NCBI GenBank assembly: GCA_947650285.1
Contig: CANTFL010000037.1
Span: 62,001 to 126,000, forward strand
From: Hyaloperonospora brassicae
Taxonomy: Eukaryota; Oomycota; Peronosporomycetes; Peronosporales; Peronosporaceae
Length of the DNA: 64,000 nt
Direction of reading: 5' to 3'
Below are positions 1-64,000 of the stretch, piece by piece (within the stretch, counting starts at the first letter, position 1; every line of letters starts with the position of its first letter). The notes under the pieces are model-generated. The model made no database searches. It was not told the DNA's origin and saw only the letters and a list, made by a program, of their open reading frames with translations. The position numbers and the translations under genes are program-made.

Positions 1-3000
1 TTCGCTTCGAGCATAAGAATTTCCGTCGACAAATGGACCAGGCTGAGCTAGAAGTATTGCTCGACAGCATGGCATTGCTGCGGCGTACCGAACATGGATG
101 CAGTAACAGATGTTCGTTGCTGTATCATCTAGCTGCGACCGATAATATGCTTGGTGCTGACGTCTCTATTATAATTATTCAGAGCCAAGGTATCCAAATT
201 CTTAGCAACATCGAGTCACCATAGAGAGAAGGTGCTTCAAATTGACAGTATTTTGCTGAAGTCATGCATGGTTTGATGTTTCCGCCAAGAAATACAATAT
301 TCGCTTTAACTCCGTACCTTTGACTAACTGACTAAGACCACTGGTGGCCTTACTACGATCTTACTCGCTATTGCATCTGTTTGAATCCACGAGTTACGAT
401 CCTAGGTACATGGCAAGTCGAATACATAAGCTCCTTTGACCCTTTGTCATCATGTTCGTAAACGAATGGCGGGTCCATCACGTTGAATTATATGTGTTCT
501 TGCCTGGTGTCAAGACCGTGGTTCTACGCATGATGTCAGGACGACGTCTGTGAGTTTAATAACGCAGACTTGCATAGAACAAAAATTGTTGGTTATAAGT
601 CGGATTGCGTCGCACCAGCGCACGGCCAAGTAGAGCTGACAATGGCTGCAACATCTGGAGTAAAAGGCGAGAGTCATCTACAAATCATACGGTAAAACAC
701 ACACGAAAACAGACTAGTATTGGGAGGTGAACTATTGCTAGGCGGATGTTTTACCTCAACACAGATACACTTGCAATAATGCGTTGTCAAATGGCATGGA
801 TACATAATTGGTCAGCACATTTGAACATAAGCATATTTGCACATATTGACTTTTCAATCAATGTTATGATCATTACAACAAAACCTGTTACTGCGCTGAA
901 CATCGTATTTCGCCGTTGTGGTGTATCGCACAAATTCGAGTTCGAATATTACTGTGCAGATACGCGAATAGCGCGGTAAAATCATGCAGTGTGACTTACC
1001 ATGCTTGCTTGTTGTCACATAAGCAAATTGGTGTGTACTTAAGGTCAGGACGATGCAAGTGCTGGGTCCAATGGTGGCCCATATCCAGTAGATATGGATG
1101 ACCCTCTTTTTCTTTGCAAATTCATGTCATAGCACAGACTGTGTCATGACGCTGTGAGCTTCCGTTTGGCCTTCATATTAGGCTTGCTGTTTACCGTTGC
1201 TATTAGTCTCTGTAACATATGCCATGCATCTGATCCGTCCGATTTATATTCTCGCGGCGGCCGCTCTTAGTTCTACGTCTACTATGACGGTTCATGGCGA
1301 GACGCTACTACCCACACTAATTAGAATCCAGATTCGTCGTATTTTGGGTTCTCTTCCATTTCGCCACCTCATACTCTACGCGGAATGTCTGTCGTTCAAA
1401 TGACTGTTTGGCGCTAGCGCGAGTAATCATTCTGTACTCGACAACTGCAGAACGAGCGCTAAAAGGCATCCTACTTTGGACTATGTGTGTATCTCATATA
1501 TTCGATGTGACCGCCGAATATATAAACAAATGTTTGTTTATAAGAACGGTGCAGGGTGACCCGGCATAAAGACCAGCGGAGACGATGCGTTACAGTCCTG
1601 TCTGCGCCAAAACACGCGACTTGCTAAGCTTGTCTAATACCAAAACGTATATTGCAAAGTACTCGTAAGCTATGCATTGTCGCCATTATTCTATCGCGAT
1701 ATTTACGTAGAAGGAAGCTGTGCTGGGCTGCATCATGCCAAGATCTTCTGCGCGGCAATGGGACATCTTATGGATCGACAGCATTAGCTATGGACAACGT
1801 TTTAAAATTGGTGGAGTCGCATATCTTGTGGTCGGTACATACACTCATTACCAGGACGGTGCGCGAGCACCTATCGTGAGATTCACTATCAGCAAATGTC
1901 GTTGACGCATTGCACTTTCATCGCGATGCAATGGATGCAAACATGTGACACCATCTACTTGGATGGATCAAAAGAGTGGTAGTGGAGGCTCTTCTTCTTC
2001 ATTACGGCCTGACGCAATAAATGGTATAATGTCGATCCCGAGGTCGATTCGTAAAAGATCGGACCGGTGTCGTACTATTATCCACAACCGTTGCAATAGC
2101 TGGAAACAGCTTACTATAGGTGTCGTCCTAAAGGACGGTCTGCTTCCATACACCTCCGATTTGCTGGTAAGCTACAGCATTGTCGGGGATCCGTTGCAAG
2201 GAGCTAACAATGTATGAAAGATTATGGCGGTGCAACCGATGCCGATATGGCGCTCAAAAGCATTTCGGATGCTACCATCTTCGTGTATGTCTGCAGCGAA
2301 TCTTACAATTTCCAGATCAATATCGGCTATACAAACCGAGTTAGCATGACGTCGAAAGACGTCTGTGTGCAGAAGAGCCGAGTAGGATGGAGCCATATCG
2401 TGAAATATTGATTATGAATGGGTAGGTAGACCGCGAAAAGGTATGTGCGACAATGAGTATGCGCTGTCTTGCAAATGATGGTGTGTGGGCATCTTGATAT
2501 CCGTGCTTCGTCGAGCGATGCATCAAACCCATTTGTGGCGCAAGCAGAAAGTCCTAGCGCAGCGCAGAGACTGCCGTCGGCAAAGATGTGTGATAGCATA
2601 GGATTGACAAACATCGTGTGCGACAAACAGCGGCATCTCAATTCGACAAAGCAGTATCTTGCTTCTGGAGTCATTAAACAGCTTTGATGCGGTAACTGTT
2701 TCTTCGTCATGATGCAGCATTTTGAAATGGTCGATAAAGGCCTGCGACAACGGCAGCACCGTCCGGTGCATGATTGGATTCTCGAATAAGTGTACAGTGC
2801 GAGCCTGCATTCGCGCCAACGAGCTCCTTGCCGACACTATCACAACAGGAAGGAAGTGGTAACACTAATTCTGCTTTCAGGTTGGTATTCTTTACACCGA
2901 CCAGGTAGATGGGCGTGACTTGTTTGTCAATCGGCAACGCCATTTAACGTCAAAAGTATTGTATTGAATGGGGCACGTGTTATTCTAGTCCGTTGCTTCG

Positions 3001-3807
3001 CTTGCACATGTGCAGTATGTCGCGCGTATAACGCAGAGCTTTGTGGACGACACGATGCTAGACATGCAAGCACTTTACAGCATCTTGCAAAAGACCGTGT
3101 ATTCTCTTCCTTCACGCCTTAACAGAGAGGTGTGAAATTCTGCATTCGCACAGCGCTCACCGAAGTACATGTGCACGCACGCTCAACGATAACAAGGAGC
3201 GCAAGTCGGTGGATGATTGAGGTATATCGACATTGCCTACACATCGATCGGCTTGTCGGCGCCTCTCATGACGCACGAAGCCATACTCAACGCAATGGCC
3301 ATCGTCAAGCGCAAACGTCGATTACTTTTGCACACAGATGACGAGAACGTCTTGTTCACGCGAAGCATCTAAACATGGTCCAGACCAAGAAGTGAGACAT
3401 ACTTATTGGCGCTAGCGATGGGCTCTCTTTCGTCACCGTCGGCACCTCATCTACAGGCTACTCGCTGACCTTCCCAAGCCACGTCTTAGACATCGAGTTG
3501 ACAACATCCACGCCAAGAAACTCAGCCTAATCACTTCACCAAAGCCCCAAGCTTCGGTCTTCACTGCACTACAACCATCGTCTGCCACGTACAGAACGTC
3601 GCTCCGTTGGCCCCAAGCAAGAAGCACCCTTTGATACAACAATGCACGCAGGTGACATCCACAACCGACATGTCGACCTCAACTAGTTGATCAAACCCAC
3701 CGCTCCACGTCGTTCCGTCCACCTCAAACACTGCACGCCGTCACGTCAGCCTACACGCTTTCCTTCTCGCCCCCTCACCACGTTCCTCGTATCCTCAGCT
3801 CTCCTTG
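1..3807. other. Gene-poor left flank
   Basis: I see no convincing gene. Open frames on both strands are short (under about 130 codons), overlap each other, and lack recognisable motifs or a coding-like composition. The last few hundred bases before 3807 are C-rich on the plus strand and form the 3' flank of the Y14 gene. A decayed gene or transposon cannot be excluded. Confidence 0.5.
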
Positions 3808-4425
3808 TCACTTCGCACGTCCACGTCCTCGTCGTCGTTGTCGTCCATCCGTCTTGTCGTCCTGTTTCTGGAACGCCCAGTCCACGTGGATGACACTGCC
3901 CAGTATGTCATGCCCGTCAAGGCGCTCGATCGCAGCTTTCGCGTCGTCAAAGTGCGCAAACTCGACGAGCGCGTAGCCCTTGACAAAGCCCGACCGTCGG
4001 TCGAGGTTCAAGTGGATGTCTTTCACCTGCGCGTGCTCGGCAAACACGTCCGTCACGTCGTCTTCTTGGGCCTCTTCGTGGACGCCCGTGACAAACAAAA
4101 GATACCCTTCGACCGATCGCAGCGCATTCGAATGGTCCCGTGATCCTTTGGCCGGCGCGCGCAACGTCTCAAAGACTCCGCTCTTCGCCGGGTAGCGACT
4201 GACGTCCATGGCCGCAGACCCCGAGCCACGGCCTTTGACCACGCGCTTCGTGTCCCGACGCTGCGCAAGCGCTGTGCGGTCCTCTTGTGCGACTTTCTGC
4301 TGCTGCTGCTGCTGCTGCTGCTCTTCCTCCTCCTCCTCGACGGCCATCGCCGTGTCGCTCTCGTAGTCCACTTCCTCCGTCATGTCGGTCGTCGAGTGAG
4401 GAGGGCGTGGGCGAAGAGGTCCCAT
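3808..4425 (-). CDS. RBM8A: RNA-binding protein Y14/RBM8A, exon junction complex core subunit
   Basis: A 205-residue protein with one RRM in its C-terminal half. The RRM is close to Y14: SVEGYLLFVTGVHEEAQEDD at the start, then an RNP1-like NLDRRSGFVKGYALVEF segment and a VIHVDWAF end. In other eukaryotes Y14 pairs with Mago in the exon junction complex and marks spliced mRNA in the nucleus; that role is inferred from family. The N-terminus has acidic patches and a glutamate run followed by a glutamine run, encoded by GAG/CAG repeats near 4290-4345 and probably length-variable. The C-terminus is Arg/Gly-rich (RQRRRGRGRAK), like the family tail. It is somewhat longer than animal Y14 because of the N-terminus. 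The start is the first ATG of the frame. No intron is needed. Confidence 0.93.
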   Translation of the reverse strand: MGPLRPRPPHSTTDMTEEVDYESDTAMAVEEEEEEQQQQQQQQKVAQEDRTALAQRRDTKRVVKGRGSGSAAMDVSRYPAKSGVFETLRAPAKGSRDHSNALRSVEGYLLFVTGVHEEAQEDDVTDVFAEHAQVKDIHLNLDRRSGFVKGYALVEFAHFDDAKAAIERLDGHDILGSVIHVDWAFQKQDDKTDGRQRRRGRGRAK

Positions 4426-4669
4426 CGCGCGAAACGATTGGTTGAAAAGCGCTCGCGGACTCGGCCGACGCGAAAAGGGCGAAAGTATAACGTATACTAC
4501 GCACGACGTAATTTATTGACCCGTTGATGACGCACCGAAGAGCGCAAAAAAAGATGCGGTTGATCCCGACTGAAGTCGACAAAGTATCATCTGTTGGGTT
4601 TTACACGACGTGTCAATAATGAGCAAGAGGATAGTCATGTTAAGGGTCTACGCGGCCTTCTGGACGCGC

Positions 4670-5779
4670 TCACACGTCCCTCGACGTGCGAAAGCGGTGC
4701 AGCGGCTCGCCGTCCTGCAGTGCTGCCATGACTTTACTGTCTTGGTCTTCAATCATCTCGGCCCGCGTTGCAATGTCCTGCGCGCGGTCCGCTGGAATCA
4801 CAAGGACGCCGTTCAGATCGCCGCGGATGATATCGTTTGGCCGCACGACGCACCCAGCAACGAGGATAGTGCTGTTCACTTGCGTGACCGTAGTCGCCCC
4901 CTTCTCGCCATGCACTGACGTTGCGGTGGCAAACGCAGGAAAGCTCATGGCGCACAACTCGCGCACGTTTCGCACGCGTCCGTTCGTCACAACACCCGCA
5001 GCGTTGCGTGCTTTGGACGCAGTGGCCAACAAGGCACCAAACACGGCCGTCGTGCTCTTTTCCGGTGCACTTATGACCACCACGTGGCCCATTTCGACCG
5101 TATCGATGTAGTCGCACGAGCTACTATGGACCAGCGCTCCGGTGAGCGGCATCACCTCGACAGTGAATGCAGGTCCACAAATGTTCATGGCCAACGGCGC
5201 ATCGTACCCTCGCACGAGGCCGACGTCCACCAAGTACCCGTCCAGCTTCATCTGAGCCATTGCGTCTGCAATCACACAAGTCGAGAGCTTGGCCAGGCGC
5301 AATAGCACTTCGGTGCTGTCTTGCGGTGGCTCGTTTTCCGACTCCAACATATTAGTGAGCAGCTGGTGGTCCGATCGTCGAAGCGCCAGCGACTGCGCCG
5401 TCTCGACGCCAGCAGCAACGTAAGCGTCGGATCGTGGAACAGGGAGCGACGTTATGGTCGCAACCGCTCCCTCAATCTCTTTGATCGCCTCGTCGTCGTT
5501 ATTGCTGTTATTGTGGGGCTCGTGCTGGGCAGCTTCGTGCGTCGGGTGTATGGCTCCAGCTGAAAGCGGACCACCCGCGTCGGTCGTCGCTTTTCGCGTC
5601 CGCTGGTTGGTCTGGAAACCAGGCGCGCACGACATCTTGAGGTGCTCGGCGAGGCGCGTGGCGTTGCTCGCGTACTGCTTGTCGCACTTCTTGCATTGGT
5701 AGCGGACGAGTCCTTTGTGGTCTGCTTCGGGCTCGAGACGGACAAAGAAGTCGTACACATTACTGGGCTTTCGACCCAT
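4670..5779 (-). CDS. BED-type zinc finger fused to an RraA-like (HMG/CHA aldolase fold) domain
   Basis: A 369-residue protein starting at the ATG at 5779 (MGRKPSNVYDFFVRLEP). Residues 1-60 form a BED-like finger: a YDFF start, the pair CKKC, then H and C in LAEHLKMSC, the usual DNA-binding C2HC order. A Ser/Asn/Glu-rich linker follows. From about residue 155 to the end is an RraA-like domain with family signatures: VIADAMAQM near the start, GVVTNGRVRNVRELCAM at the active-site loop, and GCVVRPNDIIRGDLNGVLVI. RraA-fold proteins include 4-hydroxy-4-methyl-2-oxoglutarate aldolases and RNase E inhibitors. The loop G-x20-R-D/N motif is seen here as NGRVRN, where the usual Asp of GRVRD is Asn. A BED finger joined to this fold is unusual and suggests DNA targeting, but that is inference. 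It is divergently paired with the paralogue at 6473. Confidence 0.85.
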   Translation of the reverse strand: MGRKPSNVYDFFVRLEPEADHKGLVRYQCKKCDKQYASNATRLAEHLKMSCAPGFQTNQRTRKATTDAGGPLSAGAIHPTHEAAQHEPHNNSNNDDEAIKEIEGAVATITSLPVPRSDAYVAAGVETAQSLALRRSDHQLLTNMLESENEPPQDSTEVLLRLAKLSTCVIADAMAQMKLDGYLVDVGLVRGYDAPLAMNICGPAFTVEVMPLTGALVHSSSCDYIDTVEMGHVVVISAPEKSTTAVFGALLATASKARNAAGVVTNGRVRNVRELCAMSFPAFATATSVHGEKGATTVTQVNSTILVAGCVVRPNDIIRGDLNGVLVIPADRAQDIATRAEMIEDQDSKVMAALQDGEPLHRFRTSRDV

Positions 5780-6472
5780 GGCGGCTGACTTCACGGGAGG
5801 ATGTAGTTTACGGCTCGCAAGTTTTTGTGACGGAGAAGATTGCGAGCCAAAACAGCAGTGGGGCGCGCGCGATAGGGCTTGTTTGCCTTCTTTTGACCAA
5901 TCAGCAGCATCCACGGCCAACCAAACATGCCTCGGGCAGCTTGAGTATCAGCCAATCATAAGTGCTGCGTGAGCGCCAAAGCACCTCGCACACTTCAACG
6001 TGCGCCAAGAATGAAGGACCTCGTACAATCAATCTGCCTAAGTATACATCCATCAGCAGCGCCGCTGATGACTGGCTGATGTCTTATGCCATGAGTTTGC
6101 AATGTGCTAGATAGTCCAGGTTGCAACTCCTTTCCACAAATGGCTACTTGAACGAAGGTGTCTGAATACGAAGGCCGGTATCGCTGGAACACCCTCCTGC
6201 ACAAGTAAACACGCAAATGGCTGTGGTCTAAATGGAGGCATTTTCGAATTCGTTGACTTTATTTGCTCTAAAAATAGGAGCACCGAGGTACATTGACCGT
6301 ATTTGCTCCAATGAGAAAATTAAAAACGTTGACTTTATTTCTGCTCGATAAAGGTGTGGCTATGACGTCAAATGGTACTCATATCAGCTATTTCCTGCAC
6401 ATTGTCAACCTACCTTCTCCCTCCAGCTACCTGATATGTGATTGGCTGAAAAGACCTCACGCAACCATCGCA
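5780..6472. promoter_or_regulatory. Shared intergenic promoter between divergent RraA-like paralogues
   Basis: A 693-bp region between two start codons that point away from each other. CCAAT boxes are visible at 5897-5901 and 5952-5956 on the plus strand, and an inverted one (ATTGG) at 6441-6445, 28 bp before the right-hand ATG. CCAAT boxes are common in eukaryotic promoters. Which gene each serves is not shown by the sequence. A frame upstream of 6473 stays open to 6293, so an upstream start is possible but less likely. Confidence 0.5.
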
Positions 6473-7180
6473 ATGCCACGCACGTCTCAAGCCATGGCGA
6501 CGTCGGTGCTCGAGGCGCAGCAACGACTGTCCACGCTCTCCGTCTGCGCTATCGCAGACGCAATGGCAAAGCTGCAGATCCATAGCCATCTCGTGGACGT
6601 ACTTCCAGTTCCGAGCTCTCTGTCTTCCTCCTCGTCGTCGTCGTCGTTCTTGACCACTAACATTTGCGGGTCCGCGTTTACGGTTCAACTTGTACCCGCA
6701 ACAGGCGCCAGCGTCAAGAAACAGTCATTCCACTACGTCGACAAGACCGCGTCGGGTCAAGTAATTGTCATCAGTGCTCCATCGGGCAGCACGTCGGGCG
6801 TCTTTGGTGGCCTCTTGGCTGCAGCTGCCAAGGCTCGAGGTGCAGTGGCAGTTGTGACGGACGGCCGAGTGCGGGACGTGCAGGAATTGAGCGCTATGGA
6901 CTTTCCTGCTTTCTCGTGCGGGACGTCCGTGCACGGACAGCAAGGGGCAACGACCGTCGCCGACGTGAACTGCCCTATCGTCGTTGCTGGCTGTGTCGTG
7001 CGGCCGAACGACATTATCCGAGGCGACGTCAATGGTGTGCTTGTTGTCCCGATTGAACGTGCAGAGGAAGTAGCTGCCATGGCGGCGAGGATTGAACAAC
7101 AGGATGATCATGTTGCAAAAGCTGTGAAGCAGGGCTCTGGTCTGCAAGAGTCTTTTCGGCGCTTTCGCTCGAAGCTATAA
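6473..7180 (+). CDS. RraA-like protein without the BED finger (paralogue of 4670-5779)
   Basis: 235 residues from the ATG at 6473 (MPRTSQAMATSVLEAQQRL). The whole protein is one RraA-like domain, the usual length for the family. Signatures match its neighbour: CAIADAMAKLQ, VVTDGRVRDVQELSAMDF, GATTVADVNCPIVVAGCVV and RPNDIIRGDVNGVLVVP. The catalytic-loop GRVRD is intact here, unlike the BED-fused copy. A serine run (SSLSSSSSSSSF) near residues 45-58 is low-complexity. The fold covers HMG/CHA aldolases and related enzymes; the substrate cannot be read from sequence. An alternative start is the ATG at 6494. The stop lies 88 bp from the convergent gene at 7269. Confidence 0.88.
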   Translation: MPRTSQAMATSVLEAQQRLSTLSVCAIADAMAKLQIHSHLVDVLPVPSSLSSSSSSSSFLTTNICGSAFTVQLVPATGASVKKQSFHYVDKTASGQVIVISAPSGSTSGVFGGLLAAAAKARGAVAVVTDGRVRDVQELSAMDFPAFSCGTSVHGQQGATTVADVNCPIVVAGCVVRPNDIIRGDVNGVLVVPIERAEEVAAMAARIEQQDDHVAKAVKQGSGLQESFRRFRSKL

Positions 7181-7268
7181 GAGATGTCGTTCGTTGGTCC
7201 AAACTGTCTGCAACGAGTTGACAATGCATTTGACGTTTGACCACGATGGAGTGACAACCGTGACCTCA

Positions 7269-8936
7269 TCACTTTCGTACTTGCAGGTACTGAGCTTCTA
7301 GCGCTTGTTCTGGGATTGTCTGGAGCTGCGAAAGTGCTTGCGAAAGCACCACGTCGTCTAGTAGACACGCGCGTAGATCCCTCGCACTTTGCTGGCTCTG
7401 GCTCTGTGTAACCAAGTACTGCAGCGCGTCGTCCAAGTAGTCGCGGCAGTTGTGGACGCTGACGATCTCCAGTTCCCTAACGACTACAGCGTTCATCTCC
7501 ATGGCAACAAGCGATGGCGGGTACAGCTCCAAGCGCGACCTGTCCACGAGCACAATGCAGCCCATGGACTGTACCAGCGATAGCGCAAGCCCGGTCGAAG
7601 CTTTGGAGCCGACGAGATCCACGACAGCGTCCAATGCTAGCTCAGCCTGTCGTGTCAGCAAGTAGGCCGCATCAGCGGGTTCATGAAGATCCAGGGGAGT
7701 GACCGAGGCGTACTGTGACCAGACGGAGCTGCTCCAAGTGGCTGTCGTAGAGAACAGGTGCAAATTTTGCGCCGAAATCTGCACGTCTTGGTGCAGGAAC
7801 CGCGTCAGCAGATTGGAGACGATAGTTGCAGGCCCGTCCGACAGAATCGCAACGTTGGTCACCTGTCGTCGCTGCAACTCGCTGACGATGGAGAGAACGA
7901 CAGACATGTCGTCAGCTAGTAGTGCTAGATCGTCGGGGACACTGGGAGGGACTACAGCCAGGTTCGACGCTGGCAGCACAATGTATTCGGCAAGTGTTCC
8001 AATGGAAGCGCTGACGCCTACCACAGACGTAGAGCTGCAAGTCGATCCCTGGGGCAGCGCATCGTCACGGTTGCTTTCGTCTAGCTGCTCGCACTGACCC
8101 GCACGCCTTCGCATGAGATACGGCGACGCAACGACCCTGTCCAACACCTTGACAGGACCGACAGTCGTGCGCTCTGTCTGCTCCGAGGCCGAAAGCTGCA
8201 GTCCACTAACAGTGCCGACGAACGATCTCCCCAAGACGCCATTCCTGCCCACAATTTTGCCACGACACGTCTGCGCATCAAAGAGCGAAGCTGCTGCTCG
8301 CAAGACGTGCACTGTTGCTTCACCTGCACCTGCAGTGTTGCAAGCAACGCGTGTACACGAGACGACCGGTGGGTCCTCGCCGCATCGACATGCAGCTCTC
8401 ACCGCGAGCATATCCGCTACAGCAACCACGTTCTCGCGCGTAGACGCGTCGCCAAGACCCGTCTCGTTGCTCCCATCTGCGCGTGTCGCGCATGTTTGCA
8501 GCAATAACCGCAATTCTTCTCTCTTTGGCAAACCAAACTGCTCGTCCAGTGTCGCAACGAGGTCGTGGAAACTGGACGTATCGAACAGGTCCATCGGAAG
8601 CTGCTCTTGTCTAAGCCATTGAGCAAGTGCGAGCTTGGCCTCTTGAGCTCGATCAACAGCGTGCATCCCTGCGCGTTCAGCCGACGGTGGGGCCGTTGCT
8701 GTCTCCTCCTGCATCGTGCGGCTACTCTCCACGCTCAATGATGCGCTTCCACGCTGCTCCAGCCGCGCCTTCTCACGGTGTCGCTCGTGATGCTGCGTGA
8801 GGTCATGCGTCTTGTTAGTGGCGCCTAGAAGACACGTACGTGACGTGGCATCGTCGGTAGTCACGTTCGGAGACACGCTCGGGCCGTCGATTGCGTCGGT
8901 ACGAGTGACTGTCTCAGTGGCCGCCTCGTCCGACAT
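7269..8936 (-). CDS. Medium-chain dehydrogenase/reductase-like protein, probably non-catalytic
   Basis: 555 residues from the ATG at 8936, no intron. The first 100 residues are low-complexity Thr/Glu-rich. Residues about 165-330 look like the GroES-like half of the MDR superfamily: FDAQTCRGKIVGRNGVLGRS, then GTVSG and a VLDRVVA segment, later GTLAEYIVLPASNLAVVP, which is typical of quinone oxidoreductases. The following part resembles the nucleotide-binding half (VTNVAILSDGPATIVSNLL, LDAVVDLVGSKASTG), but the usual Gly-rich GxGxxG/A loop is absent. The zinc cysteines of alcohol dehydrogenases are also not seen. This suggests a regulatory or dead paralogue. The family call is moderate; the coding call is strong because of the long frame and coding composition. 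Confidence 0.78.
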   Translation of the reverse strand: MSDEAATETVTRTDAIDGPSVSPNVTTDDATSRTCLLGATNKTHDLTQHHERHREKARLEQRGSASLSVESSRTMQEETATAPPSAERAGMHAVDRAQEAKLALAQWLRQEQLPMDLFDTSSFHDLVATLDEQFGLPKREELRLLLQTCATRADGSNETGLGDASTRENVVAVADMLAVRAACRCGEDPPVVSCTRVACNTAGAGEATVHVLRAAASLFDAQTCRGKIVGRNGVLGRSFVGTVSGLQLSASEQTERTTVGPVKVLDRVVASPYLMRRRAGQCEQLDESNRDDALPQGSTCSSTSVVGVSASIGTLAEYIVLPASNLAVVPPSVPDDLALLADDMSVVLSIVSELQRRQVTNVAILSDGPATIVSNLLTRFLHQDVQISAQNLHLFSTTATWSSSVWSQYASVTPLDLHEPADAAYLLTRQAELALDAVVDLVGSKASTGLALSLVQSMGCIVLVDRSRLELYPPSLVAMEMNAVVVRELEIVSVHNCRDYLDDALQYLVTQSQSQQSARDLRACLLDDVVLSQALSQLQTIPEQALEAQYLQVRK

Positions 8937-9783
8937 GGCACTACGTCTGTGAGGCAGTCAACACGTCCCACGTGACTCGCAATGTATAGAAGCGCTGCGC
9001 CAAAGTGGACTACAGTGTCGCGATTTTGTTTACGGACGGCTGGTGATGGCCAGTGGTTATCTCGTTGGTTTCTGATTTGTGATTGTTACTTCCGGGTAGC
9101 CAAACGTAGTCCTCGAGGAAAGCTGTCGCAGAACGAGTTGTGAAAGGATCTGCGGACATCGTTGTTGCTACTTGTGATGACGGTCGACCCTCGGATAAGT
9201 GATGGGCTTGGTGGAGGAAGGATTGCAGGGATTTGTAGCGAAGGTTCGACCGTATTGCATGGTAGTGTAATTTACACCTGGTAATGGAGTGACATAGATT
9301 AAAGAGCGTATTATGGCAAACAAAAGGAAGCCGCTTGTTTCCGAGCCGAAACGCCCTGGTAAAGACTTGCCCAACAACATGCAAGTGATCGCCAGGCTGC
9401 TGACGAGGTACTGTTCGTGCGCTTGACAGATGTCGATGAAAGCGATTCGTAGCCTATAACTCACCGGTCGCTGCTCCCGCGACCAAACAGAGCAGCAATC
9501 TAATCAATGCAAACTTACGTGGCGATGGACCGCAACCATCGGTTTCCTGCGTTGACCTATCCTCGACTGTCAATTCTCCTCGATAGTTTAGTAACGGGAC
9601 CGAGTCACCATGAACAGCTTCTATCGCAGTGAAAAAAGAGGCGCCTTGGTTTTTATGTCAACTTGACATTATTCACATTCTAAGAAAGTAAAGTACCAAA
9701 TGCTCACGATAAAAATGCGCTAATAGAGAGAAAATCAAGAGACTCCGAGACGGTCTATTTATATAGAATCATGTACAAGATGT
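8937..9783. other. Intergenic, nothing recognised
   Basis: Upstream flank of the dehydrogenase-like gene. Open frames are short and overlapping. No repeat or regulatory motif stood out. Confidence 0.4.
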
Positions 9784-10325
9784 CTAGAAAAAACATCTAA
9801 GATGGGTTACAAGCGCAGAGTCGGGCAGCCTGTCGCGGAAGATGTTCGGAGAGACCGGGACGTTGCTGAGTTTGTCAGAATCGGAAGTTATAGATCCAGA
9901 CATGCATTGCAGATAGCACTTTAAACGAAAATTTCGGACCGCGATGTTCACGTTTGACCAACGCTGTAAGTTGACGTATCCCAGATTCCCAAATTTTGAC
10001 ACGCGCTTTGAGAAACTGTGACCCGCTTACCGTGGAACACTGCGTCATTCCGCTCCCTCCACAGTTGAGCGAGATCGACAAAAATTATTAGAAAATTACG
10101 ACATTTTCCAGACCTCCACTGCAGTCTCAAAACTATCTCGGAAACGTTGCAAAAGTCGACTACTCTGCTGTGTTGATAATGCAGGACCTTATCGGCGCGC
10201 AGCTGAGAAAAGCCGTTCGATCTAATTGTATGGAAGAGACACCCCTCCAAGAACTGGTAATTTGCCCCAGCATGCTATGGCTCTAAGGCGATTCCAAAAC
10301 ACGTGGGATGGCTATTCTTTCACAC
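9784..10325 (-). pseudogene. Decayed non-LTR (LINE) retrotransposon 3' end
   Basis: Reading the minus strand from about 10310, one frame gives HVFWNRLRAIACWGKLPVL, which fits the HVFW-x-C-x3-A-x2-CW motif at the C-terminus of many LINE reverse transcriptases (the zinc-binding, zf-RVT, region). The first Cys of the motif is changed here. Another frame downstream gives IFVDLAQLWRERNDAVFHGK, the LWRERN-x-VF signature that usually follows. The two pieces lie in different frames with stops between and after them, so the copy is dead. Only the C-terminal part is recognisable; the rest may extend beyond 10325 but is interrupted by LTR-like sequence at 10693. Confidence 0.6.
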
Positions 10326-10692
10326 CTTGACACGCTGGTAGTGCATTGCAACTGTTGTCATCGAAACAACCCGCATGATTGATATTAAGTAGCTTTGTGG
10401 ATATATGGTTTCATATCCAAACATGGTCTTCCGCGAGACCATTTCAGTATCGTAAACTTAAGAGGGACGCTAATGCGAAGCCTCCCTCGTTTATTAATAT
10501 GCGTCGACCCGGACCGCAAACCGCTGCCAAATCGGTGTTAATGCGACCTAGATATGGATTTATGTAGCACGAACGCGTACCGTAACATGGTGGTTCGTAT
10601 TTTATCGTTCGAAGCGAGCTCCAAAACCGCCCACGGAACCCGATGATGTCAAAGGCGTGAAGGAGACGCCCTTTTGTTGCCTTAACCGGGTC

Positions 10693-11030
10693 TGTAACGG
10701 GTTAAGCCTGTTACATGTCATCGGCACGAATTGTGTCAATGTCAATATCATCTTAATTAATTATTTTACAATATTAACTTTGCAGTTCAATATTAAAGGA
10801 CTTTTACTTTCAGATGCAATATTCGGCACCGCTTCACAAATGGTTGATACAGGCCATTTATCAATAAAATAAACCACCAACTGATGCTAGACGCACGCAG
10901 TGGGTGGTAAGTGAGATTACGCATAAAACATTTGGATTCTGATTATATTGTGAGTAAGACAATGAAGGTATAGTAAAGGGCCCTAATTATATGAATTTGT
11001 ACAGTTTGACTTTCCATGACGTTTGAGCAA
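10693..11030 (+). mobile_element. Decayed LTR, related to the Ty3/Gypsy LTRs at 48-60 kb
   Basis: It begins TGTAACGGGTTAAGCC and TGTTACATG, matching the LTR 5' end at 48186 and keeping the terminal inverted arms TGTAAC/GTTACA. Further along, near 10870-10920, AACCACCAACTG, GACGCACGCAGTGGGTGGT and GTGAGATTAC correspond to the middle of those LTRs. After that, TAAAGGGCCCTAATTATATGA matches the AT-rich part of the LTR at 60129. The right end is vague. It looks like a solo or truncated old LTR. Confidence 0.55.
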
Positions 11031-14000
11031 CTATGGCTCAGGGTCGATATTTCCTCTGCACGTACAGGTACGTGTACTTTAAAAGTGCAAACCGTTGTAC
11101 TGTGACGCTACATGGAGTGATCAGATACTTGGTAAGAAGTGTGCCCCATTATAGAGTTGCTCTTGAAGAACGCTCGGCATCCAATATTGTTGCCAGACTA
11201 CATTATGACTTAGTCAAGTACCATCGAAAACGTCAGCATCCTGCATCAAATAAACCTGTCAAGTCACAAATTCTGGATTTTGAAGTCTCGTCCCTAGCAT
11301 TCGTACTTAGCTCTCTGTTGTTCAGTCCTGTTCGTTCTATATCGAGGAATCTTATCCCGTAGAGCCGTGGAGGCTCAAGATAAGATGCAGATCCACATAA
11401 GAAAGTGACAGACAATCGGAAAATCATGTATCCTATTTACATATCATACATGTGACTGATGATAAATAGTGGTTCCCGCCGGTTATTTACGAATATGGAT
11501 ACCGTAGGTTCCGATCGTATTGAATTCAATACTGGTAAAGGACACGAATCTTTTCTATTACAGTCAAGGCGAATTTAAGGTTTATCTAGCCTGTCGCATA
11601 TCCAAGGGTTGCTGCTCCAGCCAAAGTTCTAACAGGATGAATAGATAACTGCTCAAATATCAATAGGATAGAATGCACCATAAAATGAGCAACGCAAATT
11701 CAACACTAACGTACACTTGACGTTGGACCACACACTTGCTCAGGATCACGTGAAAATATCCATATAGTTACCAGATTGCATTGCAACTGCTCTTTCTTCA
11801 TGAAAGGAAAAAGCATTTGCCGCGGTTCGGTGGTGTCGAACATTCTTTTTAGTTTCAAAGTACCATTCATGCTAGATTGTAAGTTTGTAGCTCGCAACTA
11901 CCTTATTGACAGATTTGGACATGTCTTTAACAAGAGCTTAATAACTCGATATCGTCGCATTGAGGCTGGATATGCTACGAATGAAGCGAAATAAAGAAAA
12001 TTATATTGATTGAAATGTAAGGTGTGTACTGAGAGGATTGAGGTAGCTACGCTTGTGCGCATATGTATTTCACTAAAATTAGCAAATAGCATCTATCTTT
12101 ATAGCACGTAAGATTCAAATGAGTGATCAAGACCAAGGACAATAATATTAGTATAAAGTCGATTGTAGCTTTCATAGCACTCAATTTTCATCGCGCGCTC
12201 TGTTGGCGTGATTTTCGCTTTGTGCGGACGTAGGCATCGATATGACCTACTGTAATACAACCACATCGTTTCGACCGCCAATTCAGTATAATTCCCAATT
12301 TTGTCGATTTTGCTTTACGAATGCCTCATGCTGCTTACGACGTATCCGAAACATCGTTTTGGCATTCTATACTATCTAATTCAACACTGCTCTACCTCGT
12401 CTCATCTGATCTTAACAATACGTCCGAAACGCTAGCTACATGTATCGAAAGCTTGATACCACATGATATGAAAAAATAGATGAACTTTACGTGGCGTCAT
12501 GTAAGAACGATAAACAACATTGTCAGGTTACACGCATATGGTCCGGACATTGCAGAATGACTGTCGACGGCCAAAGATGATGATGTCCCAGGTTACTGAT
12601 GTAAAGACGATTAAAGAATATTTACGTGGAAGGATATAAACGATCTTTAGTATGCGTATATTCGAGCATTAGTATCCTTGTTTGTTCCTCCTTATGATAA
12701 ACAAAGGGTTAACATCTAATTTCTCACCTTATAGTGCATTTTATATTTCGTAATTGCCGATCGCAATTATACTTATAATAATCTCGTATTCATTATAAAT
12801 TAAGCACGAAGATCTCATCTGCGTAGGGAAACTAACAAACACATTTTTACTAATCAATTTGCTGTATTTGTCTATGTCATTCAGCTCAAAAGTATATAAA
12901 AATAGTACGCTCTACCCGCTATAGGGCTGCGATTTCTACCTACTTGGTAGCATACCTATAGATACTAATGCCAATATAATAGGATGATTCGATTACCTTA
13001 CTAACCCTATAAGATGCGCAATCTTCAGCGTAAGCAAAAAGAAAAGTATTTACAACATTATGCCGTTTTTAATGTCGAATCGACCCGTCTTTAGAAGAAG
13101 AAAAATACGTCGATCTGCTAAGCGCACCCTTTGCCGGCAGCCGCAAGATCGCAATTATATAACAAAGTGACATACGCGACAGCATCGTGTGTTGGAAGTG
13201 GACGTTGTGTGTAAGGATTTAAGAAGTAAAATGTCTTATATTCAGTGTTAAAATCTTTTCATGACACTACAAAATGTGGGATCCGGCACTAGTACTTGAA
13301 CAGATCAAGCTGCAAATGACGCTAGTTTAGTTCTTATATTATAATATGTTCGTCCAACTTGTCGTCCGTTATTTATTGTCCCCCATGTCCCGATATCGAC
13401 TTACACCTCTTGATATTCCAATGCCTAATATTCATAACGAGGCGTCAATGGATATTATACATTTTTATGATCTTATGTCGTGACGTGAAGGACGAGGAGA
13501 TACGGGCATCACGAGGAACCATCATCTGATAATAGACGCCATGTGCAACTCGATCTAGTCAAATATACAGTGCCTTATAAATGCGTGCAGTAGTGTTGAT
13601 ATTTAATGTTCTCGCTTGATGTATTCGAGTCTCTTCCTACATACTTTGCACACGTACATCAACGACAACGCCTAGCATTTTATAAGCCCAGCGAAACGCG
13701 TTGGTGGAGCAGCTCAAGCGCTACAACGCTGTGGTAATCAGGTCACAACCAGCATTCGTCATTTTGACGAATAAGCCTGCAGTGTTTGCGGCGATATTGG
13801 ACAAATGCTCGTACTGCTTGGTGTCTCTTTCCTCTTAGGCTGGATAAGTCGACCGTCAACACAAGAATACTGCGGTGTCGAGCATTTATATTTTGTTTTT
13901 TATGTGAAGGGCAGACAATGATATACCACAAGTTACACCAGGTGTTGAACCATACTCCGGCCATTAAATGCTCGACAAATTGCGCGCCGGTCACCTACTT

Positions 14001-17000
14001 TGGTCCTCTACGACTATCATTTGCTGTGGATCGCATGGTTGACGCGCCGGCTCAGGTATATTGCAACCTTTGAGATAATTCGGTGATCTAAGCCTAAAAT
14101 TTATATTAAAGGTGTCCGTGCGGGACAAAATCCAGGTTTGCACATACCACTTAATGTATTTTATCAGTTTCCACAGCCGCGCAAAGACGTATCAGATGGT
14201 CGGCAAAGCGAAAATTGACTCTGCAAACCTTTGATAGAAGAACCGGTACCATAGAATTGGCAATTAGATTGTCGAATGGTGGAGGTACTATCAATACAAG
14301 TGGGTTTTATGAATGCGCATGCGGTTTCGTGCGACTAGAAGATGTCAAGGTTGATGCTCCTGAAAATACCTGTCATCAAAAAAAGACGGCCCATCACATC
14401 GAATTCCAATTTATGCGATGCAAATTTTTCTCCCGACCTTTGCGATTAAGACCACGCCTATTTAAAGCATGAAACTTTATACGTCACCATAAACATCACA
14501 CATAATTACACGCCCAGCTTTCCATATCTGACATCAGTCAATCATGCCTGCAGTGGTGCTACTAGCCTCGTCTTGGTAAACATCGTTCAATACGCAGACA
14601 CGTATGGAGAAAAAAGGCGTTGTCAAGGTCGGATGTACATCGCGTCGAGCATCTGCGTCAGGCCAAAGAGCTGGCACGAGCGTCACAATTGAACAAGGTC
14701 GACAATTGTGCAAAGAATTTGAGACGTGACGTGGTAAACTTGTTTGGACAACGATAAGAACCAAAAGACAATGTAAGGATCAGAATAGCCAATGGAGAAG
14801 ACGAACCGTGTGAACGATACAAGGCAAACAATCGAGCACATCAAGTCAATATGACCATTATTGAATAGCAAGAAGAGCAAGTCTCTACTTAAAAGTATAG
14901 TTTCATAGACGGGGCCAATGCACGACTTCGTACCAGCTTTCGGATCTTTTCAGATGTATGATTAGACAATTCGGGTGAGCGACTTTAGTCGGATCAGTAT
15001 TTTTACTGATTGCCAAAACCAAACAAATTGACTGCAGCGACCAAGTAGCCGCTGCTTTTCATCAAACCAGCAAATGTTCGTTTAATAAACGTCGCGCTCG
15101 GTGTCAAAAGCTCCGTGAGACCCCTCGATGTGCAGTACTACATAAACCTCGAGCATAACATCACCTTGTATAGGTATTTCGAGACAAAGGGGTGTTGCTG
15201 GAATATCAAGAAAGAGGAGCGCATAAACCGGTGGACATAGGGGCATACCAATTACACATGTCGATATGTACAAAAAACGTTTGGTCGCTGCTATAAAGGT
15301 TTTCAAGGTTAAGCTTTTCCGTTTCGACGGACGAAGATGATTGCCGTGTTTTTACGCTAGAATGTGAATCCAATTCGGACGATCAGTGATCCATTTTAAT
15401 GCATTTTATCGACGCATAGGTCATTTGTGCGTTTGTAAGAATATCAATATGGTTCAGGACACATTTTCAGTCATCATACTTTCTGCAATGAAGCTTATAA
15501 ATTGTCTAGACTGCTCCAAAAAAACTAGTTAAACACGTCCAGTTCAAGAATGAAGATGAGTCGGACTCACCAATTCAGGTGGTTCGTTAAATAACAGATT
15601 CAAAACTTAATTTTACGGTGACGCCGACCGGTTGGTTCAACGATCCGATATCATGTCAACATCATATACCATCGTATAAATTATCAATGCTTATGGAAGT
15701 TACATATAAATATGAATTTGACATGTATTCTAGGGACTTCCTGCTGCGTTTGATCGTTAGTTTCATGGCAAATACATGAAATGCGCACCACGATAACGTC
15801 AAATACAAGACTCATAATGTCTTTTAAAGGAAGTAGTTGTCGTACTTCACATGTTCAAGGCACAAAATTAAGCATTTAAAAGCATGTAGGAATGGATGCA
15901 CCACATTGTCATGAATATGTGACGAATAATAACCTTTGCCAAAACTCTGAAATCAAAAATGAGGAAAGAAGACATGGAGATTGTGAAGTAGATCCTTGAT
16001 AGGAGCTGATTTTAATCTCGTACCGGTATTTTCTGCGACTAGTACACAAATCCGCTTGACTATGACATTCCTTATATATCGCCGATACATTATCAATTTT
16101 GGCTTGGACAACTGAGTTATCGACAAACTTAAATTGTGAGGTGCTATCATCTATAGTGTATAAGCACCTATACTGAACCAGTCGTTTAGTCATACATACG
16201 ATGCTTCAATAATTTCCTGGAAGACGTTTCTTAGGTAGTTCGCAGAATGTTCTCTCAGTGGTTGTTACGTGGAAAACTTGGTTTTAAAGTACATATAGAT
16301 ATCAAATTTGATATAAGATAAATGATAGCGCTACTATAGCCAGGCCATTAACTATGTTTCTCTAATCGATTTGATGTGACCTTGTTATAGCGTCGGAGCA
16401 ATACGCCTCTTAATACGTATGCGGTACCCACTATATATGCATATATGTCCCATCACACTCGACTCATTCGAGCAAATACCCTCTAGCACTGACTGTGTGC
16501 TAACACCGTTGCCAGAAGCTTGCGCCACAAAGTAAAAACTAATTACACCAGAGTCTTTGTACACTCGTATTACCAAACTGACCACGATTGAGCCCGTTGC
16601 AGCACTAAATAGTAGATACTATACAGGCTTGTGAACGCTCCGTGACAACCATCAGGTGGCCAAATGATTCACGAGGGGTAGGAAGCTACACGGATCGATG
16701 CTGACACATTTTTATGGCTTGTACCGTATGAGCCATAGACTCAGGATGACATGAAGTTTATTGACCAGATCCAGTACGACAAATTCATCATCCTACCGTT
16801 CTTTTTACATGAAGTGATTTCCTAGTTCACAATATATCAATGTTATGTATGCGCCTAAATCAAGGCATGGAATCTTCCATTGAAGCGGTATCGCATTCAG
16901 AGCATTTATTATATCGATCCTATAAGATGGAGTTGATTGAACTTGTGAAGGCTCACGATCAACTGGGCTCAAAGTGACATGCCTTTGTCATTTCGATATT

Positions 17001-19591
17001 CGAGACGATAAGGCACATTTCATCACCACGGGTCGCGACGATCATAGACAGTGCGTGTAAAGCCACCTTCGTCAAGATAATTGCGAGCTATCTTCATCTT
17101 TCCAGTATCAGAGCTATATTAGCCTATTTTAGAAAACGGCTTGGAAATTTTTTTTACGACTTACGAAGTCAACTGGATAAAGAGAGAGATTTTTTAGGTA
17201 TATTCGGACACGCGTACGACCCACTATATCCAGCTTTGTTAACCACTCTCCGTCGATGTATAATCGTACCGCCCATGCGCGGTTATCGATCCGCGTACCT
17301 CTCAGTCCCGGTGTCATTACCTTTGCACTCGGCCACCGGGGTCGGTGGTCAACTAGACCAAGAACGATGACTCTGATGGTCAAATAACGCCTTCTTTAGG
17401 CACGTTGACTTCATAATAAATTTCCAAATTGGTGATTATAATCTCGTCGAAAGGGTGATGATTTGTAATTTGAGTGATTGTATGTAAGGTTTGTCTTCCT
17501 TCTCGATTATACCAAAATAACGTTTTTCTGAGTGGCTGAACCCTTTCTGATCCAAACAAGTGTACATAGTAAAAATCTGATTCAGATCAAACCACACGGT
17601 CTACGTACATATACACCATTCCAGTATTCACCCAATTAAACACCTTTGTTGCATCCTCCACCAGACTGACGTTACGTCAGATTGGCACTTTTCTAATTCT
17701 CGATTGATACCTTGAAGAGAAACAAAGCGTACCCTCACAATCTTGCTATTTTCTTATACTAGATACGAGAACAGCTGTGAGAAAATCCCAACCGTTTTCA
17801 TAGAAAGAATTAGACTCAAAACACCAGCACAAACTTATCTGAGCACAAATACGTGGGTGTCGTATAGACGGATATCAACCTTGATAGAAACCATGAAAAT
17901 CCTTAAATCCTGGGCATAGTCTTTTAGACCATATTAATATGAAGAAGTGATAAGAAGTGTTATTGCACGAGGCATGATGGATGAGGCGGCGTAAATACGC
18001 GCCAAAACGGTATATTCTGTGACTATCATGCAAAAAAGTGTCAACTGACGTATCACATGTTAATGCATTTCACATAGATCGTTTGGTAAGTAAAGATACG
18101 GCCAACAATGCACGCTGATGCTCTAAGCGGAGCATGATTTTACCAGAAACTTCGACGGAAAAGGATATCACTTTAAGCGTGAAACCCTCGGACACTAGTT
18201 GAAAGATAACAAAGAAATACAAGCTTATCGAAAATGTTTGCTTGTCAATGTCAAACAACTGAAAAGAGGGTACAAGCTCTTAAATGCCGTATATAAGAGC
18301 TCGATGGATACGACTAGATTGAGAACTCTCTAAACCTATTGACAACTGACTAAACACTTTACTTTTAATATGCATGTTCTTGGTACGGCAAGTACAAAGT
18401 ACACTTGGTACTTTGTCGTTGTGTGACGGCTCAATATGAAGACGAATGCTTACCGATACAAGGCGACGAGGTGCGAAGAGTATAAATGCCGTGTCTAATA
18501 AGCGCACCTACCGCAGCAGGCAACCAAATCTGTCTCGAAAAGAAATGCGGCAACATCGAATATTTGCATATCGAGATAGCGCATATTCTGGAACGATGAT
18601 ATTATCTTGCAGTTATTGATGATGTACTGCGCAAAGGCGAAGAGCATGATGATAATGAATTATTACGGATGCTACCAAATACATCCCTAATTGTAATGGT
18701 ATCTTATGTGTTGATCTGAATCTAAATGTCTGCTTGTTGTAACGATGTATGCAGTGTAACTGTTTGCGGTAGAGAATGTGACCACACGAGTGTAGTAACT
18801 TGTTTAGATTAAGCTTTTGTGCAACATCATGATATCCTCCTCATCGGTGGTGTGAAAAAAGTCGACACGTAACGTAACAACCTTAAGGCACCCAACAAGA
18901 TGCAAAAGGCAGAGTATTTTTAGCTTCATTATCGCATTATTCGCTATCGATTGCTTGTATCAAGAGGACTCATTAAATAAAAGGCGCAAATATCAGACTT
19001 AATATGATATGCTTTTCATCTTCCTTGGTACGCCAATATAAAGCTTGACTTTCAGCACCTCTGGCCGTCGATGGTGTCTTAAATGAATCACTTGAGCCTA
19101 TCTGTCACCGTCTATTGCAATCAACTTACTTTGAAGGATAGATTTGAACAATCTATTGAATCTCGGTGCAGACAATACCTTTGTGTGTGTATGTACGAAA
19201 GCATTGTTGCGTTCCTTTTCTATTTTCAAATTTTTATACCTATAGGAACCGCACTAGCAAACTCAATGCGCATATCAATATATCTGGCCTCAGCTGATGA
19301 TAGCCCTCCGCTAGGCTGCTTCATACGTTTCAACATCCTTTTTAGAAAAACGGAGTATTCAAATTTCGGATTCGATTCTTTCACCTTTCGCATACGCCAA
19401 GGCTTTTTCGGGCCATTAACGGTGTAGATGTATGATCAATTTTATGGTTAAAAGCGATAATCAGCCCCAATTCTTACACCTTCAACTTACCGGCCATTCT
19501 TTCATCGCAAATTGACGATTATAGACATATTTTATCACTATTTTTATTTTACTATATTGCAACACTGTGTCCAATCACTTACAAAATGTTC

Positions 19592-19613
19592 ATATATATA
19601 TATATATATATAT
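19592..19613. repeat. (AT)n microsatellite
   Basis: An alternating AT run of 22 bp in the gene-poor region. Likely length-variable between isolates. Confidence 0.85.
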
Positions 19614-19660
19614 CAACGATAAAAAGGGGCTGTGTTTCGTACTTTTGTACTTGGTGAAGT

Positions 19661-19760
19661 CAGCCAACGGTTTTCTACTGTGGTCTGATATGCATTCCTT
19701 GACGGCCGGCGGCAGCCAGCCGACGGTTTCCCACTGTGGTCTGATATGTATTTCTTGACG
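19661..19760 (+). repeat. Two-copy tandem duplication, 56-bp period
   Basis: CAGCCAACGGTTTTCTACTG at 19661 and CAGCCGACGGTTTCCCACTG at 19717 start two similar copies. Both continue with GTGGTCTGATATG and a TTCTTGACGG-like end. The copies differ at several positions, so the duplication is not recent. Confidence 0.75.
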
Positions 19761-22700
19761 GTCTCGTTTAACGCACATTAAAAATGGAGTGGTGCAGCGT
19801 TAAATTTATATTGAGCTCCTCAACAATTACTGGCAGCATTTTACTGCCACATTTTCACCTCCCTTATAAAGTAGTTGATACTCGATAAGATCAGGACCTT
19901 TTATGACTTTCCAGTCTTAGGCCATATGCACCGATATACCATATCCCGCTATAGATCATATTTTTGATCATGCTTATCACTCTACGAATTGACCAATGAA
20001 AATCCATCGTCTTCCTTATGTTGGAAATTGCGTTCCTAAACACCTATGAGCACTATTTGATCGTCTCGTTCGATGAGAATTGGTTGTATAATGTATACGC
20101 CTCGAACCAGGAACCAGGATTTATTGTTCCTACAATCAAATGGTCATACACGTAAAGTCCAACAGGTACACAACAATTGTATACATAATTATAGAAAATA
20201 GGCACATTTGGTGGAGTGTTGATCGCAAAATCTTTGCGATATTGACATTGCTGTTGATGATGCAACAGGATGTCGGGAAGAAACTTATGTACGTATGTAA
20301 TTGATCAAGCAACAATTGTGTATCCTCTGTGCCTGTCTGTAAATTAATCTGTATATATATTCACTCCAGCCGATCTGGACCTTAAATATTTTTTGAGATA
20401 GGTATGGAGTCGATTGAGCGGAAAACCATTGTTCGATTTCGATTCCCGTATCGTAATCCGCGCAAAATTATCGTGATATGTCATCTATCGTCCTGTCCAA
20501 TATCCACAATGTAGACACCTGATCTACTTGCCTTCTGAAAATTATATCCCTCTCGCGATCGTTTATCTTGACCAACTCGAAGTTTACTGCGTTCTATAGC
20601 TTTTGGGTTCTACCTTGATAGTTCTTGCCACATCTGGACAAGAAGCATGGTAATATCATAGTGGTAAATGCAAGTATATCCCTCTTAACCATCGGGAGAC
20701 CAAAGTTACCCTGACTGGGAGTGAGGTTGAAAAGTGATCAGTAAAATAATTTCAAATCAACTGAAAGTCAAATCCCAAAAAACAGTACCGACTGTTACGC
20801 GTCGTGGTTCAACGCCAGTTGTCACCGTGTATACGGAGTCCACCATATACATGTTTTTTCCACATATATTATGTAGTCCACATCAGCGTAGACACATATA
20901 TCGCAATTGGCTGGTTTGAGCTAAGTTGATCGATACCGAGTTGCTCGAAATCGAAAATATATATTTTGCGCTGAACTAATAAGGGTATTTCACGCGGGTA
21001 GCACGATCGCCGTCTTCTCGTCATCGCCAGTGTCCTTCTCGATTACATGATTTTTTGACATCGTGATATTGTCGAATAGTAGGTTATGCATTAATTGAGC
21101 CTAGTGCAATCAACATTTAAAACCATAATGACTTCATTTATACGTAGATCGCGGTTGAAAGGCAACGATCGGAATTTCTAGATAGCCGATCGAAACATAC
21201 TCAATAGCCGATCGGAGATAATTCGCCTTTTCCATGATTGATGCGATGTGATATAACACAGATCGTCTTATTACACCGATTTCTTCTTTTACATCCCTCT
21301 ATCGTGAGATGTGTATGGATTTGTTTCAGACTTCACCAAGCTATATCATTTTACCACCAAGACGAAATAATCAATCCACATTCTCATTATTTTTTCTGAT
21401 AGCTTGCTACACACAAGGGTCTGTGATACTATGTTTAAGTTAGTATAAACAACATTTTGGTATAGCAAAGTATGGCAGCGCATTCTTGCTTGTATAAATC
21501 CGTAGAGATAATTAGCTTCTGTGTACCCTCATTTACTGTATACATAATTTTCAGTGCCTCCTGTTACCTGCATTCCCAAAAAATTTATAACTCAAATGGC
21601 GAGCTTCTATTCCTCGTCCATTTAAAAAGAGGGAGAATCATCTCCGTGATTCGCAGGCAACTCCCACATTCTATCTTCTTGCTAGACAACTCAATGAATA
21701 CCGCAAAATTTCAAGGATATAATTCAATCTTATGTATTGCTGCTATCCATGTGCGACCAAGCCTGCTTTAATGACCGTGTCACCTTCTTCTTGTCCGATG
21801 TAAATCTCATCCTAAAATCACAAGCCAATTCTTCTGGGGCTTTTGAAATGTCCGATCCTATTTTCCACACAGCGTGCCATTCTTTCGAAGAGTTTTCATC
21901 TACTCTTATTTATGGCTGCTATGCGTGTCCTCAGTAAGTGTCTTTTCAAAGTGAGGAGAAAACATGTACAACTTCATATTTATTGAATAAACGCTAAATT
22001 CCTTGTCCATAACTCGAACACTTTGTTATGTAACCTGGCTATTTATCATAAATTGTGCTCGAAATGTTGTTCTTAGGTTTCTTGTAATTTCTCGTACAAC
22101 TCGACCTCTCCTCCGTTACTTTCATTTATATGTAACCCTCCTAGTACTAATCGATTAACTCCATCCTTCATGAGAAAACGTTTTTTGAAAATGCCCCTCA
22201 CATGATAAAAAGCACTTACCACTTCAATTTTGAAAGGTTAGCACGAGTATCTTTTCTTTTCTCATGCAATTCCAATAAAATTTTCATGCTACCCTCATTT
22301 GGACAAAACTTCGTAGTTGCTAGGATCTATATATACTTTGCGTGATGAATTGATGTAGCCATCTCATCAAAGGACAGGTTATGACTCGTGAGCGTCTGTA
22401 TTGAGAATATTATCTCTATTTGATTGTTCACGACTGTATTTGTGTTTGTGCATCATATTTGACTACATCACCTTAGAAGTAAGCACCAAATTACAAACAC
22501 AAAGTCGCTACCGATCCATGTTCATGATGGTCTGACTCATGTGCTCAGATTTTCTATTGCTGGCATAAATCTGTATTTACTTCTTTGTATCGATACTCTC
22601 GTCTTCTAAAAGAACAGATTTCAGTTATGGTACTCTACTAGAAATTTCGTAAGATTGATGTGCCCGACAACAAAATGTCTTCCTGATGAATACCAGGAAG

Positions 22701-25700
22701 TGTTTAAACTTCTTTGCCGTTGCATCGTTTGTGTGGGCTTGCAATACATAGAAATAACTGCTTTGTGATCGATAAAGCTGTTCGTGTAACGATTTTCGAG
22801 ACGGACCCACAGAAATTTAATTGAACCTTGGTTTCAAATATAGATGGTAATATTAAATAATTAAACAGATGGGTGGGTGGCGTCCAGTGTCTATAAATGA
22901 CGGCATGTTCTTGGTTTATTTCCTTGCGCACAATTCAGCCCAGTAACTCGACGCGTGTCCGTACACAAGATGTCGAAGGACGGCGAGCCAACTATTTAAT
23001 AGAGTGTGGGTTAGGTGCCCTAAGCCTTTGTAAATACCCCACAAGACTTGCCTTTTGAACAATATCGAACAATCGAAAATTAGCTCTCGCATCCAAAGTT
23101 ACCATAATAGATCCATTGGTCTCCATAATAATTTATTTTACAAACTTGATACAACACCACCCAAAAATGAGCAACCAAATTAGCATCAGATGGCACATCT
23201 TCAGTAAACTTCATTGTTATTACCCGTTGAGTTTCTTTGTGACCAAGTTTGTTGCCTTTTGTCCAAAGTTCCATGCGTCATCAATAATCTAGACACCTTC
23301 AGCAAAGTATACTTCCATTTGAGTTAACGCACGTTTGACTTTACAAGCGTTAACCGACGATCCACCGTGACATTCACACTTGATTTATGGATGTGTCATC
23401 AGTCTCGTGACAAGTTCCTTGACACGGCTCAACATGGTCAAGCGTCGAATCATCTCTTTCCGGATGTCTGCAAAATAAAATAATTAAGATTATAATATAT
23501 CGTCACGTCCACGTCACGCTTCGTTAAATGGCCAGCGGCCAGTTCGGTTGAAATCGTTGCGGTAGCTTGCGCCTCAGATAAAATCCCTGTAAATTATGGA
23601 TCTCCCCACGGTACGTTGAAAAAGCACTTACCCTTTCACTCTAGCGGCTGTCGGTCCGATTTTTTTTGGGACCAAAGCAAAGTCTTGAAACAATGTTCGA
23701 CAAGCAACGCTCTATAGTGCCACCCGATAATCCCGACACTGAGTATACAGCCTCTTGGCAGGAATGACGCTTCGAAAAGAACCCCTCAGAAGCGCACTTC
23801 TTTTTGCTGCGGAGGGACTTGTATGTGTAAGGGTGGAAAGTTCTGTGTGGCATACTGGAAATGAGTAATGACACGCCCGTATCGTCGCACAATAACCCAC
23901 GTATCCACTAGCATGCACCCCAAATGTCTACCCAACCGGAGAGTGATGTGTAGGCTAAGCTAGATCGGACGGTGGCTGGTCATATCGGCACAATTCCTTC
24001 CGCCATTTCTACGGTACAGCCCTTCAATTTCTCGTCCAAGGGTCCTTGACTCCCGGTATGAAATATATACGCTTTAGCAAATGATGCAGGCTATTCTTCC
24101 TACACCAAGTAATTGAATATGTTTGATCAACCTTAAGCAGCATAATAGCCCGCACTCCGTCAGATTTGTACTTCGCAATATTCTATAGAGCTTAATTCTA
24201 CACCATTTTCACAACCTTCGTGGATGGCCGTCAGCTAACGTAATGGTCTCGACAACTTGTTTTATTATCCTTCCATTCTCGAATGAGTTATATCGCCTGA
24301 GCCAGCGCAGTACCTGTCTTGAGCGCTTCCAGCCTCTTTCGACTACATGCGGTGAAGTGCCAGTTTCCTTTACCTCATCACATCCTTGTCTGTCGTGCTA
24401 CCAGTCTACAGTGCCAACGAGATATTCTCCAAAAAAATCCCGCGTAACGTCATCTGCCCATTCAAAACCACAAGGTAATTGTGACAATAAAAACTGTTGC
24501 TCATATCTTCGACTCTAGTCCAAAGCAAAACAGAAATAAGCCCTTCGTTTTTACATCCGTCAAACGTCCGTATACCAAGATTCCTCTACCTTGCATCAGG
24601 GTGACTCACTTGCAACCAGTGTCCCTTATATTGCTCGTGTAAATTTTGGCCTCAGTCGTGCGAGTGTTCATGCCCCCGATCATGAGGAAATATCAGGAGC
24701 TCCATCTATTGGAGCAACCTAAAAATATAAATCATTTTCGGTCCGCCATACCCAGGTATGTCCAAGGCCAAGTATATCTGCTCTCTCGCCACCCTCCTCA
24801 GAGGTGACAACTGGCCTGACCGTCCATATGTTTACAAGGCTGATATTGTTCTTTCCACTATCCTCGTTTTGAAATATGCAATGAGAGACGGATACAACAT
24901 GGTGACAGGATACCATCAGACCACCGCAAAAGTTCATTTCCCACAAATAGCTGCAGTAAACGTCTTAGTTTGTAGCAACAATATTCCTGCAATTATTTGA
25001 AACCAGTATAAAATTATATATTTTTTGTATAGGTGTATCATGATTGTGTGTATGCCATACATCTTAGCATATCTATTTCCACTCATTTATCTACATTGTT
25101 TTGTATCGTAACGAAAGCGTAACGTTCGATTTCATACTCGTCTTTATCATGAGTATTAGTGTTATTGTTATCATCGTGTATTATTTGTGTTTATATCGCG
25201 TGATGCAACCTTTTAATTCGTCTTCTGGTGTTTTTGTGGTTCTTGTCGATATTTTGTGCTTTCCTTCTTTATCATCTTGCGTGCATACATCTTACTTGAT
25301 ACGTGCCGCATAATATAATCTCATCCCTCAGATTGGTTGCGTAATGATAGACACGCACGATCAGAAGTGCGTAGAAAGCCCTTGACATGTGTTCATGCGG
25401 TAAATGCTAATTTGTAAAAAACGAAAGACACTGACTTGATCAGTCCCTTGCATCATAAATCTTGGGGAATGGACAGAAATGCATCAGGAAGTTTATATGT
25501 ATATAATTCAAGTCGGTTTTTTGTTGCTTCTTTTTGTGTTGTGGTGCGTTTCTATGATGTAATAACCTAGCACAATATTACCATTTTCCCTGTGCTTACC
25601 ATCCATCCAGCTTTGCGCAAATATGATTAAATATGAGCTTGACTGTCTTAAACTCAGCCGGCACACTTAGGTATCCGAGCGACTTGGAAGTGTCCTGCTC

Positions 25701-26186
25701 AGCGAAAGCCTTCACATCACAGGCTGCTTGCTAAACCGATAATTTAAGGCAAGTATCGCGTGTCCTTAGTATTGCATGCCTCGCGACAGGCGAATTCATG
25801 TGCTTCGCAAATACGGCTGGCTAGTGCTGGCTAGTGCGAGGCGTAATTGTGCCACGCCAGAGACAAATCCATATGTTCCGATAGTAATTAGCAAGCACCC
25901 TGTGATGCAAAGACGGTTACTGAATCGAGCAGTAAAATGTCTCGCGATAATTTAGTGCACCAGCTGAACCTCACACTACTAGATAAGAAGGATAGTCTAA
26001 GTTTGTCCGTAAAATGGTGGACATCTGTCCATGCGGTCTACGTATGATAACAAAATTGGACCACATCTATTCATGCGGTATTTCTTATATTTCGGTTGCA
26101 AATATCGCGTGAATCACCTCAGTCTCGTTGTTTGAGAAGCGTCTCTGCCAGCAAGCAAATTCAGTTAGGTTGCTATTGTGCAATAT

Positions 26187-26318
26187 GACGATTACTGGGG
26201 TGCGACGTTGAGATTAATACTGCGAGACAGGACGATTACTATGGTGCGACTTTGCGATTACTAATGCGTGACAGGACGATTTTATAATGTGCGACAAGAT
26301 GAATTGTAATGCTCAGGT
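26187..26318 (+). repeat. Three-copy tandem repeat, 44-bp period
   Basis: Copies start at 26187, 26231 and 26275 with GACGATTACT, GACGATTACT and GACGATTTTA. Each continues with a GTGCGAC core, and the first two end in a GAGACAG or GTGACAG. The third copy is the most diverged. The array lies about 250 bp upstream of the cysteine-rich secreted protein relic, where it could be part of its old promoter. Confidence 0.7.
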
Positions 26319-26564
26319 AGACGGTAGGTTGTCGACTCGGGAAATTAGCTGGCTTAGAGGAAGCAGAAGAGATTGCGAACGACGGACCTACATATGTTCA
26401 CTTTGCTTTTTACAATCGAGTGTCCAGGCGTCTTTTCTTCTCGTCGTTCCAGTCCAAGTCAGTTGCTCGTGCGGCGGTTGTCATCACAAGCATCGCCTCT
26501 ATTGTTGTCATTCCGCATTCTGCCAGAACAAGGTCACTGCAGTCGACCCCAACGTCCGCTCAAG

Positions 26565-26789
26565 ATGAACGTCATGACCAGCTTATGCATCGCGATCGCT
26601 ACCGTTGCGTTCACTTGTGCTCAGCTATAGGATCCCAATACCCAGTGCTTTACAAAATGTGTTGCCAAGCAAGACAATGTCTATTCTGATTGTCACTATG
26701 TAGGGCCTACTCTGGTGTGCTGTAACTCATATTGCGTCGACAAGTCAAACATTGTCTCCGCGTCATCCGCGCAGCCATCATCATCGTGA
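26565..26789 (+). pseudogene. Small cysteine-rich secreted protein gene with an in-frame stop after the signal peptide
   Basis: The ATG at 26565 opens a good signal peptide (MNVMTSLCIAIATVAFTCA), then a TAG at 26628-26630. The same frame continues for 52 codons to a TGA at 26787. That part has six cysteines in the pattern C-x3-C-x10-C-x8-C-C-x3-C and a Ser-rich tail. Size, signal peptide and three-disulphide layout match the small cysteine-rich (SCR/PcF-like) secreted proteins that Phytophthora species use at the plant interface; membership in a named family is not established. The stop falls at the cleavage region, so the gene is probably dead unless the stop is read through or is an assembly error. 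No splice sites of reasonable size would remove it. Confidence 0.6.
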
Positions 26790-29700
26790 ACTTTCCGGTA
26801 ATGATGCGTAGATGACTTTTTGCTGAATTTTCTCGGTGCTGCACGAACCCACCAGCTTTTCTTCTGCAAGAGCAATCAGTGACAACTACGTCGAAATATA
26901 AGCATACTGTCATTGCGCAAAACTTCCGTGTGCACTTTTGCGTTATGTCGTAGTGTTCGCTTGTGACAACAACTGCAACCTTGTTCATCCGTCAGTACCA
27001 CCCGCAACTACCTGATCTCCATGCGATGGTAGCAATGGCGTATCGTAGCACACAACAAAGTGATCGTTGTCGATATTGATCGTCCGCGACTCACGTACTG
27101 ATAGTATGGCGCCCTGCGTAGCTCAAACGTTCGGATGCCACCAAAAAGGTGCAGTTGTTATAGCATAGTATCGCACTCAAGCTGTCGCTCAACCGTCCGT
27201 TAGCCAGCGATATCAATCACAGCAGTCAGAAGTATAATACGATAATGACGTGAAGCAGGCACCATGCACACGATGATTGTTCCGTCCGAGTTTCGACATG
27301 CCTAAATGACACTCGTACATTCGCTTATTCGCGCGCACACCACTCCACACGCCTGCTCATGCAGCTCCAGAGACTATGACGCACACAGAGTGCCCTGAGT
27401 AGCAATAACAACACAAAGGGAATCAACCCTCCGTTCTGCACCTTTAAACACGTTTGATCCTTTGCTAGGAAGGATAACAAAAGTGTCCCGACAAAAAGCT
27501 GGAGCCTCTGCCTTCGATCGAGGTGTGCGTCACGAAGTCGACTTAGTCCCTGAAGTGCATTTAGCGTGGCAAGATAGCAGAATAGCCGTCGGAGTGTTCA
27601 TCTGCGCAAGATCGCGAGGTAGCCGTGGTGCGTGACACAAGCTCACGTGCTTTGCGCTTGCCTTTCTGCGTCAGAAAGTTTACTTGCAAAGGATTGCATT
27701 TGTTCTGTACGCGGCCATCTTCAACGATAGAATGTTAGGCATAGCACGCCACTTGACATCAATCTATTCTCTACATGCCCGTCAGCGGTGAACATTGACA
27801 GCGGTGTGATCATATCGCTGTACGAAATAGGGTGACTCGCTCTTCTTGTTTCAGCCCTGAAGGCGCAAGTTGGGGCACCTTGAACAAAGTTCTATCATCG
27901 TTACTTATCGATTTTAACATACCAGGACAACTTGCGCAAGTCGTCGATCGCTCGCACAAATACAGCAAGAAGTGTTCAGCAATCGTCTGATCTCATCGAT
28001 AGTGCTGACGCGTGCGAGCCACAATCAAGGATATCCTCGTTGTAATGTTCAATGGACGATCAAAATCTAGTAATGCCATACTTGTAACGTCTCCATTGAC
28101 TCTGTGCTCTATACGCTGGAAGTACCACTTAGACTATGCTTCATGCTTGATCCCAATACTGCGAAACAAACCGTTGGACCGGAATCTACTTTTGCTGTAA
28201 TGCTTCACATCGTCAGCGTCGAGATTCACCTGCTCATTCCTGATACACATGACTGATGCGTTCGACTTGAACACCTCGCCTTTTCCGCACGATATCCAGT
28301 CGAGTAGCTGCACAAGTGCGGATACGAAGCAGACACGGTGCACTGACGGACAAGTCATGTTGTTGGTTGTGACGCATAGCTTCTTCGCCGTACGACCATG
28401 ACGTGTTCCATCACGGACTTGATGCGTCGGCATCCACAAAAAGGAAAGACGCTATCGGCGTGACTTTGCTACGATTTGTACACGAATTTGCAAACACGGA
28501 CAACTCGTGGTGTAAGCAAATGGCAGCTTAACGCTTTGGTCCTGAGACGTTGATCTATCCTACCACCTCAACATACATGCCATAGATCTGGCGGATCGAT
28601 GACGCGTAAAGACTGCCTGCCGCCTATGGGGCGAACGGTATAGTCCCTTTGGCCACGAAGTAACACTTCTAGTAGCCTAGATTCTACTACCCGACGAGAG
28701 CTAGTGTGATACATGTGATATATGTGATATATGTCTGAATGTGGAATCTCTAGCAAGTTTGTCTCTTTCGACAGCACACTGGATGTCCATGAGCTTGGAC
28801 GTTGCTGTGTAACCTGGCGAAGGGCTCACAGATATCGTGATCGTTACAAACAATTGAGAAAAATGGGTAATACTGAACTGCATCGCGGATAGGAAGAGCC
28901 AAGGTGCCCGTCATTTGAGCCTTTCGCCGACATGAACTTCGAAGACAAGTGACGTGGATCACGCTTCGTAGGAAAGTCACGACCGTTCGTATGCTTAGCT
29001 GGCTCGGATGTAGATTCCTCGTCAGGACGGTATAAATCGCATGCTTAGTTAGGGTGCAGCTTACGTAATGGCAGAAATGTACTGTATGTGCTCGTATGGT
29101 CGCTGGGGTGATCGATCGTCGTGCAGTTGGTAGCTTGTCGCATCGATGCTTGACAAAGATTGATGCAACTCTTGACGGAGTCCATTCTTTGGTGTCAAAT
29201 GGTAAGATTTGCCTTTCCGTCGTGTTCGGACGCCGACATTACCAAGGAACATCAGTGAGAAGTAGTGGCGAAATATGAGCCGTATATTTCAGGACGATGG
29301 ATTTCCTCTATCCACAGTATTGTGCGTTCACAAGTGTGGCTCGCTCTATCACGTGTGCAGACAGACCGCACCGTTGGATGCTTCCTACAATCCAAACAAC
29401 CGACTCGTGATGAGCGGTGAATGTGGAAGAGCGATGCCAGACGTGACTTCGGTTGACGAAAGCACGCTCACATCTTTCTAGTGTAAAACCTTTCTACACG
29501 TCCTTTTTCGTACTACGCTCTACGTTGACATCAAGTGGTGACCGCACTTCGAAAACCTCATCGCTTGTCCGTTACGTTGCCCACTTGCCACGCCCGTAGA
29601 CGTCGTCAACTACACGGGCACTTTCAGGCGTTGGAAAAGCCGACGAGCCCATGTCGGTTTGCACAAGCGCCTGTTTGCGGCGTGGCGCGCCTCCTCCACG

Positions 29701-30011
29701 ACACTAAAAGAGGCCAAAATGGGTCCTTTACGGACCACGGGGCGCGCGTGTGCGTGTCGGCAGCAAATACCGGTATTGGCGCCAGCACGGTGTCTGTCCC
29801 TATGCCCCGTTTACGCTGGTCTCATTGTGGCGCAGAAAAAGGCCTGCTGTCGCTGCTGAAACGTCACGTAAGACCTGCTCGACTCGTGCTGGCCACTTGC
29901 CATTTTGCCTTCGACCCCAGAGACCGATTGTAGAGCGGTCGTGACGGGGACCTTGCGAGAAAAGGGCGACCACCTCTATCGCGTCCGCATTGCGATCGAA
30001 ACAGAGGCTTC
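26790..30011. other. Gene-poor stretch before the second gene island
   Basis: No supported gene. Short open frames on both strands (up to about 160 codons antisense to the next gene) show no known motif. The composition is closer to genic sequence than that of 11-26 kb, so decayed genes are possible, but I can name none. Confidence 0.4.
28706..28732 (+). repeat. Three copies of a 9-bp unit
   Basis: GTGATACAT followed by GTGATATAT twice. A small simple repeat with one substitution in the first copy. Confidence 0.8.
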
Positions 30012-31865
30012 ATGGGGCTCAGTCGTCGTGCAAAAGCAGCCGAGTCCGACCCCGCCATTGCGTCTGCCTCCTCGTCGTCGTCGTCGTCCACGTCGTCGCC
30101 ATCATCCATCTCACTGTCGTCATTGTCAACGTCCAGGTTCTTGGCCTTTTTCCACAAAAAGCACGACGCCCAAGCCCCTCGTAACAAGCCCCGTTGCGTC
30201 CGCACTGTCAAGACGCACAAGTCCAAGCACGAGCGGATCAAGCACTTGAGCCGGCGCCGGAGCTTTAGCAGTGGTGAAGAAGAGGCTGGCGATCGTTCCC
30301 ACCGATCGGCCGATGCGGAGCTGAGCCCCTCGCCCCAAAGTCCCACGACGCCCTATGACGAACTCCATAGTCGAGTCGCACGGGACGGCTCGACGTCGTG
30401 TCTCGGCGTCTTTCCACAGCGCTCGCGTCGCTCGTCGTCGCTGCAGTGTTTCAACCGCTCGTCGTTGCAGTCGTCGTCGTCGTCGTCGCCAATGGGTTCA
30501 CAGCAGAGAGACTGCAGACTGCAATGTGGCCAGGAAGATCGCTCGCGACGGTCCTCGTCGTCATTGGCCTCGAGCTGTATGTCGCAAGAGACGTGGCGCG
30601 AGAGCTCCGTAAGCGAGTTCTTTTCGAGCTTTCCACGAGATCTGACCGCCGATGTGCGGGTCACGTGTATGGTCGTGAACGCCCGTCGATCCAGGAGCTA
30701 CGTCCGGAGTCTCATTGTATCGCTGGAATTCGAGATCCGAGCGACCAAGTGGGCCGCCTTCTTTCTCCAGATTGTGCATACTGCACGTATGGAAAAGCGC
30801 CTGTCGGTGCGATCGACGATCTCGATCAAGTGGGCCATTTGTGCCCATGTACAGGGTCAAGATCAAGCACGCCTGGAGCAGCAAAAGCGATCGGACTTGT
30901 CGTTGCAGCGGAAAATGACCGAGTATCGTGTTGCCCTGCAGTGCGTTGCCGGCACGCCCGTTGTCAAGTTTGGCCGGAAAGGCAAGCCTCATGCCACGTC
31001 GCTGTGTATCGAGAACGGAGATACACTGCGCTGGACGTCCAAGTTGTTAGCACATGCCACGCATCTTGCTGCGGACGGTGTAGCAGCAACAACGACAATG
31101 GGCAAGAAGCGAGTGAAGGCCAAGAACGTTGTTCCGCTGGCAAGTATTGTTCGAGTGACGTCTGGTCCAACCACAAGCGTGCTAGCTCGAGCACTGCACA
31201 AAGGCACACTGGTGTTGGCCGATGCAGGCTGCACATTGTCGGTGGTAACGCACACGCGTACAGTAGACCTCAAGGCCAAGACAGCTGAAGAACGCGAGTG
31301 GTTGCAGCGCAGTCTCGAGTTCCTAGTGGATCTTGCACGGGACCACGAGCGGCGAGTAGCTCAGCAAGTGGAGCTGACGATTATGAAGCGGATGAAAACG
31401 CTCGCGGTGTGGAAACATGGCCGCAAAGGTCGACCGCACAAGACGCGTGTGTCGATTGATCGGTTTGGTGAAGTCTCGTGGCTCGGCCGTAGCGGAGACT
31501 CCATTCAACTTGACGAGATCATCTCCGTGGACGAAGGTCACCGTACGCCTGTGTTTGCGAGAGCTCAAGCAGCAGGATTAGTGTCGTCTGCTAAGGCAGC
31601 ACACTGTTTCTCGCTCGTGACAGGTTTGCGCTCGTTGGATATTGAAGCAATGAACGAGCAACATCGGGATTGGTTTGTCGTAGCGTTTCGGTACCTGCTG
31701 GACAAAGTGCACGAGAAAACTGCCGCGATGCAACGCGAGCGAGCGGAACGACAGCTGCGTATGCTGCAGGATCTCTGTCGCGAGGATGGTGGAGAGGATA
31801 GTTTCGCCGGTGATGCTGGTGACGATATGTACTACGAGGACTGCTCGTCGGCACGGCAACGATAG
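30012..31865 (+). CDS. Protein with two tandem PH-like domains and a Ser-rich N-terminus
   Basis: 617 residues if read without introns from the ATG at 30012. Residues 1-190 are very Ser/Arg-rich. About residues 304-425 and 455-570 are two similar modules. Each starts with a basic strand pair (VVKFGRKGKPHATSLCIENG and VWKHGRKGRPHKTRVSID), has a tryptophan strand (LRWTSK, VSWLGR), and ends in a helix (EEREWLQRSLEFLVDLA, EQHRDWFVVAFRYLLDKV). That is the layout of PH-like domains that bind lipid or protein at membranes. The stretch near residues 218-285 has a weaker composition and may be an intron read through: a GTATGG at 30668 and CATGTACAG ending at 30856 are candidate ends. The function is unknown. 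It converges with the ankyrin gene, 104 bp away. Confidence 0.72.
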   Translation: MGLSRRAKAAESDPAIASASSSSSSSTSSPSSISLSSLSTSRFLAFFHKKHDAQAPRNKPRCVRTVKTHKSKHERIKHLSRRRSFSSGEEEAGDRSHRSADAELSPSPQSPTTPYDELHSRVARDGSTSCLGVFPQRSRRSSSLQCFNRSSLQSSSSSSPMGSQQRDCRLQCGQEDRSRRSSSSLASSCMSQETWRESSVSEFFSSFPRDLTADVRVTCMVVNARRSRSYVRSLIVSLEFEIRATKWAAFFLQIVHTARMEKRLSVRSTISIKWAICAHVQGQDQARLEQQKRSDLSLQRKMTEYRVALQCVAGTPVVKFGRKGKPHATSLCIENGDTLRWTSKLLAHATHLAADGVAATTTMGKKRVKAKNVVPLASIVRVTSGPTTSVLARALHKGTLVLADAGCTLSVVTHTRTVDLKAKTAEEREWLQRSLEFLVDLARDHERRVAQQVELTIMKRMKTLAVWKHGRKGRPHKTRVSIDRFGEVSWLGRSGDSIQLDEIISVDEGHRTPVFARAQAAGLVSSAKAAHCFSLVTGLRSLDIEAMNEQHRDWFVVAFRYLLDKVHEKTAAMQRERAERQLRMLQDLCREDGGEDSFAGDAGDDMYYEDCSSARQR

Positions 31866-31969
31866 GAAAAAGAGCTAAGCACGACGTCAAGATGCAATGC
31901 AAAAGAGCATCGATCTATTTTCGATGCCAGCACGTGCTTTCTACTCGTTCGTCCTGCGTACTGTGTTCC

Positions 31970-34827
31970 TCATCGCGGTGCACACGGCAACAAGTTTTGC
32001 CGCATCTTCAACCACTCCTCCATCTGCAGACGCTCGAGGGCCCGGGCATTGGCAAGGCGCTGCTCGGTAATCTGAGCAAGTGCGAGTTGATGAGAGCATT
32101 CGAGCACCTCGAGCTGGCCATTGCTTAGCGTAGTGAGATCCGTGCCTGGAGCCAAGAAGAAAGCTCGCAGATCCACAGCAGAGACCCGTGGTCCCGACAT
32201 CTCCAAAGTGTGCTGCATGTTCTCCAACGTGTAGCTAGCTGCATCATCGTGAGCTCCGCCATTCAGTCCAGTCGACATGGAGAGGCCCAGTGACGCGGCT
32301 TGGGCCTGTGCGAGGCTGTTGCGGGCCATGGACTCCTTTGTGATCACTTCGTGGCACTTGATGCATTTGAACGTGACCGAGTTAGCTGCCCGGAATGCCG
32401 AACACTCGAGACAAGAGGCACAGTACAGCTGCGTGCATGTCGAGGTCTTCTCTCCAGCTTTCCTCGATGCGCTACCGCTGCATTGCAAGTTATCGTTCAC
32501 GAGTTCACCGCATAGACCGCAAGCCAGATAGCCCAACGTCTCGGCAACACTTTCGTTGCTCAGGTGCAGTTTACTGACCCATCGATCGCGAGTCTCATGT
32601 GCGACTTGGTAAACACCACTGGAACGATGCTGCTTCCATGTGCGACGTCCAGCTGGAGAGTAATGCATGCCCGTGGTAAATGCTGATGTATGTGGAGCAT
32701 GCGAAGAGCTGAAAAACGGTCGTCGCAGTGACGCAGATGCAATCGAGAGTCCAGCTAAGCTACTTGCCCCAGTCGACGACACACTTGAAGTTTTGATCGA
32801 TCCAGTCGTCGGTCCGAGCGATCCGAAAGATATAGCATCAGGGTTCAGCTGTGACAAAGGTGCGACTGACTGAGATGCTGTAGTAACGCTGCTCCACTTC
32901 CCCCATTTGTCCACGTGAGACCGAATCGACGGGTGTGCAAGAGCGTCAACTTGCTTCGTAGACGCGTGCCCTTTCGCTAGCAATGCAGGTCCGCCAGATG
33001 AACTTCGTTCACGTGCGTCATCTGGTCGGTGAGTAGGCTTTCGCCGAGACGTATGCGGCAATGGTTTAGAACAAAGAGGTGCTGCGGAATTCCTTCTTCG
33101 AGCAGGAATCGACAGCGTCTTCTCCCGTAGTGAACTTGCTGAAGCCTTAGCAGGAGTGGTCGCCATTGCAGCAATGGCCGGTCGGTGCTTCTTGCCAACA
33201 GTGGTCCAAGCAGTAGTCGATGGCAAAAGATCCTTTCTCGTTGCTTGATCTGGCTGTTCATCCATCGTGCTGGTTGACAAACCTATCCCATCTTTCACAG
33301 CATGGCCTTCACGGTCACCGTCACTTTCCGGGCTCATAACGACCACTTGGTCGCCAATCGGTGCGTCCTCAGAGCTTACAGAGCTTATCTCGTCATCCTT
33401 AACTTCAGTAGCACTAACACCAACTGCCGTACTATCGCGGTCACGTCCAGAAGATAGATCTTCGACCACAAGTTCGGACGTAGCAGCTTTATCCACATCG
33501 TCACCACTTCCTCTCTGCTGCGCAGCAATGTTGTCTGCATGCCTCTGACTCAATTCCACCTCTTGCTGCGCCAGTTGTTGCTGCTGCTTTCCTGCCGTCT
33601 TACGTTTAGCTTTTTTGCTTTTCTTCTTGCTCTTCTTGTTACTTGCAGCACCCGCTGTCCCACTAGCTGCATCTTCCTCCATCTCCAGCATAGCCATCAT
33701 ACGCACCGCCGCCTCCTCTTCAAGTTGTCGCCAAATACCGCGCAAATGCTCGACACACGCACTGCTTCCTGGCAGCTCCGAGTCCTGTGCTTCTTCCAAA
33801 GGTGTCTGTCCAGACGCATTCCGTAGCGTGATATCCGCACCAAACGCAAGAAGTGTCTTCACGCACGCCAAGTAGCCACAAGACGCAGCCAAGTGCATTG
33901 CCGAACTGCCTTCGCGGTCCTGGAAGTTCACCAACTTTCCATTCTTTTCCAACAGCATAGTCAGAATCTCAGCTCGTTGCTCGTCCCGCTCGTGCTCTTG
34001 CTCCAGGTCTTCCCCGATCATCACAGCACACAACACCGTCGACGCACCGTACTGATTCAGCACACCTACATCTGCACCATGATCCAGCAGTACCTTCACT
34101 GCTTCGACTTGCCCTTCAAGGCAAGCCCAGATCAACGGCGTGTCTGCATGAATGTTCCAGCAATCAACGACCGTTGCGTCACAAGAACACAGCGCAGTCA
34201 TGACCTCCGCATTCCCTTTCTAAGTCAGCAACAAAAACAACAACAACAACGACATCAGCCTCAGTACCGCAGCACCTCCTGACCCGTCTCTCTCGCTCTC
34301 GCTCGCTCGCTCGCTAGCAACAAGACAGCTGCCTCTCTTCTCTCGTTGTACCTTTGCAGCAAAGTGCAGCGCACTAGAACGCAGTTCGTACGTGCGCATC
34401 GAGACTTCCGCCCCCCGTCTCAACAGCGCACGCACGACATCTGCATGGCCTTCCGCAGCCGCTACCATGAGCGCTGTGAACCCATCGACGTCCACGTCGT
34501 TGACAGCGACGTGACCGCTGTCGAGAATCTCCTCGAGACACTCGAGATCGCCCTCGGATGCACACTCGTAGAAGTTGATCGACCACGTATGACTGTCGGC
34601 CAAGTCGACCGAAAACTCGGCCGTCGTCACTTCCTCGTCGTCTGAAGGCACTGAAAGAAACAAAATGCGGTCGCAACCACACGAGCACATGCAGCAAACG
34701 AGACATCAATAGACGCGTTAGTGTTTGTGGACGAAGACGCGCGCCGTGGGATGAAGGGAGAGGCCGTACGCGCGTCGCTAGACGCCGGCGCAGCCGCCAT
34801 GAGGGCCTCTGGACGTGTCGTTGCCAT
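31970..34827 (-). CDS. Ankyrin-repeat protein with lysine-rich segment and C-terminal cysteine cluster (three exons)
   Basis: Exon 1 starts at the ATG at 34827 (MATTRPEALMAAAPASSDA). Exon 2 is 34650-34352 and exon 3 is 34219-31970. Intron 2 (34351-34220) is GTACAA to CTTAG and joins ALHFAAK to KGNAEVMTAL in frame. Intron 1 ends TTTCAG at 34651; its donor is 34688 or 34682, both in frame, giving 895 or 897 residues. Exons 2-3 encode about five or six ankyrin repeats (GFTALMVAAAEGHADVVRAL; ADTPLIWACLEGQVEAVKVL; SSAMHLAASCGYLACVKTL). A basic KKSKKKSKKAKRKT stretch may be a nuclear signal. Near the C-terminus, pairs CGLC, CASC and CIKC with further cysteines suggest a zinc-binding module. Intron 2 has a (CTCG)n run. 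Binding partners are unknown. Confidence 0.85.
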
Positions 34828-34847
34828 TGCTTAACAGAAAACATGTG

Positions 34848-37800
34848 CTACCTGTAGAACTTAATAGACTCCATCGACTGGTCAAAAACAATGTTCAGCT
34901 CACGCAGAAATTCGAATATGCAGCTGGTGCTGCTGCGGTCGGGTGTCGCATATTCCGACAGTGGGTTGAAAAACGGCTGGTGACGCGCTGTGCGCGGGCA
35001 CATACGCGACAAGGACAAGAGCTGCCGGTTTGGACAGTACCAGGTATCGGTCATCACTATGGCGTGGCACTGAGGCAATTGAATCTTCATGATCGGCGGC
35101 GTGGAAAGCGACACGTGTTGTTGAAAAACGTAGTGCTGCTGTGGAGTAAAGGCGGCAATAGAACACACCCATTGTCTGGACATGTCCGTGGGCACCAGGT
35201 CTGCTGGTAGAAGCTCGTGCGTCACGGAACAAAAGGAGGCTACCAGGTAGGATGCATGCATGGTGTCGTTGTACGTAGTGTAGCTAACAGACACCAGAGC
35301 TCTCCGAGGTTGTCGGTGAACATCTTGTAAGACACGCCCTGACGAGGTCAACGAGTAGGCTTGCGAATGTACAAGAGCGACTGTCTTGAGCAGTGTTTGC
35401 ATCACTGGCTCGTGGGCGCAACGACGTCGAGGAATGTTCCTACCCGCGAACGTTCCCATCGCAGGTAGCGTCAAGGGGAAGTCTGGGAAACAGGCATGTG
35501 ACAGCTGTGAGCTGTCGCAAAGCGGGACGATCGGCAAATCGACACGAAACGACAGAAAGCACGTCTGCTCTGACGCCAAAGCAAAGTAGCCAGGCGAGAC
35601 AACCTCAAGAGCCGTCACCTACGATGACAAGCCCCGCACTAGTGTAGACTCGTGCGAGACATCGACGTTGTTATCCAGTCTAGGGATCCATCCGACAGCT
35701 TCCAAGAACCATTTGCAGGCTACGTCGACGCGTCTGTCTATCGGAACTGTGGCTTGCGATGGAGATAGACATGAGGAGCAGGAGTGTCGTGTTGACACGT
35801 GCTCGCTGTCGAAGGGAAAAGATCTTTGTGTCGGTAGTCGGTTACGTACGACCTTCGACCATCTACAGATTCGTATCAGCGGATTTTCTCGCTTCACGTG
35901 CAGATTGTCATGGCTTTCTCATCCAGTGAACCGCCTCTCGTAGACACTCGTCATGTTTGCTCTTCTTGCTTCTCCAGCCTACGCTACCTGCAACTGATTG
36001 ATCGTCGAAAGAAACGCGTCGAGGTTTGGATGTGTCGTGGAGTTGACCATTGTAATCGCACACAACGGTGTCAACGACCATTTTTTCGCAAGGTCGCAGT
36101 TTGATGACGAATTCCAGTTTGTCGTTATGCATTGCGGGGCTTGCATCAGCTGCTCCAGAATGCTCGCATGGTGTGCAAATACGACGTTCTCCAGTATGTG
36201 CCATGGAGAAGAGAGCGATAGAAACTCGATCAAGTTTCAGTTTGACCGAGTCGACGTACGCGGTGAAGCACCAACAGACGTGCACAAGTAACAATGAGCT
36301 GTAGCAACTGTCGTAGCTACGCGGAAGAATATGACTGGAGATCGCAATGTGAAGCGCTCGTTGATATGTCGGTGCTGCGACCTCATGCTGAAACGGGCGC
36401 GAAACATTGATACCATACCTTTTGAGTAATGACGGGAGAGCTGCTGCAGAGGTTCTGGCAATACAGCAGAGCCACAAGGCAACTCGTTCAGAAAGCCGTC
36501 CTCGTCGTGGCTGTAAAAAGGCACAATCGCAAGGCAGACTCGAGCACATGTATCGGTAGCGACGGCACGTCACACATGTCGGCCAGAGCTCTCAAAGCGA
36601 CGACAGCCTAGAACAGTAGGCAGTGCCAGCCTCCTCACGGAGCGAGGCACAATTTTTGACGACATACGACAGCGGTGGTCACCACCCCAGCTGTTGCACG
36701 CCGTCGATCCTGACCTGGCGATTGAAAGGTCATGAGCCGATACGATCGGCCTCACAACGTCGTAGTTGCTGCTACGAGTGCTCGAACAAACGCACGGAAC
36801 GATTACGCCATAGCATTTGACATTCGCCACAGACTTCGTCAGTCCTCGACCCCACGACGCCTGTTCCATCTTTGTCTGACTATCTGGCAAGCAAGCCGTA
36901 CTCCACTAGCGCTCTTACAACGCCGGTACTGTCTGGACCTACGAGCATATCGGAGTGCTCACAGCAGCGACCGATCGCACAGCCGGTCGGTGCCAGGCAC
37001 TCACAGAAAAACCCAACAAAGTGGCCGTCATCGCAGCGACGTGCGCCGTAATCGGTCGTCTGTCCACGACCATGTGTTTCACGCATTGTCGCCTCGTGCC
37101 TACATCAGTGTGCACCGATGCAGCAGCAGAGCAGTCACAACGACTGGTTTCTACACAAAAACACGCGTTTGTCGTTCCGGAGAAAACCTTTTACCGCTCA
37201 CCTGCATCCAATCTCTTAGACCTCGTTGTTCCGATGCCTAACTTACACAACCTCTGACGACGAGAGGTTTCTTACCACACAATGGATGCTGAAGCTGCAC
37301 GCGGCATGTTCACGTACACCACACCACACCACACCGCCAGCCATAGCACGGCCTTTCCATCTTTACCATCAGTTCGATCTTCATGCATTGATCGAGGCCA
37401 GCAATCGTCTTACAAGAAAGAACGTCGTCGCGGCTTTCGGTGCGGTCGGTCGGTTTTTGCTCACAGTAATCAGATAGTTCAAGAGATAAAGTTGAGGAGC
37501 TCGAGAAGCTCGAGAAGCGCTTGTGTGTGCACTCACTTCTGTGTTATGTAATTCCCGCCTGGATGGAGCATATGTCATCGACGTGGGCATCGAATTGTTG
37601 AATAGTAAAGGCCGACAGAGTCACCACGTGTTGACCGTCATGTCACAATGGACTGTGATCTTGGAAGAAACACTCCAAATCCTTCATACTTCTTGGAAAT
37701 TGCCATCCCAAACACAGTAGACTTGACAACGCCTTGCTGACGGCAGTGCAAGTGTCCAATGCGTTGTGCTCCGCGTCGCACTCGTGTACTGCAGCGATAC

Positions 37801-38229
37801 GGTAGTGCGTGGAAGTACTGCATGTGTATAAAAGTGTGTGCTACAGTTATGGGCGACGAATCCAGTCGTCGGGAAAGCCCTGGATAGTCTTTACTGGATA
37901 GCCGTATACATCCGCTGCAGATACTGTGGATAATGAGACAGCGAGGAGCGGCATTTCTCCTAGTGCCCACACAGGAGTGCTGACTTGTTGCCAGTCTGGA
38001 CGCACTGATCGTGGCTGAAAACATTGACGAACTCCATGTGGGTGCAAGCATGTGGTGACGGAGACCCAATCGGTTCCGCGAGCCCACTGTAGCAAACACG
38101 CGTAACTGTAAACGAGTTTGGACCAACCAGACCCGCCGCCCAGAAGCAAACGGACATCCTCTCTCCCTTCTTTTTTCTCAGCAATCAGCTTCTTTTCGCG
38201 CGAGAGAACTAACTAAAACCTTGCGGCTT
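34848..38229 (-). CDS. Intron-rich gene, not recognised (exons only partly resolved)
   Basis: Several minus-strand stretches read like protein but are separated by stops and frame changes, as expected for many short introns. Clear pieces are near 38200-37890 (GGGSGWSKLVYSYACLLQWA...), 37810-37640 (HYRIAAVHECDAEHNALDTC...), 36530-36425 (VPFYSHDEDGFLNELPCGSA), 36230-35990 (IEFLSLSSPWHILENVVF... to INQLQ then GTAGCG), and the last exon, 35615-34848 (VTALEVVSPGYFALASEQTC... to SIKFYR), after an acceptor ATCGTAG. A GTGAGT donor follows a GFS codon end near 37000. I do not recognise the family. The 5' end may extend past 38229. The final stop is only 20 bp from the ankyrin start, and a CAG-GTAGCA there could instead be a donor. 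Confidence 0.5.
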
Positions 38230-38639
38230 TCCACATTACATGCAATTTGTTTTGTTAGCTGCTCCTGCTGCATATTCTGCAACATTGTAATGGCCACGAA
38301 CAAGGAGCACTGGCACTGACGGTTGAAATCAATTGGCACGACCTACCTGTCCTCGAGTCGACACCAGTAGCAAGTCTAGTCACGACAGATCTGCCGTTGA
38401 ATCTACAATCCACGCCGTGAAAGGTCGCGCTGGACAAGCAGGACTGGAACAACGGCATGAAAGGTCGCGACACCGGTGGACTAAAAGGAAAGAAGGGCCC
38501 GGGTCGCGACAGAGCCATCCGCGTTGACGACTCAACTTGCAAGTGACTGAGCGAAGTGCACCTGCACAGCGTCGTTCAGCAAGTGGCGGTGGAGCGCATG
38601 ACCGACGTGAGCGGCCGAGGCCACGGGATGTTAGTGGCA

Positions 38640-39171
38640 CGTTTGGTTGACCGGTCTACAACTTGTTATCCGGGATAGCGACTGACTCGCCCTTACGAGG
38701 TGGTGCTGCACGACAATCGATGCTCGTGTGCGCCACACGAGAGACAACTTCAATGTAACAGGGCAGGCAAGAGAGACGGCAGCGTCCGCACGCCCCGCCC
38801 CGCTGCGGTGGTGCTGCTCTCGCTACTACACACTGCGTTTCGAAATCGATGTGAGAAACAAAGCGAAACGGTCTCTCTGAGTCGAAAGTCAAGCAGCTTG
38901 TCAGTCAGTTGAAGCCAGCATCTCTCCCACGACTGCGTGCATCGTCGCAGTGGCGGAACTGGCCGTATGGTCCACTCTGTGCGATGGCGAGTAGTAGTAG
39001 CGTTAGACACCGATTGGCTAAGAACGATTTGTCGACCGCTTCCAACTAGAAATCGACTGTCCCTTTCTTTGCGTCAAGACGATCCGACAACTGGCGCTCA
39101 GTATGTGGAGTCAGCGAAAGAACTGGCCCCTCTCGCTCTCTCTCTCTCCTTCTCTCTATCCTCTCCCCTCT

Positions 39172-39208
<37 letters not shown>

Positions 39209-39566
39209 CTGTGTTCTCCCCGCTGAAAAGTCGATTCGCGACAAAACGTCCCGACTCGCCCAGGGGAAAGAAAGCGCTCGGAAGCCGACGGACTAAAGCG
39301 AGCCACCCGCTGAGCCTTAGTCAGTCAGCCAGCCAGTCAGCTCGTCCCCCTCTCTCCCTCCGTCGGGCCAGAAACTCAAGCCGTCGCTTCTGCCCTTTCC
39401 CCCCACCCTTTTGCGCACTCCCACATTCCGCCAAAAAGCAGCGAACAAGACAAAAGCAACCGCGCTTCTCGTCTCCCACCCGCCCCGCGTCCTCTCCCCG
39501 CCCGCCCGCCCTCCTGCTCGCCCACCGCTCGCTCTTCTCCGTCGTTGTGACCGCCGTTTCTTGACC
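38640..39566 (+). promoter_or_regulatory. Promoter region of the FHA/RING-CH gene with CT microsatellite
   Basis: About 900 bp without a supported gene. An inverted CCAAT (ATTGGCT) lies near 39012. A long pyrimidine tract of CT repeats covers 39130-39210, and the region up to the ATG at 39567 stays C/T-rich on the plus strand. Such tracts are common in 5' leaders and promoters and are prone to length change. Open frames across the tract are by-products of its low complexity. Confidence 0.5.
39130..39210 (+). repeat. (CT)n-rich microsatellite tract
   Basis: Mostly CT repeats with C-run interruptions, ending CTTTCTTTCT. It lies 357 bp upstream of the start codon at 39567. Confidence 0.85.
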
Positions 39567-41190
39567 ATGAGCGCCAACTCGGATCGGAGGTGGAGTCTCG
39601 CGCGCGCCACCGAGTTCTTCAGTGGCGACGGCAAACCTGACATGTGCGTACATTGCCCTTTCTCCCCTTCCCCTACTCGACTGCGCGCGCGCACTCGTGC
39701 GCAGCCCCTCTCGCTTTCCCTGCATCTGCACTGATGGCCTCTATCGGACATTCATTCTCACCCGCAACATGCTTCCCTTTCCTTTCTCTAGGCTCGACAT
39801 TCGTGGCATGACCGCTGTGACCAAAGGCGCGGCCGGCAAGCGCGACAAGTTCCGCAAGAGCGTCTCGCGCTGCGGCGTGTCGATCTACGGGCCAAAGCAC
39901 TCGGCCGCTGCCTCGGCCAGCGAAGCGACAGCGCGCGAAAAGATTTTCATTGAAGACCCGCGCGCGCCGTGCCTAAACATTGACTACTCGAGCGACGCGT
40001 ACCGTCTCTTGCCCTCGTCCGAGAAGTTCTCGGCGCACACTGGCGTGTGCCAGATCTTGGGCACCAAGTGCATTCGCGGTGGCAAGCACCGCGTCCGTGT
40101 GGGAGACATTATCCGCTTTGGCAGCGTCGGGCTCTTGGTCACGGAGATCGATACGGGCGGCGTGGGTCTGAACGACGCGACGCTGAGCTCGTCGGAAGTC
40201 AACAGTCTCATCCAGCGCGTCGTGTGCCACGACGAAGCGCTGGCCGACGTGGACAGCGGCATGGACACGGACGATGAGAACGCCGACGCGTCGGGCAACG
40301 ACGAGTCGAAGCCGCGGTCGTCGCTCCAGCGGCAGAGCACGAGCGCCATTTGCTACGTGTGCTACGACGAGTCGGAGGACGACAATCCGCTCATTGCGCC
40401 GTGCAAGTGCTCGGGCGACACGAAGTACATCCACTTGAACTGCCTCAAGCGCTGGAACACGAACGGCGAGAAGAATGAGATTTGCACCGTGCTGGACGAG
40501 AGTAACGCGCGCACGTGCTCGATTTGCAAAGCGCCGTACCCGAGCAAGACGCGCTTGCCGAACGGCAAAGTGCTGTCGCTGCTCCCGGACCGTCTGAACC
40601 CGCCGTGCATTATGTTCCAGGTCGTGACGAAGCACTCGTCGTCTACGCTGAATCTGTCGACACGCTACCAGCTCAGCTACAAGATGCTGATGGACAACGA
40701 CATCCACCGTCCACTGATGGTGGGCCGCTCGTCGCAGTGCGACTTGGTGCTGAAGTACCGCACGGTGTCGACGATCCACGCCGAGATCCATTACTCGAAG
40801 GGCGAGTTTCTCCTCAAGGACGCGGGCAGTTCGAATGGCACGTTGCGGTACATTTACCGCCCGTTGATGCTGCACAACAACCAGTCGCTGCACGTGAAGT
40901 TTGGGCGCACGGTACTATCGATTAAACCGACGAAGAAGATCCGGCTGCCACATTTTTTCGGCACGACGGGCCACCTCCACTCTAGTGGCTCACGACTGGA
41001 CGAGAGCGGCGTGCAGGACGAAGACGAGATGTCCAACACGTCTACTCCTCGAAACAATAGAATTCGATACTACCATCATGCGGCGCAGCAGCAAGTGCAA
41101 GTGTTGCCGGCGACGCAACAGCAGCAGCAGCAGCAGCAGCAGGCCGGCCGCCAGAACTTGCAGACGCAGATGCAGAATTTAGACCTGTAA
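39567..41190 (+). CDS. FHA domain protein with RING-CH (C4HC3) finger, two exons
   Basis: Exon 1 is 39567-39643 (MSANSDRRWSLARATEFFSG). The intron 39644-39791 runs GTGCGT to CTCTAG and joins codons in phase to give KPDM-LDIRGM. Exon 2 is 39792-41190; total 491 residues. Residues about 75-150 resemble a diverged FHA fold. About 235-305 is a RING-CH finger: CYVC, PCKCSG, then IHLNCLKRW and CSICKAPY, the order of C4HC3 E2-binding fingers in MARCH-type ubiquitin ligases. A canonical FHA follows (PLMVGRSSQCDLVLK, STIHAEIH, LKDAGSSNGT), which binds phosphothreonine. It ends in a poly-Gln run. No membrane segments are seen, unlike MARCH proteins. A phospho-dependent ubiquitin ligase is the natural inference. 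Confidence 0.88.
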
Positions 41191-41802
41191 TGTCGTCAAA
41201 TGTGCGCGCTCGTTGGTTTGGACTGGAAATCGTTTACGTGAGACCCCGCTCCTGCCGCCATCGGCCGAGCCGCTCTTGTACCATCACCATCAAGAGCCGA
41301 TGCTTGGGAAATCGGTCGCCTTGACCTCGGATCGTCTCGTACGACATGTCTCGACATATCGTGCTTTGTTTAATTACTAATTCCACCTTCCCCCCATTGA
41401 GAGCATCAGAAGAAATTGGAGCAGAACAAGAGAGAGAGAGAGCCTGGTAGCGGTGCAGAGCGCGTTGTCTGTGTGCATGTGGACGGAGTGGTCGTTGTGA
41501 AGGAAGAAATGCGAGAGACCAGACGAGGGAGGCCGTAGGTAGACAACGGTCTTTGCGCCGTCGTGGTCGCTCGTTGTTGCGTGTCGCTCAGAAGACGGTT
41601 CGGTGCAGCAGCGACGCCGAAGATGCTGCGGGAAAGACACAAGGACGTGAAGCTGGGCCTGTGCGTTGCGAACATTCATATTCTACATTGTAATAAAAGG
41701 TGGCGAATTGGGATTGCACTCGGTTCTTCGACTACTAACATGGCAACAACTTTCATTTGGCATTGACATTGAACGAATGACCTCGTGCTGCAGGTGTGAT
41801 GC
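41191..41802. other. Convergent 3' flank
   Basis: Holds the 3' ends of the FHA/RING-CH gene and the SulP gene, which face each other. No gene is supported. An AATAAA-like AATAAAAGG near 41691 could serve as a polyadenylation signal on the plus strand. Confidence 0.4.
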
Positions 41803-44679
41803 TCAGTCGTCTGCCATGTTGGACTCGAGGACACCGATGGCCATGGACTGCAACATCGCCTGCTGGAATCGAGCAGCCAACGCTGGGTGTGCCTTTTGCA
41901 TCCGTGCGTAGTGCGACTTGCTGAGGAAGAAAATGGAGCTGGGAGATTTGGCCTGCGCCGTGAACTGGTGGCGCTTGTGCAAGATCGTTTCGGACGCACC
42001 CACCAGTCCGCCCTGGCACACGCGCGTGATGCGTTTGCGGCCGCGGAAGCCCGGTCCGAGCCCTTCGTGGATCTTGGACGGCATGAACACATCGACTTTG
42101 CCGTAGCCGATGAAGTAGATCCCGTTGACGAGATCACCAGCACGGTACAGAGTATCGCCTTCCTGCTTGTGCACGCGCGTGATGTACATCTCACAGAGCT
42201 CTCGAGTGAGTGCACCGCCAGTCTCCGCATCGTGATCGAGAAGTTGCGCGCCACTGCCGATCGTACGGTTCGGTTTGCCGTTCTTGCCGTGCGAGCCATC
42301 GGGACGAGGCAACAGTTGGTCGAGCAACTGCCACGGCTGACTTTCGTGTCCATCACTAGCTGCCGATAGTGGCGCCGACTCACTGAGCGGCAAGACGCCT
42401 CCCGACACAAGCAGTTCATCCTCACACCACTCCAAGGCCTTGTCCAACGTGTCGAAGACGAGAGACCCCGTGCCAGACCCGTCCTCCTGCTCGATCACGT
42501 CGTGGACGCGCAGCAGTCGTTCAGCGTCTGCTGGAATGCTCGCGAAGATGAGCACAATGCCGTGCTGGGCGAGCAACTCTTTGGTAGCATTGAAGCAGCT
42601 GCGCACGGCCGTGGCGTCCACGCCGCTCACCTTTTCAAAGTCCAGAATGAAGTACCTCGTGCGAGCTGCGTGCAGTGCCGCCGGTTCGTTCTTGCCAGTA
42701 GGCTTGGGCGTGGACGAGTATCCGTGAATCTCGTGGTCGTCAAACACGGAATCCAGCGTCGCGAGATCATCCGTGAATGTGTCTTCCAACGACCGAGCGA
42801 CGTACGGCGAGGGCGCGTGACGTCGGGGCAAAAGAGGCGACGGCGCAGGGAACGAAGTCGTGAGGGCCTCTTGCTTCTCGGTCGTGGTCACCAAGACGTG
42901 ACGCCGTACTTCGTCCATGACTTTCACGCTCGAGCCAAAGAAGATGAACCCTTCGAGCTCCAGCGTCACGATCGACATGCGCATGTTTTGAAGCAGCACG
43001 CGTTCGCGAAGATCACGTTCAACGCGAGAGCGTTTCATCACGCGGTGCACGTTGGCCGTCGCAATGTACGAGTAAATGAAGTTGAAGCCCGCAACGATGA
43101 TGCCGACCACGATGCCCAGCTCGAGGTTCACGAAGACCATGGACAGGAACGTGAGCCACACGATACCGTACTCGCGCGAAAGGAGTTTGTTGCGAGCGTG
43201 CCAGAGCCACTCGATCATGAGGTCCAGACACACGAGCATCTGCAGCGCGCCAAAGAAGACTTTGGGCACGTAGGCAATGATCGAGAAGGGGCTCAGCACG
43301 ATCGCGATCTCGAGGACAAACACGACGAGACCGACGTAGCGACTGTCGAGCTTGCCGCGTAGCGTGAAGATCGTCTGCGAGAAGAGGTAGGAGCCGGTGA
43401 AGCCACCACCGAGCCCCGAGAGCAGGTTGCTGACGCCCACTGTTTGCAACTCGTGGTTGTGGTCCAGCGGTTTGCCCAGTGCTGTCTCGACAGCAGCCAC
43501 GTCGAGAGATGATGAGAACGCCACGACAAAGTACATGGCAATCCACGTCGGGATCTGGTCGGTCAAGCGCGAGAAGTTGATCTTGGAAAAGTCGTAGAAC
43601 CCGTAGATCTGCGTAATGGTGCGTGGCGACGGAGGAGGCTGTGCTACCCACCCGGCAGCACGGGCATCGTCAAGAGACGACCCTGTAAGAAGCAGCAACC
43701 CGTAGAATGTCGTCAGCATCACGGCCAAGCAGCAAGGCATCACGGCCATGTGGTTCCAACGCGAGTTGATCCAGAAGATGGCTGCACCGGCAATGACGCC
43801 CGGCACCGACAGTAGCAACATGTTCCAGTCGGCCAGCTTGATCCAGTCGGTAGGTTCCTTGATGCTCAGTGTGGTCATCATGGACAAGCCAGCCTCCATG
43901 GCATAGAAGCCAATGAAGGCCAAGTAGCCGCCGACCACTGGCATTGGCAAGTACTGCACAAAGCTGGCGAGTCGGAGCTTGCCCGTGACGATCAGCGCTG
44001 CGCCCAAAGCAGCCGTCGAGACGGCTATCGTGAACAGCGTCGTGGCCAGCGCTTCGTCCATGGAGAACGACGCTCCTCTCATGTCGTGCAGAGACTTGAT
44101 GATGGACGAGGCCATCGCCGAGAGGAAGATAAGACCAGCGTCTTGCACTTGGCCCATCGCAAAGGGTAGCGAGCTGAGGCACGTGAAGCAGATTTGATGC
44201 ACGGCCGCCGACACGAGCACGAGCTTCACGAGGTCGTTCATGTACGGCTGGAACTCGGGATCGCGGAAGATGATCTGGGCAAAACTGATCATGAGCGGCA
44301 CGAGGATCACGGTATTCAAGATACCGTAGACGCCAATCTTGATCTTCCGCTGCGTGGGACTGAGCAGCGGTCCGTCCATCGGTCGGTGCAACAGCATCGC
44401 GTCTTCGTCGACGTCCATGATCACGTCGTTCAGTATCGATGCAGCCGCATTGGCGCGGCGCGGGTGGTACGAATGACGCGGTGTCTTCATGCTGCCATGG
44501 AGCGGGGGCAGGCCGCGCATGGACACGGGCGTGCTGCCATCGTACGTGCGGTTGATCGTGCCACTGCCGTCGTAGGTGCGACCGCTCGTCGTCCCCGCGG
44601 GTGACTCGGCGAGCAGAAGACTGCCAAAGTCGCGGCGACGCGTGCGTGGCGTCTGCGCCGTGGCCCCCGTGCTATTCAT
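41803..44679 (-). CDS. SulP-family anion transporter with STAS and cyclic-nucleotide-binding domains
   Basis: 958 residues from the ATG at 44679 (MNSTGATAQTPRTRRRDFGS), no intron. A polar N-terminus of about 110 residues is followed by some ten or more hydrophobic segments to about residue 545. They include the SulP-like NHELQTVGVSNLLSGLGGGF and TGSYLFSQTIFTLRGKLDSR. A STAS domain follows (SIVTLELEGFIFFGSSVKVM; RYFILDFEKVSGVDATAVRS), interrupted by a long insert. The last 140 residues are a cNMP-binding fold (EGDTLYRAGDLVNGIYFIGY; GGLVGASETILHK). SulP proteins carry sulfate or other anions across membranes. This three-part order is known from fungi and other microbes; the cargo and ligand here are not shown. 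The membrane is likely plasma or vacuolar. Confidence 0.93.
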   Translation of the reverse strand: MNSTGATAQTPRTRRRDFGSLLLAESPAGTTSGRTYDGSGTINRTYDGSTPVSMRGLPPLHGSMKTPRHSYHPRRANAAASILNDVIMDVDEDAMLLHRPMDGPLLSPTQRKIKIGVYGILNTVILVPLMISFAQIIFRDPEFQPYMNDLVKLVLVSAAVHQICFTCLSSLPFAMGQVQDAGLIFLSAMASSIIKSLHDMRGASFSMDEALATTLFTIAVSTAALGAALIVTGKLRLASFVQYLPMPVVGGYLAFIGFYAMEAGLSMMTTLSIKEPTDWIKLADWNMLLLSVPGVIAGAAIFWINSRWNHMAVMPCCLAVMLTTFYGLLLLTGSSLDDARAAGWVAQPPPSPRTITQIYGFYDFSKINFSRLTDQIPTWIAMYFVVAFSSSLDVAAVETALGKPLDHNHELQTVGVSNLLSGLGGGFTGSYLFSQTIFTLRGKLDSRYVGLVVFVLEIAIVLSPFSIIAYVPKVFFGALQMLVCLDLMIEWLWHARNKLLSREYGIVWLTFLSMVFVNLELGIVVGIIVAGFNFIYSYIATANVHRVMKRSRVERDLRERVLLQNMRMSIVTLELEGFIFFGSSVKVMDEVRRHVLVTTTEKQEALTTSFPAPSPLLPRRHAPSPYVARSLEDTFTDDLATLDSVFDDHEIHGYSSTPKPTGKNEPAALHAARTRYFILDFEKVSGVDATAVRSCFNATKELLAQHGIVLIFASIPADAERLLRVHDVIEQEDGSGTGSLVFDTLDKALEWCEDELLVSGGVLPLSESAPLSAASDGHESQPWQLLDQLLPRPDGSHGKNGKPNRTIGSGAQLLDHDAETGGALTRELCEMYITRVHKQEGDTLYRAGDLVNGIYFIGYGKVDVFMPSKIHEGLGPGFRGRKRITRVCQGGLVGASETILHKRHQFTAQAKSPSSIFFLSKSHYARMQKAHPALAARFQQAMLQSMAIGVLESNMADD

Positions 44680-44874
44680 TGCCAATGCAAATGTGGAAGT
44701 GACGAGCGCGAGAGCTTGTCAAAAAAAGTGGTCGGTCGACACGTCCGGCGGCCCCGTCTGTAGCCGTCCGCCTCGTCTGCGGCGATCCGCTCCGTCTCTT
44801 GTCGTCCAACCCGTTTCTACTCACTGTCTTGTCTCTCGTGCCAAGAGAGGTCAGTTCGAGGGTTTTGTCCAGGG

Positions 44875-44907
44875 CGCCACGTTTGACGCCACGTTTGACG
44901 CCACGTT
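44875..44907 (+). repeat. 12-bp tandem repeat containing CACGT
   Basis: Nearly three copies of CGCCACGTTTGA at 44875, 44887 and 44899. They lie about 200 bp upstream of the SulP start codon, so they may be promoter elements; CACGT is the core of several bHLH/bZIP-type sites. Confidence 0.75.
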
Positions 44908-45057
44908 GGCTCGAAAGCGAGGAGGACGTCGAGGGCAGCCGAGGCCTCTCGAGAGGTTGACTTGCACGGCGTGGCAAGACGCCAAGGGGTCTCTGCCTGC
45001 GCGCGATCAGTGGAAAGCGAACGACAAGTCGCAGCGGCCCGAACGTGACTGCGAGTG

Positions 45058-46687
45058 ATGCGACGAAAGATACGCTGCATACGTGGCAAGGTACAAGTCT
45101 TGAAGCATGTCGGACAAGTGTCAAGCGCTGGAGTCTTTGAGCGCGCGTCACGCTGGAAAGCATCCAGAGTCAAGACCCCTACTGCCGAGTTTGACGAAAA
45201 ATTGAGCAGCGGGATAAAGGCGCGATGTGTATGCTACTACTCATTGAGTGATGTTTGCCAAGACGAGAGCGAATATTTCACCGGTCAGGAAGACAACGCA
45301 GTTGTTCCGCCCTGCGCTTTGAGGAGCAGGACTGCATGGGATAGTCCGGCGACAGATTTGATGAAGGAAAAAAGGTGGGCACCTTGTGGTTGCTCGATAA
45401 CACGTCAGGTAGGAGTAAAGACATGGCCCGCAGCTCTCGACGATGACCAAGTGCGGGCGGGCTTGTTCAAACTGGCACTTCCAGTACCTGAGTTCATGTC
45501 TTGAGGGTGCGCGAATATTTGCTCCCGTGGCAACGTTTCGACAGGGACAAGGGTGTGTGTGTGTGGTCAAAGCAGCTGCGTGGAACTGAGGTTGACGATA
45601 CGTCCATGACAGGCCATCCATTGTCAAGCCGGGTTTGGACCGCGCAGATCTCGTCGAGGAGACGTACGGCTCTGCTGATGGGCGATCATCACACGGCAAG
45701 ATCCGACGCATTTTTGTGGGGCTGTCCGGTCGACTAGAAAGCGCAGAGATTTGGAGACGTGCTAAAGGTCCACAGACACGGTGGAACGACCGCGTGCGTT
45801 GAACCGTGTCTTTAGCCCAACGAGCGGTCGGACGGATCCAGCGGTCTCTCTATTTTGCGTCTGCTCGTTTGTCCGGATCGCGGGCAAATCAGACATCCAG
45901 CGTACCCTTCTGCCTAGCACTCCCGATCCGACAGAATCCTGACTTGTGTCGGCGGACCAACGGATGTATGTGCCAGCTTCTTTGCCATAGCGACTGGATA
46001 CTTTGGTCCTATCCTCGGTAGCGAGTCTCACTGGTGGCAAGAGCTTGCAACGCAGACAAAATTTGGCCGCATGATCGCTGGTTTAGAAGCATCGAGAAGA
46101 TGGAAAGACTGTCGGAATAAGGAGCAGACGTAAGTGAACGATATCGTCGTTGGTTTCGTCTGGAGCAGAACACATACCTATCACGCTCTTTCCGTGCTTC
46201 TACGCTACGCTCTTTGACTTCTGTCTACCTCACCCATGGGCATAATCTTTTGCGACCCTGTCTCAGTTGCGGCTACTCGATAGCTGTTGAGATGCAGAAA
46301 TGTCGGACAACGTGGCCGAGACAAACAGTCAGGTCCAGCAATGTTCCAATAACTCAGAGACTGGAGACAAAGTGTGGCTAATCCCGCAAGAAATCCCGCC
46401 AAGTGATTCGAGAGATCTTGGACTACTGCTCGATTCGGCTGCAAGTGATGGATTTGTTCGAGTGCAGTTGCACAAATCAGGTTACTTGACGAGAAGTCAA
46501 CTAGACAAACTCGCTTGCGTTCAACGCTCAGCATGGCGACGACGACCATTGCGAGTACACGCCACAGTTCTCCGAGGTCGTCGGCACCCAGCAGATGTTG
46601 AATGTTGATGCAGGGTCCGCGAAAGACTTCGATCACAAGTTTACGGTCAACGAAGTGGGCCGTTTCGGAAAAGCAATCGCAGCCTAA
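45058..46687 (+). CDS. Unrecognised multi-exon gene or recently broken gene
   Basis: Several plus-strand pieces have coding character but lie in different frames. They are 45058-45504 (SLSDVCQDESEYFTGQEDNA within it), 45501-45737 (EYLLPWQRFDRDKGVCVWSK), 45985-46129 (TGYFGPILGSESHWWQELAT, ending at a GTAAGT donor at 46130), 46300-46490 (MSDNVAETNSQVQQCSNNSE), and 46505-46687 (SLAFNAQHGDDDHCEYTPQF to GRFGKAIAA). Between the last two, a possible intron ends at TCAACTAG with a CTTGAC branch-like site before it. I could not build one consistent splice model, so this may be a real gene with short introns or a pseudogene. No family is recognised. Confidence 0.35.
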
Positions 46688-47879
46688 TATGACACCCTCG
46701 ACCTCAATCATAGGCACGCACATATATGCGGACGTGTGCGCAACTACCTATGTAGCCCGTGTGGCATGTTTTATTTGGCACAGCAGATTGCCAAGATGCT
46801 GTGCAATGCTTTGTCTCAGAAGTCCAATTTGAACTGGTTTCGCTATCTCCTACTGCTGTGTCCTACTACGCTGTAAGCTGCGACTCGATTTACCTTTTTT
46901 CTTTCGCATCATTGCTGCGCATTCTCACACCCACTTGCAAAACCCTGTCATCTGACCGCCGTCGACGATGTCGAAGAATAATCATTGCCGACCCGGATAT
47001 GGTCACAATGCTGTCAAACGGTCTTAGTCGATTGAGGTGGTCCTCGTGTTGACAATACGGTATTTATCGGGCTGCTTGCCGCAAGCCCTCGAAGGGAATC
47101 TGGCAAATGATGCGGTCGTTTACGGCGGGTAAGGTACCAGAACGAGCTACGCCGTCATTGATATTGCGCTATAAAAGATTTTCGCTCTTGTCATCAGTCT
47201 CATCACGTGTTTTCGTACTCGTGCAGTATACTGAACCCAGCATAGGAACTCGACGACCATTGATACTAACCGCGTTGAACGATGCTACGCTTTGCGATAT
47301 GCGTATTATGCGATACTAGCAAAGCTACACGGACACCATTGTTGAAATGCAACTGCTGTCGATGGCGGCATGCATCATGCAGCATTCTGTACCCACTGAC
47401 TGATTTCTTTGAGCTTACATAGCAGATCGTCATCTGTTCGGTAAACATATCGTCAAACTTACACTTTGAGCGCGTGTGGGGTCGAGTCTTAAGCAGATGC
47501 GACCCACTTGGTATGAAGTTGGCCAAACAAGTCGCTTTGCCACGCCGCAGGAATGGGTCGCCAGGCGTCGTTGCCGTCAAGTCAACGTCAGTATCAGCAG
47601 TCGCACTTGCGGCAGATCATTGTCTTGTCTCGAGCGCTTTCGCATGAACGCCGTCATCGTTACACTTTCCTACCCAAATTTGCATGGCGACATCTGCGCA
47701 CTAATGTAAAAAGCTTGTCTTACGTGTGTGTACATGTGCGATTGCTCAAACGAAAAAAGTCGGTTTTATGGCATTGATAACAATCTAGATAGCATGTACA
47801 ATCTACCTGAGCAAGTAGTACGTCGTGGTAGCTAACGACACACTTCTCGTCGGCTGACGTAAGCCTGATCTTAGCCAAC
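46688..47879. other. Intergenic, nothing firm
   Basis: Short frames with weak coding character continue for a few hundred bases after 46687 but fade out. No motif or repeat is recognised. Confidence 0.35.
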
Positions 47880-48185
47880 AGGTCCACCTGTCATGAAGAA
47901 ACACGCGTAATGAGCGGTGACGATTTAGCGAGATACATTCATTTCGTTAGATGTGGTCAAGTAGGTATATAAAGACTGGTGCTGATACACGTTAATTGTT
48001 ACTAGATACAGATAGCTTAATTTATTCAAATAAGCTCGTGTAGTCTAATTGACTGTACATCCTCTAAGCATAAAGAATTTACGCAAGATGACATGCATGA
48101 GTGTCCACACGGTAATAATACTTAGAATGAGTCAGTATTGGTGATACGGGCGCCCCTTATACGGAGTAGCACTTCGTGGCCCGAC
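47880..48185 (+). mobile_element. Relic of an older related LTR and its leader
   Basis: ACACGCGTAATGAGCGGTGA near 47900 matches GACGCGCGCAATGAGTGGTG of the adjacent LTR. Just before the intact element, GTAGCACTTCGTGGCCCGAC (48166-48185) matches the leader that follows its LTR, TGGTAGCACTTTGTAGTCC. The intact element thus seems to have landed in, or recombined with, the leader of an older relative. The LTR end between these two pieces is too diverged to place. Confidence 0.5.
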
Positions 48186-48577
48186 TGTAACGGGGCAGCC
48201 CGTTACATGAAATTGTCACTTTAAAGAAAGTGACAATAAAGAATATGAAGTTGAATATTCTTCGAACAATATCACCGATAGTGGTGATATTGAAGGGTCG
48301 ACCAAAGAGTCTGTTCATTGGTTGATATCGTGATGATATCAACCCACCAATCGCCGCAAGACGCGCGCAATGAGTGGTGACGAGACGTCACCTTACACTC
48401 AGTTATACTAGTATAGTTAAGCTAAGTCAAACAGAGCGACAGTAACAAAAGACTTACTTATATTAATACAACAGTTTTACTTTTCCCTTATCTACGCTTC
48501 CTCATTTGCCTCGTGTACGTCAGTCGGGGCACCGAAAACCCTTGCGTTAAGTTCACGCAAGGGTGTGCCCCGTTACA
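48186..48577 (+). repeat. Left LTR, 392 bp
   Basis: Starts TGTAACGGG and ends CCGTTACA, the usual TG...CA ends. It carries successive stems: 48186-48194 with 48199-48207 (9 bp), 48212-48222 with 48227-48237 (11 bp), AATATCACC with GGTGATATT, GTTGATATC with GATATCAAC, and at the 3' end 48538-48547 with 48555-48564 (10 bp) nested inside 48525-48532 with 48565-48572 (8 bp). Confidence 0.95.
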
Positions 48578-48579
48578 CC

Positions 48580-48588
48580 TGGTAGCAC
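48580..48588 (+). other. Candidate primer binding site
   Basis: TGGTAGCAC, two bases after the LTR. A PBS begins with TGG, the complement of a tRNA CCA end. I could not assign the tRNA. The same nine bases occur at 60782-60790 in the related element's leader, though there 213 bp beyond its LTR. Confidence 0.55.
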
Positions 48589-48621
48589 TTTGTAGTCCTT
48601 CCAAGGACCACAACATCCAAC

Positions 48622-49776
48622 ATGAACATGTTGGATGAAGAAGAAACCTTTCACGCCACGCGTGAAGGGTTTACCCATTTGAGTGACATCGAATGGAGTG
48701 CGGTAGAACGAATGAGTTCTAACGTAGGCGGGCTCGCCATTAGCGCCATGTTGGAGTCTCTAGACAGAGACCAACAACATGCCGCTATCGCCAAGTTCAT
48801 TCAAAATGAACTTGCCATCGAGAGGGAGAAAGTAGCCTTTCTTCACCAGCAAGGCTCTCAACAGGCCGAGCAGTTGAGAGAACTCGGTGCTCAACAGACA
48901 GAGCTGTTGAGACAGCAGCAATTCCATGCTGCTGTGGGCGGGACGGCGCATGCGCGTCGTCCCGAAGTCATGAAAGTTGACATCTCCAAGTACAGTGGAG
49001 TCCCGGAGGACTCCCTGTTACTGTGGTTTGTCGAACTCGACAGAGCCTTAAGGGCTCGTCGCGTCGAAGATGAGCAAATGAAATTCACATTTGCTCAGAC
49101 CCACTTGGCAGGGCGTGCCAAAACTTGGTCCTTGGGGCTCGAGAGTAGCGACCCAAATGTGTTTAGGTCGCTAGATGACTTCAAGTCCCGGCTCAGACAA
49201 ACGTTTGAGCCGCCACGCGCGGAGTTCAGGGCTCGTTCAGAGCTCCTGAAACTCAAGCAGGGTAAGCGTGATGTGCACGCTTACGCACAACATATACGAC
49301 TCCTTGCGAGTAGTATAATTGCTAACCCAGTTCATGAACACACGTTGATTACGGTGTTCATGCGAGGGCTCGCAGAAAGGCCCGCCAGGAGCCACCTGTT
49401 CCGCCTTGAGCTGAATACGCTTGAAGAAGCGATATCAGCCGCGGAACAGGAAGCCTTTAGCATGAGACATGCTCATGCTAGCTCAAACTCTTATCGTCCA
49501 CCGAGACGACAAGAGATAGGAGGTCCAGAACCAATGGACCTCTGCTATGTTGAGAGCGAGAGACCTCGCTCTTCGAACAACAAGCGATTGCAGAGGTGCA
49601 ATCGCTGTCAGAAGTTAGGGCACTACGCATACGAGTGTAGTGCTCCACGCCCAGTACCAAACAGTACTGAGAGAAATGGACGACCATTCGCCAGAAAGGG
49701 CAATGGGCGTGGGTCCAGCGCTGTTGCGAAGCCGCAACAGCGAGACGGACCATCAAAAATTGGACGGGGTCAGTAG
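48622..49776 (+). CDS. gag: Gag polyprotein of the Ty3/Gypsy element
   Basis: 384 residues from the ATG at 48622 (MNMLDEEETFHATREGFTHL); an in-frame ATG at 48628 is also possible. The centre is a retrotransposon Gag domain (LLLWFVELDRALRARRVEDE; GRAKTWSLGL; FKSRLRQTFEPP; LTITVFMRGL-like LITVFMRGLAERPARSHLF). The C-terminal region has one CCHC zinc knuckle, CNRCQKLGHYAYEC, with the exact C-x2-C-x4-H-x4-C spacing. Gag packages the element RNA into particles. The stop at 49774 is a TAG, and pol lies in another frame, so a frameshift would normally be needed. Both ATGs sit inside an 11-bp stem. This is the only intact frame of the element. Confidence 0.92.
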   Translation: MNMLDEEETFHATREGFTHLSDIEWSAVERMSSNVGGLAISAMLESLDRDQQHAAIAKFIQNELAIEREKVAFLHQQGSQQAEQLRELGAQQTELLRQQQFHAAVGGTAHARRPEVMKVDISKYSGVPEDSLLLWFVELDRALRARRVEDEQMKFTFAQTHLAGRAKTWSLGLESSDPNVFRSLDDFKSRLRQTFEPPRAEFRARSELLKLKQGKRDVHAYAQHIRLLASSIIANPVHEHTLITVFMRGLAERPARSHLFRLELNTLEEAISAAEQEAFSMRHAHASSNSYRPPRRQEIGGPEPMDLCYVESERPRSSNNKRLQRCNRCQKLGHYAYECSAPRPVPNSTERNGRPFARKGNGRGSSAVAKPQQRDGPSKIGRGQ

Positions 49777-49826
49777 GGGAGGAGCGCCCTACTGATCCAG
49801 CAACCTCAAGAGAATTTGCAAATCTC

Positions 49827-50177
49827 TTGACGAAAGTTGCTCCAGATAGACGATCATTGTGTGTCTCTGCACCTGGTGATGACGTTTCGCTCATCACCTT
49901 GAAGTTGGAAGCGACAAATGATTTGTCGCTTCGTGCCCTAGTAGACTGTGGGGCGTCGAACAACTTTGTTCGTCGCCAGTTACTAGAGGGTCGTAGGCTC
50001 AAGGTCGTTGAGCGCGACATTCCCCTCACGAGGATGATGGTGCGCCTTGCAACAGGCGCATCGATAACCGTTGAGAAACGTGTAGTAGGAATCCACTACA
50101 CGTTAGAGGGCGAACAGAACGATGATGACTTCATCGTACTGGATCTGGATGACAAATTTGATGTCATCCTGGGATAA
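49827..50177 (+). pseudogene. Aspartic protease region of pol, stopped early
   Basis: The retropepsin core is visible: LRALVDCGASNNFVRRQLLE, then the second strand VRLATGASITVEKRVV and FDVILG. The active-site triad reads Asp-Cys-Gly (49944-49952) instead of the usual Asp-Ser/Thr-Gly. A TAA at 50175-50177 sits where family members continue ILG-x-PWL; PWL follows directly after the stop. The protease normally cuts Gag and Pol apart. Reading continues in the same frame beyond the stop. Confidence 0.8.
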
Positions 50178-51161
50178 CCTTGGCTCAGAAGGTACACGCC
50201 AAGGGTGAGCTGGCAGCATCGATCCGTGAAGATGCCTGCCGCTTGTTCATCGGATGGCCATCTGATGAACGTCTTGGAGCGTCCACAAGCGTGTGGATGT
50301 ACTGCGAGTGAGTGCGATGGCCTCACTTGCGTTTCGGTCGTTAGCACGACTGCACAAGATCACAGTGTAGTTGATCACTACACTGTGGACCAAGCTCCCG
50401 GCGGCTGTACAGGAGTACAGGCTGCGCCGAAGGTCCACCACTCGAAGAAGTCGAGTGGACCGGGACATGGATGCATGCCTAGCGGGCAGCATCTTAGAAG
50501 AAAGAAACCTGTTGCCCCCAAGGGGCAACATGGAAATCCTAGGCGACTGGAGAGTCGACCGTAGAGGATCGGTGCCTGAATGTGGTTGCACAGCCACAGT
50601 CGGAAGACGTCGAGGGAATAAGTCCCCACGTACTTGAGGAAGGAATTCCTCAAGAGTCACTTGCTGAGGGATCAGGCCCTCAGCAACCTGTAGAAGAAAG
50701 TTCTGTAGGAAGTAACCGAGACGTTGAACGTCTTAATTAATGACGGATCAATCGTAGGCGCTTATACGCTTGATCTGATTGTGCCTCCGAAGTTAACTTC
50801 GGAGATAACTCAGTTGCCAACGCTAGAACCTAAACGGTTCTTGCGTGATCTGCGTAGTGGCAAAGTCAAGCAGATCTGCATACTCGTCACGGAGGATGAG
50901 TATGTGGCCGATATTCGGTCGGCAACAGTATTTGCTGAGAACGAACGGGTTCTCAGCAGCTAATCGATGGACGAAAGTGTCCTCGATGAGAAGACTCGGA
51001 TTGAGCGATACACGTCTCAATCCTGGGAGTCACTTCAGGCAAATCCTTTGTATAAGGATTTGATCGAATTCAGAAATGTGTTCCCTGAATCCGTACCTTG
51101 CGAGTTGCCTAAGGACAAAGGCACTCGACACGAGATCGAGCTCAAACCGGGCTCGAAGTAG
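50178..51161 (+). pseudogene. Pol linker between protease and reverse transcriptase, with several stops
   Basis: The pol frame carries PWLRRYTPRVSWQHRSVKMP after the protease. It later resumes with SMDESVLDEKTRIERY and FRNVFPESVPCELPKDKGTR, the conserved run-up to reverse transcriptase. Stops interrupt it, including 50562-50564, 50961-50963 and TAG at 51159-51161, the last at a position that is usually Tyr in the family's KYCV motif. The part around 50200-50720 is poorly conserved and rich in perfect inverted repeats. Confidence 0.7.
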
Positions 51162-52705
51162 TGTGTCATGAAGCAGTGGCCACTGCCTCGTGAACAAGTA
51201 CTAGCGATCGACAAGTTCTTTGCCGATCGCTTAGCAGCGGGCCATGTGAGGGAATCAACTCCCCCTCACAGCTCTCCGACCTTCTGTGTGCGAAAGGCCA
51301 CAAGAGGATGGCGTATAGTGCACGCATTCAACAAGTTGAACGCTGCAACGGTACCGGCTCGGACGCCGATACCGAGGAAGGACGTAATCATAGATGGTAT
51401 GTCAAAGAGTACCATCTTTTCGTCCATGGATCTGATGGATGGATTCTATCAGATCCTGATGCGTGAACGGGACATCCCGTTCACGGCAGTGAGTACCCCC
51501 ATCGGGATGCCGTGGGAGTGGCTAGTGATGCCACAGGGGCTGAGTAATGCCCCTGCAACATTCAACAGATGTGTCACAAATCTGTTGAGACCGGTGCGAG
51601 ACTTCGCACCGAGTTACTTCGACGATGTGTTCGTCCATAGTCGGGCTATGGACGGAAAGACGGACGTTGAAGTTCACAGAACTCACGTTCGTCAGGTTCT
51701 TCAACTTATGCGCAAGCATAAGCTGTATGCCAACCTCAAGAAGTGTATATTCGCGGCTAGCGAACTACCACTTCTTGGGTGCATCGTGGGTAAACACGGC
51801 GTACGCCCTGATCCCGAAAAGATCAAGGCGATCACCGACTGGCCAGTGCCAGTCGATGTCAAGGGACTAAGGAATTTCCTTGGTCTAGCGGCGTACTTGC
51901 ACAAGTACTCGCGCAACTACGCCGAGATGACTGTTCATCTTTCTTGCTTGCTCAAGAAAAATGTCAAGTGGTCATGGAACGCTGAGTGCCAGCGTTCCTT
52001 TGAAGGTATGAAGCGGAGCTTGATGCAATCGCCGATCTTGGCGATTGCCTATCAGGACAGACCATTTCATGTGGTCTGTGACGCCAGCGATTTTGCGATC
52101 GGCTGTGCGTTAATGCAATTTGATGCAAATGGCGCAGAGCGCGTCATCTGTTATCAGTCGCGTCAGCTACAGGCAGCTGAGCGCAATTACCCAGTGCATG
52201 AAAAGGAACTCCTTGCCATGAAATATGCAATGGCTAAGGTCCGGGTCTATACTTAGGGAGATAGACCGTTCATCTTGTATACCGACCATGAGTCACTACG
52301 CACGGCCGTAAACAGCCCACACCTCTCGCAGAGAATGGCGAGGTGGCTGTCTTTCTTTGAGAAGTACAACTTCTCCGTGGAGTATAAACCAGGACGACTC
52401 AATGTCGTCGCTGATGCTCTTTCGCGCCGGCCCGATTTCGAGCCGGACGCACAAATCAACAGTGAGGATAAGCCGACTGTTGCGACACTGTCAGTCAGTG
52501 TCCCGTCGTCGAGTTTACTTGACGACGTACGAAAGGCATACGCGGAAGATAAGGATCTTCTGCGATTGATGGATCATCTGGTGCATCCATCCAGTAAATC
52601 ATTGCAGGATTTACCGGCTTTGTACCGATCCTCATCGGATCGGTATAGTACACGCAACGGATTGCTGTACTATACAGCTGTTCCGGCGACACGCCTCGTT
52701 TCGTC
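51162..52705 (+). pseudogene. Reverse transcriptase and RNase H of pol
   Basis: Open from 51162 to a TAG at 52254-52256, then open again in the same frame to about 52700. RT motifs in order are GWRIVHAFNKLN, FSSMDLMDGFYQI, MPQGLSNAPATFNRC, and the catalytic SYFDDVFVHS with both aspartates intact (51621-51626). The thumb has LGCIVGKHGVRPDPEKI and LRNFLGLAAYLHKY. RNase H follows with VCDASDFAIGCALMQFD and YPVHEKELLAMKYAM, then LYTDHESLR and VVADALSRRP after the stop. These copy element RNA into DNA. A frame change near 52700 leads to the integrase. Confidence 0.9.
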
Positions 52706-53500
52706 GTACCCGCTCATCATGATTTGCGTTTGCGCATCATGTATGAGTGTCACGATGCCCCAACAAGCGGCCATCGTGGAAGAGAAAAAACTTACCTCAC
52801 GGTAAGTCGTGACTTTTACTGGCCCCGCCAGTATCAGTTTGTTCGCAAGTACATACGTGCTTGCGAGGTTTGTCAACGGGTGAAGCCTAGTCCTTCATCC
52901 CGTGCGCCATTACAGCCTCTGCCTGTTCCGGCAGAGTGCTGGAAGTCCGTTTCAATGGACTTCGTCTTCGGGAAGCCCGAAGACGCTCACAAGAATAATA
53001 ACATTCTTGTGTTCGCTGATCGGTTCAGCAAGATGGTGCATCTTGCTGCAGTGCCCGAGTCCATCACGGCACCCGGCCGTGCTCGTGTCTTTCTTGACAC
53101 GATCTTCCGACTCCACGAGTTGCCCCGTGAACTCGTATCCGACCGTGACCCTCGGTTCACGGCGGCATTTTGGCAAACCGTGTTCCGTTCTCTTGGAACA
53201 CGATTGAAGATGTCTACTTCTGACCATCCGGAAACATATGGTAAGACGGAACGTGCAAAGCGTATCATCGAAGAGACACATCGAGGATATGTCCACTCGT
53301 TTTCGAGTTGGATCGAATTCCTTCCAATGGTGGAATTCGCCAGTAATAATTCGGTGCATGCTTCAACACAGCACACACCGTTTTACGTGAATGGCCTACG
53401 CCATCCACGAGTGCCCACCCTTATAGAGTGTGACTCTTGGATAAGGGGGGAGGGACTCGCTAGAGCAAAAACCGTTTTGGCTCTTGCTCATCACGTGTCG
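52706..53500 (+). pseudogene. Integrase region of pol
   Basis: The HHCC zinc site is complete: YECHDAPTSGHRG and CEVCQRVK. The core has the first Asp in SMDFVFGKPED, the second in LVSDRDPRFTAAFW, and the Glu in ETYGKTERAKRIIEE. The usual TDGQTE is TYGKTE here. The integrase inserts the DNA copy into the genome. It is joined to RT in a shifted frame, and the frame shifts again near 53500, so no full-length product is possible without corrections. Confidence 0.88.
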
Positions 53501-54216
53501 ACGCTAACGTCGTCACGTATGATGCCGATGTCGATCAAGTCGACATCGATGAAGAAGATCACCTCAATAATAGCGACGACGCTATTATTGACTCGGATGG
53601 TGATGACGATGCTGGTATATTCAGCATCGTCAACGATTATTCCAGCGAGGAAGAAGACAACCTCGCTGAAGAAGAGAACAATCTCTTAGCAGTGCGCACG
53701 AAGCGCACTGAAAGACAAAACAACGCGTCAGCAGAGAACTTCCTGCTGACTCGAGAAGCGGTAGTCCGTTTCGTTCAGGACTCCATCGCAAATGCGGTGG
53801 ACCGCCAGAAGCGGAACGTAGACAAAAATGGAAGAGCAAATGTTCTTTCATTAAAAATTAATGACCTAGTACTACTGTCTACGGTAAACTTACCTGGACA
53901 TGCAGTCACTAGTGTCGGCAGTAGTAAATTACTGCCGAAATACATCGGGCCATTTCCAGTGTTGCATTGCAAGGGCAATGCATACACGATCGAATTACCA
54001 CGTAGGATGCGCACGCATCCTACGTTTTACGTGGGGCGACTCAGGCCGTACTGTCAGTACGAGCCTTCTTCTTTCGATGAAGATAGCCCCCACGTTCAAG
54101 ATCCTCCATCAAGTTCTTGCGTTCGCGCTCCAGACGATCCGTCTGGAGCGCAGAAAAGATACCTCGAAACTCAACCGAGATATCTCCCTGCGAGCTGTCG
54201 CCAGCTCGCCGAATAG
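53501..54216 (+). pseudogene. Integrase C-terminal extension: acidic linker and GPY/F-like region
   Basis: A third frame reads a strongly acidic stretch (VDIDEEDHLNNSDDAIIDSD) and then NDLVLLSTVNLPGHAV, LLPKYIGPFPVLHCKGNAYT and RRMRTHPTFYVGRLRPY. That is the usual GPF/Y-type C-terminal module of Gypsy integrases. It ends with a stop at 54214. The chromodomain follows in yet another frame. Confidence 0.8.
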
Positions 54217-54373
54217 GGAGCGGACATCCCGCTCGACCTGAAGCTGCGCTGTGGCATAATGGCGCGATCCCTCGCCCGATCAGCCTCTTGACCCTTGCGG
54301 TTCTTCCGCACGGTATCAGTCAAAGCGTAGCGCCGGTCGCGCTCGTGCTTCAAGTCATCGCGCAATTCACCGA

Positions 54374-54667
54374 TTGCGCGATCCATCTCGTAAGGGTCGA
54401 GATGGTGAGCAGAATCATCTGGAGGAGGCCATTCCTCCTTTACCACATCCTTTGGTGGATGCTCACGGTGATCAACGCTTTCTAGTGGAGCGTATCTTGA
54501 ATCACCGTGACGATTCAGGATCAAGGACGAGCTACCTCGTCCAGTGGCGGGGGTATCTACCCTCTTGGAACAGCTGGGAGCCTCGCTCTCAGCTGTTGAT
54601 GGATGTGGAAGGTCTCGTCCGCCAGTATGACGAAACTCATACGATGAGTCCTGTGGCCCATCGGTAA
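54374..54667 (+). pseudogene. Chromodomain at the Pol C-terminus
   Basis: The frame reads FLVERILNHRDDSG, SYLVQWRGYLPSWNSWEP and LLMDVEGLVRQYDETH. This is the chromodomain core with its aromatic residues and the W-x-SWEP turn. In chromoviruses this domain directs insertion to marked chromatin. It is out of frame with the integrase tail ending at 54216. Confidence 0.85.
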
Positions 54668-55760
54668 ACACGCGCCCTAGGCGCTTGTAGACGGATTGCA
54701 AGTTTGCAATCGCGTCACGCATCTCAGCCGAGATGTGTGCCCTTCCCAGGGCGAACTTAGGGAATATACATCCCTATGTGCACGCTGCGAGTTGTCAGCA
54801 CAACTCGCACAAGGGTTTCCCCATGTGAGGCAAGGAATGCCTGCCTCACTCGATAAAAGATGCAACCGGTACCTAGCAACGGTTGGCGTTCGCCTTTCTA
54901 ACCTGAGGCGTACTGCCTCAAGAGTCTTAAGCCACCTTTCTCGTCCAAAATTCTTGACGTTTTGGACGAACGCGTTCTACGCAGCCAAAAGCGAGGCCTT
55001 GTCACGCTTTTGGTTGCTGTTGTACCATCGATGTCTAAGTAAGACACCGAGATAAAAAGCTTCCTTAGCGCGAAAGTTGCTCGCGCTGGAACTGAAGCCG
55101 TGAAGCTCAGTTGCATCGAATAAGGGTATTCGATGGTGTTGGCCTGTCTCGTGAGACAGGCTATTGATGAGCCGTACGGGCAAACGCCACGGCTTCAGCT
55201 CATCACGCTTCACAGTGGTACCCTTGTCGGTACCACGATTGTCAGTATGACGATGGCTTGCACCATCGTCAAGTCGCTCGTGCGAAGGAGCACGAGCTGA
55301 TTGCGGTGATTAGCAAACATACTCATCACCCGATTCGTCATCACTGCCGAACAGACTGTGTTGCAACTCACGAGTCCGTTCGTTCGGCAGTGGCCTTGGC
55401 GAACACTGAGACGTCGCCGGTGATCGAGACGCCTCTGCAGCATTGCTCGAGTCAGACACGTCTGACTCGCCAGAGTAGATGACCTCAATGTCGGGGTCAT
55501 CATGCGCACGCGGTGCTGTACCGCGTGCACCTGCAGCACCTGTTGCTGCATGCGAAGAACGAGCAGCAGACGACTAATCGTCTGCCGCAGAAGCTGGCAC
55601 AGGCACAGACTCTGTGTGCCTTGAGTCACCCCGCATAGACATTTTAACTATGCGAGGTCAGGTTGAGTTATGAACGGAACTGACCCAACAAGTGCTCCCT
55701 GTCCCAATGGCGCCCAACGGGTGGCCGCCATAATTTTCGATAGTCACAAAGTGACTATCA
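54668..55760 (+). other. Untranslated 3' part of the retroelement, dense in inverted repeats
   Basis: About 1.1 kb between the chromodomain and the polypurine tract without a supported gene. It contains many perfect stems, such as 55142-55150 with 55153-55161 (9 bp, 2-nt loop), 55215-55222 with 55229-55236 (8 bp), and 55739-55747 with 55751-55759 (9 bp, AAA loop), the last directly before the polypurine tract. Confidence 0.6.
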
Positions 55761-55775
55761 GTTAAGGGGGGGTGA
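55761..55775 (+). other. Polypurine tract
   Basis: GTTAAGGGGGGGTGA abuts the right LTR. Position and G-run fit the plus-strand primer of LTR retroelements. Confidence 0.85.
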
Positions 55776-56166
55776 TGTAACGGGACAGCCCGTTACATGG
55801 AAGTGTCACTTTATAGAAAGTGACAATGAAGAATATGAAGTTGGATATTCTTTGAACAATATCACCGATAGTGGTGATATTGGCGAGGCGACCAAAGGGT
55901 CTGCTCATTGGTTGATATCGTGATGATATCAACCCACCAATCGCCGCATGACACGCGCAATAAGTGGTGACGAGACGTCATCATACACTCAGTTATATTA
56001 TCATAATTAAGTCCGGTTAAACAGAGAGACAGTAACAAAAGACTTACTTATATTAATACAACAGTTTTACTTTTCCCTTATCTACGCTTCCTCATTTGCC
56101 TCGTGTACGTCAGTCGGGGCACCCAAACCCTTGCGTTAAGTTCACGCAAGGGTGTGCCCCGTTACA
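55776..56166 (+). repeat. Right LTR, 391 bp
   Basis: Starts TGTAACGGG, ends CCGTTACA. By eye it differs from the left LTR at about 30 positions, including one indel. Several differences fall in loops or between stems: the first loop is GCAG in the left copy and ACAG here. Confidence 0.95.
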
Positions 56167-57300
56167 GAATAGATCCTGTAAAGTCATGCCTGCTTCTGCT
56201 TCTATATAGAAAATACTTCAGACCAAGTGATACTCGTGGAGGAATAGAAGGAAGTAGACTGGTACTTGATCGTGTCGACTTGTCATGATGTCGTCGACAC
56301 GGGCGAAACATAGCGGCGTCATAGATCTCATAACTACTTGTGATGTTATAATCGATAATAAATATATTTTCCGAAAAACAGAACGATTGCGCAGGCGCCA
56401 TAGCTACCAGCGGAGAGGTCACGTGTTTTATTTGATGCATTGTCTATCTTCCATTGACCTGAAACAAATGAAAGTTAGTGTATACCGGCGCGTTTCTGAC
56501 CTTTCTGCAAACTGCAAAGACCAGCGCGTATTGTATTTGTTTGCTAGATAAATATAAACTTGCGACACGCCTTACTGATTCAGCTGTGGTGGAGTGGTGA
56601 CCGCTCGTTTAGAAAGTCGATCCCAACTCTTTACTGGCGCCCGGACGACCGACTAATGGAGAGGGTATTCCGATTCCGTGCTGTAGCTTTTGCTCACCTT
56701 GTGTCCCCGTCAGTAATGCGGGTTTCACTCTTCTAGGTGGACTCGAGTCAATGCCTAACTTGACTGTGGTTGGGATTGGGGCTGTCGCGTGGAAAAATTC
56801 ACACGATAGCGGGTGTACTTGTAAGGTGCTCAATATGAGTCACCTTAATCTCTACGAGATCGCCTCGTCCAAAGTAGATACTTGATTCGCGAGCATTTTG
56901 AACACTTGATCCGTCTCTCGATCTTGCGCCCTTCGACTCTATTTGTTTGCTGAGTCCAATAGAAGTTGGGATGCTAGGTTGAGAATCTTCGATCCCTGAC
57001 CAAACACACCAGGAATATCACTTGATTGAAGTATGTAACTTCTCTTGACGTCGGGTGACCAATAATACAACTCGGAAGAGAAGTCGACACGTGTAGTTAA
57101 AAGCTAATTAAACTATGTATCATGTCAACCAATCGGCCTTAAACCTTAAAACCTCGATAGGCCTATCGGTATAATGACTTTCGAGGCCGCGCGTCTCCCT
57201 CTCCAGAAGACCACCCCTTTGTATCTGTGTGGCCTACACTAAGTGCGCTCTCCCTGGAACTTTGGCGTGGTCCACATCCGACTAGTATACAACTGACCCC
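56167..57300. other. Between-element spacer
   Basis: No gene is supported. Short frames only. GAATAG directly follows the LTR and does not duplicate the left flank. Confidence 0.4.
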
Positions 57301-57500
57301 AAGCTCCAGATCTCCGATTTATCTCGCGATTTTTGGGTGATATCATGATATCTGGGGATCTCGCGATCTCTGGGTGGTCTCGTGATCTCTGATCGATCTC
57401 GCGATCTCTGGGTGACCCCTTGATCGCTACTTGGAATAGCGATCTGTCGATGATCTCGCGTTCTGTGGTCGGAATCGCGATCGCTATGTGATCTCTCCAT
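57301..57500 (+). repeat. GATC-rich imperfect tandem repeat
   Basis: Repeated GATCTCGCGATCTCTGGGTG-like units, about 20 bp long, with substitutions and short deletions: clear copies near 57355, 57395 and 57450. The units contain GATC and TCGCGA palindromes. The minus strand stays open through it (ERSHSDRDSDHRTRDHR...), which is a by-product of the repeat. Confidence 0.6.
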
Positions 57501-57799
57501 TTCTGGTAGTTATTGTCCTAGATTACGTAATCATTCTAGAGTAAACCACATATCCCATCCTTGCCGCCAGCGATGATGCGATCTGGTACGTTTGGGTACA
57601 CGATCGTGAGCCACCCGTTCCAGCTCTTATACTCCAATCGGAGTCCTTTTCGGACTTAACTGATGCTGGCGATCTGTAGGCTCCAAGGCCTAACACAACG
57701 GTAAGCTCTTGTAGTCACTTTTCCAAAATCGTCTCCTGCACCGTTAGGCGACGAACGGTGTCGATCTATCTGAGCATTCTTGTCATCTTAGCGGTAGTA

Positions 57800-59560
57800 T
57801 AACTTGTGTAGTAATCTTCAGATTTTTATCATAGATGATCATGTCATATCGGATCCAACCCACCGATCCAACATAGGATCGGGCGTACCCGGATCTCGAA
57901 CGAATATTAACCCGCGGCAGAGGTTGTCACCACGGTTATGTTCAGTCTTGTCTGATCAGACGCTCCCACGCTGGTGTTGGGCGATATTGATCAATTAGTG
58001 TTCACCGCCTTAGTCGTATGGACCAACTAGATCGAAGAGAATCCCAGTTCGATCTCTCCCGCAAGTTCGTCTTCAATCTCCGCTTTAGACGTTCTAGTGA
58101 CCGACAGCGACATTCTGCTGATAGATCGAGATGCCCTGTTCCGCTTCCCAGCGTCCGCGTGGATTCATTAAGTAAGGTATACCTTAGGTCGATGATAGAA
58201 GTGATCGACTTTCTCTATTTCTTAAACTGGATCCACATCAAGAGATCATAAATAATATGGTGATGCAGAAATTGCGTTAGATCGACAGATCTCCCGCAAT
58301 CTTAATATAGAAGAAAACTGTGAGCATCTCTGCGCTTCCGCATCTCCATACGTCCTGTTTGTCCAAGGCAAGTACAATCGCCTGTGCGCGCTATTTGAAG
58401 ATAAATCTCGCCGGTCGATGACGTATCGGGTAGAGCTGCTAAACGCCAATACAAACTACACAAGAAGGCTTCCGAGATCGTATAATTGACGAAGAAACTG
58501 CTGAAGGCGATCAGAGTACGTCATGCCGCGCAAGAGAAGTATGACAGCGAGATCGCCGGGATTCGTAAGCAAAGAACTAAGGCAGGCAATCAATCGGTGG
58601 CTGAGCGTGATACGCTATCAGATCGTCTCGAACGAGTTCAAAACAAAAGCTCGTAGTAAGAAAGCGTACCCCTATTCTCAAGACAAGCTCTGTTGATTAG
58701 TCGAACGCATCGGAGAACTTTAAGTGAAGTTGAGTCACAAGCGGGCTAACGTTACTGACCAGTTTTCGGAACGTGAACGGTTACGACGAGTTTTGCTGGA
58801 TCGCGAATTTGTGTTTACTCAGTTAAATTTCGAGATGTCTAATCTAACAACCGACAGCGACATCACTATTAAAGATTATCGAACGTGAGAGATCAAATAG
58901 ATTCATTGGTGACCGGAATGCCTGTACCGATATCGACCCCAGTGGCGTCGACCAATCTTATGTCCGGGGCTGCTTCGCACCTGTAAGTTTTCGATATCGC
59001 ATTTCCAAGCCGTTAGCGTCCGGCGTGAACCCGTGCCTTTACAGGCCCATCGCGTTCCCAAGAAATTCATTCTATCCTCGATCTCCACACTTCGATACAG
59101 GGCGGTTTGTGAATCTGAATGATCGCGTGATCCCAATATCTATCAGGATCTTGCGACCGCTAAGCTCGCGCGCAAGTTAGGGAAGTCCCTACTACGCCGT
59201 CCCGCCCCACATACATTGAAGGACTAGGAATCAATCGAGGTTAAGGATGCGATTATCGCAGCGTTATCTGGATCGCGATCTTCTTCTCGTCGCAACCCTT
59301 CCGGTGCCCTATCTCAACATTTGTCCGGATCGGCCTTCGCCACGATAATTGTAGATAAACTCGGTGAATCGGTAGTTGCTAAGACATACGCTTGGATCGA
59401 TCCAGCGAGGGTTCAATGCTTCCGAGGGGCGATCTGATTAATCGACAACCCACGTTTACCTGTCAACCGGTTGTTGTCGCTGTCAGTCTACGGGGATCTT
59501 CCTCGCGTCAGGAGCGATCGAGCTGAGTGGGTCCCGGGGTATAGAGGTCATGTGACCCGA
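57800..59560 (+). pseudogene. Decayed open frame, coiled-coil-like; family unknown
   Basis: Pieces of protein-like sequence appear in several frames: KLLKAIRVRHAAQEKYDSEI with DTLSDRLERVQNKSS near 58490-58650, and AFATIIVDKLGESVVAKTYA near 59330. Stops and shifts break every frame. The Glu/Arg/Lys-rich heptad-like part suggests a coiled coil. It may be the gag-like protein of an unidentified transposon, because it lies between retroelements, but no catalytic motif is visible. Confidence 0.35.
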
Positions 59561-59800
59561 TCTTCCTTCATGTTGCGCCTAAGTCGGCACGTAGGATCAC
59601 CAAATCAGCGTTGGTGAGTTTAACGCGAATTTTGCATTTCGACACTTCGGCAAGCCGAAACGGTATCCGTTTCCAGCGTTGGAGGTGAGTAAAAAATCCA
59701 AGCGTCGTAGTGGTTATTGTTGGTTGTGTGTACTGATGGTTGTGAATAATTTGCCATGAAGTTCCAGACCGTGACGGAAGAGTGCCTGAAGAAGAGCAAC

Positions 59801-59831
59801 TGTAACGGGGTTACACGTCGCCTGGTAGTCG
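59801..59831 (+). mobile_element. LTR end-to-end scar
   Basis: TGTAACGGGG (LTR 5' end) runs straight into TTACA (LTR 3' end), followed by CGTCGCCTGGTAGTCG, which resembles the leader CCTGGTAGCAC after the intact LTR. It could be an LTR reduced to its two ends by internal deletion. The matches are short, so chance is possible. Confidence 0.35.
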
Positions 59832-60128
59832 ACAATAGATGTGGTACACACAAGGGATGGGATCCCCTTTAAAATAATATTTGAACACAAGTATCAATTG
59901 TTGAAGACTGATGCCTGTCAACCATTGATTACAAGATCTTTTAATAGGTTTATCTAGGACATTAGTGAGTAGGTTAATCACTTTGTTCTAAGGTGTCTTT
60001 AGGTCAAAAGAAGAAATAAAATTCAGTTCCCATTTTGATCAACAAAAGCCACGAGCCTCTCCGAGGCGTCTTGCGATCGTAAAGAAGTAGTAACGCCTTA
60101 TTAAGGCAGCTACTCCTTGTGCACTTAG

Positions 60129-60568
60129 TGTAACGGGGTAGCCCGTTTCATGAGATTGTCATTAAAACAATCTGACAATAAAGAACATTACGTCGAATAT
60201 TCTTTTAACAATATCACAAGACATGGGGATATTGTTGGGATAACCGAAGGGTCTACTCATTGGTTGATATCGTGATGATATCAACCTACCAATCGCTGCT
60301 ATACGCGCGCAATGGGTGGTGAGTAGACGCCATCATACATACAGTTATATTAGTATAATTAAGTCAGGACAACAGAGATTCAAGAAGTTATAGGACTTAA
60401 TTATATTAATAAAGTTTTATTTTTACCAAGAGACTAGTCTGAATACTTAGTCTCCTTTCCTTCCTCTGTGTTCCTTAAACACCTAGCAGGGCACTGTCGA
60501 CCACTGTCGTCAGTGGGAGTATACTCCGAACTGGTCAGCCAGTACGAAGTCAACAGTGCCCCGTTACA
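60129..60568 (+). repeat. LTR of the second element, 440 bp
   Basis: Starts TGTAACGGGGTAGCCCG and ends CCCCGTTACA. GTTGATATC-GTGAT-GATATCAAC is identical to the first element's. The 3' part has unrelated sequence but the same layout: an outer 9-bp stem (60489-60497 with 60553-60561) enclosing CCACTG/CAGTGG, the palindrome GGAGTATACTCC and ACTGG/CCAGT. The call as an LTR is by similarity; the partner copy is not in the window. Confidence 0.85.
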
Positions 60569-60619
60569 CTTAGTGCGTTTGATTCTTTGAATCGTTTGGT
60601 CTCCGTGGAACAGGGAACG

Positions 60620-60790
60620 TAAGCTCTCTGAGCTTGTTGACTCTTGGGGTCGGGTTCAATGAACCAAACCTTAGCTCTCTGAGGTGTTGACTCTTTAAGT
60701 CGGGTTCGTAGAACCAAAGTTTCTCATTGAGCGTTAAGTCTCCCTCTGACTTAAGGAGCTGTGTAGCTCCTCTACACTTGGTAGCACTAG
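60620..60790 (+). repeat. Leader of the second element with a 50-bp tandem duplication and primer-site-like sequence
   Basis: Copies start near 60620 (AAGCTCTCTGAGCTTGTTGA) and 60671 (TTAGCTCTCTGAGGTGTTGA). Both continue with CTCTT, GTCGGGTTC and GAACCAAA. Each copy holds small stems such as GGTTC/GAACC. CTTGGTAGCACTAGTAGTC at 60780-60798 matches the first element's leader right after its LTR, so the duplicated segment may be an insertion between LTR and primer site. Confidence 0.55.
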
Positions 60791-61014
60791 TAGTCAATCG
60801 ACGCCTGAGTCGGTAACGACCGATCCTCTGTGAGGATAGAGCAATCCACACCCCTCTCTGAGGCCCAAAAGATCGCGCTCGATGAGCTGACCGCGGCCGT
60901 AGGCTCAGAGTATGTATGTTGTTAGCTGCACAAGGTTCCGATGTGCTCAATGCACGAGTCGAGACCTTTATTTAGTACGAAACGGCCTTTCTCGGGCAGG
61001 TATACAACCAGGTA

Positions 61015-61860
61015 GTGTCGGCTATGCCGACACGCTACGTGGCGATGACAGATGAAAAGTCTAAGCCTCGTCCCCTTCGGGTGGACGTCAAAACTTACTC
61101 CCTGAAGGAGGGGAAAAAGTTGACCCTCTGGTTCCGTGAGATTGAGATGGCCATGAGCTCTAGTCTAATCTCAGTGGAGTACCAGCGGGTTTCGCTGGAT
61201 ATCTCCAAGCTCGATGGAAGAGCTAGAGAGTGCTCTGACTTGTGGCACGTCGGTCAACTTGGCGTTTCCCTCATGGGATTCGCACAAGTTAGACCTATTG
61301 CGAGTTTTCTCGCCGCCTAACCAGGCTTATCGCATGCACTCACGATTCTTGTCTACTCTTCGGGGAAAGAATGAGTTAACGGACTATGTCCAAGAGTGGA
61401 TAACTCTTATGGCTGCTATGCAGTTCGACCCTCTCCCTGAGACAGTCTGTGTGACTGTCTTCATGGAAGATCTTCGTAATGGCGTTGCTAGTACCGAGGT
61501 GTTTCGGGTTCATCTTTATACTTTTGAGGAAGCTGAAAGCATCGCTTAGAATGCTGAGCACAATTTCAAGTCGGCCATACTTGGTTGGAATGGGTACAAC
61601 CCAAGCTTTGCGAGGGCAACCTCTGCAAATATATCGGCTTACTGTAAGCCAGAACCGATGGGTCTCAACCATGCTGAAGATGAAGGCAAAGCGGAGCTTT
61701 ATGTTGCAGAGCAACGACAGGAATTAGAACGCTGTTTATGTGCGGAAGCACTAAATACTTGCGTCTCACTAGTCCTTGGTGTAAGCAACGACAGAATCCT
61801 ATGAGTCAAAACCCCGGCCACAACCAGAAATCTGGTATGACACGGGGAAACGTCGCCACC
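61015..61860 (+). pseudogene. gag: Broken gag of the second element
   Basis: Gag-like sequence starts in one frame (RPLRVDVKTYSLKEGKKLTL; WFREIEMAMSSSL) and moves to another near 61214-61320 (AYRMHSRFLSTLRGKNELTD; PETVCVTVFMEDLRNG), where a TAG stops it at 61547-61549. Downstream, the expected zinc knuckle is only recognisable as CGSTKYLRLTSPWC with its spacing lost. At least one frameshift and one stop make it non-functional. Confidence 0.75.
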
Positions 61861-61922
61861 TAGTAGGTGAGGGGAGCCCTACTCGAGCAGAACTGAGGTC
61901 TGTCGCTTCTCTACGAGGTAGA

Positions 61923-62318
61923 GTGAAACAGGGCTTAGCTTCACCGAGCTATGTGCCCACCAGCACAGAGCGTGGATACAAGCCTGGCTTGTTATTCGCC
62001 AAGGCGAAAGTTAAAGACTTTGAGAAGCATTGGTCGATCCTAATCGACTCTGGAGCATCATTTAATTATGCTCGACGTCGTTCCCTTTAGGGAAGTCAGC
62101 GATACGCTGAAGCGTTCAAAGCGCATGAAGGTGATTCGACCACCATTCGTTTAGCGACTGTTAGTCGAGTCACGGTGCCTAAAGTTCCGTTGAACTTAGT
62201 TGTGAAGTTTTTGGACTTTGAAAGCATTGGACGCTGTCTTGTCCTCAATTTGGTATCGAGATATGATCTCATCCTAGGTATGGATTGGCTTGAACGCCAT
62301 AATCCATGGATTGATTGA
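61923..62318 (+). pseudogene. Protease region of the second element
   Basis: Reads ILIDSGASFNYARRRSL and then a TAG at 62088-62090, continuing in frame with TTIRLATVSRVTVPKVPLNL and YDLILGMDWLERHNPWID to a TGA at 62316. The active site is the normal Asp-Ser-Gly, unlike the first element. The end DLILGMDWL shows the usual form of the segment that is stopped in the first element. Confidence 0.78.
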
Positions 62319-62442
62319 AGGTCTACGACATTAGGCGCCACGCGCAATGTTTCTAGCGAATGTTTGGAGAGTTATGAGCCCACCTTGGCGAGGCAACAAA
62401 AGCGCTATTGGCGCAAGCCATTGACGGAAGATTGATGTCATT

Positions 62443-63132
62443 GTGCTGGACATTGGTATGTCAGAGTTAATTAACTCCAATGTCAATGACATCAAAATTG
62501 AGCGGAGCTCTTTCACCGTATGTGAAGGGAGTTATACTTCGTTGAGTGATACTCGTTGTGAAACTGAGCCACTGCATGCTACAGGCATGGTTGGCCTAGG
62601 GCCGAGACATCAAAAAAGTACTTTCTATGATGTGAGTGGGGTGGCATATGAAATTCCACCGAGTGAGGGCGGCCGAGGTGCCACCTCACTGAATGTAGGT
62701 AATGACATTGATGGCAAAAAGCCATAGTGTTCAGGGCTAGACCCGGATGCTGTACGTGAAGTTGTACGTGTAAATACACTGGGTGAAGTGTTTTAGTTAC
62801 GTAAAACTTCACCATATGTCGTTCAAGACATGAGATCTCGTATAGAGCGTGCTAAGATGAATAGCAACCACGGGGAACCTACTGTCCCGGCCTCTAGGAG
62901 GCGTAAGGTTTCTTTGAGGAAACAATCTCAGCGTAGGGTGGCAACCGTCAAGTGCCCAACGTCCAAGAAGTCACGAAGTGATAATAGTAATAATACACTA
63001 TATACACTTGTCAATGGGTTGACTGGCCAGATATATGGCAATATTAGTCTTGAGACTCTTCCATCCTTGGATACTCGCTTTGATCTAGACGAAATGTCTG
63101 ACGGCGAATTTAGCCAAGCCTTACAGTCATGA
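62443..63132 (+). pseudogene. Pol linker of the second element
   Basis: One frame with stops at about 62725, 62794 and 63130. It contains RSRIERAKMNSNHGEPTVPA and LDTRFDLDEMSDGEFSQALQ, continuing into the RT frame. The sequence is variable in this family, and I recognise no domain. Confidence 0.55.
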
Positions 63133-64000
63133 AAATTATCCGAGTTAGCGGTCATTCGGCCGGAAATTAAGTTGAAATCATCCTCGTTATTAGACGAGTC
63201 TGTCCTTGACGACACAAAGGCGGCATTGAATGCCCGCAGTGGATCTTCAATCCTTAAGGATTCTCCTGATCCGTTCTATCCTTTGTTAAAGGAGTTTCAG
63301 GACGTGGTGTGTCACAACCCACCGTCCGTCTTACCTCCCGATAGAGGTGTACGTCCTGTAATTGACTTGGTTCCTGGAACTAAATACTGCGTAACACGGC
63401 AGTGGCCTTTACCGAAGGAACGGTGTGACGTCATTGAAGACTTCTTTCGTGCAAAGCACGCGGCAGGAATGGTACGTGAGAGCAAATCTCCCCATTCCAC
63501 ACTGACCTTCTGTGTCAAAAAGCCCAATGGGAAGTGGCGCATTGTTCATGCTTACAATAAGCTTAATGTGGCCACCATCCCGGCTCAGACACCAATTCCG
63601 AAGAAGGTCGATCTTCAAAACAATATGGTGGGATGTACAATGTACAGTGCGCTCGACCCAGTCGATGGTTATTACCAGCTGCTCATTCGAGAAAGCGACA
63701 TTCTGCTGACAGCGGTCAGCACTCCGAGCGGTATCCTCTGGAAGTGGCTTGTTATGCTGCAAGGGTTATCAAATGCTCAGGCAACATTCAATCTTCTTAT
63801 GACACAATTGTTCAGACCCCACCGAGGATATGCACAGACGTACTTTAAAGACATCTTTGCCCATAGTCGGGCTATGAACGGTCGGTCGGATGTGGAAAAT
63901 CACATTGAACATTTACGAGCGGTGTTCGAGTGCATGCGCACGAATAAGTTGTACGCAAACTCATCGAAGTGCATATTTGGTGCCGAAGAGATTCCCTTTT
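63133..64000 (+). pseudogene. Reverse transcriptase of the second element, catalytic aspartate replaced (partial)
   Basis: Open for 289 codons to the window edge. Motifs: KYCVTRQWPLPKE, VRESKSPHSTLTFCVKKPNG, WRIVHAYNKLNVATIPAQTP, YSALDPVDGYYQLLIRE, MLQGLSNAQATFN, then TYFKDIFAHS. The last should be YxDD: codon 63847-63849 is AAA (Lys) where Asp is required. The RT would be inactive even though this stretch is open. The upstream TGA at 63130-63132 also separates it from the rest of pol. Confidence 0.88.

What the first reader, a model, noticed from the sequence alone, without database searches (positions are those of the whole stretch)
48186..56166. Retrotransposon built almost wall-to-wall from short perfect inverted repeats
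Along nearly 8 kb (LTRs, leader, gag, pol, 3' untranslated part), perfect stems with 6-12 bp arms and loops mostly 1-20 nt follow one another, roughly one every few dozen bases; I noted on the order of a hundred. Checked examples (arm/arm): 49071-49080/49088-49097; 49583-49592/49597-49606; 49908-49919/49921-49932 (12 bp, 1-nt loop); 52643-52652/52666-52675; 53564-53574/53581-53591; 53915-53923/53930-53938; 54000-54011/54014-54025 (12 bp, 2-nt loop); 54125-54135/54141-54151; 55142-55150/55153-55161. Most lie inside protein frames, so both arms must also code. A similar read of the SulP and FHA/RING-CH genes did not show this. Possible causes: selection for folded genomic RNA, template switching that perfects quasi-palindromes during reverse transcription, a source of small RNAs, or DNA cruciforms. 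I know of no described element of this kind.
Basis: partly seen in the sequence, partly recalled or inferred. Interest (0 to 1): 0.95.

Follow-up and report, generated by a model that had tools for sequence, protein, structure and literature searches.

The report
Retrotransposon packed with perfect hairpins
A jumping gene in what is likely a downy mildew carries about a hundred short, perfect hairpins along its length, inside its protein genes as well as outside them; their arms change more slowly than the sequence around them, and they likely keep the element's two strands from pairing with each other and being silenced.

Summary
All nine example stems are exact. The 8-kb Ty3/Gypsy element holds 93 perfect stems with arms of 8 bp or more, against 3.2 in shuffles; 20 further copies hold 89-127. 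Protein-preserving shuffles do not explain them. Related families F2, H, G and J share the trait, each with its own hairpin size; five other retroelement regions sampled and the rest of the window lack it. Selection maintains the stems: among 21 copies, shared variants avoid arms while singletons hardly do; against sister families arms diverge 1.4-5 times less than loops and spacers, also at fourfold-degenerate sites; compensatory changes occur; stems decay with insertion age. The hairpins obey a minimum loop of 3 nt, yet G-U pairs are hardly better tolerated than A-C, and antisense is predicted to fold as well as sense. This argues, with limited power, against ordinary sense-RNA folding and fits a need for both strands to fold. 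My best guess is escape from sense/antisense pairing and RNA silencing; the genome encodes Argonaute- and Dicer-like proteins. Ten paper searches listed no description of such an element.

The parts
48186..48577 (+). 5' LTR, carrying hairpins
   Evidence: 92.3% identical to 55776-56166
48580..48597 (+). putative primer-binding site, two bases after the 5' LTR; primer tRNA not identified
   Evidence: read from the letters
48586..49776 (+). gag open frame (stop to stop, 396 codons)
   Evidence: ORF; Retrotrans_gag, Ty3_capsid, zinc knuckle
49671..50177 (+). protease part of pol
   Evidence: Asp_protease_2 and RVP_2
51162..52256 (+). reverse transcriptase and start of RNase H
   Evidence: RVT_1, RT_RNaseH_2, RT_RNaseH
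52257..52805 (+). end of RNase H
   Evidence: RT_RNaseH positions 71-105
52649..53689 (+). integrase (zinc-binding and core) in another frame
   Evidence: Integrase_H2C2, rve
53464..54216 (+). integrase C-terminal SH3_Tf2-1 domain
54260..54667 (+). chromodomain
   Evidence: Chromo PF00385, E 3.8e-13
55764..55772 (+). putative polypurine tract before the 3' LTR
   Evidence: read from the letters
55776..56166 (+). 3' LTR, carrying hairpins
49071..49097 (.). hairpin, 10-bp arms, in gag
   Evidence: exact
49583..49606 (.). hairpin, 10-bp arms, in gag
   Evidence: exact
49908..49932 (.). hairpin, 12-bp arms, formal loop 1 nt
   Evidence: exact
52643..52675 (.). hairpin, 10-bp arms
   Evidence: exact
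53564..53591 (.). hairpin, 11-bp arms
   Evidence: exact
53915..53938 (.). hairpin, 9-bp arms
   Evidence: exact
54000..54025 (.). hairpin, 12-bp arms, formal loop 2 nt
   Evidence: exact
54125..54151 (.). hairpin, 11-bp arms
   Evidence: exact
55142..55161 (.). hairpin, 9-bp arms, in the 3' untranslated part
   Evidence: exact
60129..60424 (+). LTR fragment of a sister family, itself with three stems of 9-12 bp
   Evidence: 79% identical to the 5' LTR; stems at 60207, 60262, 60354

Best explanation
This is a Ty3/Gypsy LTR retrotransposon whose 8-kb sequence carries about a hundred short perfect hairpins with slowly changing arms, and these hairpins likely act by making both strands fold on themselves, so that sense and antisense strands would fail to pair and would give little double-stranded RNA for silencing. 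Shown here: density far above protein- and dinucleotide-preserving shuffles; hairpin geometry with a minimum loop of 3 nt; slower change of arms than of loops and spacers, also at fourfold-degenerate sites; compensatory changes; decay after insertion; presence in a group of related families, each with its own geometry; equal predicted folding of both strands, with hardly any advantage of G-U over A-C. Inferred: that selection judges single strands of both polarities, and that the gain is escape from antisense pairing and RNA silencing. The nearest precedent is the RNA-phage principle that local folding keeps plus and minus strands from annealing.
For: Density and codon shuffles. Shared variants avoid arms, singletons hardly do. 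Arms diverge less than loops and spacers between F and F2, at fourfold sites and within J. Stems decline with LTR divergence, Spearman 0.86, 20 copies. Stem codons are less like sister proteins in F and J. Related families share the trait; five other retroelement regions lack it. Sense and antisense equally far below shuffles; one internal G-U no commoner than one A-C. The genome encodes three Piwi-domain matches and two frames with tandem RNase III domains. Abstracts: Phytophthora small RNAs come largely from transposable elements, mainly LTR retrotransposons in P. infestans (PMC3804510; PMC3522703). PMC6913131 (abstract and introduction): intramolecular folding hinders double-strand formation.
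Against: No antisense transcript, small RNA or silencing was seen; the step is inferred. The strand tests have limited power: four RNA phages show only a small G-U over A-C excess too (3.30 against 2.84-fold), and a flanking control (J flank) shows a sense/antisense difference of its own, -2.2 +- 0.8. Fixed one-sided changes between F and F2 lean to G-U (27 against 17). F loops are A-rich on the sense strand. Gaps without hairpins reach 190 nt in F and spacing is not even, so protection would be patchy. J hairpins of about 5 bp are weak. Other retroelement families of the same genome do without the trait.
Confidence: 0.38

Rival explanations
1. The hairpins are selected in single-stranded cDNA during reverse transcription (minus strand and displaced plus strand), for protection of exposed DNA or to ease strand displacement in the particle.
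For: Strand symmetry and strict Watson-Crick pairing. Selection acts in the spreading lineage only. LTRs and 3' untranslated part are as dense as genes. J triloops are closed by pyrimidine-purine pairs in 87 of 104 cases, in every codon phase, a preference known for DNA mini-hairpins (recalled). In J antisense is slightly more stable, 0.84 +- 0.41.
Against: H tetraloops prefer the opposite closing pair, G-C in 12 of 15. Five other retroelement regions also make cDNA but lack hairpins.
Confidence: 0.22
2. Sense genomic RNA is selected to be compact or to carry many Gag-binding hairpins for packaging, as in genome-scale ordered RNA structure.
For: Very low folding energy, mean z -6.3 per 150 nt in F, about twice MS2 (-3.1); family-specific geometry could match family-specific Gag; A-rich sense loops; one-sided changes between F and F2 lean to G-U, 27 to 17.
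Against: Antisense folds equally well; stems with one G-U are near chance in H, G and J and no commoner than A-C in F; perfect stems dominate far more than in RNA phages; no loop motif.
Confidence: 0.17
3. A mutational bias of the family's reverse transcriptase, fold-back copying that turns quasi-palindromes into perfect ones, fills the element with stems without any benefit.
For: Perfect pairing and scarcity of one-mismatch stems in H, G and J, family-specific geometry and turnover of positions are what copying would give.
Against: Copying alone predicts arms that drift together at the neutral rate; instead arms change 1.4-5 times less than spacers and loops. Left and right arms are equally diverged from sister families (F p 0.67, J p 0.45, G p 0.30; H borderline p 0.08).
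Confidence: 0.1
4. The inverted repeats act in double-stranded chromosomal DNA as cruciforms or chromatin signals.
For: Strand symmetry and strict Watson-Crick pairing.
Against: Arms of about 5 bp with 3-nt loops in J and 8-10 bp in F are too short to extrude readily (recalled); stems decay in resident copies.
Confidence: 0.05

Closest known systems
Chromodomain-bearing Ty3/Gypsy retrotransposons (Chromoviruses; oomycete Chronos group of PMC5348765)
   Same: LTRs, gag, protease-RT-RNase H-integrase order and a C-terminal chromodomain
   Different: No added archaeal-type RNase H was found by Pfam; the passages and section seen of PMC5348765 contain no 'hairpin', 'inverted repeat' or 'palindrom' and do not describe hairpin-packed sequence
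Genome-scale ordered RNA structure of some RNA viruses (recalled; term searched)
   Same: Folding energy far below shuffles along the whole sequence, coding parts included
   Different: Perfect short hairpins, G-U pairs 5.9% of predicted pairs against 12.6% in shuffled sequence, both strands equal, in a retrotransposon
RNA phages MS2, SP, GA, PP7 (local folding against plus/minus annealing, PMC6913131)
   Same: Both strands are predicted to fold well below shuffles
   Different: Helices are imperfect: MS2 has 3 perfect stems of 8 bp or more in 3.6 kb; one-G-U stems are enriched 0.66 as strongly as perfect ones in the phages but 0.11 as strongly in F, both with 7 pairs
Transposons with terminal inverted repeats or foldback elements (recalled)
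   Same: Inverted repeats in a mobile element
   Different: There one long repeat frames the element; here about a hundred unrelated short ones lie inside it

Membership tests
Ty3/Gypsy LTR retrotransposon | paired LTRs, TG...CA ends | tested here: met
Ty3/Gypsy LTR retrotransposon | gag; protease, RT, RNase H, then integrase | tested here: met
Ty3/Gypsy LTR retrotransposon | target-site duplication | tested here: not met
   flanks of this old copy do not match by eye; other copies not examined
Chromovirus | chromodomain at the end of integrase | tested here: met
   (54260-54667)
Chromovirus | RT groups with chromoviruses in a tree | not tested
   no tree built
Chronos (oomycete) | second, archaeal-type RNase H | tested here: inconclusive
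   no Pfam match at E 0.001; a stretch of about 118 residues between RNase H and integrase in L013 is unassigned
Genome-scale ordered RNA structure | folding energy far below shuffles along the sequence | tested here: met
   z -6.3 in F, -3.5 in F2, about -2 in H and J, -0.8 in G
Genome-scale ordered RNA structure | sense RNA favoured, wobble pairs tolerated | tested here: not met
   power limited,
Both-strand folding against duplex formation (RNA-phage type) | both strands folded | tested here: met
   prediction only
Both-strand folding against duplex formation (RNA-phage type) | reduced annealing of complementary strands | not testable with these tools
   needs annealing assays and small-RNA libraries

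The most novel reading that the evidence does not exclude
A clade of retrotransposons has rewritten its whole genome, protein genes and LTRs included, into arrays of perfect hairpins of a family-specific size (about 5 bp with 3-nt loops in J, 8-9 bp with 3-5 in H, 8-10 bp with 4-6 in F). Selection demands Watson-Crick folding of both strands at once: a self-folding code that makes the element's sense and antisense nucleic acids blind to each other and so hard to reach for any complementarity-based defence, even at a cost to its proteins.
Probability: 0.3. Interest if true: 0.97.

Novelty: new variant of a known kind. Interest (0 to 1): 0.9.

Why it matters
The element is an ordinary kind of retrotransposon; the way its sequence is built is not. 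A selected layer of perfect hairpins throughout a retroelement, predicted to fold equally in both strands, hardly using wobble pairs, changing position but not presence between families and overriding some amino-acid conservation, has no counterpart that my searches listed. If it serves escape from silencing, it is a sequence-independent way for a mobile element to outrun small-RNA defence, testable with small-RNA libraries. If it serves reverse transcription, it shows an unknown structural demand of cDNA. The contrast between hairpin-rich and hairpin-free families in one genome is a ready natural experiment.

Tried and rejected
Chance and composition: rejected by dinucleotide, codon and codon-plus-dinucleotide shuffles.

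Conserved individual structures across families: F stems are not kept (allowing one bad pair) at homologous positions in H, G or J (0 of 77, 0 of 80, 0 of 71); in the other directions 1-3 stems per pair are kept; only H and G share more (9 of 47, 14 of 31). At this depth compensatory changes do not exceed slid controls.

Loop or sequence motif: none seen beyond closing-pair biases. Even spacing: not found in F, F2 or J; H is slightly more even than random (p 0.02). Known RNA families: none at Rfam gathering cut-offs in the window; no tRNA.

Ascertainment: stems chosen as perfect in one copy are biased towards looking conserved. The shared/singleton contrast was repeated with stems perfect in at least 2, 3, 6 or 11 of 21 copies: odds ratios 0.78 (p 0.09), 0.67, 0.48, 0.36 over the element and 0.48, 0.37, 0.18, 0.15 in the 3' untranslated part. 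The loosest setting is not significant over the whole element. In one search, 48 of 111 F stems were dropped as ambiguous among the three F2 copies.

Relatives elsewhere: none confirmed in IMG/VR. A search of the genome for an RNA-dependent RNA polymerase (PF05183) was asked four times and never answered.

Literature: ten searches; among the titles and abstract openings listed, none described a hairpin-packed retrotransposon. Most subscription papers are not held.
Full report
WHAT WAS CHECKED. Counted without choosing, the stretch 48186-56166 holds 212, 93 and 33 perfect stems with arms of at least 6, 8 and 10 bp (loop up to 30 nt), against 51.7, 3.2 and 0.15 in 20 dinucleotide shuffles. The other fourteen 4-kb bins of the window hold 0-3 stems of 10 bp or more; the two element bins hold 16 each.

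WHAT THE ELEMENT IS. It is a Ty3/Gypsy retrotransposon with LTRs of 392 and 391 bp (92.3% identical), gag, protease, reverse transcriptase, RNase H, integrase, SH3_Tf2-1 and chromodomain. This copy is old: its pol is spread over several frames and its flanks show no target-site duplication. The host is very likely an oomycete: the named best matches of the reverse transcriptase are mainly Phytophthora and Peronospora proteins, and the SulP protein of the window is 94% identical to one of Hyaloperonospora arabidopsidis and at most 87% to any other listed protein.

COPIES. Of about 40 copies listed (capped lists) 20 were fetched. All 20 are stem-dense: 89-127 stems of 8 bp or more, 35-49 of 10 bp or more (L004 is cut by a contig end). 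Copies with identical LTRs (L008, L013) hold 125 and 126; the two with the most diverged LTRs, the window copy and L020, hold 93 and 89. Stem number and LTR identity correlate, Spearman 0.86 over 20 copies. The stems belong to the spreading lineage and decay in resident copies.

GEOMETRY. In five young copies arm lengths show a shoulder at 8-10 bp that shuffles lack and fall off sharply beyond 12; loops peak at 4-5 nt. An arm-by-loop table shows the steric minimum of a real hairpin, about 3 nt; shorter formal loops fit chance extension inward, clearest in J. Hairpins with arms of 7 bp or more cover 41% of L013, with gaps of 34 nt on average, placed about at random. Density is alike in LTR, gag, pol and 3' untranslated part (15-20 per kb).

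OTHER FAMILIES. I chose eight retroelement regions from the 150 scored reverse-transcriptase matches. Three carry the trait: H (L021, 36 stems of 8 bp or more against 2.2), G (L027, 20 against 2.8) and J (L022, 85 stems of 6 bp or more against 26, but only 3 of 8 bp or more against 1.5). Five do not: L023-L026 and L028. F, H, G and J share 49-66% of aligned pol residues with one another and about 25% with L026. Each has its own geometry: J about 5 bp with a 3-nt loop (34 against 2 expected), H 8-9 bp with 3-5, G about 9 bp with 5 (few stems), F 8-10 bp with 4-6. In H and J the hairpins begin and end with the element: J has 5-19 five-bp triloop hairpins per kb in the bins from 2000 to 9000 and 0-3 in the bins outside or straddling its start. 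Three further J-type regions and one further H copy agree. Sister family F2, 76-87% identical to F in aligned stretches, has the trait too.

SELECTION. (1) Synonymous-codon shuffles of F pol give 1.9 stems of 8 bp or more, shuffles that also keep dinucleotides 2.5; observed 60. (2) In 21 copies, variants shared by three or more copies hit 3.3% of arm sites, 20% of loop sites and 15% of spacer sites in the 3' untranslated part, whereas singletons, mostly arisen after insertion, hit 13.6, 13.3 and 16.8% (p 2e-5); over the element 2.5, 7.1 and 5.6% against 11.1, 14.9 and 13.4% (p 2e-4). The contrast holds when stems are defined from many copies at once, but not significantly over the whole element at the loosest setting. 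(3) Between F2 and F, arms of L029 stems differ at 7.1% of sites, loops 28.5%, spacers 20.2%; 30 of 54 scorable stems stay fully Watson-Crick; 17 double changes restore pairing and 6 do not. In the other direction, F stems against three agreeing F2 copies, the figures are 9.9, 19.4 and 17.5%, with 35 of 63 scorable stems intact and 21 restoring against 9 not. (4) At fourfold-degenerate sites, arms 10 of 99, loops 7 of 22, spacers 83 of 300. (5) J4 against J1: arms 27 of 853, loops 50 of 318, spacers 497 of 3693; in the direction J1 to J4, where J4 seems decayed, the contrast is weaker (9.1, 14.0 and 12.5%). (6) Stem codons are less like the sister proteins than other codons, 0.455 against 0.523 in F and 0.417 against 0.529 in J; in H the difference is small (0.559 against 0.581). 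In F pol the pairing register with least synonymous freedom is the rarest (15 against 33 and 35), though this is not so in H, G or J.

WHICH MOLECULE. If sense RNA alone had to fold, stems with one G-U should be nearly as common as perfect ones and commoner than stems with one A-C. With 8 pairs and one internal mismatch the counts are: F 23 G-T and 25 A-C; F2 (L029) 11 and 21; H 4 and 5; G 3 and 2; J 1 and 3. In H, G and J such stems are few and near chance, so pairing is close to all-or-none. Predicted energies are equally far below shuffles for sense and antisense in F (-21.5 and -21.4; difference 0.02 +- 0.52), and none of the families favours sense. Against this: fixed one-sided changes between F and F2 lean to G-T (27 against 17); F loops are A-rich in the sense strand (0.34 A, 0.23 T); the four RNA phages used as a yardstick favour sense by only 1.6 +- 0.5 kcal/mol and G-U over A-C only slightly; and the J flank, a control, shows a difference of -2.2 +- 0.8 by itself. 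The family without hairpins L023 has a mild energy excess of its own (z -1.3). The strand test therefore supports, but does not prove, a need for both strands.

MECHANISM. The facts ask for a process that judges Watson-Crick folding of both strands as single strands, with short helices. Shielding sense and antisense RNA from each other fits: a hairpin perfect in one strand is perfect in the other, a G-U in one is an A-C in the other, and arms stay below the length that would itself feed Dicer (recalled). RNA-phage work holds that local folding counters double-strand formation (PMC6913131, abstract and introduction). The genome encodes Piwi-domain and RNase III proteins, and Phytophthora small RNAs come largely from transposable elements (PMC3522703, PMC3804510, abstracts). 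This step remains inference. Folding of cDNA is the main rival; fold-back copying may help to create stems but does not explain conserved arms or the equal divergence of both arms.

NOVELTY. The element is a new member of a known kind; its hairpin layer is a new variant of genome-wide structure that differs from the RNA-virus kind in perfect pairing, strand symmetry and short uniform helices. Ten paper searches listed no description of it.

Noticed in passing
L004 and L020, element coordinates about 5885-6268: Both copies match F closely in the first 5.9 kb but only 77-85% after it, where L004 is 89-94% identical to 39 other places: recombinants between F and F2.
   Followed up: partly
L022 (J), L021 (H): Family-specific closing pairs: J triloops closed by pyrimidine-purine in 87 of 104, in all codon phases; H tetraloops closed by G-C in 12 of 15. 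Unexplained.
   Followed up: partly
L007 against L003, L012, L013: Pol is one 1601-codon frame in L007 but two overlapping frames (1339 and 411 codons) in L003, L012 and L013; which is the ancestral state was not examined.
   Followed up: no
window 57309-57415: Tandem repeat of about 19/37 bp just after the element.
   Followed up: no
window 4818-5056 and 6788-7026: Inverted repeat of about 240 bp at 74% identity.
   Followed up: no
G000:C871:95352-104330: Two Piwi-domain genes with equal scores in opposite orientation about 7 kb apart.
   Followed up: no
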